Shown piece after piece: positions 1-62,132 of a DNA stretch of 62,132 bases. The notes under the pieces are model-generated. The model ran no database searches and had not been told where the DNA came from. It worked only from the letters and a program-made list of their open reading frames with translations. This stretch comes from a virus: positions 1 through 62,132 of IMG/VR virus record IMGVR_UViG_3300035670_000211. One strand, given 5' to 3'. Each line of letters begins with the position of its first letter. Position 1 is the stretch's first letter. Both the position numbers and the translations under genes were made by a program.

Positions 1-125
1 GTAACCGGAGGAGTTCCCGTTGGAACACTTTCTGTTACATCTGTATCTTGGACAAATGGTTCTTCTCCTCTTGGTGGTTGAACTTGGTTAGGTTTGTTTT
101 GAGCTAAGCCTAAAAGATTATCCAT
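1..125 (-). CDS. Partial hypothetical protein (N-terminus only)
   Basis: An ATG at 123-125 (minus strand) opens a frame that runs off the left edge of the window, giving about 41 residues beginning MDNLLGLAQNKPNQ and rich in Pro, Gln, Thr and Val. A strong AGGAGGAGG ribosome binding site lies just upstream, inside the last codons of the preceding gene, so the two are probably co-transcribed and translationally coupled. Nothing in the visible part allows a function to be named. The low-complexity composition resembles the acidic protein encoded immediately upstream. Confidence 0.6.
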   Translation of the reverse strand, partial: MDNLLGLAQNKPNQVQPPRGEEPFVQDTDVTESVPTGTPPV

Positions 126-126
126 A

Positions 127-714
127 TTATTGTCCTCCTCCTAACGCTGCTAAAATATCTGGCGCACCTTGTTGCGGCATTTCTTCTTCCATTCCAGGTT
201 GCGAAGTTGCTCCTGCTACCATAGGATTATCCCCTTCAATACCCATAGCTTCTGCTTGGGCTGGAGGCATACCGACTGCATCAGGAGAAGTAATTCTTTT
301 GATTGCTTCTAAAGAAGATTCGGATATCCCAGATAAAGATTCTTCGAAAGCTTCTTGCGTTCCTTTATCGGTAAAGTCTTTAGTTGCTGGGTCATAACCT
401 TTTTTAATAGCATCTTCAACATTCATCATACCCATGGGAGTATCAATCATATATTTTTCTGGATTTTTTTTCATATCAAAAATAAATTTTTCTGCATACT
501 TGCCGAGTTTCTTTTTAATTTTGCCCGGTTTTAATTTAGCTTTTTCGTCAGTTTCTTGAAACAAAGGTTTGTTTGTTTCAGGGTCGATACCATCTTCTGG
601 TTCGATTGTAATATTACCTTCTTGGTTTTCACCTACGGCAACAAGCTTGTTTAAAACCTCAGAGTCAAACTCTTGTTTAGAATCTTGTTGATTTAATTCT
701 TCTTCTTCGTTCAT
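127..714 (-). CDS. Hypothetical acidic protein, possibly virion-associated
   Basis: The 195-residue product is unrecognised. Its first 60 residues are crowded with Glu, Asp and Gln, a Lys-rich segment follows at about residues 60-90, and the last 50 residues are a Met/Pro/Gln/Ala/Gly-rich low-complexity tail ending ALGGGQ. A good ribosome binding site (AAGGAGATCT) precedes the ATG and overlaps the end of the upstream gene. Acidic low-complexity proteins like this occur among phage scaffold or virion-associated proteins, but that is only an inference here. Confidence 0.6.
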   Translation of the reverse strand: MNEEEELNQQDSKQEFDSEVLNKLVAVGENQEGNITIEPEDGIDPETNKPLFQETDEKAKLKPGKIKKKLGKYAEKFIFDMKKNPEKYMIDTPMGMMNVEDAIKKGYDPATKDFTDKGTQEAFEESLSGISESSLEAIKRITSPDAVGMPPAQAEAMGIEGDNPMVAGATSQPGMEEEMPQQGAPDILAALGGGQ

Positions 715-715
715 T

Positions 716-949
716 CTAGATCTCCTTAAGAATGCTAAGATCTTTTCTATTAATGTATCCGTGCTTATCTGCTAATACAATTAATATCCGGTGATCTTTT
801 CTTTTATCATTATACTCTCCGGTCTTAATAAGTCGTATAGCTTGTTTAATGTTTGATTTAAGTATTTGTTCTGGAGTGCGAATTCTTTTTCTTTTTTTTC
901 GCATGACAATACGTTTTATTTTTTTCTCTAAATAATTACTTAAATTCAT
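716..949 (-). CDS. Small basic hypothetical protein, leaderless
   Basis: The 77-residue protein is strongly basic, with a Lys/Arg cluster at about residues 9-23, and may bind nucleic acid; no family is recognised. There is no Shine-Dalgarno sequence before the ATG. Instead an extended -10 element (TGATATACT, 956-964) ends only six bases before the start codon, so the transcript should begin at or next to the A of the ATG. It is the first gene of the leftward unit that leaves the window. Confidence 0.6.
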   Translation of the reverse strand: MNLSNYLEKKIKRIVMRKKRKRIRTPEQILKSNIKQAIRLIKTGEYNDKRKDHRILIVLADKHGYINRKDLSILKEI

Positions 950-955
950 ATTCCA

Positions 956-964
956 AGTATATCA
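956..964 (-). promoter_or_regulatory. Extended -10 promoter giving a leaderless mRNA
   Basis: TGATATACT (TGN plus a TATAAT-like hexamer) lies on the minus strand, with six bases between it and the ATG at 947-949. No good -35 box is seen. The predicted start of transcription coincides with the start codon. Confidence 0.6.
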
Positions 965-1056
965 TATTACAGGCGAGGACAGGTGGTAATTTAAACCACT
1001 TACATGGGCCAAGACTAAAGGCCATGTTCACGCTTCCTGGAAGTGCTGCCCTCATG
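965..1056 (-). ncRNA. Three-hairpin RNA segment downstream of a tRNA-like domain
   Basis: This gene-free stretch lies immediately 3' of the CCA of the tRNA-like element. On the minus strand it can form three successive hairpins: an interrupted CACTTCC/GGAAGCGTG stem, CATGGCC/GGCCCATG with one bulge, and GTGGT/ACCAC. A CCTGTCC segment near 970 is a perfect seven-base complement of GGACAGG in the T-arm of the tRNA-like part, so a long-range alternative pairing is possible. No family is recognised. Confidence 0.4.
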
Positions 1057-1143
1057 TGGTGGAGAAGAGGGGAGTCGAACCCCTGTCCTGATGCTTCAAT
1101 ATCAAACGCGATTTAATAGTTGCACCAGCGTGCCGTACTTCCC
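1057..1143 (-). tRNA. tRNA-like RNA (degenerate tRNA or tmRNA-like 3' domain)
   Basis: The minus strand ends ...AGGGG-TTCGACT-CCCCT-CTTCTCC-A-CCA, a perfect T-arm, acceptor strand, discriminator base and encoded CCA. GGAC just before the T-arm resembles tmRNA 3' ends. The 5' end GGGAAG at 1143 pairs with CTTCTCC only if one U is bulged. A GCAC/GUGC hairpin replaces a normal D-arm, and the anticodon-like arm has an eight-base loop (ATTGAAGC), so no anticodon can be assigned with confidence. No tmRNA 5' half (GATTCGAC) was found nearby. The 87-base length would suit a type II tRNA, but the fold is not canonical. Confidence 0.45.
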
Positions 1144-1149
1144 TAAATA

Positions 1150-1155
1150 ATTATA
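1150..1155 (-). promoter_or_regulatory. -10 box for the tRNA-like RNA
   Basis: A consensus TATAAT on the minus strand is followed by six bases (TATTTA) and then the GGGAAG that begins the acceptor strand. Transcription would therefore start at the 5' end of the tRNA-like fold without a leader to be removed. The -35 region is poor. Confidence 0.5.
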
Positions 1156-1173
1156 CTATATTTCTTAAGGGTA

Positions 1174-1182
1174 TGATATACT
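1174..1182 (+). promoter_or_regulatory. Extended -10 promoter, leaderless start of the TerS-like gene
   Basis: TGATATACT lies seven bases before the ATG at 1190 and no ribosome binding site follows. It is the same nine-base extended -10 word found before the opposite-strand gene starting at 949. The mRNA probably starts at the start codon. Confidence 0.55.
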
Positions 1183-1189
1183 TAGTTAT

Positions 1190-1936
1190 ATGTCAAAAGT
1201 GGAAAGAATCTTTCAACCTTTAGTTATTCAAGATAAACAAGAGTTTTTAGAGATCTTAAAATCTGGAAAACTTAAGTATAGTAAGTACAATATTTTAACA
1301 GATCAGCAGAAGTTATTTGTTGAGCTTGTTGTTTTTGGTGGCTACACTGGCGAACAAGCCATGAAAGCTATTGATCCTAACATTCGTAACCCTAAATTAT
1401 TAGCAAATCGTATGGCTTCTGACCCTGACGTTGCAGCTACACTAGAAGAATTATCTGCTCAAAAAGATAAGAAATACATGACAGAGTTAACTGAAGCTAG
1501 AGAACTTGCGCTCTCTAAGCTCATGTTTATTATGTCTAATACGAAAGATGAAGCTCTTGCAGCAGCGGCAGCTAAGACAATTATTGATGCGTCTGGTAAG
1601 GCTAGCGCTGCTATTGCTAAGAAGGATGACGGTCAAGTTGGTCAAGTTAAGTTTTCTATTCAAGTCGAGAATGCTTACATGGGAACCCAGCCACCTTTGA
1701 AAGCAAAAGAGGAGCCTATTATTATTACAATTGATGATCAACAAAAGGAAGCTGAAGAAGCTAAAGCTAAGCAAGAGTTAGATTCTATTCATCAAGAAAT
1801 TGAATTGGAAAAAGAAAAATTAAATGCTGTTAAACAAAATGCAAACGCATTAAATGTAAATCCGGATACTGGATTACCTTATGTTTTTTCTTATGAGTCC
1901 GTGAACGCATATGAAGACAGCGATAACGAAGGCTAA
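1190..1936 (+). CDS. terS: Putative terminase small subunit
   Basis: The 248-residue protein should recognise phage DNA and feed it to the large terminase. Residues about 36-95 fit the small-subunit pattern: LTDQQKLFVE, then GYTGEQAMKAI, then a helix with LLANRMASDPDVAATLEEL, as in the helix-turn-helix terminase small subunits. An Ala-rich helix (about 120-145) and a Glu/Lys/Gln-rich coiled coil (about 180-215) follow, suitable for oligomerisation. It lies on the opposite strand from the large subunit and 25 kb away, which is unusual. There is no Shine-Dalgarno sequence, and the extended -10 suggests a leaderless message. The assignment rests on pattern similarity only. Confidence 0.6.
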   Translation: MSKVERIFQPLVIQDKQEFLEILKSGKLKYSKYNILTDQQKLFVELVVFGGYTGEQAMKAIDPNIRNPKLLANRMASDPDVAATLEELSAQKDKKYMTELTEARELALSKLMFIMSNTKDEALAAAAAKTIIDASGKASAAIAKKDDGQVGQVKFSIQVENAYMGTQPPLKAKEEPIIITIDDQQKEAEEAKAKQELDSIHQEIELEKEKLNAVKQNANALNVNPDTGLPYVFSYESVNAYEDSDNEG

Positions 1937-2186
1937 AGAATTATTAAAAGGATTATTTTTAACCAAGGAAGGTTGGATTTCATGGCTTATTGCAAATGTG
2001 ATTACATCCTTACCGTGGGCAGTACCTTTAATTTACGGTTTTATTTTTAAAGATAGTCGTTCTTATATTATTGCTGGCAGCATTTGGACTTTTATGATGC
2101 TACCGATTACTCCTTTTTGGATCTTAAATGTTTTTATTGCATACTTTTTTTTAAAATTTTTAACCAAAAGAAAAACCCACGACTGA
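1911..2186 (+). CDS. Small membrane protein, holin-like size
   Basis: The 91-residue protein overlaps the end of the TerS-like gene by 26 bases and is probably translated by coupling. Two to three hydrophobic segments can be seen (about 21-45, 51-68 and 69-85) with a basic tail, KFLTKRKTHD. Size and topology would suit a holin or another small phage membrane protein, but no family motif is recognised. Its stop codon lies inside the first of three hairpins that end the rightward unit. Confidence 0.55.
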   Translation: MKTAITKAKELLKGLFLTKEGWISWLIANVITSLPWAVPLIYGFIFKDSRSYIIAGSIWTFMMLPITPFWILNVFIAYFFLKFLTKRKTHD

Positions 2187-2275
2187 AAGGTAGGGAAAGA
2201 TCGTGGGTTCTGCAACCCATTTCAGGGTTGCTAAGAAAGGAGGTGAGTGAGGCGAGGTAAACCTCACTCTTTTAT
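2174..2275. terminator. Three-hairpin convergent terminator region
   Basis: Between converging genes there are three perfect stems: AACCCACGA/TCGTGGGTT (2174-2182 with 2201-2209), GCAACCC/GGGTTGC (2212-2218 with 2225-2231) and GAGTGAGG/CCTCACTC (2245-2252 with 2262-2269). The last is followed by TTTTATT and is a good intrinsic terminator for rightward transcripts. A strong ribosome-binding-like AAAGGAGGTGA sits on the 5' side of the last stem, with only a five-codon frame behind it. Confidence 0.7.
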
Positions 2276-2301
2276 TATAGCAAATCTTTTTAAACGTACA
2301 A

Positions 2302-4209
2302 CTATTTCTTCTTGAATTCAATATTTATTTCTAATTTAACGGAGTTCAAGAAATTTGTTTGGTTCAATGCATGTCGCAATGAGTTTGTGCACCACATCTT
2401 GTAATCAGAATAAGCTTCAGCTTCATTCATGTTTTCAATGTGTCTAATTTGAGCTGAATGTTTTTCGTGGAACCAAGATAATACAGATGAGTTATCAATC
2501 TTATATTGTTCCATCATTGCTACAACTTCCTCTGGTGTTGTAAATTCTTTGGTCGTAGTTAGTAACTTATTGATAGCAACTACCGCTCGGTAAGCTGCGT
2601 AGTCTAACGAGTCTTGCGACAATAACTTTTGTTTAAATACAAGCCCATCAACACGAGATACATTGTTTAAATTTGCTTCGAACGGTATAATTGTTAATCT
2701 TCTATAGAATCCGAATGATTGATCAGGTGTTCTTGGCATTTTATTCGCGGCAAAGAACAGCGTTGCAAACATTGATTTCGATTGTGCGTCTTTGTATTTT
2801 TGTTCAACCATAATTTCATCACCTGAAATAATTGACTTGACAAGATCGCTATCAGTTAGCGGTTGTGCACTAATGTCACCTGCTAATGATGCAAGTTTAT
2901 TATTCATTGCCGATGCTCTGAAGTTATTTGCTAGATCTTTAAATGATATGGCGGTTGTGTTTTCTTTTCCTAAGACTTCTTTAATTAAATCTAAGAAAGT
3001 CGACTTGCCATTTCTACCACTACCCACTAATAAGAACGCTTTTTGTAACTCATTTGTTTTTAACATTGAGTATCCAATTGCTTCATAAAGTAGTTCTTCA
3101 ATATCTTTTTTATTATTGGTTGCCGTTGCGAAATATTCATCTACAATTTTAGAATGTGCATTTGGATTATAGTTACAATTAATTTGTATTGACTCGTTAT
3201 GATCAGGAGTCATTGGTTCAAAGTGCATTGTATTTATATCTAGTACACCATTCTTGAATACAATCGTGTAAGGGTTGTTGTTGAATTTTACTGATTCTTC
3301 GTATAGATATGCTTGAATGTATTTTAATGTTTCTTCTTTTTGGTAATGTTTTAAACTTGGAATTAGTTTTGTCATGTAACCCATTAAGTAATCTACATCT
3401 GTAGAATATACTTTTTTCTTTTCGTTATAGAAGTAAAGCTCTTTGCTAACCTCATCTCTTTTTACAAAACAATTTTTAATAACATAGTTGCCTAGTCTAT
3501 CGTGAAAGAACTTATCTTTATCGAAGAATTGTTTTATTAATTGTTCTTCGCTAAGTTGCAGCACATTCTCTAATTCAAATTCTTGAAGTGGAGTGGTGCA
3601 GAATTCTTTATTTACGAGTCGTACAACTTCAACTTGTTTTAACTGGCTTAATCCAGTTGCTTTCATTTTAGACAGGATATCAAGTAACACAACTTGTTGG
3701 TTTCCGGTTATCGGTAAGTTAATTCCATCATTAATTGAGTTTGATATTTTTCTTATTGGCATTAACCAATCAGGTAGCATACCAATTGTTTGTCCGTATA
3801 CAAGATCTATTTTCTTTAAAGCTTCCGAGCTACTACCTTTAACTTTGAATGGTAGTAATATACTTTTGCCTGCGCCTATGGTGTCTGCATTAATACCACA
3901 AGCAAGTTTGTTTAGCTTTGTCGATCTTGTGAAGCTTGATTTAGCAATGATCTTTATATTTCTTTCTCCGCTTTGTATGACAATAACGGGCTCAGATCTT
4001 GCTTGAATTATTTCTAAGATAGAGATTTGCTCGGTCTCAATAACTATATATCCTTCCGGAATAATCCACATTACTTCCAAACTTGGATCGTCAGAAATTG
4101 TTTTGATTGTTGATGCGTTTGTTTTAATTGCTTGCCTACCAGAGACAGAAGCAACATACATGTCATCGTCGTGTGGATTAACTAGTTTATTGAATTCCCT
4201 AAAGTTCAT
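2302..4209 (-). CDS. Replicative SF3 helicase with degenerate primase-like N-terminus
   Basis: The 635-residue protein is a D5/phage-type superfamily 3 helicase. Walker A is GSGRNGKST at about residues 396-404. Downstream are SLAGDIS, a long conserved block with GDEIMVEQKYKD, and motif C LFFAANKMP followed by FGFYRRL, a typical SF3 arginine region. The N-terminal 130 residues resemble the primase-polymerase (AEP) fold: PEGYIVIETE (51-60) is where active enzymes have hDhD, and IQSGERN (78-84) is where SGxxxxH is expected. Both catalytic aspartates appear to be Glu and the His is absent, so primase activity is doubtful. A ribosome binding site (AAAGGAG) precedes the ATG. It ends the leftward replication unit. 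Confidence 0.85.
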   Translation of the reverse strand: MNFREFNKLVNPHDDDMYVASVSGRQAIKTNASTIKTISDDPSLEVMWIIPEGYIVIETEQISILEIIQARSEPVIVIQSGERNIKIIAKSSFTRSTKLNKLACGINADTIGAGKSILLPFKVKGSSSEALKKIDLVYGQTIGMLPDWLMPIRKISNSINDGINLPITGNQQVVLLDILSKMKATGLSQLKQVEVVRLVNKEFCTTPLQEFELENVLQLSEEQLIKQFFDKDKFFHDRLGNYVIKNCFVKRDEVSKELYFYNEKKKVYSTDVDYLMGYMTKLIPSLKHYQKEETLKYIQAYLYEESVKFNNNPYTIVFKNGVLDINTMHFEPMTPDHNESIQINCNYNPNAHSKIVDEYFATATNNKKDIEELLYEAIGYSMLKTNELQKAFLLVGSGRNGKSTFLDLIKEVLGKENTTAISFKDLANNFRASAMNNKLASLAGDISAQPLTDSDLVKSIISGDEIMVEQKYKDAQSKSMFATLFFAANKMPRTPDQSFGFYRRLTIIPFEANLNNVSRVDGLVFKQKLLSQDSLDYAAYRAVVAINKLLTTTKEFTTPEEVVAMMEQYKIDNSSVLSWFHEKHSAQIRHIENMNEAEAYSDYKMWCTNSLRHALNQTNFLNSVKLEINIEFKKK

Positions 4210-4232
4210 TTTACTCCTTTCTTTTAACGAAT

Positions 4233-4424
4233 CTATTCTCCAAACAAATCATCGATTGTCTTGCCTAGAGATGATGCGATTTTTCTACAAATGCTTATTG
4301 ATGGGTTTAGCTTATTCGTTTCAATCTTTCTTATTGTTTCCCGGCTAATACCACAAAGCCTTGCCAGTCCTTCTTGAGAAAGACCGGCGTCAGTTCTAGC
4401 AAACTTTAATTTGTTGCCATCCAT
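4233..4424 (-). CDS. XRE-family helix-turn-helix regulator
   Basis: This 63-residue protein is almost entirely one Cro/CI-type helix-turn-helix domain: LKFARTDAGLSQEGLARLCGISRETIRKIE, then LNPSISICRKIASSLGKTIDDLF. It should bind DNA as a dimer and regulate transcription. It sits between the SSB-like gene and the helicase inside the leftward replication operon, only a few bases from its neighbours, so it is co-expressed with them and may act in autoregulation. It lacks any extra domain. Confidence 0.85.
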   Translation of the reverse strand: MDGNKLKFARTDAGLSQEGLARLCGISRETIRKIETNKLNPSISICRKIASSLGKTIDDLFGE

Positions 4425-4427
4425 AAA

Positions 4428-4946
4428 CTACCAATTAAAATCGTCTTGGTTAGTTTCAGCTGTTGTGGTTTGTGGTTTAAGCAACGGGTTTTCTTTTTCA
4501 ACTAATTTTGGCTTTTCTGTTTTTACTTCAGGAACATCTACTTGAGCTAATGGTTTGTAATTGATCGTTTGATATGTTTTTGCATTGCCAAGACGATCAA
4601 TACCATCTTTTGTTCCAAGATCAACACGCATTGCTTTGTTTAACAAGATTGCTTCAACGTCAATGTTTGCTGATTCTGTTTCAGAATATGGCACACCAAC
4701 TGCTCGTCGAACGTTTCGATATTTCCAGCTAAGCTTAGAAGTTGGATCAAATGTGATTCGGTCTACAACATAACGATTTTTATTTTCTCCATCTAATACT
4801 TGCATGTTTAATACTAGCGTGTTGTCTAAGTTTTCATCTAATTTAATTTCTACAATTTGAACTAACGCGTTGCGTTGAACAATTGGAGCATATGTTTTTT
4901 TGTCGTTTGATGTATCTTGTTTACCTTGGTTAATAATTAATGGCAT
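4428..4946 (-). CDS. Single-stranded DNA-binding-like protein
   Basis: I place the start at the ATG at 4944-4946 (MPLIINQGKQ) because GGAGG lies nine bases upstream; a longer in-frame start at 4994 would overlap the upstream gene. The 172-residue product has a beta-rich body of about 120 residues, then a Pro/Lys/Thr linker and an acidic, aromatic C-terminal tip (NQDDFNW) of the kind by which SSB proteins recruit partners. Its position between a Sak4-like ATPase and the helicase supports an ssDNA-binding role in replication or recombination (DUF669-like proteins are comparable). No exact family is certain. Confidence 0.6.
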   Translation of the reverse strand: MPLIINQGKQDTSNDKKTYAPIVQRNALVQIVEIKLDENLDNTLVLNMQVLDGENKNRYVVDRITFDPTSKLSWKYRNVRRAVGVPYSETESANIDVEAILLNKAMRVDLGTKDGIDRLGNAKTYQTINYKPLAQVDVPEVKTEKPKLVEKENPLLKPQTTTAETNQDDFNW

Positions 4947-4947
4947 A

Positions 4948-5145
4948 CTATTTGCCTCCATTCTTTTCTTCTCTTTGTGATAAAATTGCTCCACTTAATA
5001 TTTGGAAAGACTTTGCTAAATTTTCTAATGCTCTCCCATAACCTTCATCAGCTGGATTCATTTTATCCAACGCTTCAATAAGTTCATTTGTTTTTGCTAA
5101 TACTGTTTTTAACATTAATTCGACTTTAATTTTTCCTTGTTCCAT
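4948..5145 (-). CDS. Small helical hypothetical protein
   Basis: The 65-residue product is mostly helical, with no recognised motif. It lies in the replication operon, and its 3' end contains the GGAGG ribosome binding site of the SSB-like gene, so the two are likely coupled. Its own start follows the stop of the ATPase gene within four bases. Confidence 0.55.
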   Translation of the reverse strand: MEQGKIKVELMLKTVLAKTNELIEALDKMNPADEGYGRALENLAKSFQILSGAILSQREEKNGGK

Positions 5146-5148
5146 AGG

Positions 5149-5976
5149 TTATTTACCTTCTTTCTTTGGTTCTTTTAGTTCAGACATTTTGTCTAAGACA
5201 TTCTTTTTAAACTTATCAAATGTTAAGTTTTGTACTTTGTTAGGTACAGTCATCTCTTGTGGTTTGCGAGTTTTCGTCAATAAGTACGGATGTGCATCCA
5301 AGTAAGTAAAGTATTTTATTTCATCTTTAACTTCATTAGTTTTTGCATCAATTACTTTTTCCGTTTCAACTTTTGTGTACCATACAAAGGATGCTTTGGC
5401 ACATAAGGCGTATGCAGCGCTATTCATTAATGAAGGAATTACTTTATTAAAAGAACTATTTTCTTCATCTTGAACTTCTTTTTGGTGAGCAATGATTACA
5501 ATTAATGCACCAGTTTTTTTGTGCAAGTATTTGGAAAGGTTCCAGATTTGTTCGTGGCTTGTCTTTGCTTGCCCCCACAAATTTAAATTCATTGTATCCT
5601 TTTGATTTGATTCCATAAGATACTTCTTCATCAAGAATTCAAGTTGCGTAGCACTATCAAATACAATGGTTGAGAATGCGACGTCAACTTTCTTTCCTTG
5701 TTCGTCCATGGTATAACCATTCTCTACGTCAGTTAAAACAGAGTTTAATTCTAAAAAGCCGTTGATGTCAACAACCTGAATATGTTCTGCTTGGTTCATT
5801 GAGATCGAACCTGTACCACCTTCTAAGATATCTAAGATAAGCATTGGCTTTTCTTTTGTCTTTGGGAATGTTGACGCAAGAACAGTTTTACCTGTACCTG
5901 GTCCTCCATAAATTACAAACACTCCGTCAATGGATGTTTCGGCAATCGTCTTACTTTTTTCTGATAATATACTCAT
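5149..5976 (-). CDS. Sak4-like RecA-fold ATPase
   Basis: The 275-residue protein has Walker A GGPGTGKT at residues 24-31, a Walker B-like TIVFDSATQ with Asp107, and a later ALIVIIAHQKE strand corresponding to the RecA-core sensor region. This matches the phage Sak4/AAA_24 group of single-strand annealing or recombination ATPases, which work with an SSB and nuclease. Here the SSB-like gene is downstream and a PD-(D/E)XK nuclease upstream, the usual partners. It is preceded by its own promoter and an odd leader (6039-6103), and has a strong AGGAGG site. Confidence 0.8.
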   Translation of the reverse strand: MSILSEKSKTIAETSIDGVFVIYGGPGTGKTVLASTFPKTKEKPMLILDILEGGTGSISMNQAEHIQVVDINGFLELNSVLTDVENGYTMDEQGKKVDVAFSTIVFDSATQLEFLMKKYLMESNQKDTMNLNLWGQAKTSHEQIWNLSKYLHKKTGALIVIIAHQKEVQDEENSSFNKVIPSLMNSAAYALCAKASFVWYTKVETEKVIDAKTNEVKDEIKYFTYLDAHPYLLTKTRKPQEMTVPNKVQNLTFDKFKKNVLDKMSELKEPKKEGK

Positions 5977-6038
5977 GTGTTTTCCTCCTGTATATATCTA
6001 TTAGCGAACAATGATTGGCAACTATTCCGATAAAAAAA

Positions 6039-6068
6039 CTACGTTTTCATCGCATTCTTTTTCCTCCT
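6039..6068 (-). promoter_or_regulatory. Leader with Met-Arg minigene and weak attenuator-like hairpin
   Basis: AGGAGG (6063-6068) with ideal seven-base spacing serves only ATG-CGA-TGA (6047-6055), a two-codon frame. It overlaps ATG-AAA-ACG-TAG (6039-6050). The bases AAAAC-GTA-GTTTTTTT can form a weak hairpin followed by Ts. The real gene has a second AGGAGG closer to 5976. Confidence 0.45.
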
Positions 6069-6074
6069 GATATT

Positions 6075-6103
6075 ATATTAAACGATATCTAATTAAATGT
6101 CAA
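6075..6103 (-). promoter_or_regulatory. Consensus sigma70-type promoter for the recombination/replication operon
   Basis: On the minus strand TTGACA (6098-6103) is followed by exactly 17 bases and TAATAT (6075-6080). Transcription should begin about 6068, right at the leader's AGGAGG, and read the Sak4-like ATPase, SSB-like, regulator and helicase genes. Confidence 0.8.
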
Positions 6104-6117
6104 CTATTATTCGCAAA

Positions 6118-7065
6118 TTATTTATTACTTTTTATTTTATCAATTATGATTTGTCGATCTGATTGTGATGGATTGCTCATGTCCAAATTACAAATATCTT
6201 TGAATGGACAGTAGTTGCACAATATAGACCTATTACGCGAAGGACCTTCGGTCGCTTTCATTGTTTTATAAAGGTTCCACATATCTTGCAGGTTGGTGCG
6301 AACAGCGTGTCCATCCAGCAATTGTATTCTAATTCTTTTAAATAAAGGATGACCGCGTTTGGTTAAGTAATCAATAATGTAAGCGTATTCTGGTAACCCA
6401 GTTAACCCGAGTTCATCTAATTTATTTTGATAGGCTTGCAATGTAACGAGCTCTAATTTCTTTTTATCAACGGTAGGTTTTCCATTAAGATTCATTGGCA
6501 CTGCTTCAAGTCTAGCAATTCGGATCTCGTCGATTTCAATTGCGTTAACTTTAACACCAAGTTTGTCTTCTACGTAAGGTACGTATAACAATAATTGTTG
6601 GTTGTTATTGACATCGTCCCATGTATACTTAAGTGGTTTTAATGTTGTCTTGTGATCTCTTACGGTAATAAAATTATTTTCTTCCACCACTTGATCAACA
6701 ACAAGCATTAAGTAATCATCGTCTTCTAACTTTTCCTCGATCGTTTCTTCGATCATAAGATTCTTTTCTTTTTTTATTTCTTCTTTATAGTAGTCTACGT
6801 ACTGCGTCAAAACATCTGACAATAACCCAGGGTCAAGATTAAGTTTGCCTTGTCTGCATAGCGCATCAAACTCTTGTAATGGTTTGCTAGGATCTTCATC
6901 TTTTAAAAACAATTCTATGGCTTCATGAAATAACTTACCAGGGATTGTTGTTTCTGTTTCTGGTGTTTCAATTTGTTCTTCGTATTGATAGTAATGTTTT
7001 TGAGAACAATTCTGATATGTTTTGAATCTACTAAAACTAAATCGTTTGATATCTTTATCTGCCAT
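6118..7065 (-). CDS. Cas4/RecB-like PD-(D/E)XK nuclease with Fe-S cysteines
   Basis: The 315-residue protein has the order expected of a RecB/Cas4-type exonuclease: SFSRFKTYQNC near residue 20, GKLFHEA (His47), catalytic Asp124 in VVDQVV, and RDHKT (Asp137, Lys139). QQLLLYVPY follows as the helix with the conserved Gln/Tyr. Cys20 together with Cys283, Cys286 and Cys292 (LCNYCPFKDIC) forms the four-cysteine iron-sulphur set seen in Cas4 and AddB. There is no sign of CRISPR genes, so this is a phage recombination nuclease working with the Sak4-like ATPase downstream. Confidence 0.85.
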   Translation of the reverse strand: MADKDIKRFSFSRFKTYQNCSQKHYYQYEEQIETPETETTIPGKLFHEAIELFLKDEDPSKPLQEFDALCRQGKLNLDPGLLSDVLTQYVDYYKEEIKKEKNLMIEETIEEKLEDDDYLMLVVDQVVEENNFITVRDHKTTLKPLKYTWDDVNNNQQLLLYVPYVEDKLGVKVNAIEIDEIRIARLEAVPMNLNGKPTVDKKKLELVTLQAYQNKLDELGLTGLPEYAYIIDYLTKRGHPLFKRIRIQLLDGHAVRTNLQDMWNLYKTMKATEGPSRNRSILCNYCPFKDICNLDMSNPSQSDRQIIIDKIKSNK

Positions 7066-7075
7066 GATTTTCCTC

Positions 7076-7843
7076 CTATAACAAACAAATTTTTTTATAC
7101 TCTAAATAAACTTCTCTTCCGTTTATAAATATCTTTTTATAGTTTTTGTTGTTTCTTTTTCCCACGAGATCTCTTATACCTTGTCTGCTATACTTTGTAA
7201 TTCTAACTGCTTCTGTATTAGTCACTATTTTAAAGATTTTGTTATTGTCTTTAAATTTAACAATGTATCTAAAAACTTTTTTAATTTTAAATTTTCCTTT
7301 TTTTGATTCTTTTACACGTTCGTTAATTAAATTAATTAAACTATTTTCTTCAAAATCTTTTCTTTTAAATACATAATATCCCCCAAGACTTTTTCTATAC
7401 TTAGCTTTTTTGGAAATTGCTAAAGCGCAGTTTATTTTTAATTTAATACTACACTCTGTTGTTGAGTAAAACTCTATTGGTCTCTCTATTAAAAAGCTAG
7501 AGTTTGCTTTTACAGCAATAAGTGCTTTTGTATTTATTCCTCCCCAGCCACCTTTGTTCGAGTTGTAACCATTGTAATATGTGTTTTCTTTTTTTATATA
7601 AAACTTTTCTTTTTCGAAAGCTTTTTTTCTATTTAAATTTTTTTCTAATATAGAAACGTTCCAACACTTATCACCGTAAAGTCTTATCGCTTCGTCTAAT
7701 TTATATTTAAAACCATAAGATCTTGCTGAGTAGACGTGTTGTTTCCATCTTTCTTCTTCGTTTGTTGATGATGTTAGGCCAACGTAAGATAGCCCTGTTA
7801 CTGTGCATGTTCTTTTGTAAATTAAATATTTTTTATTTTTCAA
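7076..7843 (-). CDS. GIY-YIG homing-type endonuclease
   Basis: The 255-residue protein begins with a GIY-YIG domain: KYLIYKRT, then GLSYVGLTS (the YIG element), RWKQHV and the EKFYI segment about 80 residues in. The C-terminal half is Lys/Asn-rich and holds repeated short helix-forming units typical of DNA-binding tails of homing endonucleases. It lies between the Cas4-like nuclease and MazG genes and is richer in A+T and Lys codons than they are, consistent with a mobile insertion into the operon. No intron is apparent around it. Confidence 0.8.
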   Translation of the reverse strand: MKNKKYLIYKRTCTVTGLSYVGLTSSTNEEERWKQHVYSARSYGFKYKLDEAIRLYGDKCWNVSILEKNLNRKKAFEKEKFYIKKENTYYNGYNSNKGGWGGINTKALIAVKANSSFLIERPIEFYSTTECSIKLKINCALAISKKAKYRKSLGGYYVFKRKDFEENSLINLINERVKESKKGKFKIKKVFRYIVKFKDNNKIFKIVTNTEAVRITKYSRQGIRDLVGKRNNKNYKKIFINGREVYLEYKKICLL

Positions 7844-7844
7844 A

Positions 7845-8147
7845 TTATTTCAAATCACTTTCTTTTACAAAGACTCCGTCAACAACTTTACCGCGGCGAT
7901 CTTTGATTTCATTCCACGCCGAATCAATACATTCTTCGATTGTTAATCCAAGTTGCATAGCCAAGATCGTGAGTACAACGTAAGCATCGCCAATACTGTC
8001 AACAACTTTATCTTCGTTTTCTTTTAACAAGCCGTCAGCTAATTCGCCGATCTCTTCCATTAGTTTTACTAATTGAACTTTAGGATCTGCATTTTCTAAG
8101 TGACGTTCACGAGCCCAGTCTCTAATTAGGTTGGTTACTGTTATCAT
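7845..8147 (-). CDS. MazG-like nucleotide pyrophosphohydrolase
   Basis: The 100-residue protein fits the all-alpha NTP pyrophosphohydrolase family: QLVKLMEEIGELADGL carries the EExxE metal site and VVDSIGDAYVVLTIL the ExxD-type second half. Such enzymes hydrolyse NTPs or (p)ppGpp-like nucleotides, and phage copies probably keep host nucleotide pools favourable. The start has a good GGAGGTGG ribosome site and overlaps the upstream gene by 26 bases. Confidence 0.85.
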   Translation of the reverse strand: MITVTNLIRDWARERHLENADPKVQLVKLMEEIGELADGLLKENEDKVVDSIGDAYVVLTILAMQLGLTIEECIDSAWNEIKDRRGKVVDGVFVKESDLK

Positions 8148-8583
8148 ATTCTTCCACCTCCTTCCATTCGATTTTCCATAATCGTTTATTTTTATCTATA
8201 ATATACTTCATATTATTGCGTTTGTGAAGATAAAAGGTTGACTCTGCACAATTTATTGTTTTAATAGCGGAGTAATAGCTTTTAAAATCAAAGCGCGTTA
8301 TATCACTTTCAAACATAGGCCAAGCAGTTAAGAGTACTGGCTCAATATATTCAAAGCGAAATAAAGGCTTTGGTGTTTTCGTTCGAAGGTTTCCTTCGAG
8401 TGTGACGGGTTGCCAGTCATCTGCTCGATTTGAATAATGTAATGGGTTAGTTGCTGACCTACGAATATAGTTAGCATTGCAACCAGTAATTGACATTGCT
8501 TCTTCAATTGTGTCAACTTCAGTTTGTTTGTTGTCTGTGTTTCTAAAGATTCGAATTCTTTTTTGTTTACTAAATGGTTTCAT
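8122..8583 (-). CDS. Hypothetical protein with NUMOD-like DNA-binding modules
   Basis: The 153-residue product is unrecognised as a whole. Two segments look like NUMOD1-type helix-turn-helix modules: EVDTIEEAMSITGCNANYIRR (about 22-42, shortened here to its core) and a second around residues 100-135 ending in KNKRLWKIEW, the Trp-containing tail that such modules usually have. No nuclease motif accompanies them. It may be a DNA-binding relic of a homing endonuclease or a regulator. It overlaps both neighbours. Confidence 0.5.
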   Translation of the reverse strand: MKPFSKQKRIRIFRNTDNKQTEVDTIEEAMSITGCNANYIRRSATNPLHYSNRADDWQPVTLEGNLRTKTPKPLFRFEYIEPVLLTAWPMFESDITRFDFKSYYSAIKTINCAESTFYLHKRNNMKYIIDKNKRLWKIEWKEVEEYDNSNQPN

Positions 8584-8800
8584 TGTTTTCTCCTTCTAGT
8601 ATTTTTTTGTAGTGTTCTACCAAAATAATATAATTAATGTTTAAATATTTTGCTAACTGAATTAACGTATTTAACGTAGGGTTTGGATGTTTATTTGTTA
8701 ACAAACGATAGACTGTTTGACGTGATAACTTTTCTTTGTCGAGTTGATCACAAAACTTATTAATATTTCCGTAGTGCTCTTCAATTAATTTTTTTAACAT
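8570..8800 (-). CDS. XRE-like helix-turn-helix protein
   Basis: The 76-residue protein has a helix-turn-helix: FCDQLDKEKLSRQTVYRLLTNK, then NPTLNTLIQLAKYLNI, as in Cro/CI-type regulators. It is the second small regulator of the leftward unit. It overlaps the downstream gene by 14 bases. Confidence 0.75.
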   Translation of the reverse strand: MLKKLIEEHYGNINKFCDQLDKEKLSRQTVYRLLTNKHPNPTLNTLIQLAKYLNINYIILVEHYKKILEGENNETI

Positions 8801-8809
8801 GAATACCTC

Positions 8810-9184
8810 CTATAAACGATAAACAGTTATTTTTATTCTGTCTTCGTTGCCATGTATTTTGCTTATAAAAACTTCTGCAACTTGTGACTTGCTAACATAA
8901 GCTGCACCTTTTAGTGCTTCTACAACTTCTTTTAAAACCGAACTTACTTCTGGAAAGCTTGTATGATTTTTTTGATTTTGCTTTTCATTTGCATTCATTC
9001 TTCTTACTAAAGTTATGATTTCTATATCTATTCCTACCGGAATCCCATCGTTATAAAACAGACTGCCACCACATTGTTCAACCATAGCTTTGACTATTTC
9101 ATTGTGGTATACGGGTTTAAGTCTTGGTGACAAATAAGTTGGGAATCGTTTGTTTAAAACGAATGTATTATTCTTTGATCGCAT
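8810..9184 (-). CDS. RusA-like protein lacking catalytic aspartates
   Basis: The C-terminal half follows the RusA Holliday-junction resolvase pattern: FPEVSSVLKEVVEALKGAAYVSKSQVAEVF, ISKIHG, then a final IKITVYRL strand. In active RusA the same places read PDxDN...LDAL.G.aY.DDsQV. Here the catalytic PDxDN is PEVSS and the DD of the second site is SK, so cleavage activity is probably lost while the dimeric fold may be retained for DNA binding. I use the ATG at 9184 (MRSKNN); an in-frame ATG at 9199 is also possible. Neither has a convincing ribosome site, and both overlap the phosphatase gene. Confidence 0.6.
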   Translation of the reverse strand: MRSKNNTFVLNKRFPTYLSPRLKPVYHNEIVKAMVEQCGGSLFYNDGIPVGIDIEIITLVRRMNANEKQNQKNHTSFPEVSSVLKEVVEALKGAAYVSKSQVAEVFISKIHGNEDRIKITVYRL

Positions 9185-10349
9185 ATTGCATCCAATCATT
9201 CTTAATATGTTTAACGTGCGGGATCATTGAATGGTTGCAGTCAAGCAGTGTACCATCTTCATCCACTGTTACGGTCACAATCAAAGCACCACTATCGTTA
9301 CGAATACGTTTACCTTTTTCCCAATCGGATTGTAAGTGCGTTGAAGGAACTTCAAAATACCAGACGTTACGGTACCACATGCTGATGTACTTATGGTGGT
9401 GTCCTACAAATAACATGTGAGGCTTATCTCCGCCACTCAAGCTATCGAGATACTTTTGACCTGAGTACGACATTGCATAGGAGCTACCATCTTGGGGATG
9501 GAAAAGTTCCATCTTGCAGTTATGCGTAAGATTAATAACAGCTGTGTTAATTCCTAAGTACACCATGTCTTGTCGGCTAGCACTAATACGTTTACCAATG
9601 TTAGCCCCACCATTTTGAATATGGAAGTGATCGTGGTTTCCAGTAATGAAGTATGTGGTAATGCCATCACGTTCAGGATAGTTACGGATAATGTGATCCG
9701 CTTGGTCATCAAAGCTAATGGCATGTAGCGAATAAATGTGATCATCACGAGATTTTTTAAATCCTTCACTAATATCACCGCAGTGATATACATTATGAAT
9801 ACCACGTTCTTGTGCTAAGTCATACAAGTAATGTAAGAAAGTAACTTGCTCGTTCTTGCTACCCATGTGACTGTCACTAATAACCATAAAAGTAAAGGTA
9901 CGAGTGTCACCAATACTGTGGCTGTATTCAACCTTTTGTGGGACTAATGCTTTTTCTAATGTAAAAACATACTCTCCTCCAATGGTTCCAATGTTGACTG
10001 TGTAAATACCTTCGGACTCTATTTCTTTAATGAGCCCGAGTACTTCATACTTATTTAATCCAAGTTTTAAACTTAGCTCTCCCATTGTTTTTGGATTCTT
10101 GATCATGGCAATTAAAGTCTCTCTTTTGTTTTCCACTAATGGTTCTGCAGCGGGGATTGGCGTAACGCTAAAAACAATGTTTAATCTTTCATATCGTTTA
10201 GACCAAGTTTGTGCAGACAAAGATTCTCCGAATAACAAATTTAATTCGTCTTTACAATTTGCCCATTGAATTCTGCCTTTACTATTTTTATTTTTTTCTG
10301 CTATCTTTTTTAAAATAGCAACGTCTTTTGAATTTGTTGAGTTATACAT
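9168..10349 (-). CDS. Calcineurin-like metallophosphatase with winged-helix N-terminus
   Basis: The 393-residue protein carries the full metallophosphoesterase motif set: SDSHMG (Asp159, His161), GDISEG (191-196), GNHDH (237-241) and GHHHK near residue 317. About 150 residues precede it and contain a winged-helix-like segment, TMGELSLKLGLNKYEVLGLIKEIESEG (residues about 88-114), so it is likely to be a DNA-directed nuclease or phosphatase in the manner of SbcD/Mre11 rather than a free phosphatase. No SbcC-like ATPase is in the window. Its neighbours are DNA-processing genes. Confidence 0.85.
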   Translation of the reverse strand: MYNSTNSKDVAILKKIAEKNKNSKGRIQWANCKDELNLLFGESLSAQTWSKRYERLNIVFSVTPIPAAEPLVENKRETLIAMIKNPKTMGELSLKLGLNKYEVLGLIKEIESEGIYTVNIGTIGGEYVFTLEKALVPQKVEYSHSIGDTRTFTFMVISDSHMGSKNEQVTFLHYLYDLAQERGIHNVYHCGDISEGFKKSRDDHIYSLHAISFDDQADHIIRNYPERDGITTYFITGNHDHFHIQNGGANIGKRISASRQDMVYLGINTAVINLTHNCKMELFHPQDGSSYAMSYSGQKYLDSLSGGDKPHMLFVGHHHKYISMWYRNVWYFEVPSTHLQSDWEKGKRIRNDSGALIVTVTVDEDGTLLDCNHSMIPHVKHIKNDWMQYAIKE

Positions 10350-10358
10350 TTTTTCTAC

Positions 10359-10502
10359 CTACATTCGCGTGATTGTTTCCGCGAATTCCTTTCTTAGTTT
10401 TTTTAATTCCTCAGCTTCTTTTTTTGTGATATCTTTTTTTCTTTCTAATATTTTGATTTTAGTAACAAGCTCTTCAAGATAACTAATTCCTATTTTAATC
10501 AT
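10359..10502 (-). CDS. 47-residue coiled-coil protein
   Basis: This short frame begins with an ATG (10500-10502) that overlaps the TGA of the DUF1064 gene in an ATGA arrangement, and ends at 10359, seven bases before the phosphatase start region. The product, MIKIGISYLEELVTK and onward, is a charged helix rich in Lys and Glu with no recognised family. Translational coupling and tight packing support it as a real gene. Confidence 0.55.
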   Translation of the reverse strand: MIKIGISYLEELVTKIKILERKKDITKKEAEELKKLRKEFAETITRM

Positions 10503-11053
10503 TTCATCAAACTTTCTATTTGATCTTGATAGTCTTTCAACATTCTTTCTTGGCTTGTTGTTAAAGATTCTCTCTCTTTTAGATCTTTAATTCTTTTATT
10601 AAGCCAAGTAATTCGTTCAAGCTTTTTTTTATACTCAGCTCTTTCTTGCCGAATGATTTGTCTTCGAGTTCTCATTGCTTTGGCATAGTCTTCTATCTTA
10701 ACCCAACCGGTTGTCTTAGAATATTTTAGAACCTCTAATTCGTAGTGTGAGTATTTGTATTCGAATAACTTACGATGCATTTCAAACTCAGGAAGCATCA
10801 TGCCTTTTACATCAACAATACGTAATGAACGCGTAACATTGTCATAGAATTGAAAGTCTGCCTCGTAATTCATTGCCTTCCATTGTTTACCATTTTTAGT
10901 AAACGCTGGTTGGAGTTGGAAAACAGGATGAATGATAAGATCTTTGATCTCACCTTTTTCCATCCGTGTTTTTAACTCACAATAGTATAAGTATTCCATT
11001 TCGGAATCAAACTTATATCCGTCTGCTTCAACTTTTTTAGCGTAGATTCTCAT
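10499..11053 (-). CDS. DUF1064-type PD-(D/E)XK endonuclease
   Basis: The 184-residue protein has the arrangement of DUF1064/T7 gp3-like junction endonucleases: SEMEYLYYCEL (Glu18/Glu20), HPVFQLQP, then NYEADFQFYD (Asp66) and RIVDVKGM (Asp81-x-Lys83), followed by a Tyr-rich helix. It may debranch or resolve DNA junctions before packaging, which would compensate for the apparently inactive RusA relative encoded nearby. The C-terminal 70 residues are a long charged helix. A consensus promoter lies just upstream. Confidence 0.8.
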   Translation of the reverse strand: MRIYAKKVEADGYKFDSEMEYLYYCELKTRMEKGEIKDLIIHPVFQLQPAFTKNGKQWKAMNYEADFQFYDNVTRSLRIVDVKGMMLPEFEMHRKLFEYKYSHYELEVLKYSKTTGWVKIEDYAKAMRTRRQIIRQERAEYKKKLERITWLNKRIKDLKERESLTTSQERMLKDYQDQIESLMK

Positions 11054-11078
11054 TGAACCACCTCTCTTTCTAATTAAT

Positions 11079-11106
11079 AGTATACATTATAATAGAAAGA
11101 TGTCAA
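11079..11106 (-). promoter_or_regulatory. Sigma70-type promoter before the DUF1064 gene
   Basis: TTGACA (11101-11106) and TATACT (11079-11084) lie on the minus strand with 16 bases between them. The 68-base gap separates virion-type genes upstream from replication genes downstream, so this promoter probably starts the replication unit. Confidence 0.75.
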
Positions 11107-11121
11107 CACTTTTACGTAAAA

Positions 11122-12033
11122 TTAATTAGAAATATAAGCTCCTATTTCGTTGTAGTAAAATTTGTCGTTGTTAACAGTGTTTTCTGAACTTATGCTGTTA
11201 ACATAAATAACTTGAACTTCTCGAACAATTCCATTTTCTTTTACAAAGAATTTATTTTTTGGTTTAATTGGGACAAAGCCTTTTCGGTATTTCAAAAGGC
11301 TTAACCCACTTGGCGCAATAATATCAACAACCATAATAACAGGGGCGCTTAGTTTTAATCCAGAAAATTTGTAAAACAAAATACCTAGCTTGCTACTAAG
11401 ATCTTCGCTTCCGTTTTCTTTTAAAACAACTGCCGCAATTTCTTTCTTAGTAAATGCATCCAGTATTTTTAATTTATAACGAATGCTTTCGTTAATGAAT
11501 TTGTAATTATATTCGTCACTGTATTGGTAATAGACTTTCGTTTCAACTTCTTCTAGGAATTCGTCATTTCCAAGATCGGTGCTAAATGTTTTGATATCTA
11601 CATAATTAATTTCTGGTAAGTTAATTCTTTCAGAAAGCAAATCAAACCTCTCGCTAATCCACACTTGTTCGTTTGTGGTGTTATCAACAACAACAAGTCT
11701 TAATATTTTTTTCCATCGTTCACTAACAATAAACCCATAGCCATTATCGCTAATATCAATTTCAATTGTTTCTTCGTATCGCGTGTTAACATTGACTTCT
11801 TCTAATGTGTTTTGTTGTTCTCCGTAAACAATATTCTTTTTATTAACCCAATAAACAACTCCGTTAGTTTCTTTTAATACATTATTTTCAATAGTAAATA
11901 TCTTAAAGGATTTAGATGGAACGATTCTATCTTTTGCAACAAACACAAATGTAATAAAAGCTTTGTTTTCGTCAATCAATACGCTAGTAACTTCTCCGTA
12001 TATGTTTGAGTTTTTAAACTTATTCGCTGCCAT
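11122..12033 (-). CDS. Hypothetical beta-rich protein of the fibre/tail region
   Basis: The 303-residue product is unrecognised. It is dominated by alternating hydrophobic residues predicting beta strands, without signal peptide or membrane segment. It overlaps the upstream coiled-coil protein by 14 bases and is the last gene of the leftward virion unit. Position next to fibre and membrane genes suggests a tail-tip or fibre-associated part, but this is only context. Confidence 0.6.
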   Translation of the reverse strand: MAANKFKNSNIYGEVTSVLIDENKAFITFVFVAKDRIVPSKSFKIFTIENNVLKETNGVVYWVNKKNIVYGEQQNTLEEVNVNTRYEETIEIDISDNGYGFIVSERWKKILRLVVVDNTTNEQVWISERFDLLSERINLPEINYVDIKTFSTDLGNDEFLEEVETKVYYQYSDEYNYKFINESIRYKLKILDAFTKKEIAAVVLKENGSEDLSSKLGILFYKFSGLKLSAPVIMVVDIIAPSGLSLLKYRKGFVPIKPKNKFFVKENGIVREVQVIYVNSISSENTVNNDKFYYNEIGAYISN

Positions 12034-12658
12034 AGTTGTCGACCTTTAAATAAACAGTACCGGATGCAGCGCCATCTAAAGCTTCTGTTGCGCTTTCCGT
12101 GCCTGTAATAAATTTATTTTCTAAGGCTTCAACTCTAGCTACTAAAGCATCGAAGTCATTCTTTTTAACAAGCAAGACCGATGTTTCTTCGTCGCCTACA
12201 CTTGGCGTTGTACCGAACAAAGCAGATTGAAATTTCAATTCTGTTCCGTATAGTGAGTTATCAAAACGATAATTAATAATAATAACTTCTGTTTCACTGT
12301 ACATTCTTAACATGTACAATCTGTATGGGAATAAATGTTCTTTTTTGCATTCAATAATTTGTGTACCAGTGATTGCGCTATGTGCTTCTAACATAATTTT
12401 GTATGGTTTAGCTGAGGTTAAAAGCGTTTGTCCTGGAGCCAGCAACATTAAGTATTGTGTATCTGCACCATTGCTAGTAACTTGTCTCGGCACAAAGAAT
12501 ACAATAGAATTAAAATCTAATTCTCCAACTTTGTGTTTGATAAAATGTTCGTTTGGATCAAATTCTCCTTCAACCAATGGCATTTCTCTGTAGATGTACG
12601 GCATATATTTAATGCTATCTGCCGCTTTTTGAAGTAACAAGATTTCTTCTTCAGTCAT
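12020..12658 (-). CDS. Hypothetical protein with C-terminal coiled coil, possible tail fibre component
   Basis: The 212-residue protein has a beta-rich body of about 150 residues, then a heptad helix (FDALVARVEALENKF) and a short Ala/Gly/Thr-rich tail ending YLKVDNYGSE. The short coiled coil plus terminal extension resembles attachment or baseplate proteins of phages of Gram-positive hosts. It overlaps both neighbours by 8-14 bases, so it is co-translated with them. Confidence 0.55.
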   Translation of the reverse strand: MTEEEILLLQKAADSIKYMPYIYREMPLVEGEFDPNEHFIKHKVGELDFNSIVFFVPRQVTSNGADTQYLMLLAPGQTLLTSAKPYKIMLEAHSAITGTQIIECKKEHLFPYRLYMLRMYSETEVIIINYRFDNSLYGTELKFQSALFGTTPSVGDEETSVLLVKKNDFDALVARVEALENKFITGTESATEALDGAASGTVYLKVDNYGSE

Positions 12659-13562
12659 TTGTTATTACCGCCTTGTTTTCTTGTACTGGAATTTGTTGTT
12701 TTAACCAGACTTTAAATTCTTGTGTTATTGATTTTCTAAATCTTATATCTTTTAAAGTGATTCGAATGTTCCAGTCATTCGCATACTTGATACTATTATA
12801 CACTTGGAATAATAAAACAAATAATTTTGTAACAACGGATAACAATGCTGATGCATCAAAAATAATCGTAACAATAATTGACGAAGCAAAAGATGTAATT
12901 GCAATACCTAAAATTAATACAGGAAATTTATCTTTAATAACTTTTGTTTCTGTATATTTGGTAACAAATTCATTAGGAGAATTGTTGTCTGACGATGAAT
13001 AATATCCACCTAATACAAGCGAAGAAGTAATCTTATCATAAGGTACGTTAATAGAATTTAAATTTTTAACCATCCATACTTCTGTAAGTCTTTCTTCATA
13101 TTTCATTCTTTTTCTGCAGTAAAAGTTTTTTCTTTTTTCTTCTGTAGTTCCATTGTTCCAAACATAAAGATCTTCATCTTTTACTTTTTTATCTAAAGCG
13201 TACAAAGCTTTTTTGGTGTTAAATTCGTGTTGTAATTTTTTTCTTTTTGGATTAATGTATTCTAAAAATCTTGCAAACAAAGTCGGAACGTATTCGTTAT
13301 CAGCAAAGACTTTAATATCGTTTTCTAGTTTTAGATATTCTTCATTTGTTGTTTTATAGTTGTCTGAAATTAAATAAACGGTTGCCATGACCGTTGTAAT
13401 AATTGCAAATGATGTAATGATTTGATCGACGTACCAAGTTAAACTTTGCAAATTACCAAAGTTAATTCCAGAATCTTTATCAATTAAAGAAGTAACCCCA
13501 ATTAATACTAAAGAGATTACATACAGAACAATGTACTGAGTACGTTTATAAAATTTTGTCAT
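12651..13562 (-). CDS. Membrane protein with four predicted segments
   Basis: The 303-residue protein has two hydrophobic segments near the N-terminus (about 9-26 and 47-66), a charged soluble middle of about 140 residues, and two more segments at about 213-236 and 241-260. A Lys/Arg-rich tail follows. No family is recognised. Together with the next two genes it makes a membrane-protein cluster behind the tail fibre gene, where lysis or superinfection functions are often found in phages. Confidence 0.6.
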   Translation of the reverse strand: MTKFYKRTQYIVLYVISLVLIGVTSLIDKDSGINFGNLQSLTWYVDQIITSFAIITTVMATVYLISDNYKTTNEEYLKLENDIKVFADNEYVPTLFARFLEYINPKRKKLQHEFNTKKALYALDKKVKDEDLYVWNNGTTEEKRKNFYCRKRMKYEERLTEVWMVKNLNSINVPYDKITSSLVLGGYYSSSDNNSPNEFVTKYTETKVIKDKFPVLILGIAITSFASSIIVTIIFDASALLSVVTKLFVLLFQVYNSIKYANDWNIRITLKDIRFRKSITQEFKVWLKQQIPVQENKAVITND

Positions 13563-13565
13563 GCG

Positions 13566-14057
13566 TTATACCTTCCTTTTCTTAGATGGTAACACATTAG
13601 CTCCTTCTTGTAAAGCTTCTTTAATTTCAAGCTTGCGTATTTCTCGTTGCACATTATAGTTTGCTTGCTCCGAAAAGGGTTTGACTGCTAAGTAAGCTAC
13701 AATTTGTGGAATCGATAACCATCCAACAATATATTCAATATTTTCTAAACCATATTTTGCAAGTGTGATAATACCAATGGCCAATAAAAACGCCCATACT
13801 TTGGCAAACCCAAGCAAAACAATTTTTAATAAACTAAACTCCCATCCTTCGATCCATGTATGCAGTTCTTTTCTAAATTGAAAAAGAAGCAGGACGCCTA
13901 TAAGCAACACAACGCCGCTGACTTTTACTTCTGCTTCTTTAAATTGAAAGAAATCAAATCGGATCGCTAAGATTGTAAAAGGTAAAACATATGCAATGGC
14001 CACAAATAACATTCTTAACCAAAATCTTTGGCGTTTGAATTTTTTTATTTTATCCAT
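13566..14057 (-). CDS. Polytopic membrane protein, holin candidate
   Basis: The 163-residue protein starts with a Lys/Arg cluster and has four hydrophobic segments (about 14-33, 44-60, 76-101, 108-124) and a charged C-terminus. Size and topology would fit a holin or a related membrane protein. No endolysin is visible in the window to support this, so the name is tentative. Confidence 0.55.
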   Translation of the reverse strand: MDKIKKFKRQRFWLRMLFVAIAYVLPFTILAIRFDFFQFKEAEVKVSGVVLLIGVLLLFQFRKELHTWIEGWEFSLLKIVLLGFAKVWAFLLAIGIITLAKYGLENIEYIVGWLSIPQIVAYLAVKPFSEQANYNVQREIRKLEIKEALQEGANVLPSKKRKV

Positions 14058-14062
14058 TGCTT

Positions 14063-14569
14063 TTATAACGGTATAGATTCAATAATATCTTTTACCGTTT
14101 CTCCCGTTTCTTTAATTTCTTTTTTAATTTCAGTAGATGTTTGTTCGATCGCCGCAATTTCTTGTGCTAAAACCTTTTGAGGCTCTTCTGTTTCTTTAAC
14201 AAGCTTAACGATTTGTTCTGTTACTGGTTCTAAAATAATTTTTGCTTCTTCTTTAAGCGCTTCTGCATAAGCAATAATTTGTTGTTTGGCTTTTTCTCCA
14301 ATAACTGGCGAAGACAATGCAAGTGTTACTAAGATGTCAGCAACATAGGCATTGGTTGTTTTAATTGATTTTAATTCTTCAGCTAATGTATCTACTTCTT
14401 TTGTTTTTAAAGCAGCCAACGCTTGTGAAACAGTGCTTCTATTTCGATAGATCAAAGCAACAACGCCGCCTCCAATAAGAACAATGCCTTGAATGATATC
14501 CCAAAGCGAACTGAAGAACGATACATCGCCCCCGAACAGTCCAGCTAATAATTCTTGTATTGATTCCAT
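14063..14569 (-). CDS. Membrane-anchored helical protein
   Basis: The 168-residue product has one hydrophobic segment at about residues 22-41 and then an almost uninterrupted charged helix rich in Glu, Lys, Ile and Val to the end. An anchored coiled coil like this could be a holin-associated or spacer protein; no family is identified. It is spaced six bases from the polytopic protein downstream and ten from the gene upstream. Confidence 0.55.
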   Translation of the reverse strand: MESIQELLAGLFGGDVSFFSSLWDIIQGIVLIGGGVVALIYRNRSTVSQALAALKTKEVDTLAEELKSIKTTNAYVADILVTLALSSPVIGEKAKQQIIAYAEALKEEAKIILEPVTEQIVKLVKETEEPQKVLAQEIAAIEQTSTEIKKEIKETGETVKDIIESIPL

Positions 14570-14578
14570 GTGATCTCC

Positions 14579-15325
14579 TTAAAACAAAGCTGTATTAATG
14601 TGCTTTGCTAATTTTAATTTTAGTTCTTCAATTTCATTTAACATTTTTAATTGAAGATCTAAAAGTTTTTTGATAGCTTCGCTTTGTGAACGCGATGCTT
14701 CTAACAACAATTGTACAACTTCTTTCGAATTTTTCCCACTTTCTTCAAACGGTATATCTTGCAAGCTTAAGATAATGGCTTCGTTTTTTGCTTCAACGCC
14801 GTTAATAACTTTAACAACATTATCAAATGGATAAGCCGCTGCAAATTCTCCAGACTTTAAAGCAACAGGGATCATTCCTTCTTTTATTTCTTCTTTGTTA
14901 ATTACGGTTGTGTCTTTTAACACACCCTTTTTAACATACGTTTTGAGTTCGCTTTCCAACTTTAAAACTTTTTCTAATAGATCACGAATGTCTTTGTCAG
15001 AATCTTTTTTGATATCAAGTTGCACTTTTTCCATATCAAAGATTAAGTCTACGCTTGTGCTTTCTTTTGAAAATTGTTCGTTAACAAAGTTTACTTTAAC
15101 TTTTGCACCAGGCAAAAATGGTAACAAAGGCTTGGTTACAAAAAGTTTACCTTTATAGATTTCTCCTTCTTTATCTAATGGAACCGTTATCATTCTTTGA
15201 TTATTTAAAATAACAACAGCAAAGAATGCTCCTTCAAATTCAGAACGCAATCTCAAAAAACTAGTAGAACTTTTAATTGTTTCTTCTGCAGAAGTTAAAA
15301 CAAAATCTTTACTAAGCTTCAACAT
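14579..15325 (-). CDS. Possible baseplate/receptor-binding protein with BppU-like N-terminus
   Basis: I choose the ATG at 15325 (MLKLSKDF), behind AAAGGAAG, over a GTG 18 bases upstream. The 248-residue protein begins with a beta domain in which a Phe/Leu/Arg-rich strand pattern (LRLRSEF, VILNNQRM, YKGKLFV) resembles the N-terminal domain of phage BppU-type baseplate proteins. It continues with a coiled coil near residue 110 and ends with a second coiled coil (about 210-245). The similarity is weak; the place after the fibre gene supports it. Confidence 0.5.
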   Translation of the reverse strand: MLKLSKDFVLTSAEETIKSSTSFLRLRSEFEGAFFAVVILNNQRMITVPLDKEGEIYKGKLFVTKPLLPFLPGAKVKVNFVNEQFSKESTSVDLIFDMEKVQLDIKKDSDKDIRDLLEKVLKLESELKTYVKKGVLKDTTVINKEEIKEGMIPVALKSGEFAAAYPFDNVVKVINGVEAKNEAIILSLQDIPFEESGKNSKEVVQLLLEASRSQSEAIKKLLDLQLKMLNEIEELKLKLAKHINTALF

Positions 15326-15545
15326 CTTCTTCTTCCTTTCCACTTGCTTCTAATGCTAATTTTCTTTGAAGCAATTCTTCTATTTGCAACCTGGTTGCAT
15401 TTCGTTTTTCTATTAACTCAATATAATCATAAGGCATTTCTTGCCCAGTAAGCTGAGCTTCCATGCATTTGATAATTTTATAATCTTCTGCCTTTAGCTC
15501 GTCTATTTTTCTAAGATAAGTTACTGTAATTTCTACATATGTCAT
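15312..15545 (-). CDS. Small coiled-coil hypothetical protein
   Basis: The 77-residue product is a charged helix, with two short helical segments about residues 5-30 and 45-70. Its end overlaps the start of the next gene by 14 bases. It lies directly behind the tail fibre gene, where a small chaperone or connector of the fibre would be expected, but nothing in the sequence proves it. Confidence 0.5.
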   Translation of the reverse strand: MTYVEITVTYLRKIDELKAEDYKIIKCMEAQLTGQEMPYDYIELIEKRNATRLQIEELLQRKLALEASGKEEEDVEA

Positions 15546-15547
15546 AA

Positions 15548-17911
15548 TTATAATACCACCTTGTATACGGAAGAAACATACATCGTTGCTGATGTTTGAG
15601 TTCCGCTTGTAGTTTCTGTTAATCCATTTCTAAACGTAATTTGTGTTCCCGTATAAGCACCACTTGTTGTGCTCGTTCCCATTTGAATACTAAGTTTGCA
15701 AGTAATATCTCCTCCAGGAAAATAGTCTACTGTTTTTTCCAACACCGCAATGTAATCGTTTAAGCTAGTGTTAATTAAAAATACTTCTGATCTAAACTTA
15801 ACAGTTGATGTGTTTCCCCAAATAATAAGCAAGCGATCTCCACTTGTGATAGTTGAGCTTAATGTTACTGTTGAATAAGGAGAAGTGTTGCTAACTGCAA
15901 ACGGCATTGCACTAAACAAAAGTTGCAAATGTCCGTGTGTTGTAGAAGCCTTTCCATCCAGTGCGGTTTGCAACCCAGTTACATCGGCAATTAGGTGAGT
16001 GTGAGACGTATTTGCTTTTCCGTCAAGCGCGGTTTGCAATCCTTTGACATCTGCTACATCAATGGCGTGACCTAATCTTACTTGCATAATGTCTTGAGGT
16101 CCGCCAATCCAAGCCGCAACAATTAATCTTGCGTGTGTGTTGCCTGTTGGTTCAACGTTTGTAAGTCTGCCAGGCGTACTTCCAGCGGCATCAAAATATA
16201 AAATCGATCCTTCCGGAAAGCTATCTATGTAACTATTAAATTCATCTGCGTTATTAATTTGCCCCCAATCAAGAACATTAAAGAATGAGTTTGCAGAAAC
16301 GTTTTCTTCAGCAACACCCATAATTAATTCTGGATAATCATTGCAGCTTTGCACCGTATAACTACCAATAGTTCTGCTTGTTTGACTTGCTTTTGCAACA
16401 AGTTTATGTCCTCCAGAAACCGCAACATACTGAATAAGGTCGCCTTTGTTAATTGATTCCAAAGCTTTAGGGCGATAAGCCAATCTATTTTCAATTGGCA
16501 ATTGATAAACTTCTTCGAGAATAAACGATGGTGTAATTTGTGCAACACGTTTAATAAATCCATCATTAGTGTTAATAAAAGTGTCACCTAAAATTAATGT
16601 TGTCCCCTCCCATGTTGCAATGGTTGGTTCGCTTTCGCCTTCATCAATTAAAAAAATTCGAGAACCTCTTGTTCCGGTATTTCCCCGTGGGATTCCAAAT
16701 GCAAAATCATATTCTTCATCAACGCTATCGTATGTTAAAGTAACTGTTGCACTACTTCCTTCGCTCAATGTAGTTACTGTTGCGTTAAATGTAGGACTAA
16801 ATCCTTCAAGAACTGGTTGTTGTAAATTACCAATAGAAGACCATTCCGCCGGACTTGCAACCGTGTTCCAAATATAAATTTCGTAACCATCTGTCGCATT
16901 TCCAACAGCATATGCATCACCTTCTGCACCAGCAGGAATTGCAGTTTCCAAAGCGGTTAGTGTAGCATATATACCAAGGATGGTGAACGTTTCACCACTA
17001 TCACCTTTGTCACCTTTAGGACCCCTTTCGCCTTGTGGCCCTTTTAAATTTACACTTGGAATTTCCAAAGGACCATCTTTGGTCCATTGCAAAATGATAT
17101 TTCCATTTTCTAGCGTTGTAACTTGAGGATACCATTCGTTTCCTCTAATTCTTAATTGCACCCATGGCTTAGCATCGATCACTTCTTGTGTGTCCGTATT
17201 TAAATATGTTTTGAATTCTAAAAATTTAGTTGCGTCGTTAGGTAATAAAGTATATTCACCTTCGCTTTTGTATCGAAAAGCAATAAGTGTTGTTGCTCCT
17301 TGTTCACCAGCAACGCCATCTTCACCTTTTAAATTTGCTTGCAGTATCCATACTCCAGCAATCTTTTTAAACATATCTAACGTTGTTGTATTTAAATAAA
17401 AATCATCGTCTTCTCCAAGCAAAGTGCTGGGATTGGTCGTTCCACTTAGGATTTGGTTTCCATCTTGCCCATTAATACCAGATGAACCGGCAGGCCCTGT
17501 GTCTCCTTTTGGTCCAACAATTGTTGTAAAGTCTGAAATCGTAATACCAGTTGAAACACCGCCAACTAAAATTTCATTAGTTATTGGATCAACTGTTACT
17601 GTATTCGGATTAGTAAAAATGGTTGTTAAAAAAGCATTAACATCTTCTGCTACTAAAGATTCATATGCAGCTTTTAAATTTAAAAAGGTACTCGTTAAAG
17701 TTTGTAGTGGAACGGCAGATTCTAGCAGCCCAGAAATTTCTTGTCTAATTTCATCAAGTTTATTTTGAAAAGATAAAACTTTAGAATCTACTGTATCATT
17801 CCAGTTTTTAGTATTGTAATAAAGCGCTTCGAGTGTATTTAAAAACGTAACGATTTCGTTAAGTTTGGCGCTTGTAATTTCTTGTCCGAATTTAAATTTT
17901 GAGATTGCCAT
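15548..17911 (-). CDS. Collagen-like tail fibre protein
   Basis: The 787-residue protein has a conserved N-terminal helix (MAISKFKFGQEITS, then SAKLNEIV), Gly-X-Y collagen-like tracts at roughly 130-150, 195-205 and 295-310 (GPKGDTGPAG, GPQGERGPKGDKGDSG), and two copies of a VTGLQTALDGKA-(N/S)T-(S/T)H-(T/G)H repeat typical of phage fibres near residue 640. A beta-rich C-terminal domain of about 110 residues is the likely receptor-binding part. It is the largest fibre in the window, and follows the tail nozzle gene as in other short-tailed phages. Confidence 0.85.
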   Translation of the reverse strand: MAISKFKFGQEITSAKLNEIVTFLNTLEALYYNTKNWNDTVDSKVLSFQNKLDEIRQEISGLLESAVPLQTLTSTFLNLKAAYESLVAEDVNAFLTTIFTNPNTVTVDPITNEILVGGVSTGITISDFTTIVGPKGDTGPAGSSGINGQDGNQILSGTTNPSTLLGEDDDFYLNTTTLDMFKKIAGVWILQANLKGEDGVAGEQGATTLIAFRYKSEGEYTLLPNDATKFLEFKTYLNTDTQEVIDAKPWVQLRIRGNEWYPQVTTLENGNIILQWTKDGPLEIPSVNLKGPQGERGPKGDKGDSGETFTILGIYATLTALETAIPAGAEGDAYAVGNATDGYEIYIWNTVASPAEWSSIGNLQQPVLEGFSPTFNATVTTLSEGSSATVTLTYDSVDEEYDFAFGIPRGNTGTRGSRIFLIDEGESEPTIATWEGTTLILGDTFINTNDGFIKRVAQITPSFILEEVYQLPIENRLAYRPKALESINKGDLIQYVAVSGGHKLVAKASQTSRTIGSYTVQSCNDYPELIMGVAEENVSANSFFNVLDWGQINNADEFNSYIDSFPEGSILYFDAAGSTPGRLTNVEPTGNTHARLIVAAWIGGPQDIMQVRLGHAIDVADVKGLQTALDGKANTSHTHLIADVTGLQTALDGKASTTHGHLQLLFSAMPFAVSNTSPYSTVTLSSTITSGDRLLIIWGNTSTVKFRSEVFLINTSLNDYIAVLEKTVDYFPGGDITCKLSIQMGTSTTSGAYTGTQITFRNGLTETTSGTQTSATMYVSSVYKVVL

Positions 17912-17944
17912 TATTGTTTCCTCTCTGCTTATAATATCACAAGA

Positions 17945-20719
17945 CTACTCTTTTAAAGCGTCAACACTTAACGGTGTCATATCGTCTTTAATTCTGTTTA
18001 TACTTGAATACAATTGGTACGGATTTTGATCGGGAATATCTACCGTAGAATAATTAAATGTAATGCTTGAAAAAGAAAAATCTTTTTCAGATTTGCTAGA
18101 GATAACAATATCTACAAGCAAGAAAGGGAATTTATAAGAAGTATTAATAACCTTACTATCGATGGACGGACTATCTATTTTAATTTTTTCTTTATTAAAA
18201 ATATCTCCAACACTTAATGTTCTTAAGTCTTGCGAAAGTTTAACATTGTTCCACTCGATAATTTTATGACCGGCTTCGTTATAACCAACAACTTCGATAT
18301 CTACGTCTGACTTATGATTCCTATTATAGAACAAGGTAACGTTATCAAGAAGTTTAAACATTTTTGGTTTTTCAAGATCAGTTGATTTTAATCGTATTCT
18401 ACATTCGTATACTTTATCGAAGTCTGTGTAAATCCCGGCATTTAATGTAACAAGATTGTCGTTAAATAAATAAACTGGATTATTGTTTAAGTAAAACAAA
18501 TGTCTTGCGTTAAATAATGGAGACTCGTCTCTTAGCCAAGAGAAATAAATTTTGTTATTAAAGTTTTGATACATTTTGTAATAAAGCTTTAGCTTCATGG
18601 CTGGCCTTACTTGAATGACTTGATCTTCTTCTAAGATGTTTTTTTCTGGCCACATTAAAGCGTAGTAATCTCCGGTAACTTCTGATACACAGTTATTATC
18701 TTCCCAAGGCGCATCAAAGTAATCTGTACTTTTTTTGACTTTATCATTGGCTGAATAAACAGCAACGCGATCTTTATCTAACTCAGGGGCTTGAATAAAA
18801 TAAAGCGTGTCAAAAAATTTAAAGAACAATAAATTTTCTGCAACTTGAATTGTATCCGGGTTATCTGATGAAATAGACGGTGCAATTGTTTTTCTTCGAT
18901 ACGGAGAATAGAATTGATCAGAGTCTACATCATCACCATTTCCTTGGATTAAATGAATCGATCCTCCGACTCCTTTACTGTACGCAAAAGAAATAATAAA
19001 TCCAGCAAAGTATACAACCTTAATAAGTGCTTCGTTTTTATTTGTTTTAAACGATAAACCCCCACGTAAACCAATGTAGTTTGGATTATCAATAACCGTT
19101 TTAAACCATTCACCAGAGTTATAATCATCATCATAAAAACAAAACTTATTACCATCACTGAATATTTTTTTGCAGCTTTGAATTGTTTTAAATAATGAAT
19201 TAATTTCTAATCCCGTATCATAAATTACACTAGAAGCTTGTCCGAAGTAATTACCAGAAACTCGATCAACTTTAAAGTCTAATATTTTTTTATTTTCTTC
19301 ATCAATAAGTTCTTCGTAAACATATTGTACGGTTTCTGTTTCTGTCGGATTAGCTTGAATTTCAAAATTTTTTCCAAAGCTTACTCGGTATTTATATTTG
19401 TCTGCATCATCTACAACAATATACGAGTAATCAATTTTAATTGCCGAAGGACTTCCATCTTCATTTACTGTTGCCCAAACGTTTTCTTCGAAACGTGTAA
19501 CGACAACCCATTGATTGTTAACTAATTTTTCCCATCTGAAATAATATTCAGAGATATCTTCGTTACCTGCAATAGTCATAATGGGTTTAAGAATAAATTT
19601 ATTTTGACCATTAACTTTGAAATATAATGGAACCAAAGCGCTAATGCTTGTAATTGCTTGATTCGTTTCTGTATCCAAACAAAACTCTGGATAGGGCGAT
19701 AGGTAGTTTAACCCTATAGAATTTTGAACAATACCGTTTAAAAGTTTTGGCGGCATAACATAAGCTAATAGTTCTCCGCCTTCGTCAGAATATATTTCAA
19801 CAATTCGCGTACCTGTAGCTAAATAAAATTTATTGTTGAATGTTGCGCCTTCGATTTTCTTTTTGTTTTGGAAGCGCATTTCAAAATCAACTTCGCTAGA
19901 TGCTTTGACGAAGTCACTATCAATGGTAATGTCTACGTTATTAATAACAATGTGATAGTTTAAGCAAATGTAATACGATCCATCTTTTTCTACAATCATA
20001 TCTTTGTTATAATAAATTGTTTTTGGATTCCACGTATTAATCGTATTTGGATCCACTTCGTAAATAGTTCCAATGCCGGATGTAATATCTTCCCAAAAAT
20101 CTGTGTTAACTCCTGGCGTAATGTAAGAAATTAAATATGTCTCTGTTTCATTAATATAGCGGTAATACTCATTATCTGCAAAGAAGTATTGATCGTTCGT
20201 AATATATATTCCTTCTTCTAATTCATAGTAGTCTCCGATAAATTCAAGATCATCGTTTTCTTTTGTAACAAATCCATTGTGAAAACCGTTTTGTGGTTCG
20301 AATCCTTTTGAGTAAAGTGTCAAGCCTTTAGTAAGGTTTAATGGGTTATGAACTAATCCTATTTCTGTTTTGTAAAATTTAATAGGTAACAATTCTAAAT
20401 CGATGGTTCCGCTATCGGAATAAAGCCCGTAATAAAGCTTGCCGTCTGCTGCAACAATAATGTAACTTGACGTTGATGTGAAAAGAAAAATGCCTTGAAT
20501 GTTTTTTAATATTTCTGGAGAGTTTAATCTTGACAAAACTTTTGCACCTTGTCTTTTAACAATGGTTCCAGATTTATAATCTACGTTTAGTGTATCTCTT
20601 AATTCGTTTGGAAATAATTGTTCGTCTCCAAAGTCTGTATTCATTCCACCAAAAAAAGAATTATAAGTTACTGGTTCATCAACCATCAACAAAGGATACT
20701 TTTGTATTTTTGCTGGCAT
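17945..20719 (-). CDS. Tail nozzle/stabilisation protein (P22 gp10/T7 gp12-like)
   Basis: The 924-residue protein opens with FFGGMNTDFG, FPNELRDTLNVDY and IVKRQGAKVL, the motif that marks phage tail stabilisation or nozzle proteins of short-tailed phages (GGxN...NExxxxxNVD...xRRxG). The rest is beta-rich and fits a beta-propeller-like body. It would close the tail channel below the head-tail adaptor encoded just upstream. crAss-like 'muzzle' proteins occupy the same place and are the main alternative name. The start overlaps nothing and has a plain ribosome site. Confidence 0.75.
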   Translation of the reverse strand: MPAKIQKYPLLMVDEPVTYNSFFGGMNTDFGDEQLFPNELRDTLNVDYKSGTIVKRQGAKVLSRLNSPEILKNIQGIFLFTSTSSYIIVAADGKLYYGLYSDSGTIDLELLPIKFYKTEIGLVHNPLNLTKGLTLYSKGFEPQNGFHNGFVTKENDDLEFIGDYYELEEGIYITNDQYFFADNEYYRYINETETYLISYITPGVNTDFWEDITSGIGTIYEVDPNTINTWNPKTIYYNKDMIVEKDGSYYICLNYHIVINNVDITIDSDFVKASSEVDFEMRFQNKKKIEGATFNNKFYLATGTRIVEIYSDEGGELLAYVMPPKLLNGIVQNSIGLNYLSPYPEFCLDTETNQAITSISALVPLYFKVNGQNKFILKPIMTIAGNEDISEYYFRWEKLVNNQWVVVTRFEENVWATVNEDGSPSAIKIDYSYIVVDDADKYKYRVSFGKNFEIQANPTETETVQYVYEELIDEENKKILDFKVDRVSGNYFGQASSVIYDTGLEINSLFKTIQSCKKIFSDGNKFCFYDDDYNSGEWFKTVIDNPNYIGLRGGLSFKTNKNEALIKVVYFAGFIISFAYSKGVGGSIHLIQGNGDDVDSDQFYSPYRRKTIAPSISSDNPDTIQVAENLLFFKFFDTLYFIQAPELDKDRVAVYSANDKVKKSTDYFDAPWEDNNCVSEVTGDYYALMWPEKNILEEDQVIQVRPAMKLKLYYKMYQNFNNKIYFSWLRDESPLFNARHLFYLNNNPVYLFNDNLVTLNAGIYTDFDKVYECRIRLKSTDLEKPKMFKLLDNVTLFYNRNHKSDVDIEVVGYNEAGHKIIEWNNVKLSQDLRTLSVGDIFNKEKIKIDSPSIDSKVINTSYKFPFLLVDIVISSKSEKDFSFSSITFNYSTVDIPDQNPYQLYSSINRIKDDMTPLSVDALKE

Positions 20720-20721
20720 GG

Positions 20722-21420
20722 TTATTCCTCTACGTGAACAATAGCGTCTTCTTCGAAGAACTCATCTTCGTAAGCAAGCTCGTGTGTAATATCCTCTACA
20801 TAATATTTATATTGGTTTAAATACATTTGTACTTTTTCTGTATCTTTCATAAACCGTCCATAATAAAAATACGCTGCATAAAACACTAATGCGTCTTCAA
20901 ATTCTTCTCTGATATCAATCTCTACGTTTTCTAAATTTTCTTCATCGGAAACATTTGAAATTGTTGGAGCAACAAGTCTAGAATAAAATCCAAATTTAAA
21001 ATCAACAAGATCGCCGAGCTCTAAGTCCCATTCGATAATTAAACGATCATCTTTAATAAAGAAGACGGCGCGATGTGGACCTAACCAGGTTCTAAATCTT
21101 CCCATGTAATAATTTTTTTGTACATTTGGATTACTCAAAGAATATCTTTTAGCAACAACGCCAAACGCTGGCAAGAAAATTTTTGTATATAACACTTTTC
21201 TGATTTGAGCAACAGGTATTTTAATTTCTAAAAACCCAACTTCATTTGTAATGATATCTTCGGATGCTAAAGAAGTTAGAGTTATTTCCTTAAATAAACG
21301 ATAACCCCTTGATGTTAAATCTGCCATGCAGTTCGAAACAGCAGTCTGTAAAGAACCCAAGGTAACAACATCTAGTCCTGTGGTTTCCACAACGCGTTCA
21401 TATAATTCTTTTAATTTCAT
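20722..21420 (-). CDS. Head-tail adaptor (gp6/P22 gp4-like)
   Basis: The 232-residue protein begins with a helical stretch (LKELYERVVETTG...LQTAVSNCMADLTSRGYRLF), then a beta-rich middle with VRKVLYTK-like strand (IRKVLYTKIF) and ends with a helix EEFEDALVFYAAYFYYGRFM and an acidic tail. This alpha-beta-alpha layout and its position between the capsid protein and nozzle fit the adaptor ring below the portal. The TGA/ATG overlap with the preceding gene (four bases) shows coupling. Confidence 0.65.
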   Translation of the reverse strand: MKLKELYERVVETTGLDVVTLGSLQTAVSNCMADLTSRGYRLFKEITLTSLASEDIITNEVGFLEIKIPVAQIRKVLYTKIFLPAFGVVAKRYSLSNPNVQKNYYMGRFRTWLGPHRAVFFIKDDRLIIEWDLELGDLVDFKFGFYSRLVAPTISNVSDEENLENVEIDIREEFEDALVFYAAYFYYGRFMKDTEKVQMYLNQYKYYVEDITHELAYEDEFFEEDAIVHVEE

Positions 21421-21791
21421 ACTTTGGTACCAATGGTCCTTTCAACGATTTTTAAAGCAGAGTTTTCATTCAATCGTTTTTCTTCTGCTTCTTCTAATCG
21501 GTAATTTATTTTTTCTCTCTTGTCTTGTACTTCATACATAAACTTTTTCAAGTTGTTTGCTTTAAAATCATTAACAAGAAATCCATTTAACATTTCTTTT
21601 TCTAAAGAAACATTTAACGAAATACAATTGATCTTAAAGTTTTCAACGGAATGAAGTTCATAACTTCCTTTTATTACGTTATATGCAATAAAAATATCTC
21701 CGTTAGTTAATTCTAACATACGGTCAGATATCTTGTTTTTGTTAAAGTATCTAAGTTCTGTTTGATAACGAATCACTTGTTTATAATTCAT
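21417..21791 (-). CDS. Hypothetical protein, first gene after the capsid terminator, leaderless
   Basis: The 124-residue product is unrecognised: a beta-rich first half and a charged helical second half ending VERTIGTKV. It follows a strong terminator and is preceded by TGT-TATAAT with just six bases before the ATG, and no ribosome binding site, so its message is probably leaderless. It overlaps the adaptor gene by four bases. It may be a head-completion protein by position. Confidence 0.55.
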   Translation of the reverse strand: MNYKQVIRYQTELRYFNKNKISDRMLELTNGDIFIAYNVIKGSYELHSVENFKINCISLNVSLEKEMLNGFLVNDFKANNLKKFMYEVQDKREKINYRLEEAEEKRLNENSALKIVERTIGTKV

Positions 21792-21797
21792 AAAACA

Positions 21798-21806
21798 ATT
21801 ATAACA
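21798..21806 (-). promoter_or_regulatory. Extended -10 promoter for a leaderless message
   Basis: TGTTATAAT (TGN-TATAAT) on the minus strand lies six bases from the ATG at 21789-21791. It sits directly against the T-run of the preceding terminator. There is no clear -35 box. Confidence 0.55.
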
Positions 21807-21833
21807 AAAAAGCCCGCTATTATCTAGCGAGCT
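21805..21833 (-). terminator. Intrinsic terminator after the major capsid gene
   Basis: On the minus strand AGCTCGCTA and TAGCGGGCT form a nine-pair stem with a GATAA loop, followed by six Ts. It lies 24 bases behind the capsid gene stop and separates head genes from adaptor and tail genes. Confidence 0.85.
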
Positions 21834-21856
21834 TTAGTGTTATTCAGGTTTAGTTA

Positions 21857-23452
21857 TTATTCAACAACTTCAACAGTGAATAATGGGTTAGCAGCGGTAT
21901 TGGCAACTTTGACAGTACCTTGATCCCATGTGACATTTTCACCAACGCCTGGGGTCTTCGCGTTCAAGATGATTGCGTGAGCTCTCCATGCATCGAGATA
22001 CATATCAGCATACTTGTTCATGATACCTTCATAAAGTTCGGTACCAGGACGGCGTTGTAACACGCCTTCTTTTTCACCATTGGTAATCCAGGTGAAGTCA
22101 CGACGGACAAGTTCTCCGACTTTAGCAGTGTCTAACATGTAGACATTGTTATCGCGAGCATACTTATCTTTGACTAAGGTAAAGTTATCAAACTTGATAT
22201 CAGCACGTCCACCTAATTGGAAACCAGTACCAGCGGTATCTAACGAGTATTGTTTGAATTGGTACAATGCACGTTCAACCGAAGAAATAATACGGTGAGT
22301 AGAAGCAACAAGGTTAATACCGGTAGCTTCTGGCGAAGTTAACATAATGTGATCCGACATATCGCGGAGAATTTCTTCCGTGAGATATTGGGTTCCACCT
22401 AAATCGAGTTGGGTGTTTTGAAGCGAGCTATAAAGGCTTCGATCAACGCCGAATAAGACAGTGTCGTTTTCAACTAAGATATCATGTAAACCATGGTATT
22501 CCGGTTGGACGGCGCCATCATCAACGATTTGACGGGAGTAGACTTTGATACCACCTAAGACAGCGGTAACGCTAGCCGGGGTAACAACGTTAGCCCAAGA
22601 ACCAAGCGTAGGTTCAGTTGCGGCTTCTGGGAACGAAACAGTTCGTTCGATGACTTTTTCGGCAATAAAGATAACCACTTCATCGTGGATACCAGCATTG
22701 GATTTTTGCCAGATACGTCCGATCCAACGGGTATCTTTAGCATTTGCAATACCAGCAGCGTATGGGGTGGCAGGACGAACAGCTAATTGTTCGATCATTA
22801 ATCCCATACCAGGAAGCACGGAGTGCGAGTTTGCCATTTTGAAACGGAAAATTTTAACACCCGAACCTGTGTAGAATTCGTTGTGTTCCGAACCACGAGC
22901 GTAGTTAGGACGTGCACCAGCACCAACTAAGTCTTGGAAAGACATGAAGACACCAGTAGAAATTTCTTGCGTAATTCCACCGATAATACCACTTGCACCA
23001 CCATACGTGAAACGTTGGAGAGTGTGTTTGATATTCATTTGCATACGGTCGAGAGAGTCTTTAACAACATCTAAGAGCGAACCGTCGCCTGTACCTTTTA
23101 AGATTGCTTCGTCAGTAACGGCAAAGGTGGCCATTAATTTGACGGTGTCGAATTCAGCTTCAACCGTTTCAACACCTTTGTTGAAAAATTGATCGAAACC
23201 TAATTCGTAACGATCCGCAGATGCTCCCATCGCGCGAACGTTATCGGTAATACCTAAAGCAAATGCTTTATACTTTTTCTTACCGGAGATTGTGTCTTTG
23301 GAAAGCTTGTTGATTAAAGCTTCCATGACTGAGAATTCGTTGCGAAGACCTTCTTGATATTCGAGTTTTAAGAAGTCTTCAATTACGTTTTTGCTGCTAA
23401 AGGCCAAGTCCATTGAAAGACCGGACGTTACAGCGTTTGGTGTGTAAGCCAT
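21857..23452 (-). CDS. Major capsid protein (HK97-fold candidate)
   Basis: The 531-residue protein lies between the scaffold candidate and tail genes, has an N-terminal helical arm rich in Glu and Lys (residues about 20-60), and then a beta/alpha body with features of HK97-type capsids (AVTDEAILKG followed by a long helix; TSPEATGINLVASTHR; DKYARDNNVYMLDTAKVGE near the spine region). The GC content and codon choice are higher than in the neighbours, as in highly expressed genes. It has a strong AGGAGG site and its own terminator. The name is inferred from order, length and composition rather than a single motif. Confidence 0.8.
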   Translation of the reverse strand: MAYTPNAVTSGLSMDLAFSSKNVIEDFLKLEYQEGLRNEFSVMEALINKLSKDTISGKKKYKAFALGITDNVRAMGASADRYELGFDQFFNKGVETVEAEFDTVKLMATFAVTDEAILKGTGDGSLLDVVKDSLDRMQMNIKHTLQRFTYGGASGIIGGITQEISTGVFMSFQDLVGAGARPNYARGSEHNEFYTGSGVKIFRFKMANSHSVLPGMGLMIEQLAVRPATPYAAGIANAKDTRWIGRIWQKSNAGIHDEVVIFIAEKVIERTVSFPEAATEPTLGSWANVVTPASVTAVLGGIKVYSRQIVDDGAVQPEYHGLHDILVENDTVLFGVDRSLYSSLQNTQLDLGGTQYLTEEILRDMSDHIMLTSPEATGINLVASTHRIISSVERALYQFKQYSLDTAGTGFQLGGRADIKFDNFTLVKDKYARDNNVYMLDTAKVGELVRRDFTWITNGEKEGVLQRRPGTELYEGIMNKYADMYLDAWRAHAIILNAKTPGVGENVTWDQGTVKVANTAANPLFTVEVVE

Positions 23453-23479
23453 GATTGTTTCCTCCTAAGAAACATTAAT

Positions 23480-24100
23480 TTATTGGAACTTATTTCTGCC
23501 TACATTATTAAATTTTGTTTTTAATGCAGCGAAAGCATCTTTGGTATCTTTAACCTGTAGGCCATTATCTGGTAGCGTACCACTAGTTCCGTCTTGTGGT
23601 GAAATGGTAGGCGCTAATGCTTTAATTGCTTGTTCGTTTGCCGTTGCAACCACACTACTATTTGTTTCAGGTGTACTGGTAGGAGCTCCAGCCTTGCCTA
23701 CTTGATGTAAAGCGTGATCTTTATTTTTAACTGCACGACCATACATGAGATCAAACGCGTCAACTACAAAGTTAACTGTCGTATTTTCTTTTCGCATGTT
23801 TTTATCTAAGAATGCAATTAAGTCTGGATAGACTGCTTCGAATTCTTTAATCGGATAAAAACGTTTGATTTCTAATACCGCTTCTTCGATTGTATCGATT
23901 CGCATTTTTCGTTCAATGTATTTTTGAACCGTTGGATCTACAGCTTGAGCACTTGGTTGAGGCTGCGCATTGCTCACTTGAGCGCGACTAGCTTCTAACT
24001 TAGTGATATAGCTATTTTGATCCGCTACTTGTTTCTCTCTCTTTTCGAGTTCCTTTTTCAAGGTCTCAAATTTGGCTTCTAATTCTTCGACTGTTGGCAT
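23480..24100 (-). CDS. Scaffold or capsid assembly protein candidate
   Basis: The 206-residue protein starts with a heptad coiled coil (VEELEAKFETLKKELEKREKQ and onward to about residue 42), a Gln/Ala/Pro linker, a helical core, and a polar, Pro/Thr-rich tail. The layout and place between portal and capsid genes fit an internal scaffold. No protease domain is visible. Function is inferred from position. Confidence 0.6.
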   Translation of the reverse strand: MPTVEELEAKFETLKKELEKREKQVADQNSYITKLEASRAQVSNAQPQPSAQAVDPTVQKYIERKMRIDTIEEAVLEIKRFYPIKEFEAVYPDLIAFLDKNMRKENTTVNFVVDAFDLMYGRAVKNKDHALHQVGKAGAPTSTPETNSSVVATANEQAIKALAPTISPQDGTSGTLPDNGLQVKDTKDAFAALKTKFNNVGRNKFQ

Positions 24101-24130
24101 AATTTACCTCCCTAGAGCTGTTTTGCTTTA

Positions 24131-26074
24131 TTAACCTTGGCCCTCGTCGAGCTGTGCTAATGCATTCTTGGCTTCTTGTAAACCCGCCTGGCTTTGTGGG
24201 GAATTCATGGATTGTTCCGCTGCCATCTTTTGATGTTGCTCTATGTGCATAGCTAGCGCATCCATTAAAGCTGCGTACTTCTTTGGATTTTCTTGCTTAA
24301 GCTTTCTAATTTCGGGAGAGATTCGAAACAAGTTATGCTCAGCAATATGCTGACCATGGTTATGGAAGTCTTCCACTTGGGGAACTTCCGTACCATAAAG
24401 CATCGTTAGGTTTTCTTCATCTACCAAATCGTGTGTCGCTCTCTCCATTGGGTCCAATGTATCTTGAAGATAGTTGGCTCTCATTGAATTAAGCAACTCA
24501 ATTTTAGCTTTGTAAGACATACCTGTGTTAGGTGCGTAAACACCAAGCCCCATTGCTTGCTGCATTTTTTTGTCAACAACTTGATCACTTTGCATCAAGA
24601 ATTCCTTGTTTACAATCGTGAGTGTGTCGGCAGAAACGCCTTGCAAGCTATATTGAAAAGCCGAGTTATCGACTTTTGCAACCTTAAGTTGATCGTGCAA
24701 AATCCTTTCGCGATCTTGCTCGAGATAAATAACTTTCTTAAAGACTTTAATTAAAGCTTCAGATAAGTTATCCAGTGCGTTGACTAATTTGTTTTCATCG
24801 GATTCAGTTAGTTTATCAACGACACCATCGGTACGTAAGTTCCCACGTGACATACCGTATGCAGTGATTTGTGACAATCCTGCTGCTACAAGCATATCAT
24901 CTTCTAACGTTCTTAGATAATTTATAAATTCCGCAGAAAGCTTATCTTTCATAACAGGAACAGGTTGTCTTGCGTTTCTTTTTAAGCCAATAAGCTTACC
25001 AGGTTTAGTAGAAAAACTATTTTTGTTAATCAAAGATCCTTCCCAATAATACATTTGCCCAATGGCAATATGATTTACATATTCGAGATAACGGTTTTTA
25101 ACTGCGTTGTAAGTTTCTTGGATTGGAATAATTTGTTGATATACTGTAACACCAACAGTATGGTGCGGCACGGTTTGCAAAGCAACAAAATCAAATGGTA
25201 TTTTTCTTTTGTTTTCTTTATCATTGACAAACGGAAGTACGTCATCCCACAACACTTTTTCGTTGCAAACGATAATATACCTACCGTTTGGATATAAAGC
25301 ATCTGGCTTTTTATAATACTCGTAGATGTATGCGTATTCTAAATCTGTGCTAGCCAAGTAACCAATGTCAGAATATTTTGGATACGTTGGTAAGTTAAAC
25401 TCTTCAATGTCTTCTTTCTGCGCATCGAAACCCCAACGTTTTTTAATATACTCTAATGGGAATGGTCTACGGTGAACAAGTTCGTTAACTTCGTCCATTG
25501 ATTCAATGTGCCAATTGTTAATAAATATTTCGTGTAAAGGAACAGGCAAAACAAAAACCTTTCCTTCTTTAACTTTCATTTGGCCTTTTTCGCCACTACC
25601 AGTTTCAATTTCAACTTGAGCAATTTCTGCACCATCTGACCAATCAATTCCAGTTTTAAACCATTCTAAACCATATACATCTGCATGTTTAACAGCTAAG
25701 TTATATTTATCTTTAAAGTTTGTTGAAGAAATAAAAGAAAGCAAAAATGAATTTACCTTTCTAGAATCTTCAACTTCTTTTGCTGAGTTACTAATAGGCT
25801 TTAATCCCGGCACTGGCATGTTTGCCGTAAGGATTCCATAGCGGGTTAAATAAATTGGCAAGATGCGATTAAAAATTTTCTTTTCCGTGTAAATAGAAGG
25901 ATCAACATTTTTATCTTCGATTGTCAGAGTGCGATTGTTAATCTTTTTATTTTGTCTTCCTTTGATAAATTCGTTGTTATATTTACCTTGAGCAACAAAA
26001 GGACGAAGGTGTGTAGTACTATCGTCGACAAAGTTTCGGATGTAGGTTGGAATAGATCGGGTCTTTTTAATCAC
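24131..26074 (-). CDS. Portal protein
   Basis: The 647-residue product is placed between terminase and scaffold and has the long helical stem and wing typical of portals of short-tailed phages: NAVKNRYLEYVNH helix, then the MYYWEGSLINKNSFS wing, and LRTLEDDMLVAAGLSQ, which corresponds to the conserved portal crown/stem helix. The C-terminal 60 residues are a His/Gln/Met-rich helical barrel-like tail (ALAMHIEQHQKMAAEQ). Length is in the range for P22- or T7-like portals. Confidence 0.8.
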   Translation of the reverse strand: MIKKTRSIPTYIRNFVDDSTTHLRPFVAQGKYNNEFIKGRQNKKINNRTLTIEDKNVDPSIYTEKKIFNRILPIYLTRYGILTANMPVPGLKPISNSAKEVEDSRKVNSFLLSFISSTNFKDKYNLAVKHADVYGLEWFKTGIDWSDGAEIAQVEIETGSGEKGQMKVKEGKVFVLPVPLHEIFINNWHIESMDEVNELVHRRPFPLEYIKKRWGFDAQKEDIEEFNLPTYPKYSDIGYLASTDLEYAYIYEYYKKPDALYPNGRYIIVCNEKVLWDDVLPFVNDKENKRKIPFDFVALQTVPHHTVGVTVYQQIIPIQETYNAVKNRYLEYVNHIAIGQMYYWEGSLINKNSFSTKPGKLIGLKRNARQPVPVMKDKLSAEFINYLRTLEDDMLVAAGLSQITAYGMSRGNLRTDGVVDKLTESDENKLVNALDNLSEALIKVFKKVIYLEQDRERILHDQLKVAKVDNSAFQYSLQGVSADTLTIVNKEFLMQSDQVVDKKMQQAMGLGVYAPNTGMSYKAKIELLNSMRANYLQDTLDPMERATHDLVDEENLTMLYGTEVPQVEDFHNHGQHIAEHNLFRISPEIRKLKQENPKKYAALMDALAMHIEQHQKMAAEQSMNSPQSQAGLQEAKNALAQLDEGQG

Positions 26075-26089
26075 AGAAAACCCTCCTCA

Positions 26090-26389
26090 CTATAGATCGT
26101 TTTCGTTTTGTTGAACTTCTTCTGAATACTTATAAGGGTCAAAAGGTTCTTCATTTGTTTGTTCAGGTGTCTTTGGTAACGGTGCTTCCGGAGAACCACT
26201 GCTTCGAATCCAAGATTCTAACTCTGCCATAGTAAGTCTTTCTTTTTCTTGAGACTCTTTGGCTAAAAGAAGAAGTCTTTTGTTAACTTCGTTGACCATT
26301 AACATCTGGTTATATATTACTATAGAAAGGGCGATTATCGAGGTGATTGCTAAAGCAACAATACTAATTGTTAAGATAATCATTTCCAT
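26090..26389 (-). CDS. Small single-pass membrane protein
   Basis: The 99-residue protein has one strong membrane segment at residues 4-28, then a charged helix and an acidic Pro/Glu-rich tail. No family is recognised. It lies between terminase and portal, overlaps the upstream gene by ten bases and ends 16 bases before the portal gene. A small anchored protein in this place may be a virion or membrane-linked packaging factor, which is inference only. Confidence 0.55.
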   Translation of the reverse strand: MEMIILTISIVALAITSIIALSIVIYNQMLMVNEVNKRLLLLAKESQEKERLTMAELESWIRSSGSPEAPLPKTPEQTNEEPFDPYKYSEEVQQNENDL

Positions 26390-26682
26390 TCTACTTCACC
26401 CGGCTCAACTGGTTTCTTTGGATCTTTCTTTATTTTTGTTTTTTCTTTTTTAGGTTCTTCTTGTTTTTTATTTAAATCAATTACTTTAATTTTTAAATAT
26501 TTTTCTAAAAGCTCGACACTGTTTAACAAAGCAGTTCTTAATACAACTGAGTTCATTGTCATAATCAAATCTCTACTAAACTCTGTTGTAAAAACTAAGT
26601 CTGGATAAGTGTAATCTGGTGAACCTACAATGACTGCTACTTTTCTTGCTGCTACTTCTGTTGCTGGTTTAATTTTAAACAT
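26380..26682 (-). CDS. Hypothetical 100-residue protein
   Basis: Residues 1-70 form a compact alpha/beta-looking segment and residues 70-100 are an extremely Lys/Glu/Pro-rich tail. It has a good AAGGAGAAC ribosome site and lies 30 bases behind the terminase stop. The AT-rich gap holds overlapping TATAAT-like hexamers (TTATAATATAAT) that might be a promoter. No function can be named. Confidence 0.5.
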   Translation of the reverse strand: MFKIKPATEVAARKVAVIVGSPDYTYPDLVFTTEFSRDLIMTMNSVVLRTALLNSVELLEKYLKIKVIDLNKKQEEPKKEKTKIKKDPKKPVEPGEVEWK

Positions 26683-26712
26683 TGATAAATGTTCTCCTTT
26701 TTATTTATTATA

Positions 26713-28296
26713 TTATAAATCGAACATGTTATCAACACTCATCTGCATTTCTTCTTCTTCTTGTTCTTCTAATTGTCTTTCGTCTTCTTCTAGCAACATT
26801 TGTAAATAAGATTTTTTAGGCTGCATATAAATTGATTCTATTCCTAAAGGTTCAATATCATCTGAGTAGTATATTAAAAACAAACCGTACGCATCGAGAG
26901 CATGGTCTTTACTTGCTCTTGCTAGTTGTGTTGGATCAACATCGTCATAAACAGCTTTGTCTAATTCGTCAATTAAGTTTTCGCAAGACTTGCTAATTCT
27001 AAATTTATAAACTCCATCTGAATTAACTAAGTTCATTGCGGAATGTATTTTGTCATAACGCATTTGAACTTTCCCTTTACCTGATTCCACTGATATAGGA
27101 CTTAACCCAGCTGCTTCAAAAACATCTGATTTTGTTTCTCCGATTACTCTTCCTTTTTCATCCCGATAACGATCACCTTGTCTAAACATATCATGAGGCA
27201 AACATGTTGCAACAATTTCCATACCTTCAGACTCTTTTGCGATTTCTTTTACAAAATCTTCAAAGACTAATTTTTGCCCATACATTTCTTTAAACGTAAC
27301 AATACGTTTATCAGGAAAAACTGCGTGCCATAAAGCGGAGTGATAAGATGGCTGGAATCCCCAGTCAATTGAAATATATACTTCGTAGTGTCCTTCCAAT
27401 CCGTTTAAATCTCTTTGGACAAAACGATCTTCTAGTCTTTGTTCTTCTTTCAAATCAAATACTTTTCCAGCAACAACATTCCAATTACCATACATATCCA
27501 TTTGTTTTTGATGTTCCGGCAATGCCATTAAGTTAGCAACATAGGATTCGTTTAAGAATGGATTGTCTTTATAAGAAGCAGGAATAAAACGAACATATCT
27601 TTTAATGACATGATTATCTTTTGGACTAATTACTTCTTCAACTTTATCTTTTGTTTGCGTCGGAGTAAAGTGTTCGTCGTATTTAATAACGGTCGGATCG
27701 ATAAATCTTTCTTTAACCCATGTGTGTCCAATACCACCAGGGTTACACCCGAAGACAACTTTGGTTGGAATCTTAATTGGTTTGCCCGTATACTTATTCA
27801 TAACTGTAGCGGAACGAACCATCGTTAACATATAGTCAATCGTACGTTCTTCGTGCTTGGTAACCTCGTCAACAATAAGATAGTGGAATTCCCACCCTTG
27901 TTTTTCTCTAGCTTCCGCATAAGATGCAACACGTTGTAGAGTTATGTAGCTTCCGTTAGGAAATACAATAGACCTACTAGGATACCAGCTCGATGACTTT
28001 TCTTTGTAATCGTAAAGCTGGACTCCTTGCGCATATTGTGGAAATAAGTTTGGCAACTTATCTAAGAAGGATTGTTTAACGGCGTCTAAGCTTTCGCGAA
28101 AGATTCCGATCTTTGCGCCTGGATATGTTTGAGCAAACATAAAAGCATCTGCTAAAGCCCCGGCTGATTTTCCAGAACCACGCGCTCCGCCGTATAAAAT
28201 AATCCAAAGATCTTCATAACTAACAGGAGCGTTATGTAAAAGCATTTGTTTTTGATGTGGTTTATAATTTGGTCTTACTGTAATTGTGCTAGGCAT
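26713..28296 (-). CDS. terL: Terminase large subunit
   Basis: The 527-residue protein packages DNA into the head. The ATPase domain has Walker A GGARGSGKS (36-44) and Walker B with the catalytic pair in LIVDEVT (140-146). The nuclease domain has ISIDWGF (Asp311) and KDHALDAYGLF (Asp468), both RNase-H-type metal residues. Its start codon overlaps the stop of the giant RNA polymerase gene in a TAATG arrangement, so it is translationally coupled to a 16.8 kb gene. It ends with an acidic, Glu/Gln-rich tail. Confidence 0.95.
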   Translation of the reverse strand: MPSTITVRPNYKPHQKQMLLHNAPVSYEDLWIILYGGARGSGKSAGALADAFMFAQTYPGAKIGIFRESLDAVKQSFLDKLPNLFPQYAQGVQLYDYKEKSSSWYPSRSIVFPNGSYITLQRVASYAEAREKQGWEFHYLIVDEVTKHEERTIDYMLTMVRSATVMNKYTGKPIKIPTKVVFGCNPGGIGHTWVKERFIDPTVIKYDEHFTPTQTKDKVEEVISPKDNHVIKRYVRFIPASYKDNPFLNESYVANLMALPEHQKQMDMYGNWNVVAGKVFDLKEEQRLEDRFVQRDLNGLEGHYEVYISIDWGFQPSYHSALWHAVFPDKRIVTFKEMYGQKLVFEDFVKEIAKESEGMEIVATCLPHDMFRQGDRYRDEKGRVIGETKSDVFEAAGLSPISVESGKGKVQMRYDKIHSAMNLVNSDGVYKFRISKSCENLIDELDKAVYDDVDPTQLARASKDHALDAYGLFLIYYSDDIEPLGIESIYMQPKKSYLQMLLEEDERQLEEQEEEEMQMSVDNMFDL

Positions 28297-31200
28297 TATC
28301 TTTCCTCATCATCAAAGTTCATAATGTTGTACCACGAAGCTCGATACGCTTTGTATGGGTCTTGAATTCTAAAGTACGGATTGAACCTTGTATTTCTTAA
28401 GTAACCATTTGTATCTAGTCTTGCAGGGTAACGATTGTTGTTTGTATATACTCTTGGAATATATATTTTTCTTGGAGTATTTTCGTAATTGTAAGTTGTA
28501 GTATATAAGTCATTGACTTGCATAACATAATCATCTAGGAAAGGATACGTTTGTCTTTCGTAAGCAATTGCATCCCGGATTGTTTTTTCTTCGCTGTCGC
28601 TTAATTGGCTAAGGAATCCTTCTAAGTTTTGGATCGTCGAAAGTTTGTATTCTAGACTGTTGTTTCTTAAAGCACTTCGAACTTCGGGAATGCCAACTCC
28701 ACTTTCTAAAGCATTAACAATAATACCATAGATAACAGATGGCTTTGCTTTTCTTCTTAAAGCTCTTCCAATTTCGGAACGAAGACTATTGTATTTCTCA
28801 AGATCAAAGTTTGATTGAGAGTATTCTCTACCTTCGGATTCTTTAAATCGTTCTGTTTGAATTAACGAATTTGCTTTATAATAATTTCTGATTTCAGATT
28901 TGTAAGCTGCAGTGTTTCCCATTTCTGCTTCGACAACCTTACCAAAACCAATACCAATCATTTCAATAACGTTATTGTTTTCATACTGAGCGTCTTTGTT
29001 TAAGTAAGTTGTTAACGCATTGGCACCAGATCCCCCAATCACATAACCTAAAAGTTTGCGTTGGAAGTTTTCCCACATAGACCATTGATCGCTAACGTCT
29101 CTAATGGTTCCGCCAAATGTATCAACGCCACCTAATGTTTCCGCCATTAATTTGGCCGGAGCAGGAGCGCGAGCCGCAATGTTGTCCAAAAAGAATCTTC
29201 CGACTCCGTCCATAAAGGTTCCACCTTCAGCCATTGCATCTCTGAATGGTTTGATCGTCATTGAATCTAACAAAGCATATTGGTTAAAAGTGTTAAAGCG
29301 GTTGATAACCGGAGACCCCGTATACATTGTTCTGAAAAGTTCTGGCATCCCGCCTTCTTCTTTCCATTTTTCTTTTTCTTCGTCTTCTAATCCAAGCAAG
29401 GTTCCCCAAATTTCAAAGAGTAACCATGGCAAAGCAAAGAGACCGGCTGTTCCTAACGCAGTTCCGCTTAACCATCTCACTGCGTCTGATCTATTTTCTG
29501 GCAACATTAAATCTTTTATAGCAACAGAAGCAGACCCAAGCATGTTACGAGCAAAGCGAGCAGCAGCTAATGGGAACGTACTAAACATAACTAAGCCCCT
29601 TAGTTTCTTAGCCATAATCGGGAAGTCACCAGGTGAACCAAGAACATTGGAAAGCATGTAACCCGCTTTACGTCCAGATGCAGAGACAATAATTTCTCCA
29701 CTTTCAGGATCTTTTTTCGCACTTAAGTTTTTAATTGCTTCTCGAACGTCATAGCTCGGTCCGTAGTTAACCGGTTTGTTTGTGTCAAATTTTTCTTTAA
29801 CTGCTAACCAGTAAGCATAACGACCAACAATATTTTGTGCAGCAAAGCCTTTTTCAAAAACATTGAAGTAAGCGTTGTCTAAAAGTTTTGATGTATTTTT
29901 TTCTGGATTATAATCTGCAAAGATTTCTGTAAGTTTTGTTTTATCTAAACCCATTCCGGTTTCGTTTAAGAACTCTTGCATCTCTGGACTAATCACAGCA
30001 AAGTTGCTTTGTAACATGGCACTAACTTCATTCATAGCTCTTCCAATTTTTAACATTGTCGTTGGTTCGCTAGAACTTAACGTTGCAACATCATACAACG
30101 TAAATCCGACAAGGCGATCGATAAATCTAAAAGGATTAGACATGATTAGTTTGGATGTTATTCCGTTTAATTTTGCAATAGAATCTAAAATTTTATTCGG
30201 CATTCTTGTGGTGAAAACTTCTTTGTCTAAAAAGTTTGCGAGTGATTTGTTGGTTACAAATACTTCTCCGCCAAGTGCATCCAACACAATATTCTTTTCA
30301 AAGCCACCACCAAAATAACTAAACTTAACTAAGTGTTTAAGTTCGTTGGTAGATCCCGGAAATAAAGCTTTATATTTTGTGGGGTCTTCAGACAATAATC
30401 TTCCAAATCGATCGGTAAGTTCGAGCCCATTCTTTTCTGCGTAAACCTTTAATCCTTCGTAGATTCCATTAAGAACACTCTTGTTTCCGCTATCTTTAGA
30501 ATCAATCATATTTGTTAACATAATTAATGTTTGTTCTTTGAATTCATAAAGCTTCATCATCTTATAAGCGACATCCCATTCTTTGGATTTTTTATCAGCT
30601 GTTCGAAGAGTATTTTCCAATTCCGTTTTGGACGGAACATTCTTGTTATGTAACGTTTCGTTAATCTTCTTGTAAATAGATAATAAGTTTTCGCCAAATG
30701 TGTTTTTGCTAATGAATTGTTTTTTGATTTGCATGTATGCAGCAAATTCATCTTCGGGTACAAAACGCATAATGTCGCTAACAAAGTTTTCGTAATTATA
30801 CATAGCTTCTTCTGCATTTTCTTTTTTAAATAAAACCATTTTCTTTGCTTCAATTTCCAAAATGTTTAATAAAGAATCTTCAACATATTCCATAACGCCT
30901 TTGTTTGCTGTCAATCCTAATTGTTTTATCTTTTGGCTCATGGTATAAATTGTGGCTTGTTTAGTTAAGATCGCAATTTTGTCAAACATGTTTACAAAAT
31001 AATTGGGTCCGCTTAAGTCTTTAGCTTTAAATAAAGATTCATCGTTATAGGTGAACATACTAATTTTACTTAAGACTTGCTCTCCTTTTTCAAAACCTTT
31101 TTTAACTTTAGGTTTGATTAAGTAAAGCAACATGTCACTAGCTTGATCGGTTACAATAGAGTATGCTCTAAATTGTTCGCCTAGTTGTTTGTTAACACTG

Positions 31201-34200
31201 TTGAAGTAATTTACTAACGGAGCGTAAGCTCTTTCAAAAAATGAAACAAACTCTTCGCCTGTATTATATTTGCCAAGTATTGCGCTATATTCTTCTTTGT
31301 AGTTTTTAAGAAGCATTGTCAATTCAACTTTGTCTTTTTCTAAAATACCTTCTTTGCCAAGCGCAGCTTCTATTTGTGGAATAACAACATTATAATATTT
31401 TAACGCGGCATATTTTTGCAACTCTTGATAAGCTCCATATCTTTCGGCAAGATCTGCCAAGTTTTCTAAAGGTCTTGAAAATTTCTTCATAAAGAATTTT
31501 TGGTTTGTCGCGTAATCTTTAACCATACGTTCAACTTCTAAATCAAGTGTTGTTCCAACTTTAATACCACCCGATGCTAAAAGATCGGCTTTAAATTGTG
31601 TGGTTAAAGCTTCTATGTTTTCTTGATATTCAATTCTCTTTTGGAATTGAGCTTCATAGCTATCACCAAAGTCTTCTTCGGGGTTAAGGTTTCTTAAAAG
31701 TGTGTCGAGCTGTGTGTTTCTAATTTCGTCTCCAAAAATAGCAGCTCTTTTAAGAACACTTTGCATATCTTCTCTTTCTTGTAATTCAAGCGCCTTTCCA
31801 TTTGCTTCACTAAATCCCTTGCTAATTAAGTTTTTGCCTAAAGCGTCTTTAATTGTTTTGCCTTTAGCATTCACAATATCCAAGAAACGATCTGAACTTA
31901 ATTTTTTTCTTAAGTCTTGCGTAACATTTTTTAAATCAGAATTAATAAAGTCTGGCGTATAAGCAAGTTGAATGCGTTGATCGTTTGGGTTAACAGCAAT
32001 ATTTGTTAACGAGAAAGGAAGATAGATACTTGGATTGTATCCAAACAATGTCGCTCTTTCATAGTTGTTTTTAGCGCGAGCAGTTGCTCCGATAATGTTT
32101 GCCAAGAATCTAGCTTCAGATCTGAACAAACGTTTATTACCGTTTCCTAATTCAACATTTAATTCTGGTCCATAGTTTTTACTTGTAAACTTCCCAGTTT
32201 CAGAATCAAAGGAGCGATAGTTTAAGTATTCTTCGTTTGTATAATCTTCTTGTGTTAATCTCGGAGCCCCTTGTTCAGAATAAAGAGATGGTTTTAAGAC
32301 GCCGCTTTCAACAGAGTTAACTGGACTTTTAATATATTCTCCTGTTTTTTGACTTGTCGATCCTTTGCCAATAACTTGCGGGTTGTCAATAAGGAGTGCG
32401 TCATTCAAATTGATTGTTCCGAAGTTATCAGAAATGGATCCACCAACACCTTGTCCTAAGTTTAAAATCTTTTTAATGCTTAAGTCTTGTAAGTTTTTTC
32501 TGCTTAAGTTGTAAATGTTTGTACCGTATGCTTCGTTTGTTTTGTTGATGAGGAATTGTAAGTATTCAACCATTCCCATGTTTCCAAATGCTTCGCTTAA
32601 AACAATGTTTTCGCCATACTTAGAAGTTGTAAGATCTCTTGCTAAACCACCTTGTGTTCTAAAGTTTCTAAGCTTTTTATTTTCTTGTGCATTCTTTCTT
32701 GCAAAGCTTGCGGTCTTTGAAGAGAATTCTAAATCAGCAACACTGGTTAAAATCCTTGGGTTGCCATCTTGTAAAAACATTTGATATAATTCATCGCTAA
32801 CAAGAATTTTTTCAATTGGGCTTAACCGTTCAAAGAAGTCTGGCTCAGATTTATGAAGAATTTTAAACTCTTTGCTAAATAAATCCATTAATTCAGACGA
32901 GCTGTAGTTTGTTAAATTTTTATATCGTTTTGTTTTTTCTGCTTCGCTTAAGTTTGAGTACTTAATATTAATTACGTTTAACATATACGCGTGCAATGAA
33001 GCTGCGTTGTTTTCTAATAATGTTGGTTGATTGTACGTTTCAAAAGATTTGTAACCGTCTTCAATAATTTTATCGGAGAATTTAATTTCATTTCCATCCA
33101 CTTCAAATAAATAATCTTTGGTGATAATTGGTCCGGTTAAATTTCTTCTGCCAGTTGAGATAGCAATGTCATCAGTAAATCTTTCTTTGAGATCTCTTCT
33201 GAAGAAAGATTCTTGTGAGATCATTGTTGGTAATTGTTTAATCATCCAAGCATCGGCATCTTTAATTGAGTCTACTTTTTCAAACTTACCATCTACAAAA
33301 CGATAGTACTCAACAAGACCTTTTTCAATTCTACTTTTTAGAATCTTGTTAAAGAAAGGCGTTGCATTCTTTTGTTTAAAACTATCTTGTGAAAAGACAA
33401 AGTCTGCTTCAACACCAGAATCGCGAATGGCGTTTTCTAAATTATCATTGACAGTTCCACCCAATGTGCTCTTAAAGTTTTTTGTTCCAGCAACAGTAAA
33501 CTTAAGATCAGCATCATATCCACGTTTGTAAGTGAAAACAACATTTAACGTGCCATCTTTATTTTTAATAACGCTTTCGATTTTAGATCCGGCTGGAATT
33601 GTTTTTCCATTGCCCAATAAGATATCCGACTTTAATATTTTTCTGTTTTGTGCTTGCAGACCCAAAAGAATTTTTGCATCTTCAAAGTTTACTTTTTCCC
33701 CGTACAATTTATAAAGCGAAATACTTTCTGCGCCGTAGGTTTTTTTATTTCCACGAACAATCTTGTGTGTATCAACTTCAATGTTTTCGCCAAACACATT
33801 TTGATTAATTAAAATCATTGCGTTTACGTGCATGTCGGAAACAAAACCATCACTATCTTTGTCATAAATATCGTGAACCGAATCATACATTTCTTTGTAA
33901 CTTCTTGAATTGTTTTCTGTCGAATCTAAAATCTTTTGTATTTCTAATTGGAAGTTTAAATTTCTTTTGGCTGAGTTGTTACTTGAAGCCCAGTAGTTGC
34001 CAAGATTATTTGATTTAATTGCGGCAAAAATTCTTTCCATCTTGGAATTAAAATCAAGCATTGTCATGTTTTCCAAATCGAATTCTTTTTTACCATCAAA
34101 AGCGCCAGTTAAAATTCCAAATGCTTTTAACACTTCTAGGTTTTCTGATTTAATTGAATCTAAAATATCTTTGTCTAAGTTTTTATACTGGTTTAACCCA

Positions 34201-37200
34201 AAGGCAAATTTATCTTTAGTGTCTTCTGATTCCATAATAAACTTGTTCATTAATTGAAATGCCGAGACAATGTCATTTCCAGTTTCTGCATTTGCAACAA
34301 GGTTAACAATATATTTGTACATATCAGAACCAATAATTCTTCTGACACTATCTGCTTGAGCAACCATTGAAGTTAACATTGCTGCTTTTGTTGCATCAAT
34401 ATTTCTAGAAATAATATTAAACGTTCCTTCTGAAACATCAAACGCTGCATAATTAAATAACGCTCGTCCATCTTGCGAATTAATTTTTTCAGACATTTTG
34501 TTTGTAAGTTTTTGTTTATATCCAGAATAAACGTCAGCAGCAGCTTGTTTTTCGAAGTTGAAAATTTTTGCAGCATTTAAAAGTAAAAAGGCATTTCTAT
34601 TAATTTCAATATCTGAAGCAAAAATATTTAACGAAACATATGTAAACGGGGATTCCCCAACAGACTTTGCGAATTCAGTGATATCATATTGCTTAATCCA
34701 AATTTGATCTAAGATGTCATCGAGATCTTTGTCACTAAACTTGTTGGCATCTTCTCTTAAAAGGTTTTTTAAATAATCTTTTCTTTGAGTTCTAAGTGTT
34801 TCATAGTTAATAGTATTTTTGTTTAAGTTATCAAGGTCGGCAACAATAAACTGTGATGCAAAGTTTCTTTGCGTTTCAAAATCAAGAACAACTTTTTGTG
34901 TTTCAGAAAGTGATCCTGATAAAATATTTTTTTCTTGAGTCAATAAAGAATCAAACCCTTGATCAAAAATATCGAATATTAAGTTATAGTTTTTTGAAAT
35001 TGCGGTATTAAAAGCCACCGATCCTTTGGTTGGTTGTAAGATTGAAATACTATCGCCATCAACGTCACCAGACAAGAAAGCTTTTAAAACATCAAGGTTC
35101 ATAATAGGTTTATTTAAATATTTTGTTTCGCTTTTATCTAAGATGCGAACATTTAAAACGGCTTGTCTTCCAATACCATCTTGAGGATAACGAATAATAT
35201 TTAAGGGAATATTTCTATATCTCTTTTTGCCCGTGTCGTCTGGATAAAAAACTTTTAACGAATCTTCATAAGAAATTCCTGTAAGTTCTTTATATGTTTT
35301 TTCACTCATTGCAATTTCGTTTGCTTTAAGTTTTTCTAAAACAACATCTCCCTTTTCGTTATAAAGTTTGTATTCTCTATTACGATCTGTCGCAGTTACA
35401 CGATCATAAAACTCAGAGCGTCTAAAGTTAGAACCAAAACTATATTTGTTCAAGACACTCTTAAGTTGGTTTAAGAATTTGTTGCTGCCAAACAAACCTC
35501 TTAAGCGAACTCGTTCTTCAAAACTATTTTGATCTAAGTTAACGTTTCTTAAATAAACTTCGGCAGATTTGTTTAACATGTTTAAGACAACATCCTCTGG
35601 CAATCCTTTAAAGACATCTTCAAATATTGTTTCTTGTGCGTTTCTAAACGAGTTAACTTCTCTTCTTGAAACTTCATTATCATTGACGGCTTGCAAGTAT
35701 TCTTTTCCTGTTCTTATCACCCCAGTGGTTTCGTCAACAAAGCTTGTTTCTAAAAAGTTTTCAGACGCATCACGAATAATATTTCCTGAATAAAGTTTTT
35801 TGTTGTTTTGGAAGTCTTCATACGAGATGTCTTGAATTCCCCAGTTTGTTTTTACAGCTTTTGCAAGAATGTTAAAAGCCTCTTCTTCGCTTTCAACCGA
35901 AAAGAATTCATCATATTTATATTGGCTAATTGCTCTTGTTCCGGTTTCTTCATATTCACTTCCAATTGCAAACTTAAATAAATTAAATAGATCTCCTGTA
36001 AAATAACCAGAAGCCGATTCTGATTCAATACCTTTTTTAACATAGGAAGAAACATTTGTATCTAAAGGTTTGTTTGGATATTTTTTAGCTAAGAAATATT
36101 CTAGCATTTGCGGTAAAAACCGACTTGTATTTTTTTGAATGTTTTCGTAAACTTTAATTTTATTACGCAAGTCATCGTTAATCATTTCATTAACTTTCTT
36201 GCGATAAACATCGCGTTCAATAGAGTCAAGATAATCTTTGATGACGCTCATTGATTTCCCAATAGCTTCGTCAATTGCCGACGTATTTTTTGGATCGAAT
36301 GCATCTCGATATGCTTTAACAAATTCTAAAGTTGATTCGTCACCAATATCTTCTTCTTTTATTTTTTCAACACCTTCACCAATACGGATTGTTGTTTCTT
36401 GATCAATCTCTCTTCCGGTTGCGGCTTTATGAATATCATCAAGCGTAACAAGAATGTTAGAAGTAATTCTATTTGTATTTTTAAAATCATCCGCCAAGAC
36501 AAATAAAACTTTCGCCAACGTTTTAACGTCTTCGATAGAATCGTGTGCGCCTAAAACTTTGACACCAAACCTTTCTGCTAAGAAACTTAAACTATTCTTT
36601 TGTTGATCTTCAAAAATTGTTTCAGAAATAAATCTTTTTTCTTTAATGATATCTTGCAAAACGTCTAAGTGGTTTTGGTTAAAGATGTTTTCTCTTGTAT
36701 TAAAAATACCAGACTTAACTAAAATACCATCAATGTCTTTGCTACCAAAGTCAAAAGATGCTCCGTTAAAAGAAACTAACAAAGGCAATTCTTTTCCAAC
36801 GTTAGTATATCCGTAGCTTGCTGCCTCTTTAATAATGTAATCTTGAACTGCTTTCTTTCCGAGTTTTTCAAAGTCAGGAATATTTTTAACAACGTTATCA
36901 ATATTTTTGAAATAGTTTTCTAAGTTTCTTAATGTAACTTCTTTATTATCTTTAATAAACTTGTCATAGAATTCCGGCATTAATGTTTTGATTTGTATTT
37001 CTAATGGTTGATTTCCCGGAACCAATTCATTGAGTAACGTTTTGTTTAAGAATCTTCCTTTATAAAACATGGGAATTAAAATCTTTTTGCCAGAGTTTGC
37101 AAATGCGTTGTTGGGATTTAACAATGTTTCTTTAAGATCTGTAACTGGATTGGTTTTAATTAAAGACATTTCGTAAACCATATTATCTAAACTTTCAACG

Positions 37201-40200
37201 TCACCGTAATAAAGTTCTTGGTTTAGTAATGATCTAAAATCATATCGTCCATTCATAATCTTTGTGTCTTCTGTGGATAAAGACTTAACAACAATATTAT
37301 TGATATCGTTGTTTAACATTAAGAAATTATATGTTGCTCCATTGTTTTTATTGTAAACAAAATGAGCAAAGATATCTTGAACGACTTTTTCTTCTCCAAG
37401 TAACGGACCATACTTTAAAGCCAACGCTTTAATTTGGTTTTGTGCTTTGACGGATGTTGTTCCGTTTTCATTTATCTCTATAAAGATTTCACCGATTCGC
37501 TTGCGATAATCTTCGTTGCTTTGATTTGCTTTTTTGTTTATGTTAAAATCAATCTGATTTTTTGTTTTTTCGTTATACAACTTTTCCACAATATTTTTTG
37601 CAACATTAAAGTTATACGGAATTGCTTCCGGATTGATTAAGTAAGCAAAGTTATTAATGTTTCTAATTAAATTATTTTGTTTTCTTGTATCCGTTCTATA
37701 GCTGGGATCACTCCAGCGGATACTGTTAAGACTTCTTTGTAAAGCCAAAGAGTTTGTTGGCGAACCAACACGAACGTTTTCACCCATTAAGAATAAATTT
37801 TTAATGAGTTGCTTTTTACCTCTCGGCGTATATTGATCTAAAAGTTTTTTAATTGTAGGATTTGTTTCTAAAACAGTTTGAATATAATCCGCTTTATCTT
37901 TGATCGTTGGATTTCTTGTAAGAACACGAGCAATTTTATCTTTCATCGTTTCATTTTCCAATGCTTGAAGTTCTCCAACTTCTTTTAAAATGTAGTTTGA
38001 AATAATTGATCGAACTTTGGTTTTGTTTTCTTGGTTTAATTCTAATGCTCTAAACCCTTCTCGCAAGTCACTACCACTAGCATTGAATGCATTCTTGTCT
38101 ACGTTAAACATCCAATAACGATCGCTGGTTTCGTTTTCGATATCTTTGAAGTAAATAAAACCAATTTTATCTAGAGCTTGCTTATTGTTTCCAGTGCCAT
38201 CAATCCCAATAACTTTGCCAGTTTGTTTGTCGTATAAAAAGAAAGCAGGGAAACTACGATCGTATGTCACGCCGCTTGCTTGATTATAAAGAGACATTGC
38301 AATTTTAACATAGTCTTTTGTTGTTAGCGAAGGATCTTTTTCACCCATGAAATCTTTTAAGGCTTTGCTAACACCAGCAATGTTATAAACATATTCACCT
38401 AAAAATTTGGCGTGGCTTAAATTATTCATTAAACGAGACGCAGAGAAAGAACTATAAAGATCTTCTTCGAGCATGTTTTTAAATAATCTCATTAAATTGT
38501 CTGTTGCAAAATCAGCAAGAGAAAGTTTGATTTGTTTCTTTCCAATTTGAGGTTCTGCTTTAGATCGGCTTGCTGCTTCTTGAATCTGTTTTTTAAAGTT
38601 AGATTTACTTAAAGGATCGTTTGCTTTAACAACGGCTACTGCATTTGTTCTTGAAGCAGAAGGTGTATTATGCAATTTAATAAATGATTTTTCATACGTA
38701 TATGGTTTTCTGTAGTTTTCTTCAAACGTTTGGCGATAATACGTACTATTTTTTTCGATTGATTTAAATTTTTCTTCTAACTTTTGAATTGAATCTTTTG
38801 CAATTCTTCCGTCAGCAACTAAAATGTTTTTGATTTTTTTAAACTCTTCTGGAGATAGTCTAAATAAATCTTCCACAAAGATATTTAATTTGTTATCACT
38901 TGAAGAAGATGTTTCTAGAATTGCTAACAATTTCGAAATGGTTGGGTCTTGTAATTCGTTGTTTGCTTTATAACTTGACGCTCGATAAAACTCATAGTCG
39001 TTTTTAAACGTATCGATGATATCATCAATGTCTGCAACACTAATAGTACCTTTAAGGTTGTTTCTAACGCCTAAGCTTTCAATATTGTAACTTGTAACTT
39101 TGTCTGTCTCTTTTTTGCTAAAGTCTGCTAAAGATCCAGGATCTTTTTCTAAAACATAGACCTTTTGTCTTTCTCGTTTATTTTGATTTTTAATAAAATC
39201 ATTAATTCGATTGACAATTTTTTGTTTGATTGCATCTTTGTCTGCTAAGTTTGCTGATTCGATTTCTTCTAGACCATCAGCAAGCATTGTTTTAATTGTT
39301 GAATCTGCAAGAAGTTCTGCGAGGTTTTTGTTATCAGAGTTAAAACCAAATGTATTATTTTCTCCAAACAAAATTTCTTCCGTGTAAAATTTTGCACCGA
39401 TCAATTGACGATATAACATCGTAAAGTAAATATTGTTTTTGAATCTCGGATCGTTATTTAATTCAATAATCTCTGCAAAGGTTTTTCCTTTAACAGCATC
39501 AATAACTTCTTGTTCGCCGTTTTTAATATCGTCACTAACAAAACTTTTATATGTAATGTTAAATGGAGCTCCATACATTTCTTTAATAAAGTTTTCTGAA
39601 TAAATGGAGCGAACGTTTTCGTTTACGTAAATAATTAAATCCGCACCAGAACTATTTCTTTCCAAACGTCTTGCATTTGAAACGGCTCTGTTCGTACTAT
39701 CTTCCAAATTATTTTGTTTTAAATAATCGGCCATTGCCACTTCATAGCTTGATGGTTTGTCATACATGACTAATGGTAAAATGTATTTAAGTTGTACGTT
39801 GTTAGGATTGTTTTGCAAATAGGTTAAAGCTTTTTCTTGGAACCCAAGTTTTGGAGCAATTTCATATTGTCTAAATTGTTCTCCGGCAACTTTTCTTTTT
39901 GTAATTGGCGTTATATCATAAAGATCGCCATTATCTTTAAAAGCTTGAACTTCTTCATCGGTTAAATAAACAATAAGTTTGTTATACGATTCTTCTGTTT
40001 GTTCTGCTTGACCTCTTGTTTTATTAGCGAATTCATCGATCGTGCGAATGACATCATAAATAAAATGATCTCTTTGCAAGTTTGCATCGATACCAATGGA
40101 TGCACCTGGTAAAGCTCTAGACATCGCATAAGCTTTAATTAATAAACCACCTAGCTTACCTTGTTTAATTTCCCCGCCTTTGAATGCGTCAAACACAGAT

Positions 40201-43200
40201 GTTACATATGTAACTTTAAAAGGATTATCTTCTGTACTTTCAACACCCAAGAATGTTGGAATAAATTTAACACCGTCAAATGTAAAGACGGTATCGTCCG
40301 TAATATAAGGGACGCCACCTGTTCTTTGAATAAGGCGTTCGCGATAATCCAAGTTCGATTTAATTTCTTGTTTTATTTTTTCATCAACTAGTTCCGTTGC
40401 TCGAGTTCTCAAGCTTCGCAAGAAAGCATTCTTTTCTTCAATGGATCCAAAAGATAACGACATTGCTTTTCCGGAATTTTCTACGTGCATATAAACTCCG
40501 TCAATGTCTTCCATTTGATTTTCGATATCATAAATATCGTAACCAAACTTTTCTAGAATGTTTATTAAAACTTGTTTTTGATCTAGACTTTTAAAAACAA
40601 TTCTTCCGTCTTCCATATAAAATTCAAACGTTAAAAGACCACCCGTTTCTTTTAATTGATCGCGATAAATCATTGGAAGGTTTTCTTTTTGTGTCAACTC
40701 TTTCATAAGTTCGACACTGGCAACACTTGCGTAATCTTTACCAAAAACCATTTTAATTAATTCTTGGGGATCATCTAGTTGATTGCCAGATTCCGCGCGA
40801 ACATTTGGGTTGGATAGCGCTTGTCGAAGTTGTTTCCAACGGCTACCAATTAATTCGTTGACATTTAAAACAATTTTAAAACTAGACTTTGCGTCAGCAG
40901 TGTCTTTAATAAACCATTCTGAAAATAACTTTGAAGCAAATGTCATTCGTTCTCCGCTTCTTGCGTTTTCAATAAATGTTTTGGTCATGTCTGGGTCTTT
41001 AAAGACCGACGCGTGAACCAAAGCTCTTGGAGAATATTTTTCTCCGTTTCTTTTTTTGTTTTTAGAATATTCGTCAAACGTATATTCAGGTTTGTTCTTG
41101 GAATTTTTTTTATAAATGTTCCAAATAAATTGATCAACAAGTGTTTTGTCTTGATCGCCGAAAAATACAGACCTAAATGTTTGCGAATTTATTTCTTGAA
41201 CCGTTTCGAAAACATCTTCAGCGGTTACTGATTTTCCGAACTTGTTATTTGCGTCTTGGTTTTTTAACGCGACGTTATCTATAATATCGCGTATGTCTGC
41301 TTCTGTTAAAGCGACAGGGGTTTGACTGGACGTAACTTTACTTAAGACACCCTGTAACACTAGTTTTCTGAACTGATTTTTTTCTCGGGCAATTCTTCCT
41401 TCTAGGTTTTGTCTGTAAGTTCTTCCGGATTCTTCTTGGAACTTTTCTTTGAATCCTTCGGAGTTTATAAATTCTTCTTCAATGAACCGTATGATTTCTT
41501 GATCTTCTTTTTTGTTGGGATCAAATCCTGAACCAAGGAGGGAACTTGAGAAGATTTTTTTTAAACGAGCTACGTCCGTCTGGGGGTTTATGCTTGCTGC
41601 TATTTTTAATTCGTCTTCGTTAATAAGCCTCTTTTTAATTAACTCAGCTTTTACTTCTGCCGGTAAGTTTTCATAGAATGTAATAAAAGCTTGAACTCTT
41701 TTATACATTTCCGGCGACACAGCCTTGTTACCTTTCGGAATGTTCGAAATGTCATCCTTTAATGTTTTGATTTTTTCTAATGCTGCAGAGTATTGAAAGG
41801 CTTCTTCAATTTTTGAAAACGACGTTCCGCTAATTAGAGAGCGGTTGTTTTCAATAATGTTTCGAATGTTTCCATTGTTTAACACATCCGCAAGTTGTAA
41901 GGTTGTTAAGTAACCTTTGCTTGCGAGTGCGTTTAATGTCTTAAGTACTCCGTTAACCTTATCTGGTCTTTTCATCAGATCGTCAAATTTTTCGCCTGTA
42001 AGATTTTCTAGTAAGTATTTTAGTGCCGTTGCTTTATCTTCAGCATTATCTGCAAACTTAATGGTAAATAAATTAACCATCATCGCATTTAAATTTTGTG
42101 CGTTTTTAGCTCCCATACCAATATGAACCATTGGAATTAAGTACACGTCACTTTCACCAATGCGTTCAATTGTACGAACGCCGCCTTCAACTTCGGATTC
42201 TGCAGCGACAACATCAGATAATGTTTTTAAAATCTGAATTGCTTTTGCGTATTGTTGTTGAGATTCTGAATCAGAAGATCCTTTGTTCCTTGGCATAATA
42301 ATATAAAAATCCGCCAAAGCTTTTGCGTCACCGCCAAGTTTTTCTGCAATAAATTTATTTAAATTTTCAATAATTTTAGTTCGATCTGCTTCTGGCAACT
42401 TGCTTAATTTATCAAGAAATTTATTTTTAAGAACAATTTCGGTTTTTTCTTTTTTTGTTTTTTTATCTTTTGTTACTTGAATTTCAAAAACATCTCTCAT
42501 CGAAACGGGATCTGCTTCTGACGTTTGTAACAATTTTATAACTTCTTCTCTGTTTTTAAAAACAGCAATCTGATCGTTCTTCGTTAACAAACTAACAACT
42601 TCTGAAGCTTCTGTTTTATCAAACGTTCTAATTTGGGCAAGTCCAGAAACAAAACCTTTAACAACCGTATCAATCTTTTTAAGTTTGTCGCTAGTCATTC
42701 CTTCGTATAATTTAGATGTAGGATCAAAAATATCACCCGTTATAAAAGAACTTTGAACCATTCCGTTTTTAGCAGCAACAAAGTTTGAGTATTGTTCTAC
42801 TGCTGCATTGGTTGCAAGAATAATTTCTTCTCGCATATTTTCTTTAAATTTCTTTTCCATTGCTTTAGAAACAGGAGAAACATTGCTGTCGTTCTTAAAG
42901 GTTTCGTGTAAATAAACCAACGCATCTTGCGTTCCCAAAACAATATTTTTATCTTTTCTACCACTTTGCATTGCTCTTGCTTTTTCAATGGTTTTTAAAA
43001 TAGCATCAGCTGCATCTGTTTTTCCTTCAGCAGAAAGTTTATCAGCAAGTTTTAAATACGAAACAATTTCACCTTCGTACATTTTTTGGAGGTTACCTAG
43101 TTTAACTGTAACTCCAGCAACACCCATTTGCATATCGTCGCCACGCAAACCGCCAGCAACGTTACGGAAAAGTAACGATCCTTGCAAGGCTATGTTTTGG

Positions 43201-45110
43201 GGATCAAACAATGAACCCCATGCTTTTAAGTCAAACATATCACCAGTTGTAGCAAGTGACGATTGTGTTCCCATGGTAAAAAAGTTTTCTACCATATCCA
43301 TAACGGAGTTAACAACAATAAAACTTGTTCTTTGAGAATAATTTTTGCTCCAATTCAAAATAAACGTAGACCAACTATTTGACATCAAATTATTTGCTTT
43401 AATGTTTGCTGCGTTTCCAAACGTTGCTTTTTGCCACGTAGCTAAACGCGTTAAGGCTGGCGTATCACCAACCGATCGCAAGAAGAATGAAATACCAAAG
43501 TTCATGGCAGCCATTGTTGCAGCTTTGCCTACGATTTCTCCAGTTTCCATTCCGAGTTGTGCTTTGTTTGCTTCAAGCGCAGCAACGGTTGTTGTAAAAT
43601 CTTTGACGGCTAAAAAGCCTAGCCCACGTACGGTTGCTTGAGTTGCTGTCAATAACGTACCGGAACTTGAGTAAACACCTTGGCCTAAACCAATCATCCC
43701 GTTAATCGCGTTACCAATACCACGAGCTGCTTGATATTTTAATCCTGTGCCAACGGTAGCTCTTACGGTTTGCCCAGATGCAAGTGTAATTGATTTAACA
43801 CCGGCATTTGCTAGCAAGCTTGCACCTTTGGTTGCCGCCAACATACCGACTAAAAATCCAAGTCCTCTTGCTGTGCCACGGCCAATACCGTCCCAGTTCA
43901 CAGATCCATCAGAGTTTGTCCAACCCCCATTTGCTTCATAAACGCCATTACCAAATAAATATTGAGATGCTTTCCAGCCTTCAACATTTTTATAGGTTTC
44001 GGCAAGAATGTCAAATTCAAAATCGCCGCCGATCATTTGAAGGGCGTCGGCAATACCAGCACCGGCATAAATAAACAAATCACCAATCCCGGCAATGGAA
44101 CTTGCAAACCCTTGAATAAACTGATCTCCGTAAACGCCAAAGATTGCAGGAATTTCAATACGGTTTAACGAACCGTCTTTATTATAGTACGCTTTCGCGC
44201 CACGTTCACCAGCTTCACCTGGATCATAAACTTTATAAAGGATTCCGTTGCGGTGAAGATACCAATCAACCTTACCATCGCCATCTTCATCAATGGTTGG
44301 ATTAAAGTCTTTAAGCAAACCTGCTTTATATAAACGAACGATTTCCGTTTCCGATTCAATGACATCATCGAGTGCATCGAATTGTTCTTTGAACAACACG
44401 GCAAGTTGCTCGTCTTCTAATTTGTTTTGATCTTCGAAATTTGAAAGCAACGAATTACGCGTTGTTAACGTATTACGTTGAGAGTACCATACTTCGCGTT
44501 GATACATAGCTTCGGCTTGCGATAAAATATTTTGTAAATAGGTTAAATTATCGATGGGTGAATCCATCATTCCTTGCTTACGTCGGTTATACCAATAGAG
44601 CGAGGATTTTAAATCATGCCCTTCGGCTTTAAGAATGTCTTCGCCATATGCGCGAAATAAAAAAGTTTGGTATCCGATTCTTCCTTCGGACACATCCTTT
44701 TCTAGTTTCTTAATTTTTTCTTCCCGTAGCAAGAGCTTTGCATCGAGTTCGAATCCTTTTGGTACAAATTGGTTTTGTCTGTAGTATTCCGTAAAGGATT
44801 GATCGTCACTTAATCCAACCGCTGCTCGTAATTCAGTTGCACGGGTAACACCTAAGGTTTCACCGTAAATTGATTTATTGCTAGGGGGTGTATCATATGT
44901 CGAAGCGTCACTTACTCGGACTACTCCAGATGCCCATTGTACCGAACCTTCTTCAGTAGCTTTATTGATCTCATCATCTTGAAAGTCATTTACATTAAAG
45001 CGAGGTGTTTCAAACTTCGGTTCAGGAAGTTTTAACTCTGGAGCTTTAAGCTCGACTTTAAACGGATCAGGAAGCTTACCGAATGAAGGGTCGAAATTTT
45101 GACCATCCAT
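28296..45110 (-). CDS. Giant polyprotein with two-barrel RNA polymerase and DEDDh exonuclease domains, probably virion-packaged
   Basis: A single unbroken frame of 5,604 codons covers 27% of the window. The polymerase signature lies at residues 3299-3353: RNIPLNIIRYPQDG, then SGDVDGDSIS, with Asp3349, Asp3351 and Asp3353 matching the DxDGD metal site of the beta-prime barrel, preceded by the RxPxxxR-type block. Upstream lies a DEDDh exonuclease: DVES (Asp2637, Glu2639), VYEMSLIK, FNGASFD (Asp2787) and HDSIED (His2856, Asp2861). An EF-hand-like Asp loop is at 274-282. Hydrophobic segments occur at about 320-640 and 5200-5240. Virion RNA polymerases of crAss-like phages and N4 are comparably large ejected proteins, so packaging is inferred. 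Most of its length remains unassigned. Confidence 0.85.
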   Translation of the reverse strand: MDGQNFDPSFGKLPDPFKVELKAPELKLPEPKFETPRFNVNDFQDDEINKATEEGSVQWASGVVRVSDASTYDTPPSNKSIYGETLGVTRATELRAAVGLSDDQSFTEYYRQNQFVPKGFELDAKLLLREEKIKKLEKDVSEGRIGYQTFLFRAYGEDILKAEGHDLKSSLYWYNRRKQGMMDSPIDNLTYLQNILSQAEAMYQREVWYSQRNTLTTRNSLLSNFEDQNKLEDEQLAVLFKEQFDALDDVIESETEIVRLYKAGLLKDFNPTIDEDGDGKVDWYLHRNGILYKVYDPGEAGERGAKAYYNKDGSLNRIEIPAIFGVYGDQFIQGFASSIAGIGDLFIYAGAGIADALQMIGGDFEFDILAETYKNVEGWKASQYLFGNGVYEANGGWTNSDGSVNWDGIGRGTARGLGFLVGMLAATKGASLLANAGVKSITLASGQTVRATVGTGLKYQAARGIGNAINGMIGLGQGVYSSSGTLLTATQATVRGLGFLAVKDFTTTVAALEANKAQLGMETGEIVGKAATMAAMNFGISFFLRSVGDTPALTRLATWQKATFGNAANIKANNLMSNSWSTFILNWSKNYSQRTSFIVVNSVMDMVENFFTMGTQSSLATTGDMFDLKAWGSLFDPQNIALQGSLLFRNVAGGLRGDDMQMGVAGVTVKLGNLQKMYEGEIVSYLKLADKLSAEGKTDAADAILKTIEKARAMQSGRKDKNIVLGTQDALVYLHETFKNDSNVSPVSKAMEKKFKENMREEIILATNAAVEQYSNFVAAKNGMVQSSFITGDIFDPTSKLYEGMTSDKLKKIDTVVKGFVSGLAQIRTFDKTEASEVVSLLTKNDQIAVFKNREEVIKLLQTSEADPVSMRDVFEIQVTKDKKTKKEKTEIVLKNKFLDKLSKLPEADRTKIIENLNKFIAEKLGGDAKALADFYIIMPRNKGSSDSESQQQYAKAIQILKTLSDVVAAESEVEGGVRTIERIGESDVYLIPMVHIGMGAKNAQNLNAMMVNLFTIKFADNAEDKATALKYLLENLTGEKFDDLMKRPDKVNGVLKTLNALASKGYLTTLQLADVLNNGNIRNIIENNRSLISGTSFSKIEEAFQYSAALEKIKTLKDDISNIPKGNKAVSPEMYKRVQAFITFYENLPAEVKAELIKKRLINEDELKIAASINPQTDVARLKKIFSSSLLGSGFDPNKKEDQEIIRFIEEEFINSEGFKEKFQEESGRTYRQNLEGRIAREKNQFRKLVLQGVLSKVTSSQTPVALTEADIRDIIDNVALKNQDANNKFGKSVTAEDVFETVQEINSQTFRSVFFGDQDKTLVDQFIWNIYKKNSKNKPEYTFDEYSKNKKRNGEKYSPRALVHASVFKDPDMTKTFIENARSGERMTFASKLFSEWFIKDTADAKSSFKIVLNVNELIGSRWKQLRQALSNPNVRAESGNQLDDPQELIKMVFGKDYASVASVELMKELTQKENLPMIYRDQLKETGGLLTFEFYMEDGRIVFKSLDQKQVLINILEKFGYDIYDIENQMEDIDGVYMHVENSGKAMSLSFGSIEEKNAFLRSLRTRATELVDEKIKQEIKSNLDYRERLIQRTGGVPYITDDTVFTFDGVKFIPTFLGVESTEDNPFKVTYVTSVFDAFKGGEIKQGKLGGLLIKAYAMSRALPGASIGIDANLQRDHFIYDVIRTIDEFANKTRGQAEQTEESYNKLIVYLTDEEVQAFKDNGDLYDITPITKRKVAGEQFRQYEIAPKLGFQEKALTYLQNNPNNVQLKYILPLVMYDKPSSYEVAMADYLKQNNLEDSTNRAVSNARRLERNSSGADLIIYVNENVRSIYSENFIKEMYGAPFNITYKSFVSDDIKNGEQEVIDAVKGKTFAEIIELNNDPRFKNNIYFTMLYRQLIGAKFYTEEILFGENNTFGFNSDNKNLAELLADSTIKTMLADGLEEIESANLADKDAIKQKIVNRINDFIKNQNKRERQKVYVLEKDPGSLADFSKKETDKVTSYNIESLGVRNNLKGTISVADIDDIIDTFKNDYEFYRASSYKANNELQDPTISKLLAILETSSSSDNKLNIFVEDLFRLSPEEFKKIKNILVADGRIAKDSIQKLEEKFKSIEKNSTYYRQTFEENYRKPYTYEKSFIKLHNTPSASRTNAVAVVKANDPLSKSNFKKQIQEAASRSKAEPQIGKKQIKLSLADFATDNLMRLFKNMLEEDLYSSFSASRLMNNLSHAKFLGEYVYNIAGVSKALKDFMGEKDPSLTTKDYVKIAMSLYNQASGVTYDRSFPAFFLYDKQTGKVIGIDGTGNNKQALDKIGFIYFKDIENETSDRYWMFNVDKNAFNASGSDLREGFRALELNQENKTKVRSIISNYILKEVGELQALENETMKDKIARVLTRNPTIKDKADYIQTVLETNPTIKKLLDQYTPRGKKQLIKNLFLMGENVRVGSPTNSLALQRSLNSIRWSDPSYRTDTRKQNNLIRNINNFAYLINPEAIPYNFNVAKNIVEKLYNEKTKNQIDFNINKKANQSNEDYRKRIGEIFIEINENGTTSVKAQNQIKALALKYGPLLGEEKVVQDIFAHFVYNKNNGATYNFLMLNNDINNIVVKSLSTEDTKIMNGRYDFRSLLNQELYYGDVESLDNMVYEMSLIKTNPVTDLKETLLNPNNAFANSGKKILIPMFYKGRFLNKTLLNELVPGNQPLEIQIKTLMPEFYDKFIKDNKEVTLRNLENYFKNIDNVVKNIPDFEKLGKKAVQDYIIKEAASYGYTNVGKELPLLVSFNGASFDFGSKDIDGILVKSGIFNTRENIFNQNHLDVLQDIIKEKRFISETIFEDQQKNSLSFLAERFGVKVLGAHDSIEDVKTLAKVLFVLADDFKNTNRITSNILVTLDDIHKAATGREIDQETTIRIGEGVEKIKEEDIGDESTLEFVKAYRDAFDPKNTSAIDEAIGKSMSVIKDYLDSIERDVYRKKVNEMINDDLRNKIKVYENIQKNTSRFLPQMLEYFLAKKYPNKPLDTNVSSYVKKGIESESASGYFTGDLFNLFKFAIGSEYEETGTRAISQYKYDEFFSVESEEEAFNILAKAVKTNWGIQDISYEDFQNNKKLYSGNIIRDASENFLETSFVDETTGVIRTGKEYLQAVNDNEVSRREVNSFRNAQETIFEDVFKGLPEDVVLNMLNKSAEVYLRNVNLDQNSFEERVRLRGLFGSNKFLNQLKSVLNKYSFGSNFRRSEFYDRVTATDRNREYKLYNEKGDVVLEKLKANEIAMSEKTYKELTGISYEDSLKVFYPDDTGKKRYRNIPLNIIRYPQDGIGRQAVLNVRILDKSETKYLNKPIMNLDVLKAFLSGDVDGDSISILQPTKGSVAFNTAISKNYNLIFDIFDQGFDSLLTQEKNILSGSLSETQKVVLDFETQRNFASQFIVADLDNLNKNTINYETLRTQRKDYLKNLLREDANKFSDKDLDDILDQIWIKQYDITEFAKSVGESPFTYVSLNIFASDIEINRNAFLLLNAAKIFNFEKQAAADVYSGYKQKLTNKMSEKINSQDGRALFNYAAFDVSEGTFNIISRNIDATKAAMLTSMVAQADSVRRIIGSDMYKYIVNLVANAETGNDIVSAFQLMNKFIMESEDTKDKFAFGLNQYKNLDKDILDSIKSENLEVLKAFGILTGAFDGKKEFDLENMTMLDFNSKMERIFAAIKSNNLGNYWASSNNSAKRNLNFQLEIQKILDSTENNSRSYKEMYDSVHDIYDKDSDGFVSDMHVNAMILINQNVFGENIEVDTHKIVRGNKKTYGAESISLYKLYGEKVNFEDAKILLGLQAQNRKILKSDILLGNGKTIPAGSKIESVIKNKDGTLNVVFTYKRGYDADLKFTVAGTKNFKSTLGGTVNDNLENAIRDSGVEADFVFSQDSFKQKNATPFFNKILKSRIEKGLVEYYRFVDGKFEKVDSIKDADAWMIKQLPTMISQESFFRRDLKERFTDDIAISTGRRNLTGPIITKDYLFEVDGNEIKFSDKIIEDGYKSFETYNQPTLLENNAASLHAYMLNVINIKYSNLSEAEKTKRYKNLTNYSSSELMDLFSKEFKILHKSEPDFFERLSPIEKILVSDELYQMFLQDGNPRILTSVADLEFSSKTASFARKNAQENKKLRNFRTQGGLARDLTTSKYGENIVLSEAFGNMGMVEYLQFLINKTNEAYGTNIYNLSRKNLQDLSIKKILNLGQGVGGSISDNFGTINLNDALLIDNPQVIGKGSTSQKTGEYIKSPVNSVESGVLKPSLYSEQGAPRLTQEDYTNEEYLNYRSFDSETGKFTSKNYGPELNVELGNGNKRLFRSEARFLANIIGATARAKNNYERATLFGYNPSIYLPFSLTNIAVNPNDQRIQLAYTPDFINSDLKNVTQDLRKKLSSDRFLDIVNAKGKTIKDALGKNLISKGFSEANGKALELQEREDMQSVLKRAAIFGDEIRNTQLDTLLRNLNPEEDFGDSYEAQFQKRIEYQENIEALTTQFKADLLASGGIKVGTTLDLEVERMVKDYATNQKFFMKKFSRPLENLADLAERYGAYQELQKYAALKYYNVVIPQIEAALGKEGILEKDKVELTMLLKNYKEEYSAILGKYNTGEEFVSFFERAYAPLVNYFNSVNKQLGEQFRAYSIVTDQASDMLLYLIKPKVKKGFEKGEQVLSKISMFTYNDESLFKAKDLSGPNYFVNMFDKIAILTKQATIYTMSQKIKQLGLTANKGVMEYVEDSLLNILEIEAKKMVLFKKENAEEAMYNYENFVSDIMRFVPEDEFAAYMQIKKQFISKNTFGENLLSIYKKINETLHNKNVPSKTELENTLRTADKKSKEWDVAYKMMKLYEFKEQTLIMLTNMIDSKDSGNKSVLNGIYEGLKVYAEKNGLELTDRFGRLLSEDPTKYKALFPGSTNELKHLVKFSYFGGGFEKNIVLDALGGEVFVTNKSLANFLDKEVFTTRMPNKILDSIAKLNGITSKLIMSNPFRFIDRLVGFTLYDVATLSSSEPTTMLKIGRAMNEVSAMLQSNFAVISPEMQEFLNETGMGLDKTKLTEIFADYNPEKNTSKLLDNAYFNVFEKGFAAQNIVGRYAYWLAVKEKFDTNKPVNYGPSYDVREAIKNLSAKKDPESGEIIVSASGRKAGYMLSNVLGSPGDFPIMAKKLRGLVMFSTFPLAAARFARNMLGSASVAIKDLMLPENRSDAVRWLSGTALGTAGLFALPWLLFEIWGTLLGLEDEEKEKWKEEGGMPELFRTMYTGSPVINRFNTFNQYALLDSMTIKPFRDAMAEGGTFMDGVGRFFLDNIAARAPAPAKLMAETLGGVDTFGGTIRDVSDQWSMWENFQRKLLGYVIGGSGANALTTYLNKDAQYENNNVIEMIGIGFGKVVEAEMGNTAAYKSEIRNYYKANSLIQTERFKESEGREYSQSNFDLEKYNSLRSEIGRALRRKAKPSVIYGIIVNALESGVGIPEVRSALRNNSLEYKLSTIQNLEGFLSQLSDSEEKTIRDAIAYERQTYPFLDDYVMQVNDLYTTTYNYENTPRKIYIPRVYTNNNRYPARLDTNGYLRNTRFNPYFRIQDPYKAYRASWYNIMNFDDEER

Positions 45111-45134
45111 AATATAATTCTCCTATAGTTATAT

Positions 45135-45161
45135 ATTATACACGAACTTTAAAAAAGTCAA
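45135..45161 (-). promoter_or_regulatory. Promoter for the giant polymerase gene
   Basis: TTGACT (45156-45161) lies on the minus strand, overlapping the stop codon of the upstream gene. It is followed by TATAAT at 45135-45140 (15 bases away) or the overlapping TAATAT (17 bases). A ribosome site (AGGAG) follows before the ATG at 45110. Confidence 0.65.
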
Positions 45162-45787
45162 TCTATTTCTTCAACGTATTTAAATTTAATTTTATGAAGA
45201 TCGCTTTTTGAGCGCTTTGTCATCTTGCCTTTAATATGGCGACGGAACGAACTAATCGAAACATTTAATTCATCGGCGGCTTCTTTAAGTGATTCGAATT
45301 TAACCCAATGTTTATTAATTAAAACCATAATCGTTTTTCCTCGGTGTGTGTGATCGAACTCAACATGAGGCGGAACAATCAATAAGTTTTTAAAATTACA
45401 GTCTTGAATCTTTTTATTCCGGTGATAGATCTTTGATCCGGGAACCCAAGTCCGAGAAAACGTGCGTGCCACGAGGTTTTTAACCGAGTAGCGTCGGTGA
45501 TTAATTACCACGGCCAAAAAAATTTCATGCTTTTTATTTTTATCGCGTTTATAAATTTTCATCGGAACGCGAGAAAACTTATTCGCAAGCGGTCCATTTT
45601 CCGTAAGATCTTTTTTCATGTACTTCGTGACGTAGCCACGAGAGTGAACATAATATAAACAATGACGCGTTTCCATAAAGAGCCGTTGATAATGCTCCCA
45701 GTTTTTCCGCCGACGTTCTTCGAGTTCTTCGATCGTCAAAGGATCCGGTCTTCTAATACTTAAAAATAATTCAATGAGATCGTCCAT
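45158..45787 (-). CDS. HNH/NUMOD-type endonuclease-like protein
   Basis: The 209-residue protein looks like a free-standing homing endonuclease: KNLVARTF (about 103-110) then PGSKIYHRNKKIQDCNFKNL, where the usual pattern is VNHIDGNKxNNxxxNLE. His122 and Asn131/Asn134 are kept but the Asp of the HxD pair is Asn, and the final metal His may be His146. The C-terminus (163-188) is a NUMOD1-like helix-turn-helix (FESLKEAADELNVSISSFRRHI). It may be degenerate. It lies next to the giant polymerase gene, a common target of homing endonucleases. Its start follows a -10 box by six bases with no ribosome site. Confidence 0.6.
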   Translation of the reverse strand: MDDLIELFLSIRRPDPLTIEELEERRRKNWEHYQRLFMETRHCLYYVHSRGYVTKYMKKDLTENGPLANKFSRVPMKIYKRDKNKKHEIFLAVVINHRRYSVKNLVARTFSRTWVPGSKIYHRNKKIQDCNFKNLLIVPPHVEFDHTHRGKTIMVLINKHWVKFESLKEAADELNVSISSFRRHIKGKMTKRSKSDLHKIKFKYVEEID

Positions 45788-45793
45788 ACTTTT

Positions 45794-45823
45794 ATTATAG
45801 TATACACGATTTCATTTCGTCAA
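45794..45823 (-). promoter_or_regulatory. Promoter giving a leaderless HNH/NUMOD message
   Basis: TTGACG (45818-45823) and TATAAT (45794-45799) lie on the minus strand with 18 bases between them. Only six bases (AAAAGT) separate the -10 box from the ATG at 45785-45787. The -35 box overlaps the end of the upstream small gene. Confidence 0.65.
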
Positions 45824-45981
45824 GCGAATTCGTCTAACTTTTCTTCCGCCTCATAAAACCAAAGCGGCATAAACATCGCAGCAGCCTTAAGCTTTTGGAA
45901 GGACGCGAAGCGTCCCGCGAATTTTACATTGCCATGACTTTTAATTTCATAAAGGGAATAGATCTTAATTTTCGTTTTCAT
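45820..45981 (-). CDS. 53-residue hypothetical protein
   Basis: A short frame starts with ATG at 45979-45981 behind a GGAG site and encodes MKTKIKIYSLYEIKSHG and onward to KLDEFA. It is compact, with aromatic residues in the middle (FASFQKLKAAAMFMPLWFYE). No family is recognised. It is supported by its ribosome site and by fitting exactly between neighbours. Confidence 0.5.
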   Translation of the reverse strand: MKTKIKIYSLYEIKSHGNVKFAGRFASFQKLKAAAMFMPLWFYEAEEKLDEFA

Positions 45982-46067
45982 CGTGCGTATCTCCTAGATA
46001 CTACCAGCATAACACCACCCGAGGCTTACACCGCGGTGAAAACGTTTACATTTTTGTGTAAGTGGTT

Positions 46068-46307
46068 TCAGAAATTCTTTTGTGTCACAGCCAGGAAAGC
46101 TTCGCGGGATTCCGGTCCATCCATATCGATAAACAGATTCGTTTGCATATTCCCATAATACGCAACGAAGAGTTCTCCTTCTTCGCGAAAGTTCAGGCCA
46201 CCGTAGGTCCTGAAGTTCGCTAATGCTTTATTGACTTCACTGATAATCCGCTCTGGACTATCTGCTACTTGAATCAACGTCCGATCTCTTAACAAATAAA
46301 ACATCAT
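46068..46307 (-). CDS. Hypothetical 79-residue protein
   Basis: The product (MMFYLLRDRTLIQVAD and onward) appears to be a small alpha/beta protein without a membrane segment or recognised motif. Its start lies two bases behind the stop of the small membrane protein upstream, indicating co-translation. The 86 bases that follow it, before the 53-residue gene, are gene-free and show nothing clear beyond short inverted repeats. Confidence 0.5.
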   Translation of the reverse strand: MMFYLLRDRTLIQVADSPERIISEVNKALANFRTYGGLNFREEGELFVAYYGNMQTNLFIDMDGPESREAFLAVTQKNF

Positions 46308-46309
46308 GT

Positions 46310-46459
46310 TTATTCATCCCCTTTGTTATACAAACTTGTAATATAGTGTTCGATTGCTGTATAGCCCGAACTTATAAGTACAAGTCCGATAATGATTGCA
46401 CCTACGGTAACAAACGTTGCAATCTCTGTTTGGAACCAGCGAAAGATTTCTTCTAACAT
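46310..46459 (-). CDS. 49-residue single-pass membrane protein
   Basis: A short frame starts at 46457-46459 behind AAGGAGAAAAA. It encodes a protein with one hydrophobic segment (about residues 13-33, FVTVGAIIIGLVLIS) and a polar tail ending LYNKGDE. It follows the tRNA-Arg gene by 11 bases and is coupled to the next gene. Small single-pass proteins of this kind are common in phage early regions; no function is assigned. Confidence 0.6.
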   Translation of the reverse strand: MLEEIFRWFQTEIATFVTVGAIIIGLVLISSGYTAIEHYITSLYNKGDE

Positions 46460-46470
46460 TTTTTTCTCCT

Positions 46471-46546
46471 TGGCCTCCCCGATACGATTCGAACGTATGA
46501 CCCACAGCTTAGAAGGCTGTTGCTCTATCCTCTGAGCTACGGAGAG
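46471..46546 (-). tRNA. tRNA-Arg(UCU) with encoded CCA
   Basis: The minus strand forms a complete cloverleaf: acceptor CTCTCCG/CGGGGAG, D-arm GCTC/GAGC, anticodon arm with loop CTTCTAA (anticodon TCT), T-arm ATACG-TTCGAAT-CGTAT, discriminator G and an encoded CCA. It should read AGA/AGG codons, which are used throughout the AT-rich genes here. Confidence 0.95.
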
Positions 46547-46582
46547 ATCACAGCAGTTTTTCGAGATGCTTAGCTCGTTACT

Positions 46583-46780
46583 TTACAAAACAAATCCGAG
46601 AAAAATTAAAACACTATAAAAAATAATTCCGGCTACGAGCGCTGTTCTACCCACGTTCGTGGTAAACATTTCAAGATCATCCGGAATCTCATTCGTGGTT
46701 AATTCACGAAAAAGATAAACGCCGAGGCCTAATGCCCCTCCGGCTGCAAACCCTAGCAGAATAATTTGTGTTAGGTCCAT
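46583..46780 (-). CDS. Two-pass small membrane protein
   Basis: I place the start at 46778-46780 (MDLTQIILLGFAAGG) behind AAAAGGAGG; a longer in-frame start at 46831 would lie over the promoter. The 65-residue product has two hydrophobic segments (about 4-23 and 45-64) with the charged RELTTNEIPDDLEMF between. It is the second membrane protein around the tRNA gene. No family is recognised. Confidence 0.6.
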   Translation of the reverse strand: MDLTQIILLGFAAGGALGLGVYLFRELTTNEIPDDLEMFTTNVGRTALVAGIIFYSVLIFLGFVL

Positions 46781-46802
46781 ATGTATGTCCTCCTTTTCTT
46801 TT

Positions 46803-46831
46803 ATTATAGACACGTGGTGGCTCCGTGTCAA
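46803..46831 (-). promoter_or_regulatory. Perfect consensus promoter TTGACA-17-TATAAT
   Basis: TTGACA (46826-46831) and TATAAT (46803-46808) are exactly 17 bases apart on the minus strand. It should read the small membrane protein, tRNA-Arg and downstream genes, and is probably an early host-polymerase promoter. Confidence 0.9.
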
Positions 46832-46838
46832 CTAGGCT

Positions 46839-47186
46839 TTAATTACGGTAACTAATTTTTATATTAGGCCGAGTATCTTCTTTGGTCACAATATAGATAT
46901 AGGTAAAGCCATCCTTTACCAAGTAATCGATATTATCAATGTCATTCTTTAAATTCTTAATATTCCAACGGTAGTTCGCTGTCGTGAAGAATCCTCCCAT
47001 GATCTCAGTTTTTCCGCTGAGCGTCAGGTAGTTTCCTTCGAAGTCTACTTTAATATCATCTTTTGAAACACCAATCGTGTTCGCTAAGATCACGTAGCCA
47101 TCCTTCGTTTTTGTCGAGACCCATCCGGTAACTTCCGTAATTGGTCTAGACCAGTTCTTCCAAATCAAATCAAAATCTTGTAGCAT
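46839..47186 (-). CDS. Hsp20/alpha-crystallin-like small heat shock protein
   Basis: The 115-residue product fits an alpha-crystallin domain: GYVILANTIGVSKDDIKVDFEGNYLTLSGK (about 30-60), shortened here to its key parts YVILANTIGV and YLTLSGK, then NYRWNIKNLKNDID and FTYIYIV, with a PNIKIS tip like the IxI tail. Small heat shock proteins hold unfolded proteins for refolding. The phage also encodes a GroEL-like chaperonin at 59824-61326, a possible partner. It is shorter than most bacterial Hsp20 proteins because the N-terminal arm is brief. Confidence 0.75.
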   Translation of the reverse strand: MLQDFDLIWKNWSRPITEVTGWVSTKTKDGYVILANTIGVSKDDIKVDFEGNYLTLSGKTEIMGGFFTTANYRWNIKNLKNDIDNIDYLVKDGFTYIYIVTKEDTRPNIKISYRN

Positions 47187-47242
47187 AAATAAATTCTCCT
47201 TATTTAAATAAATAAATGCGCCGAGCCACCTTCGGCTTCTTT

Positions 47243-47251
47243 ATTATAGCA
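47243..47251 (-). promoter_or_regulatory. Extended -10 promoter for the Hsp20-like gene
   Basis: TGCTATAAT lies on the minus strand about 60 bases before the ATG. A GCCGA/TCGGC hairpin and an AAGGAG site follow in the leader. The -35 region is weak. Confidence 0.6.
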
Positions 47252-47282
47252 CGCATAACGGATTTTGTATTGCGTTCAAACT

Positions 47283-47300
47283 TTTCTAATATATTAGAAA
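47283..47300. promoter_or_regulatory. 18-bp perfect palindrome, operator candidate
   Basis: TTTCTAATATATTAGAAA reads the same on both strands and lies upstream of the leftward Hsp20-like unit at the edge of the divergent gene-free region. Such a site would suit a dimeric regulator such as one of the two XRE proteins. Confidence 0.45.
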
Positions 47301-47342
47301 GAGGGTATTCTAATCAGGATCCCCAAAAATTCGGTGACCCTT

Positions 47343-47530
47343 GCTAATAGTATATATTGATGTTGTAAGTACCATTAGTGTATGTGATGTGTGTAAGTAC
47401 TGTTAGTGTTGTGGTGGGGGGGGTATACCTACACAAAAACACCACCCTACCTTTCTACACAGTACCACCAGCACTATAGTACACCACAAAGTACCTACCC
47501 CAACATCACTATATATACTACTAATATATA
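47343..47530. repeat. Long imperfect inverted repeat with GT-rich and AC-rich arms, origin candidate
   Basis: On the plus strand TAATAGTATATATTGATGTTG (here about 47345-47365) reappears inverted as CAACATCACTATATATACTACTA (about 47501-47523). The arms between are GT-rich on the left and AC-rich on the right, with eight Gs at 47416-47423 near the axis. No open frame is present. The abrupt switch in strand composition at the point where transcription diverges is typical of origins or control hairpins. Confidence 0.55.
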
Positions 47531-47569
47531 TACTAACCTATATATAACTACTACTACTCTCTCTCTACT

Positions 47570-47835
47570 ACGCAAATGAATTTGCCAGAAGCCCTAGTGG
47601 CGTTTGAACGTCGTGGGGATTGAGCGTAAGATTTAGATCGGCACTGGCACTTGAGCCACCTAGACAGTTTCCCCGAGCAACCGGATGACATTGCGTGTTC
47701 AGAACCCTTATCGGGATGTCCCCTGGTTTATCGCTAGACAAGTGATGGTCAAGATCTAGCCTTGTAACGAAGTCGTATCTGATCCCCCTGGATCCCTTAA
47801 CGCTTAATTCCCCGTGACCCCCTTACTCCCCTTAT
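47570..47835. ncRNA. GC-rich gene-free island, structured RNA candidate
   Basis: This stretch is clearly richer in G+C than its flanks and carries no frame longer than about 15 codons with a ribosome site. Several short complementary segments can be seen, for example GCCA...TGGC and CAAGATCTAGCCTTG. In AT-rich phages such islands are often structured RNAs, and large phage RNAs (GOLLD, ROOL types) are alternatives. I cannot draw a full fold. Confidence 0.35.
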
Positions 47836-47880
47836 TCCTCTTATATACTATTTGGGTAACTTTGTGTGTAACGCTAGTGC

Positions 47881-47934
47881 GCAGACTGTTATGTCCCCTG
47901 TGTGTGTGTGCGTGTGTGTGGGTGTGGAGTCTGC
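47881..47934. repeat. GT dinucleotide repeat enclosed by an inverted repeat
   Basis: A (GT)n-like tract at about 47899-47926 (TGTGTGTGTGCGTGTGTGTG) is flanked by GCAGACT (47881-47887) and its complement AGTCTGC (47928-47934). The tract could extrude as a loop or form non-B DNA. It lies inside the 1.3 kb gene-free region. Confidence 0.5.
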
Positions 47935-48067
47935 TAGTAATATCTTAGTAGTATATTAGTGGATAAGTGGTAGTTTGGTTGGGTCATGTACAATATATTA
48001 GACATGTGATGTTGGGTATTATCATTGGCATGGGTAAAAAACTTTTTCCACAGCCTCTTTTTCAACC

Positions 48068-48313
48068 AACCTTGGGTGAAAGCATACTTTACGCTCTAAC
48101 CTTTGTCTATTATACTTTACATCATAACGTGTAATTATGCGTTATACCTCATCTTCCTTTTTTCCGAATCTTAATTTGCGTTTTAACCTTGGGTAAAATG
48201 TAAGATACACTCCAACTATGCAGTGTATTCTACGATTTTTAACGTGTATTATATTGTTACAATACTCGAAAATTGTAGTGTATTATGCATTCTATTTTTA
48301 CCTTGGAGAAAAG
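48068..48313 (+). repeat. Three iterated AACCTTGGGT-type motifs about 115 bp apart
   Basis: AACCTTGGGTGAAAG (48068), AACCTTGGGTAAAATG (48185) and TACCTTGGAGAAAAG (48299) are spaced 117 and 114 bases. The first two are followed at similar distance by ACGCTCTAAC and ACACTCCAAC. A TTTACG-17-TATACT pair follows the first copy. They may be phage promoters or binding sites. The rest of 47940-48390 holds no gene. Confidence 0.5.
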
Positions 48314-48392
48314 TTTTCTGTGTACTTGAGTGCTTCGCCTCAAGGCTACAGACGACTTGGATAAATGTCTTACTTTTACTTGGATTGTTGTC

Positions 48393-48462
48393 AAACTTTA
48401 AATAGTTTTCCGAAGCTTACTAACTTTTTGTTAGTAGGTTTTGGTGATCTATTTAGATCAAG
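48393..48462 (+). promoter_or_regulatory. Structured leader, copy 1 of a three-member family
   Basis: After AAACTTTAAATAG, a nine-pair stem CTTACTAAC/GTTAGTAGG (loop TTTTT) is followed by TTTTGGT and a second hairpin GATCT-ATTT-AGATC, then the AAAGGAG ribosome site. Copies at 48783 and 49283 keep the layout with different stem sequences. Confidence 0.65.
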
Positions 48463-48475
48463 AAAGGAGATTATT

Positions 48476-48790
48476 ATGGCTATTCAATATGCTATCGCGG
48501 TTGACTATCGGGACAATCAAAGCGAAATTAGTACTTATTTTCTTCGTTTTGAATGTGATGTTCTTAAGATTTTTGCTGGAACTTATAACCATGATGACAT
48601 TTTGTTTGTTCGTAACGAAAAGGAAGTTACGTACTTTTCCCAAGCGGACAAAGAAATGGTTGAAGGGTTAGTTCGAAAACTTCATAAAATCTTTCCGAAC
48701 GACATTAGTTTCTACCACAAGTTTACGCTTGTGACTGTGAAGAATGGTTGGCTTTACAAAGAAGACGCTTTAGAAGAATTCTTTAAATAA
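48476..48790 (+). CDS. Hypothetical 104-residue protein, first gene of the rightward arm
   Basis: The start is the ATG at 48476 (MAIQYAIAVDY), behind AAAGGAGA; upstream in-frame starts lie inside the structured leader. The product looks alpha/beta with no recognised motif and ends EDALEEFFK. It is the first of the rightward run of small, likely early, genes and follows copy 1 of the leader family. Confidence 0.65.
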   Translation: MAIQYAIAVDYRDNQSEISTYFLRFECDVLKIFAGTYNHDDILFVRNEKEVTYFSQADKEMVEGLVRKLHKIFPNDISFYHKFTLVTVKNGWLYKEDALEEFFK

Positions 48791-48862
48791 ATTCTCCATC
48801 CCTGGTTATTTATAGCTAGGGATTGGGAAGGTATTTACCTTCACATTTAGGGAGCTCTCCCT
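48783..48862 (+). promoter_or_regulatory. Structured leader, copy 2 of a three-member family
   Basis: From CTTTAAATAA at the end of the previous gene, a 12-pair stem ATCCCTGGTTAT/ATAGCTAGGGAT (loop TT), then TTGGG and hairpin GAAGGT-ATTT-ACCTTC, then a third stem TTTAGGGAG/CTCCCTTAA with one mismatch. The AAAGGAG site of the next gene follows. Confidence 0.65.
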
Positions 48863-48898
48863 TAACAATGAGCAGTCAAATGAAAGGAGATTACCAAC

Positions 48899-49291
48899 AT
48901 GGTAAATCGCCAAAATTTTCAGGAAGCTTTAGAAAAAGCTATACCAACGTTGCGTGGATATGAACAATCCTCGCATGAACGTAGTGATACGATTGACACT
49001 GTGTTCAAAGCTACTGCCTATTTTGATAATGGCTATCGTTTTAATGTTCATTTCATGCCTACCGCGCAAGCTTATCAAGTAACTATTGGTAAGTATCGTA
49101 TTGTTAAAGATCCTGATGGTGACATTTTTCAACCTATAAAAAAACAATCGAAACTTGTCACTAAAATGTATTCAAGTATCCCTTCGCATATACGTTCTTT
49201 TGATTTTAGTTCAAACGATTTTGTTTTTTTCTATGGTCAAACGTATATTTCTTACCTTATTTTTCTTTCTCATCTTGTTTCTAAACTTTAA
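48899..49291 (+). CDS. Hypothetical 130-residue protein
   Basis: The product is unrecognised, with a helical N-terminal third and beta-rich remainder (AYFDNGYRFNVHF). Its AUG lies in a TTACC-AACAT-GGTAA hairpin, a pattern repeated at two further genes. The stop TAA (49289-49291) is part of the AAACTTTAAATAA that begins the next leader element. Confidence 0.65.
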   Translation: MVNRQNFQEALEKAIPTLRGYEQSSHERSDTIDTVFKATAYFDNGYRFNVHFMPTAQAYQVTIGKYRIVKDPDGDIFQPIKKQSKLVTKMYSSIPSHIRSFDFSSNDFVFFYGQTYISYLIFLSHLVSKL

Positions 49292-49376
49292 ATAAGTTTC
49301 TGAAGTCTATTGGTTTATTCCAGTAGACTTTGGTGATCTATTTATTAGATCAAACATTAGGGTAGCGACCTACGCT
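49283..49376 (+). promoter_or_regulatory. Structured leader, copy 3 of a three-member family
   Basis: After AAACTTTAAATAAG, a ten-pair stem AGTCTATTGG/CCAGTAGACT (loop TTTATT), then TTTGGT and hairpin GATCTA/TAGATC, then stem TTAGGGTAG/CTACGCTAA with one mismatch and a CGAC loop. The AAAGGAGG site of the next gene follows. Layout matches the copy at 48783. Confidence 0.65.
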
Positions 49377-49399
49377 AAAATGAAAGGAGGTTTTTACCA

Positions 49400-49699
49400 A
49401 TGGTAAATTACCTTACTGACATCTTCGAAAAGATCGAAGCTTTACTTAAGCTCTTCGAATCGAAAGATGTCACAGTGTCGTACGTGGACCGCATGTTTTA
49501 TGCGATGGATCTCCACGCTCTTGCCTTTGACCTTCGGGTCAATAAGATTCCTCAAATGGAATCTGAAATGGAACGCCTTGATTATAAGGCGATCGATCCA
49601 TTACCTGGCTTTGCTGAAGACTTAGCGAAAGCTAAGCAACTTGAAGCTAAAGCTATGGCTGCCTACAAAGTTTATTTAAATCGTAATAAAGGAGAGTAA
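49400..49699 (+). CDS. Hypothetical helical 99-residue protein
   Basis: The product is a mostly helical protein (LTDIFEKIEALLKLFE, LAKAKQLEAKAMAAY) without a recognised family. The start codon sits in a TTTACC-AAT-GGTAAA hairpin behind AAAGGAGG. It ends one base before the next small gene. Confidence 0.65.
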   Translation: MVNYLTDIFEKIEALLKLFESKDVTVSYVDRMFYAMDLHALAFDLRVNKIPQMESEMERLDYKAIDPLPGFAEDLAKAKQLEAKAMAAYKVYLNRNKGE

Positions 49700-49700
49700 C

Positions 49701-49859
49701 ATGAGTGAAAACAAAAAAGTAATCTCTAAGAAAGATTACCTTAAGCAACTTCGCGTTGCTATCAAAGATCAATATGGTGTTGATCTTTCTCACTTCACCG
49801 ATGATATGGTGGTTGAATTCTTGAACATAGACTTCACCACTGTTGATTGGGTTAAATAA
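49701..49859 (+). CDS. 52-residue hypothetical protein
   Basis: A short frame starts at ATG 49701 behind AAAGGAG and encodes MSENKKVISKKDYLKQL and onward to TTVDWVK. It is probably helical and is coupled to the gene before it. Its stop is followed within four bases by the first pseudoknot. Confidence 0.6.
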   Translation: MSENKKVISKKDYLKQLRVAIKDQYGVDLSHFTDDMVVEFLNIDFTTVDWVK

Positions 49860-49863
49860 TTTT

Positions 49864-49894
49864 ATGACCTGAGTCACGTCATTAAACTGACTCA
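49864..49894 (+). promoter_or_regulatory. H-type pseudoknot leader, copy 1
   Basis: ATGAC (49864-49868) pairs with GTCAT (49878-49882), and TGAGTCA (49870-49876) within its loop pairs with TGACTCA (49888-49894). Loops of 1, 1 and 5 bases suit a classic H-type fold. Hairpins GATGTC/GACATC, GTGG/CCAC and ACAAGA/TCTTGT follow up to the next gene at 50015. Confidence 0.6.
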
Positions 49895-50014
49895 TCTTAT
49901 TATGATGTCTTGCGTAAGCCGACATCGTGGTGTAACTCCACAAGACTTTTATTGTTTTCTTGTCTTTTATTGTTATCTTTATTTGTTTGTTCGTAACCTA
50001 TGGAGGGTAAAAAA

Positions 50015-50614
50015 ATGAAAAACAAAACTAAAGACGTTATTATTTCTGAGTTGCAAAAAGATAATGCTGCTCTTCTTTCTAGTCTAGAAAAAATGAAAGC
50101 TGCTTTTGCTGAGGAAGAGAAAGCTCATTATGTAAAGAGAAATGATCTTATCAAAGAAAATCGTTCTCTTTTGTCTGGGCTTTGTTTTTTTACAGATACA
50201 ATAGGGCTTTCCTCTATTATTCAGAAGATCCCCTTGGATCAAAAGAAAGATCTTTTGTTACATTTAGTTCTTACTTATAATGCAAATGGTCCGGAAGATT
50301 TAATCAAAAGTTTTTCTGACGAAAATTTTTCTTCTCGACGTGTTTTTATACGCGATTTACTCGATTCAATAACAAATGAAGAGTATGTTATTCGCTATGA
50401 TATTATACAGGCCACTATTGAAAGAGATAATATTGAGAAGAAAATTTTGCTTAATGACATTTATTATTTTCTTTCTTTGCGTTGTCACAAACGTAAATCT
50501 TTTGAGGCTAAATTTAATGATTATCTTTTTTCTACGTATAAAACTAAGCTTCTTGAGTCTTTAACTTTTAATGAGTTACTTTCATTAAAGGAAAAGTTTT
50601 TTAAGAACAAATAA
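50015..50614 (+). CDS. Hypothetical coiled-coil protein, 199 residues
   Basis: The start is ATG 50015 (MKNKTKDVIISEL), because GGAGG lies at 50002-50006; an ATG at 50000 overlaps that site. Residues about 10-50 are a heptad coiled coil, and the remainder is helical with Lys/Phe-rich segments. No family is recognised. It follows about 120 bases of structured leader. Confidence 0.6.
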   Translation: MKNKTKDVIISELQKDNAALLSSLEKMKAAFAEEEKAHYVKRNDLIKENRSLLSGLCFFTDTIGLSSIIQKIPLDQKKDLLLHLVLTYNANGPEDLIKSFSDENFSSRRVFIRDLLDSITNEEYVIRYDIIQATIERDNIEKKILLNDIYYFLSLRCHKRKSFEAKFNDYLFSTYKTKLLESLTFNELLSLKEKFFKNK

Positions 50615-50618
50615 TATT

Positions 50619-50647
50619 ACGACCTGAGCATGTCGTTAAAAGGCTCA
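50619..50647 (+). promoter_or_regulatory. H-type pseudoknot leader, copy 2
   Basis: ACGAC (50619-50623) pairs with GTCGT (50632-50636) and TGAGC (50625-50629) with GCTCA (50643-50647). Compared with copy 1, a U-A pair is replaced by C-G. The AAAGGAG site for the next gene starts 11 bases downstream. Confidence 0.6.
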
Positions 50648-50671
50648 CGCCATAATGAAAGGAGAAATATT

Positions 50672-50839
50672 ATGGAAAAATTACGCGCCGAAAACGAAGA
50701 ACTCAAGATACAAAATGAGATTCTTCGCAAAATCAACAGTGCTTATTACAGCCTGTTGACTTGGAAGCAACGAGAAAAGGCAGACGATAAACGTTTGTCT
50801 TTGATCGAACAAAAAATCTTGAGCGGAGGCAATCGATAA
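50672..50839 (+). CDS. 55-residue coiled-coil protein
   Basis: The start is ATG 50672 behind AAAGGAGA; an upstream ATG at 50630 lies within the pseudoknot. The product is a heptad helix (MEKLRAENEELKIQNEILRK) ending ILSGGNR. The stop overlaps the next start in TAATG. Confidence 0.6.
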   Translation: MEKLRAENEELKIQNEILRKINSAYYSLLTWKQREKADDKRLSLIEQKILSGGNR

Positions 50840-50997
50840 TGTTTTATTATTACATTGCTATTGGTTTATCTGTTTTGCTGTTTGTTTCTACTGCTTGGAT
50901 TGTTTTGCTTACACGCAAACATTCAGATATCAAGCGTAAGTTAGAATTTTTAATTGAAGTTGTTTATCGATTACAAGGAGGAGATGATAATGACTGA
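50839..50997 (+). CDS. 52-residue signal-anchor membrane protein
   Basis: A short frame starts at 50839 within TAATG and encodes one hydrophobic segment (residues about 3-24, MFYYYIAIGLSVLLF start) followed by a basic stretch LTRKHSDIKRKLEF. The end overlaps the next start by eight bases and carries its AGGAGG site (which encodes QGGDDND). Confidence 0.6.
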   Translation: MFYYYIAIGLSVLLFVSTAWIVLLTRKHSDIKRKLEFLIEVVYRLQGGDDND

Positions 50998-51358
50998 AGG
51001 AACATGGCACGTTGTTGATAACACAATTAAACTTATCGACAACATGAAAGAATTTTTTATTGACGGAGGATACATGGTAGCATCCAGCGATAACGATTGG
51101 ATCTACGCTGTAGACTTTGACTCTAAGTATTTGTTGGACTACATTATCAACTCTACTTGGTATGATGAAAAACATTTTTTTTATGGTACTTGGAAAGATC
51201 GCGATCTTGATATATGGACAGTTGAAAAGTCTTTTTATTTTGAAAAGCTTGACGATGCTGTACGTTTTGGATTACAACACAATCAAAAATTTATCTATGA
51301 CATAGATAATGATTGCTTGATAGCTCTCGAAGTGATAACGAAAGGAGGTGATAAGTAA
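50990..51358 (+). CDS. Hypothetical 122-residue protein
   Basis: The start is the ATG at 50990 (MTEGTWHVV), with AGGAGG eight bases upstream; an upstream TTG at 50954 would overlap the membrane protein fully. The product looks alpha/beta with many aromatic residues. No family is recognised. It ends directly before the next gene. Confidence 0.6.
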   Translation: MTEGTWHVVDNTIKLIDNMKEFFIDGGYMVASSDNDWIYAVDFDSKYLLDYIINSTWYDEKHFFYGTWKDRDLDIWTVEKSFYFEKLDDAVRFGLQHNQKFIYDIDNDCLIALEVITKGGDK

Positions 51359-51359
51359 T

Positions 51360-51638
51360 ATGAAAACGTCAACACTTGTTGCGTTATTAAAAACGCTACC
51401 ACAAGACATGGACATTACGATTAGTGGATGTCCTGATTTTTATATTTATCTTCGCAAAGAAGGTAAACATAATCGTATGGATTTACATCCATACAAAGTA
51501 GAAGATACTTCTACGTCTGGCTCGTTACTTGTTTTAGATTCTAAACAAGTCAATGTTCAATATGAAAAAGATGTTAACCGTGATGATGAGATCGACTTCT
51601 TTTTGAAGGCGGCTAAGATTCTCGGTGACAAATTATAA
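51360..51638 (+). CDS. Hypothetical 92-residue protein
   Basis: The start is ATG 51360 (MKTSTLVALLKTLPQD), behind AAAGGAGGTGA. The pattern of a short helix, TLPQDMDITI and a central beta segment resembles small phage proteins of the DUF-type 'LLKxLPxDxxV' class, in which an acidic loop is conserved. The function is unknown. Confidence 0.55.
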   Translation: MKTSTLVALLKTLPQDMDITISGCPDFYIYLRKEGKHNRMDLHPYKVEDTSTSGSLLVLDSKQVNVQYEKDVNRDDEIDFFLKAAKILGDKL

Positions 51639-51657
51639 TGAAAGGAGTGTTATTACC

Positions 51658-51819
51658 ATGGGTAAACACTACAAACTTCACGGCAACCTTGTGCACTTAG
51701 TTGCTTATGAAGATGACGACTACAGTGCATTTGATGCCATGCCTAAGCATGTGCGTGGAGCTCCTAAGCTTCGCAAGTTTAAAGAAAAGGTAAAGGAATT
51801 GAACAATGTTAAACCTTGA
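51658..51819 (+). CDS. 53-residue basic hypothetical protein
   Basis: The start is ATG 51658 (MGKHYKLHGNLVHLV), whose codon sits in a TTACC-ATG-GGTAA hairpin behind AAAGGAG. The C-terminus is Lys-rich (KLRKFKEKVKEL). It overlaps the VWA gene by 14 bases. Confidence 0.55.
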   Translation: MGKHYKLHGNLVHLVAYEDDDYSAFDAMPKHVRGAPKLRKFKEKVKELNNVKP

Positions 51820-53785
51820 ACCTTGGTCTAAAATGATCGCCCAAGCAAAGCTTCTTTCTTGGGGTGATCTTTATTGGAAGCATGGCATTCGTTTTGCTTC
51901 GTCTATTTACCATCATTTAGGTATGGAAATACCTGGTCATCATGACGAAAGGAGGTTTGTTTCTAAAGAAGAATATGATTCTTTTTTTAAGAATCTTTTT
52001 TCTAAGAACATACCTAGCGGAAATGTACTTCAGTTGTATGTTTCTGCCAAAGCTTTTAGCAATGTTTTGTTTAATAACAAGAATCTTAGTGTTGTTATTG
52101 AACCATTCGATAAACCTTTAGATGAATGCCGTGCTCCTGCATACGTTGATATGGAGAATGGGATGATAACATTTGAACCTGCTTTGATATTTGAAGCTAT
52201 TAAAGAACGTTATCGTCATCTAGTTATGTCGAGGTATTTTTCTTATGAGTTTATTTCAGACTTTATGCTTGGCAATGATGTTTTATACGTCTTTGCTTTT
52301 TTATTCTATCACGAGGTTGCTCACCTTATTTACAATAAGCCTAAGGATCAAAACTTTATTGATGCTTTGCTTGCTAAGTGGCAACACCGTGGTATGAACG
52401 AACGTTCTTTACATAGAATGTTTAACTATGCTGCTGATCACTACGATGAAGATCAGTTCCGATTACAATTTGGAACTAAAGAATTTTCTACGGTAGTGAA
52501 CGCCTATGATATTGGTCGTTTTCTTATGCGAGGAAACGAACCAGAAGTAATTGATCCTAGAAATTTTGAAGATCCTTTTGAAGGATTGCAATACAAGATT
52601 TTGATGGAACGATTTACTTTCAAACCGGAATCGTTTGATCCTTTGACGAAACAAATTTTTGCCAAGGTCTTAACGAATCATACTGATTCTAACAAACGCA
52701 AATCTGATTATGTAGACATTATTATGTCTGCTTTGTCGGATTCTATTCCGGTTTCTCCTCCGTCTCCAACTTCTGATGTTGGCTCTCGGCCAATTGACGG
52801 TGCAATAGGAAACATTCCTGTTGAATCTTTGGTTGAAGAAATGACTAAAGAACTAACTGAATGTCCTCCTGGACTTATAGTTTACGAAGCTAATCTTCGT
52901 GACTATGAACCTCAAGCGATTTCTCCTGTCTTAAGAAGGTTTAAAGATACGATATCCGCGAACTTGAATGATGAATGGAGAGATTTTCTTACGAAGTATG
53001 ACGCTCCACTTGATGGCTTTACTAACGGCAAGCTTGACTTGAAGCATGCATACAAGACCGCACTAACACCTCGCGTGTTTACTAAATCAATAGACAAACG
53101 ACGAGAGTCTGATCTTGTTGTTGAAATATCTGTTGACTTTAGTGGGTCCATGTTTATGGACTTAGGGCGCTATGCTAGAAGAAGCTCTACTAGTAACACC
53201 GATGGTCTTTTTAGTTCTGACGATTTATTGACAGTTGCTAAAGATATTGGTACGTATGCTACACAAGTAGAAAGACAAAGGAAGAGTTCTGTTTTTTATT
53301 GCGTTGCTTTTTCTTTGTTACTTGTCGAACTTTTTCATAAGGTCGGCAACAAGGTTAACTTATCTTTTTTCTCTGGTGAATTACTTTTGATTGATGACTT
53401 TATTCCTGATGGAACAGAGTCTCAGTTAGGTAGTTTGTTTTCTATCATAGACAAGCATGACATAAGTGGCGGAGGAACAACTATTTCTAATGTGTTGTCT
53501 ACTCTACCCGATCGTCTTGCTTCTACATCCAACAATGATAGGCTGTTGGTTGTGCTTACTGACGGTGGCTTTTATGCCAACGATGATGTCAAGCAAAGAA
53601 TAGAATACTGTATGTATGAAGGTATCTTTATTCTTTTTGTAGGCATTGGCATTGAGTTGAGAGATGAACTCTTAACTTACTCTAATGTTTATTGTCTATC
53701 TTATACTGACGGAGATGATCTCTCTGTCAGATTCCCGGCAGACTTTGCCGTTTTTATAAAGCAAAAATATTTCATGGAGGTATAA
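51806..53785 (+). CDS. Metallopeptidase-VWA protein (DUF2201-like)
   Basis: The 659-residue protein has an N-terminal zincin-like domain with FYHEVAHL (His169, Glu170, His173) and a third-ligand region MFNYAADHYDED. It has a C-terminal von Willebrand factor A domain with MIDAS motif VDFSGSM (Asp444, Ser446, Ser448), GGGTT and LVVLTDGG. This matches the DUF2201_N plus VWA-like pairing that in bacteria is coded next to MoxR-type AAA+ ATPases; such an ATPase follows at 54564. Together they may act as a chaperone that inserts metal or remodels proteins. It is unusual in a phage. The ribosome site is weak (AAAGG), and the gene overlaps the preceding one. Confidence 0.85.
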   Translation: MLNLEPWSKMIAQAKLLSWGDLYWKHGIRFASSIYHHLGMEIPGHHDERRFVSKEEYDSFFKNLFSKNIPSGNVLQLYVSAKAFSNVLFNNKNLSVVIEPFDKPLDECRAPAYVDMENGMITFEPALIFEAIKERYRHLVMSRYFSYEFISDFMLGNDVLYVFAFLFYHEVAHLIYNKPKDQNFIDALLAKWQHRGMNERSLHRMFNYAADHYDEDQFRLQFGTKEFSTVVNAYDIGRFLMRGNEPEVIDPRNFEDPFEGLQYKILMERFTFKPESFDPLTKQIFAKVLTNHTDSNKRKSDYVDIIMSALSDSIPVSPPSPTSDVGSRPIDGAIGNIPVESLVEEMTKELTECPPGLIVYEANLRDYEPQAISPVLRRFKDTISANLNDEWRDFLTKYDAPLDGFTNGKLDLKHAYKTALTPRVFTKSIDKRRESDLVVEISVDFSGSMFMDLGRYARRSSTSNTDGLFSSDDLLTVAKDIGTYATQVERQRKSSVFYCVAFSLLLVELFHKVGNKVNLSFFSGELLLIDDFIPDGTESQLGSLFSIIDKHDISGGGTTISNVLSTLPDRLASTSNNDRLLVVLTDGGFYANDDVKQRIEYCMYEGIFILFVGIGIELRDELLTYSNVYCLSYTDGDDLSVRFPADFAVFIKQKYFMEV

Positions 53786-53788
53786 CAA

Positions 53789-54094
53789 ATGAAATACAAA
53801 AATGCTGTCTACACTTCTACCGCAAGGATGAAGTTTGTCTCTCGTGATAATGAAGGTCAATTGGTTACCAATTACATTCTTGTCACAATGTCTCAAGTCG
53901 CTAAGTATTGGTTCGAACATACGAAAGGCTCTTCTTCTTACGAAGAACTTCCAGAACCTACTAAGCTTGCTATCCAACAAGTTGTTTACAACATGTATGT
54001 TGATGGCGCTCTTGATTCTTTTTTTGATGATGAAACTTATGCCGAATTCATGTATGATCAGTTCTATAATGAACTAGAAATAACGGAGGAATAA
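53789..54094 (+). CDS. Hypothetical 101-residue acidic protein
   Basis: The product, between the VWA and AAA+ genes, is unrecognised. The C-terminal half is acidic and aromatic (FFDDETYAEFMYDQFYNELEITEE). The gene has a GGAGG site and four bases separate it from the VWA stop, so it belongs to the cluster and may be an adaptor of the ATPase. That is inference. Confidence 0.55.
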   Translation: MKYKNAVYTSTARMKFVSRDNEGQLVTNYILVTMSQVAKYWFEHTKGSSSYEELPEPTKLAIQQVVYNMYVDGALDSFFDDETYAEFMYDQFYNELEITEE

Positions 54095-54097
54095 AAC

Positions 54098-54562
54098 ATG
54101 AACATTGATGTATTTACTTTTGCCCATAACTATCGTCGTTATTTAGCCGACTTAAGTTCTAAAGGTTCTAACATTACTGTTGAACCTGTGACTGCCCGTA
54201 GCTTTTTACAAGCTTATTGGGACAGAGATATTGAAGCTGCTCACGGCAAGTTTGATATTTTTTCCGAACTAAGTGCTATTAACGACGATGATCCAAATCG
54301 TGGAGAGTCTGTTGTCAACTTGTTTATTTCTTTACACCTTATGGCTACTAAATCTTGTGTAAACACAGGAGCTCTCGGTGCTCTTCCTTATTTGAACATC
54401 TCTGTGCTTCACGCTTCCAGTTTTGTTGGAGGTTATACCGTTAGTTTTGATATTACCAACGATGCTGGTGATATTGTGCCAGTCAAATACACTATTCTCT
54501 TTACCACTAAAGTTGACGGGAATCAACCGTCGTCAGCTTATATTTTCTTAGGAGGAAAATAA
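54098..54562 (+). CDS. Hypothetical 154-residue protein of the AAA+/VWA cluster
   Basis: The product has a helical first third and a beta-rich rest (HASSFVGGYTVSFDIT). No known motif is seen. It is separated by three bases from its neighbour upstream and by one from the AAA+ gene, which makes a shared function likely. Confidence 0.55.
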   Translation: MNIDVFTFAHNYRRYLADLSSKGSNITVEPVTARSFLQAYWDRDIEAAHGKFDIFSELSAINDDDPNRGESVVNLFISLHLMATKSCVNTGALGALPYLNISVLHASSFVGGYTVSFDITNDAGDIVPVKYTILFTTKVDGNQPSSAYIFLGGK

Positions 54563-54563
54563 C

Positions 54564-56177
54564 ATGGCAAAACAATCTACTACTTTATTCCGTTCGTTTA
54601 TTACTGAAGATAACAATTTTGTTATTTTTTCTGTGATTCCTAATGTGCCTAGCACTATTGCTAAGGTTACTTATACTTATTCTAAGGTTTCATCTCCTAT
54701 TTCAAATAATTCTTACGATGTAAATTTTAAGGTTACGTTGTTAGATGTTTGCCAAGATGGATTTAAACAAAACCTAGAGAACTTGGTTACTCTTTTGTTT
54801 CTGAACACTTTTAAAGTTAGTCTTTCTAATCAAACGTTTACTTACGATACTTCTATTACTCCTTCAGATGTAAATAATGCATCTGATCCAGACTTTATTT
54901 ACATTGCTTTGGGCAAGCCTAAGTTGTTTGCTGATTTGTCTCATCTTCTTATTGAATCTTTAGGCAAACAAAAGTCTCAAAAAATTCTTCCTTCAAGCTT
55001 GAGCTTTTATGGCTCTAAGTTTGATGAATTTGTTAAAGAAACTTTTGGCTTTGAAGTGAAAGAAATTTCTGCTAACCTTCCTGATATTCTTCCTAGTATT
55101 AGTTATGAGAATTCTGAAGCGGCTTGGCAACATCCTCTTATTGCTGCTGAACCTGAAAAGTTTAGACCTAAAGTTGACCCTGAGTTAGTTGATGTTATAT
55201 CTTCTAGCTCTAATGTTTTTAAGTGGTGTATGGATTTCTTGCAAAAGCAAGATCCTACCAATCCTAATAAAAACATTTTGCTTATTGGTGCTGCAGCTGT
55301 TGGTAAGTCTGAAACTGTTCGTGCTATTGCACATGTTTTGAACTTACCTTATGCGGAATATACCTTCACTCGTACTTCCGAGTTTGCTGACTCTGTCGGT
55401 AAGATTACCGCTACGATGGCATCCGATGCTAAAGACTGGGCATTTTTACCTACTGAAGTCTTTGCTGTTATGCAAGCTGGCGGTATTGTAAACTTCGAAG
55501 AAGTAAGTGCGATGGTTGAATCGCATCAAATCGAAGGTAACAATGTTATCTCTGGTTTGAATCGATACTTGTATGCTTCTGGCCACAAGATTAATATCGA
55601 TCCAAGCACAATCTTTTTTGGTACAATGAATGTTGCTTATGGTGGCTTGTCTAAAATACAAACTGCTTTTGCTTCTCGATGGAAACGACTCAACTATGAG
55701 CAACCTTCTGTCGATGTTGTTACGAAATATTATGTTAAGAAATATCAAGGTCTAGCTGACAAGAAACTGATAACTGATATTGTTAAGTTTACTTTTGATA
55801 TCGGTGATGTTCTTTCTAGAAGTCCATCTTTTTCTAAAGACGATCCTCATTTTGGACCAGCTCCTGCTGTTCATAATCGTAATCGCCGAGACTTTGTTTT
55901 TGATTTGTTTTCTAATCCTGACAAATCTGTAAGAGAAATTGTTGAAAATTTTATTCGTCAACAAATTCATACAGATTATTTTTCCGAACAAGCTATTGAT
56001 AAAGTTCTAACAGAATGTGCAATATACATTTCTGATTTTGAACAAAAGCTTACTGCTGAAGATAAGGCTTTGCCAGAGTTTACTCTTGGTGTCCCTAATA
56101 AAGTTTCTGAATCTATTCAAGAAACAACAGAAGAACTTAAGAAAGAAGAACCAAAGGTTTTTAAGGTGGAGTTTTAA
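54564..56177 (+). CDS. MoxR/CobS-like AAA+ ATPase
   Basis: The 537-residue protein has an N-terminal domain of about 200 residues without recognised motifs and a MoxR-type AAA+ core: Walker A GAAAVGKS (242-249), Walker B IVNFEEVS (Glu312/Glu313, with Asn instead of the usual Asp-rich strand start), sensor 1 FFGTMN (about 355) and arginine region FASRWKR (about 373). MoxR proteins work with VWA proteins as chaperones or for metal insertion, and the metallopeptidase-VWA gene lies three genes upstream. The start follows a stop by one base with GGAGG ahead. Phage CobS/CobT-like pairs are the closest known parallel. Confidence 0.85.
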   Translation: MAKQSTTLFRSFITEDNNFVIFSVIPNVPSTIAKVTYTYSKVSSPISNNSYDVNFKVTLLDVCQDGFKQNLENLVTLLFLNTFKVSLSNQTFTYDTSITPSDVNNASDPDFIYIALGKPKLFADLSHLLIESLGKQKSQKILPSSLSFYGSKFDEFVKETFGFEVKEISANLPDILPSISYENSEAAWQHPLIAAEPEKFRPKVDPELVDVISSSSNVFKWCMDFLQKQDPTNPNKNILLIGAAAVGKSETVRAIAHVLNLPYAEYTFTRTSEFADSVGKITATMASDAKDWAFLPTEVFAVMQAGGIVNFEEVSAMVESHQIEGNNVISGLNRYLYASGHKINIDPSTIFFGTMNVAYGGLSKIQTAFASRWKRLNYEQPSVDVVTKYYVKKYQGLADKKLITDIVKFTFDIGDVLSRSPSFSKDDPHFGPAPAVHNRNRRDFVFDLFSNPDKSVREIVENFIRQQIHTDYFSEQAIDKVLTECAIYISDFEQKLTAEDKALPEFTLGVPNKVSESIQETTEELKKEEPKVFKVEF

Positions 56178-56542
56178 TGAATCCCCTAACAATAGCTATT
56201 GATTATTCTGGTTCGATGGATTACTATCTTGTTGTCCGTCGAGTTAGAGATGTTGATCTCTCCAACTTTTCTTCTGTTTATTTTGGCAGACGTTTTCTTT
56301 CTGAACAAGCTCATTTGCTTTTGATTCCTCAAGGTGTAACCTTTACTCCTCCCTCTTACGAGGGTGGGGTTGGGTTTATGTTGATCAAAGAAAATTTGAT
56401 ACAACTTCGTAATCTTAAATGCTCAAACTGTAGTGACGAACCGCTAGATCCTGAATCATATTTTTTATACAAAGATGATTCTAAATCTTATGTGTGTTCT
56501 CGTTGCCAAGAGTTTGTTGTCTTAATGGAGGATGTTGAATAA
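56177..56542 (+). CDS. Miniature VWA-like protein fused to a zinc ribbon
   Basis: The 121-residue product begins LTIAIDYSGSM, a MIDAS DxSxS motif at residues 9-13, but the remaining VWA fold is too short (a full domain has about 170-200 residues). A YEGGVGF segment (about 62-68) may stand for the conserved GGGGT loop. The C-terminal third has two cysteine pairs, CSNCSD and CSRCQE, as in a zinc ribbon. It overlaps the AAA+ stop by one base, so it belongs to the cluster. It may bind the ATPase or compete with the large VWA protein. Confidence 0.6.
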   Translation: MNPLTIAIDYSGSMDYYLVVRRVRDVDLSNFSSVYFGRRFLSEQAHLLLIPQGVTFTPPSYEGGVGFMLIKENLIQLRNLKCSNCSDEPLDPESYFLYKDDSKSYVCSRCQEFVVLMEDVE

Positions 56543-56991
56543 TGATACAATTCATGTACAACTATCAAAACTATTTTATTCCTTGTATTGTTTCTGCTCG
56601 TTACGATTCTAAGTCTCGTTATGTTGTTTCTTCACAAACTTATAATGAGATTCCTTATCTAAAGATGCGCTTAGAGATGCGTAAGATTTCAGCTCCTTTG
56701 AGTCGCGAAGATTATACTCTTATTCGTGATTTTTACTGGCAGCTTTCTGACTTGTTGTATACTCCAGAGATTAGTTTTGTCAAGAACTATTCTCATTCTC
56801 TTTCTGTCTTTCGTATAAGACATCGCAAGGGAAATCTTTTTATCTATGAACTCGACGCTCTTTTCTTGGTCGAACGTAACTTTGACTTTGATTCTCCTGC
56901 TGCAAATGCTATAATCATGTCAAGGTTTCTTCGATTTATTCGAGATGGGTTAGAGTTATTAGAAAAATATTACGGTTCTTTACCATTTTAA
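56542..56991 (+). CDS. Hypothetical 149-residue protein
   Basis: The product is unrecognised: beta-rich start, helical middle and an aromatic C-terminal helix (LRFIRDGLELLEKYYG). It overlaps the mini-VWA gene stop by one base and is the last gene of the AAA+/VWA run, after which a spacer with AAGGAGG precedes the next gene. Confidence 0.55.
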   Translation: MIQFMYNYQNYFIPCIVSARYDSKSRYVVSSQTYNEIPYLKMRLEMRKISAPLSREDYTLIRDFYWQLSDLLYTPEISFVKNYSHSLSVFRIRHRKGNLFIYELDALFLVERNFDFDSPAANAIIMSRFLRFIRDGLELLEKYYGSLPF

Positions 56992-57003
56992 GGAGGTATA
57001 AAT

Positions 57004-57378
57004 ATGGAACGAAATATTAAATCTGTTTTTGTCGACACTCGAGGTCAATATAATACCATTGAAGAAGTAGACTTAGCATACAAAGGCATTTATACTTTGT
57101 ATAAATATTTAAATTGTTCTACCTTTACGGTTGCAACAAGAAAGATTGGCGAATCTACTTATGATGTTTATTGTGATGACGAAGCCTTGCTTAAACAAGA
57201 TCCTGTTGTTGCTATGGCTTCTGAAGATTTAAGTGAAATGCTTTTTGGGAATTGTTTAATTCTTCGACATGACGATGATGGTAATGTTGCTCCTTTGACA
57301 GACGAAGATGTGTCTGATATTATGGACAACATTCGCTCAACGTCTCGCGGCGATGAAGTTATTGTTTATACATTGTAG
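57004..57378 (+). CDS. Hypothetical 124-residue protein
   Basis: An alpha/beta-looking protein with an acidic stretch (RHDDDGNVAPLTDEDVSDIM). No family is recognised. The gene has an AAGGAGG site and lies between packed small genes. Confidence 0.55.
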   Translation: MERNIKSVFVDTRGQYNTIEEVDLAYKGIYTLYKYLNCSTFTVATRKIGESTYDVYCDDEALLKQDPVVAMASEDLSEMLFGNCLILRHDDDGNVAPLTDEDVSDIMDNIRSTSRGDEVIVYTL

Positions 57379-57389
57379 GAGTTATTAAC

Positions 57390-57668
57390 ATGGAACCAAG
57401 AAAAATTCTTTTATCTTTGGCTGTTCACACCAACAATACTTTTGATAAGATGCTTGATATGATTAAGTCTAAGGTTACTCTTCCAAAAGATTTGGTTGAC
57501 GAATATTGTTCTAGAGTTAAGGGTGATTACGTCACGATTATTGATGAGGATTATCCTGAAGCTATTAAGCTTTTAAAGAATCCTCCTATCGTTATATTGT
57601 TATCTAAAAAAGATCGTGATTTTGTTGGCGACGTAACGTCACAAAACTACTTACACTATTTTAATTAA
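57390..57668 (+). CDS. Hypothetical 92-residue protein
   Basis: The product starts with a helix (MEPRKILLSLAVHTNN) and has a VTIIDEDYPEAIKLLKNPP segment in the middle that resembles the 'iiDedYP..Lk...dpP' portion of DprA-like Rossmann folds. The rest of that fold is missing. With that caution, it may be a truncated SLOG/DprA-related domain. Confidence 0.5.
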   Translation: MEPRKILLSLAVHTNNTFDKMLDMIKSKVTLPKDLVDEYCSRVKGDYVTIIDEDYPEAIKLLKNPPIVILLSKKDRDFVGDVTSQNYLHYFN

Positions 57669-57681
57669 GGAGGACATGTTC

Positions 57682-58017
57682 ATGTCAAAGAAAAATAGTA
57701 GACCGTCTATTGTCGTTACTGCCGACGCATTTGATTCAAAGAAGGTTGTTGAGGTTGTCGACTTTAAAACAGGCGACGATTTAAACACTGCTTTAAATTT
57801 TCTTTTGCGTCTTTGTGCCTCATCTATTGTTGGTGCTTCTAGTTTTATGGTCGATGATAACCCTGAATTTTTTGATGCTGACCCTCGAACTGTCGCATTG
57901 TTTATTGCCGACAAGTTTGGTAAGGATCTTGTTGAAGTTTTGGAACGTGGTTTTTCTTCTTCGGAAGACAAAGTAACTAAGCCTACATCAAAACGAAAGA
58001 AAGGAGGTGATGCTTAG
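57682..58017 (+). CDS. Hypothetical 111-residue protein
   Basis: The start is ATG 57682 (MSKKNSRPS), eight bases behind AGGAGG; an ATG at 57676 is too close to the site. The product is helical in the middle and ends with a Lys-rich tail (TSKRKKGGDA). Its stop TAG overlaps the next GTG start by one base. Confidence 0.55.
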   Translation: MSKKNSRPSIVVTADAFDSKKVVEVVDFKTGDDLNTALNFLLRLCASSIVGASSFMVDDNPEFFDADPRTVALFIADKFGKDLVEVLERGFSSSEDKVTKPTSKRKKGGDA

Positions 58018-58325
58018 TGCAGAAGATTTCTGCTTTTGATGTTTTTGGTCGTTGGTCAACCAAGAAATATATTATTACCGAAAGGAAAACGAACAGTGTT
58101 GTTGGCAGCAAAGAGTTTTCTGATGCTTTTTTTAGAAACTTTCCCAACTTATTGTCTTTTCGTGACGAATATAATTCTTGTGTTGATTTGTTTAATCGTC
58201 TTTCTCCTACGCATAAGACTTTATTTTTTGTTCACGTCAAAGATCAATATGGTCGTCATTTTGACGATCTAAATTTAGCTGAGCTATCTTCTTTGAAGAC
58301 TTGGTTATTATCTCGTATAAAATAA
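58017..58325 (+). CDS. Hypothetical 102-residue protein with GTG start
   Basis: The start is GTG 58017, nine bases behind AGGAGG, in a TAGTG overlap with the preceding stop. The product has a beta-rich N-terminus and helical remainder; no family is recognised. Confidence 0.55.
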   Translation: MQKISAFDVFGRWSTKKYIITERKTNSVVGSKEFSDAFFRNFPNLLSFRDEYNSCVDLFNRLSPTHKTLFFVHVKDQYGRHFDDLNLAELSSLKTWLLSRIK

Positions 58326-58341
58326 AAAGGAGGACATATTT

Positions 58342-58575
58342 ATGTCAAGAACATTTTATATTAAGTCGTTAGGTTACGTCGATCTTGAGTTAGTTTACGC
58401 AAGTGGGATGATTGCAGATGATATGGTAAACATTTTTGTTCGCAACCATGACACTCTAGCTATCGTCCATGACTTTGGAAACTTTACTAAAGAAGAAGCA
58501 AAACCTTTTTGGGAATCTATTAATGATTACCATTCTATGATGAGAGAAATTGAATTACAAAAGGAGGCTATTTAA
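58342..58575 (+). CDS. Hypothetical 77-residue protein
   Basis: The gene starts eight bases behind AGGAGG. The product is a small alpha/beta protein with a conserved-looking IVHDFGNFTKEEA segment. No function is assigned. Its last codons contain the AGGAGG of the next gene. Confidence 0.55.
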   Translation: MSRTFYIKSLGYVDLELVYASGMIADDMVNIFVRNHDTLAIVHDFGNFTKEEAKPFWESINDYHSMMREIELQKEAI

Positions 58576-58576
58576 T

Positions 58577-58900
58577 ATGGCAAAGAAAAATAAACAAGTC
58601 GTTACGTCTGGTGTCTGTCCAATCTGTGGCTCTGATGATTTTGTCTGGGATGGTGATGATGTTGCTTGGGATCCAAATGGTCCCAACGAATCTTACGGAA
58701 TCCTTCACGGCAAAATGATTTCTGGTGATGCTGGTACATTTAAGTTTACTTATAAATGCTACCAATGTAATCATGTTGGTGTTGAAATCTATCGTTATAA
58801 CCTTGAACAAGTTAAAACGTATGATATGGATAACTACATGAAAGAAACTGTTTTCAAAGCTGGCGATGTTGTTACCGTAAAGAAAGTGAAGGCTAAATAA
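58577..58900 (+). CDS. Zinc-ribbon protein
   Basis: I place the start at ATG 58577 (MAKKNKQVV), behind AAAGGAGG; an upstream TTG start would overlap the previous gene. The 107-residue product has CPICGSD near residue 13-19 and CYQCNHVG near 64-71, two Cys pairs that should bind one zinc ion. Single zinc-ribbon proteins of this size often bind nucleic acid or RNA polymerase. Confidence 0.65.
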   Translation: MAKKNKQVVTSGVCPICGSDDFVWDGDDVAWDPNGPNESYGILHGKMISGDAGTFKFTYKCYQCNHVGVEIYRYNLEQVKTYDMDNYMKETVFKAGDVVTVKKVKAK

Positions 58901-58901
58901 C

Positions 58902-59123
58902 ATGACATTCGCTGAAGCTTTGGAAGCAAAGAATAAAGACATTAACGCCGAGTATCAGATGCGTGCTGCAAGAATTGTTAGCTGGCTTCTTGATATTGGC
59001 AAAATTAAAAAAGAAGAGGCCGAGAACTTTTACAATCGTTTTTGGAATGTTCTTTTTGATTCTGATGATGAGTTTGATGACGTTGCTTTGTTTATTGTTG
59101 ATAAAGAAAAGGGAGGTAAATAA
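58902..59123 (+). CDS. Hypothetical 73-residue helical protein
   Basis: The gene begins one base after the zinc-ribbon gene stop. The product is helical with an acidic stretch (DSDDEFDDVALFIVDKEK). It ends in GGGAGG, the ribosome site of the next gene. No family is recognised. Confidence 0.55.
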   Translation: MTFAEALEAKNKDINAEYQMRAARIVSWLLDIGKIKKEEAENFYNRFWNVLFDSDDEFDDVALFIVDKEKGGK

Positions 59124-59124
59124 T

Positions 59125-59538
59125 ATGGGATTAGATATGTATTTATATTCTTCTACAAAAGGTGAGATTGGTTATTGGCGTAAGGCCAACCATATCCATG
59201 GCTTTTTTGAAAGCAGTTTAAGCAAGTGCGACAATTGTAGAGACAACGTAGTTTCTTTTGACACGTTAAAAGAATTGCTTGAACGTTGCATTCGTGTTCG
59301 CGATTCTTTAAAGAAGTCAAGAAAAATGACCGTTACGGGAGAAGATTATTCTTATGATCGTTTTCTTGATACGGATGTTGCTCTTGATTTGCTTCCACCT
59401 TTTGCTGGTTTTTTCTTTGGTGATTATGAGATAACTAATTATTATCTCAAGACTATAGAATATACGATTAATATTTTAACTACCGCTATATCCGCAAAAG
59501 AAAAGGGTGAACGTTTTTACTATCACCCTTGGTGGTAA
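59125..59538 (+). CDS. Conserved phage protein of the 'MGLDMYL...YWRKANxIH' type
   Basis: I place the start at ATG 59125, behind GGGAGG. The N-terminus MGLDMYLYSS, then GYWRKANHIHGFFE is a signature shared by many unrelated phage proteins of unknown function. Two cysteines (CDNC) and a helical rest follow, ending FYYHPWW. The family is widespread in phages, but no role is known to me. Confidence 0.7.
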   Translation: MGLDMYLYSSTKGEIGYWRKANHIHGFFESSLSKCDNCRDNVVSFDTLKELLERCIRVRDSLKKSRKMTVTGEDYSYDRFLDTDVALDLLPPFAGFFFGDYEITNYYLKTIEYTINILTTAISAKEKGERFYYHPWW

Positions 59539-59541
59539 TTT

Positions 59542-59823
59542 ATGTTAGTCAAAGATTTATCCGAATCCAATTACACATATTATCATGAATTTGAGTTTAC
59601 TATTGAAGACAATTATTCTGTTGATGTGTGGGTTCGATTTACTTCTTTTGAAATTGTTGACGCATTAAAAAAAGATTCCCGTTTCAAATGGCTTTCTGAC
59701 TATGACCTTTTGGACGAAGAATCTTTTTGCTTAAAGTTTGAATCTATTTTTATTGATTTAAACTCAGAACTAATTGCTTCTGTTGCCGAAGAAAGCCCTA
59801 ACGCTTATAAGGCACATTGGTAA
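59542..59823 (+). CDS. Hypothetical 93-residue protein, last gene of the rightward arm
   Basis: The product is beta-rich at the start (YYHEFEFTIED) and helical at the end. It ends at 59823, base-to-base against the stop of the converging chaperonin gene, leaving no spacer for a clear terminator. No family is recognised. Confidence 0.55.
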   Translation: MLVKDLSESNYTYYHEFEFTIEDNYSVDVWVRFTSFEIVDALKKDSRFKWLSDYDLLDEESFCLKFESIFIDLNSELIASVAEESPNAYKAHW

Positions 59824-61326
59824 TTAGTCTTTTCTAATTAAGATGTAGGCTCGTAGGTAGTTGGATGCGATTGAACTTGCGTTTGTTAATGACGTTTCGA
59901 TCGAGGCATAACTATCTACGATGCCTTCTTCTATAAGGTTGACAACTTGTTTTGTTACAACATTTATCCCTTTAGAATCTTGTTGTAATATTCTTTTGTC
60001 AACGGGTAACCCAGCATTTTCTAATATCTGTTTCATGGGTCTGCTTAATGGCTCCTTAAGTTCAGGAACATCGAAGCCGATATTATAAAGTGTTTTACCT
60101 GCACCTATTGCGATACCTTTTTTAGTCGCCATTTTAACGGCACCAACTGCGTCATCAATCTTGAGTTTGATAGTCATGTATTCGGTTACCGTCGGTGCGT
60201 AGATTTTAATCTTCGTGATACCTGACTCAAGGTTGGCTAGCCTTCGCGTGATAATGTTGGCTCTGTTCATGCCAGTGTTGAATGCGTTTTGTTCTAATTC
60301 TTTCTTGTAAGAATCAACTCGTTTCTTAAGCTCTTTTTTGCTGGACGATGTAGAAGTTAACACGGTCTTGAATTGCTCAATGATAATCGTTTGTGCGGTT
60401 CCTAGAGCGTTATACGTGTAGTCGCTTCCAGTCATGGCATCCTGTGCTGTTCCGCCAGTGTATGCCGCGATGTCTAAGAAGAGTTCTTCTTGAGATGCGT
60501 CGTTGATAAATACAATTTGGAAGACGAATTGGTTTTCAGCTAGTGTGTCTAGTAAAAGCTTCAAGGATTCCGGATTGAATTTGTTTGAGATCACAAATAC
60601 AAATGGCACTTTGAGATCTGATTCCGGGATGGAGTTGAAAAACTTCTGAATGTCAAGCTGCGTGAAGATTCCTTCTTTTAAGATGGCGATCTTGGCGTTT
60701 GCAAATTTAGATTTGTCACCTTCATTGCATAATGTTTTGAGTGACTCTGACATGTAACCAGAATCGATCGTCATTCCCGATGTGAATTCCACATACGATT
60801 CTTCTTTGATCCGTTCGTGTTCAGTTACTACGTTCATTGATCCCTTCGATAGCCTGTGTGCATCTGCTACCAGTGCTCCGATGGCTGGGATCTTTGTGAC
60901 GATGTTGGTTAAGTTTGCTACTTGATCGTTGGTAAGTTTAAGTCTGTACTTTTTAAGTTCGTCTTTTGCTTTGGCAACGAGCTCAAGTAACTTGTCTGCC
61001 GCAACTTGTGGATGTAAGCCAGCTTTAATCCATCGCAACCCTTGCTTGTAGAGTTCGTTGGTTAATAAAACAGTTAAGGTTGTACCATCGTAAGCTGTTT
61101 TCTCTGTGTTGTTCGCTGCTTCTACCATCGATAAAGCTACCATCCGCTCGAACCCAGTAAGACTTAAGGCTTGCTTTGCAACGGTGACCCCGTCATCTGT
61201 AAGAATAGGCCGGCTAAACTCATCTTCAATGATGGCCATGCGACCCTTGGCACCCATGGTTGGCACGACGGTGTCGGCTATACGTTGAAAAACATCGGCA
61301 ATAATTTTTGTGTCGGTGGTTTTCAT
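59824..61326 (-). CDS. GroEL-like chaperonin
   Basis: The 500-residue protein is a chaperonin that should form rings and refold proteins with ATP. Equatorial-domain signatures are present: PTMGAKGR (22-29; GroEL has TLGPKGR), TDDGVTVAK (43-51), YDGTTLTVLL (Asp80, matching the catalytic GDGTTTAT loop) and KIDDAVGAVKMATKKGIAIGAG (here split: Asp392 is equivalent to GroEL Asp398). It is about 45 residues shorter than GroEL and lacks the GGM tail. The phage may need it for its own large capsid or for the giant polymerase. It overlaps the upstream gene by four bases. Confidence 0.85.
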   Translation of the reverse strand: MKTTDTKIIADVFQRIADTVVPTMGAKGRMAIIEDEFSRPILTDDGVTVAKQALSLTGFERMVALSMVEAANNTEKTAYDGTTLTVLLTNELYKQGLRWIKAGLHPQVAADKLLELVAKAKDELKKYRLKLTNDQVANLTNIVTKIPAIGALVADAHRLSKGSMNVVTEHERIKEESYVEFTSGMTIDSGYMSESLKTLCNEGDKSKFANAKIAILKEGIFTQLDIQKFFNSIPESDLKVPFVFVISNKFNPESLKLLLDTLAENQFVFQIVFINDASQEELFLDIAAYTGGTAQDAMTGSDYTYNALGTAQTIIIEQFKTVLTSTSSSKKELKKRVDSYKKELEQNAFNTGMNRANIITRRLANLESGITKIKIYAPTVTEYMTIKLKIDDAVGAVKMATKKGIAIGAGKTLYNIGFDVPELKEPLSRPMKQILENAGLPVDKRILQQDSKGINVVTKQVVNLIEEGIVDSYASIETSLTNASSIASNYLRAYILIRKD

Positions 61327-62132
61327 TTGGCTGGGCCTCCGTAAAGGAAGGTTGTTTTCTTTTTAGCATTTTTCTTTGGTTTAGGTGCAGCTAGTTTTGC
61401 TTTGCGTTTCATGTTTCTTATCATCTCCTCGTGCCGTTCTTTGGCTAAGTTTTTGTCCTGCTCCATCTGGGATAAATCTATTTTTTCGTATCCGCCTTTT
61501 GGCATTGATACGTAGTACTTCATGCGTTCTTCTACGCTCTTGAATGCTGCCCAGATAAACGTTTCTGCATCAAGCTGTTTCTCGAATGATCGGATCACTT
61601 GATTGGTTTCCATGTGACGGACTTCATATGGTCCCATCGTGATGGCATCCATGATGTCCAGTTCTTTTTTAACTTCATCTAGTGTGTACGTTGGTTCATC
61701 CGCGTCATAGAAATAGCTTTCCGAATCTTCGGTAACCCAGCGATCATGATGTTCGCAACAGAACTCCAGTTCGTTGATTTTCCATGGCTCACCATCATAT
61801 TGCTTGGTTGTAAAGCTTGGATCATACCATTTAATTATACGATTGTTTGGCTGGATCGCAAACATGCCGTTGTCTAGCGCGATCACATGATGTGACTTGT
61901 GCTCTGATGGATCTTCGGCGAGTGTAAGATCTGTTCCGGTATTTTCGTTGCCACCCCATTGGATGGTGTACATGTAATGTCCGGAGATCACCTCTTTGTT
62001 TTTAAGTAGAATGTCTACCTTAGCATTGTATACGTAGTTGAGAGTAACAACTGAGAACACTTTGCTGAAGCAGTCCCATAATTGTAAGTAATGAAATGGA
62101 TACTTGTCCCACTCCCCGTAATCTTCCGGCTT
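61323..62132 (-). CDS. Partial hypothetical protein, open at the right edge
   Basis: The frame stays open to the end of the window, adding 24 codons (KPEDYGEWDKYPFHYLQLWD and onward) before the GTG at 62060 that might look like a start, so the true start lies outside. The visible 269 residues include a Tyr/Trp-rich middle and a basic C-terminus (KRKAKLAAPKPKKNAKKKT). No family is recognised. It is co-transcribed with the chaperonin and overlaps it by four bases. Confidence 0.6.
   Translation of the reverse strand, partial: KPEDYGEWDKYPFHYLQLWDCFSKVFSVVTLNYVYNAKVDILLKNKEVISGHYMYTIQWGGNENTGTDLTLAEDPSEHKSHHVIALDNGMFAIQPNNRIIKWYDPSFTTKQYDGEPWKINELEFCCEHHDRWVTEDSESYFYDADEPTYTLDEVKKELDIMDAITMGPYEVRHMETNQVIRSFEKQLDAETFIWAAFKSVEERMKYYVSMPKGGYEKIDLSQMEQDKNLAKERHEEMIRNMKRKAKLAAPKPKKNAKKKTTFLYGGPAK

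Follow-up and report, generated by a model that had tools for sequence, protein, structure and literature searches.

Genomic setting of the giant gene

The stretch of DNA analysed here (the window) is a single IMG/VR virus record. It is linear, 62,132 bp long and may be incomplete. On its minus strand, positions 28296-45110 form one uninterrupted frame of 5,604 amino acids, with an ATG start preceded by an AGGAG ribosome site and a TAA stop that shares letters with the ATG of the terminase gene (TAATG). A first-pass annotation of this DNA had reported an intact frame at this place, which was borne out; the strand, which it did not give, is minus. Within the protein, RNIPLNIIRYPQDG occupies residues 3299-3312 and SGDVDGDSIS residues 3347-3356, in agreement with the earlier numbering of the three aspartates as 3349, 3351 and 3353. 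The same annotation called the product a polyprotein. No support was obtained for this term, as neither a protease domain nor a sign of processing was found in the giant. Features of the locus are collected in Table 1.

Table 1. Coordinates of the giant gene, its conserved regions and neighbouring features in the window
Feature	Position	Strand	Evidence or remark
Major capsid protein	21857..23452	-	PHROG 14242, 3e-10
SU10-type (podovirus) portal protein	24131..26074	-	Pfam PF23899, 9e-9
Terminase large subunit	26713..28296	-	PHROG 979, E 1e-34; start codon overlaps the giant's stop
Giant protein gene	28296..45110	-	Single open frame; terminase follows directly
Best conserved C-terminal region, residues 4890-5604	28299..30443	-	About 30 invariant columns
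Helical region after barrel, residues ~3373-3639	34194..34994	-	Low-confidence model helices
Beta-prime-type catalytic barrel (DPBB-A) by homology, residues ~3205-3372	34995..35498	-	A12 profile against PDB, Pfam PF00623
DVDGD, predicted Mg2+-binding triad, residues 3349-3353	35052..35066	-	Asp invariant in 10/10 giants
DEDDh (DnaQ/RNase T-like) 3'-5' exonuclease by homology, residues ~2628-2890	36441..37229	-	Pfam, PDB profile, fold match
Conserved N-terminal region, residues 90-620	43251..44843	-	About 15 columns invariant across the 10 giants
Three WACCTTGGGTRAAA-like copies, ~115 nt apart, ahead of rightward block	48067..48312	+	Sequence repeats

The giant gene lies among virion genes, with terminase, portal, capsid and tail fibre downstream of it, and apart from the genes for a D5-like helicase and AAA_24. 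No tape measure or tail-tube genes were recognised in the window, and the phage therefore looks podovirus-like. The terminase was nearest to those of Arthrobacter and N4-type phages (~27%), the portal matched Arthrobacter phages alone, and the capsid matched none of the 50,697 annotated phages, Crassvirales records included. None of these three proteins points to a crAss-like affiliation. By sequence comparison the phage appears not to belong to the Crassvirales and to fall outside every annotated phage group tested. Just upstream of the giant gene are a tRNA-Arg (TCT; 46471-46546, minus strand) and an HNH endonuclease-like ORF (45158-45787, minus strand).

Relatives of the giant

When the RNAP part and the C-terminus of the giant were used in tblastn searches of annotated phages (50,697 records), no match was obtained, and the RNAP segment, used as a single-protein query, yielded none from IMG/VR either. 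Because this direct scan gave nothing, relatives were reached through the terminase. Five loci with 60-87% terminase identity were found in this way, two more were added by means of a terminase alignment, and three were located in bacterial MAG contigs. Full giant frames of 4,995-6,082 aa lie directly upstream of the terminase in nine of these metagenomic contigs; that of G004 spans the ends of a self-overlapping contig, and its two parts were joined for alignment. Overall identity among the ten giants is 15-39%, compared with 60-87% for the terminase, which suggests that the giant evolves very fast, as reported for crAss-like RNA polymerases (PMC7886860).

The MAGs containing L025, L026 and L027 carry the labels Bacilli, Acholeplasmatales (yak rumen) and PVC group, although binning of phage contigs is weak evidence of host. 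A separate PolA DNA polymerase gene is present in four of seven relatives (G002, G003, G005 and G008). Neither the window record nor the self-overlapping contig G004 has one, which points to gain or loss within the group. A search for the PolB family was uninformative, its control being silent.

A beta-prime-type catalytic barrel

Few columns of the alignment are invariant between residues 700 and 4880. D3349, D3351, D3353 and P3309 are among them, being unchanged in all ten giants; the proline closes an R-x-P motif (R-Y-P, residues 3307-3309) ahead of the DxDxD loop. The preceding Pro and following Gly/Pro are kept together with the Asp triad across an otherwise almost unconstrained alignment. 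The first-pass annotation had proposed that variation of the three Asp residues in homologues would speak against a polymerase, and in these ten diverged proteins no variation was seen. The motif also sits at a nearly fixed distance from the C-terminus, 2,141-2,532 residues in all ten giants. For a shuffled giant the expected number of D[hydrophobic]D[GS]D patterns is 0.05-0.14; the pattern was observed in 10/10 of the homologous proteins, and so exceeds chance expectation.

Ten 186-residue segments were combined into a profile (A12), which was searched against 177,635 PDB sequences, with matches accepted up to E 10. Thirteen of the 14 matches were RNA polymerase largest subunits. The best was archaeal Rpo1N (E 6.7e-4), and African swine fever virus RPB1 and plant Pol IV and V were also found; the printed matches align through RQP and DFDGD, in register with the catalytic loop. 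An earlier profile of the whole region, built from five sequences, had found Rpo1N in the same register (E 2). Pfam RNA_pol_Rpb1_2 (PF00623) matched four of ten relatives, only G005 exceeding the curated cut-off (28.4 bits, E 2.3e-6). Single sequences were less informative. With the window's own segment, phmmer found no match in PDB, and PHROGs and Pfam searches of the window giant alone returned RNase_T as the sole match. When the family was aligned by hhalign with the single sequences of phi14:2, gp96 and gp64, the DxDxD neighbourhood alone aligned and the scores were meaningless. Weak Pfam matches in the giants are to be expected, since the proven phage two-barrel enzymes, phi14:2 RNAP, P23-45 gp96 and gp64, gave no relevant Pfam match either.

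The PDB profile, the Pfam match in G005 and the invariant Asp residues together indicate that the DVDGD segment is, by homology, a beta-prime-type catalytic barrel. They also uphold the original assignment of the metal site to the beta-prime, two-barrel kind and not to the T7/N4 kind. PF00940, the model for T7-type polymerases, did not match the giant, which counts for little as the control genomes were silent too.

A DEDDh exonuclease upstream of the barrel

The first-pass annotation had left large parts of the giant unassigned. This holds for most of the chain, where all the other slices, scanned with Pfam in 9-10 relatives, gave chance-level singletons and no recurrent family. It does not hold for residues ~2628-2890, about 450 residues upstream of the DVDGD segment, which by homology are a DEDDh exonuclease, a domain absent from that annotation. 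The motifs in the window protein are D2637-x-E2639, N-G-x-x-F-D (D2787), D2816 and H2856-x4-D2861. Among the nine giants with this domain, the residues of D-x-E and H-x4-D (D53/E55/H272/D277 of A7) do not vary, and the middle Asp is found in most. In all nine the exonuclease precedes the polymerase segment in the chain. The tenth giant, G009 (L029), lacks the region or has it in degenerate form; it keeps the RNA polymerase motif and so offers a natural comparison for the role of the exonuclease.

Pfam RNase_T scored 24.0 bits, equal to the cut-off, in the window protein and at best reached 7.8e-6 in a relative, and the DEDDh_C, PolA and PolB exonuclease models likewise matched the region. The exonuclease profile found PolB exonucleases in PDB at E 1.5e-4, and also PolC, TREX2 and RNase T. 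In a structure model (model 1, below), superposition of the domain gave Z 7-9.9 with ERI3, TREX1/2, RNase T and oligoribonuclease. The D-x-E, D and H-x4-D motifs and the fold are thus common to the giant and to DEDDh exonucleases such as RNase T, TREX, ERI/3'hExo and DnaQ. The difference lies in the setting, as here the domain is embedded in a giant phage protein beside an RNA polymerase barrel. No DEDDh match was found in the three large phi14:2 proteins or in residues 1-3000 of gp96, and our literature search found no paper that places a DEDDh domain next to a two-barrel RNA polymerase, nor one on this phage group.

Structure models and the second barrel

Two AlphaFold2 models were compared with known structures. 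Model 1 (residues 2585-3783) was poor overall, with a mean pLDDT of 49.5. Its Foldseek list was dominated by beta-prime/Rpb1 chains, none with E<1e-3, and was headed by the AR9 non-virion RNA polymerase (E 0.012). VIA-align placed Rpb1 residues ~346-640 on residues 640-1044 of the model with a middling Z of about 6. Model 2 (residues 3199-3639) had a mean pLDDT of 54.3 and a pTM of 0.53, and its barrel confidence was slightly above that of model 1. The order of strands and helices in model 2 could be that of a double-psi barrel, but fold searches with it returned no RNA polymerase, helical and unrelated chains alone being found. As the structural evidence is mixed and both models are of low confidence, the claim of barrel homology rests on the sequence profiles. 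The first-pass annotation had named a model without a double-psi barrel around residue 3350 as counter-evidence; on this point the two models diverge, beta-prime subunits being retrieved by model 1 alone. The modelled helices that follow the barrel, residues ~3373-3639, may correspond to the bridge helix and trigger loop, which would be expected at this place.

The second barrel of a two-barrel enzyme is of the beta type and contains lysines. It was looked for with PF00562, to which none of seven genomes had a match at E 10, and model 1 has no strand-rich region between exonuclease and catalytic barrel. The conserved K3880/K4132 and a 'GG' region near 1651 were considered as the second barrel and dropped, since the alignment there is unreliable.

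Terminal regions of the giant

Neither of the two conserved terminal regions has a Pfam match. A hydrophobic segment lies near 5215-5240 in the window protein and keeps this place near the C-terminal end in most relatives, and the C-terminal region (residues 4890-5604) is a candidate packaging or ejection part. In the N-terminal region a D-x-DGDG-x-x-D-Y-Y-L-H motif, which recalls a calcium-binding loop, is conserved in the window protein (residues 274-289, window 44244-44291) and its relatives.

Comparison with known phage polymerases

Virion RNA polymerases with the same catalytic motif include the 5,002-aa gp96 of P23-45 (PMC10770324) and the RNAP of the crAss-like phage phi14:2 (PMC7886860). 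A single-chain two-barrel polymerase with D-x-D-G-D, as the window giant probably is too, gp96 resembles the giant in size, in extreme sequence divergence and in very long non-polymerase regions. In gp96, however, the polymerase occupies the N-terminal part (DFDGD at 779 of 5,002), whereas the predicted polymerase of the window giant is central (3349 of 5,604). Moreover, gp96 is a siphovirus tape measure with a metallopeptidase, while the window giant is encoded beside the terminase in a podovirus-like genome and contains a DEDDh exonuclease.

The phi14:2 enzyme (2,180 aa; PMC7886860, PMC10770324), a two-barrel single chain and virion protein of a podovirus, evolves very fast like the giant, which is probably of the same kind. 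It too is a large protein among giant proteins, but crAss-like phages have several large proteins and the window phage has one of 5-6 thousand residues. No tblastn match and no meaningful profile score linked the two enzymes. An injected virion polymerase such as those of crAss-like phages or P23-45 is nevertheless the best functional analogy for the giant. On this analogy it most likely works like gp96 and the crAss-like RNAP, yet a tape-measure identity lacks support.

The overall plan also recalls the virion RNAP of N4 (Schitoviridae; ~3,500 aa), in which the polymerase lies mid-chain between N- and C-terminal packaging or ejection parts (PMC12633501, PMC5512222). N4 is podovirus-type, has ~70 kb and one giant protein, and its terminase is distantly similar to that of the window phage. 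The N4 enzyme is of the T7 kind (PMC5512222) and the giant of the beta-prime type; the shared plan is one of analogy and not of homology. The AR9/phiKZ jumbo-phage RNAPs (PMC7598289) have the same catalytic barrel and are split into several subunits, in contrast to the one chain found here.

Proposed function

In our view the giant, which belongs to a podovirus-like lineage, is likely to be a single-chain two-barrel RNA polymerase that is packed in the virion and ejected from it, and that has a 3'-5' exonuclease attached. It is gene order that points to virion delivery: the gene is in the virion block and its stop overlaps the terminase start. The giant would be made late, together with terminase, portal and capsid, and its conserved C-terminal and N-terminal regions would take it into the head. 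Its domains, loosely joined in one chain, would then pass into the host by threading, either together with the DNA or before it. In the host, Asp3349, Asp3351 and Asp3353 would bind Mg2+, and the polymerase would transcribe the first genes (rightward, 48-60 kb) without the host RNA polymerase. The exonuclease may trim 3' ends, most simply those of backtracked or misincorporated RNA, or host nucleic acid.

Undetected beta-type barrels and low-confidence models would also fit a polyvalent virion protein whose RNAP module is crippled or lacks the second barrel, the triad serving another nucleotidyl transfer, such as primer synthesis, or metal binding. We regard this as distinctly unlikely. The known single-chain phage members are unrecognisable to Pfam as well, beta barrel included, which counts against a missing barrel, and the Asp triad and its flanking Pro and Gly/Pro are kept where so little else is constrained. 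That DVDGD is a chance or calcium-binding motif with no polymerase meaning is scarcely credible. The N-terminal D-x-DGDG motif (residues 274-279), with its resemblance to a calcium loop, lends this idea some colour, but it is strongly disfavoured by the PDB profile search, with its coherent homology to RNAP largest subunits, and by the invariance and fixed place of the aspartates.

The presence of the exonuclease raises the question of a DNA polymerase. Two-barrel folds include one, archaeal PolD with its proofreading nuclease (PMC4996933), and DnaQ-like exonucleases usually accompany DNA polymerases; the profile matches here include those of PolB and PolC, and the window record and G004 lack PolA. 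Even so, we think a DNA polymerase analogous to PolD very improbable. The PDB profile matches are RNA polymerases and not PolD DP2, the PolD nuclease is a separate subunit, DP1 (PMC4996933), and the giant gene is placed with virion genes, away from the helicase and AAA_24. Four relatives with the same giant have their own PolA; the giant is therefore not needed as a DNA polymerase and is probably an ejected virion RNA polymerase. Compatible with such an RNA polymerase is the view that the exonuclease is an independent injected effector, acting in degradation of host nucleic acid or in counter-defence, to which we would give a little less than an even chance. Giant injected phage proteins often string together unrelated effector domains (PMC5512222), and G009 has the polymerase motif without the exonuclease; the constant position of the domain ahead of the polymerase segment in 9/9 giants fits either role. 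Rather unlikely, in our estimate, is a more intimate arrangement in which the RNA polymerase proofreads or rescues itself through the DnaQ-type nuclease of its own chain, in place of intrinsic or GreA-type cleavage, with the exonuclease possibly between the barrels. An exonuclease so inserted would place the beta-type barrel upstream of residue 2628.

Cell-type virion RNA polymerases are already known from crAss-like phages, jumbo phages and Thermus phage P23-45. What is added here is a separate lineage, podovirus-like, with members from several metagenomes and three bacterial MAGs; its proteins are even larger, and an exonuclease lies beside the polymerase. If the RNA polymerase reading is true, the giants would represent, in a new and widely separated form, a strategy that only a few phages are known to use, and the history of two-barrel polymerases would gain an independent branch that is highly diverged. 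The giant would also be a test case for the threading of an enzyme of >600 kDa out of a capsid, and would let one ask whether an RNA polymerase uses a DnaQ-type nuclease on its own transcript.

The rightward gene block

Ahead of the opposite-strand, rightward block (48-60 kb) lies a non-coding stretch of ~1.2 kb. The WACCTTGGGTRAAA-like copies located there are, speculatively, candidate early promoters for the phage polymerase. The relatives lack the WACCTTGGGTRAAA-like element, though some have repeats of their own, and the promoter reading is kept as speculative because the motif ACCTTGGGTRAAA is not common to them. The block, which is probably early, contains a MoxR-type AAA ATPase and a VWA-domain partner (51806-53785 and 54564-56177, plus strand). 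A GroEL/Cpn60 chaperonin homologue, unusual for a phage of this size, is encoded at 59824-61326 on the minus strand (Pfam PF00118, E 5e-30), and L031 and L036 have minus-strand ORFs of similar size at the corresponding place.
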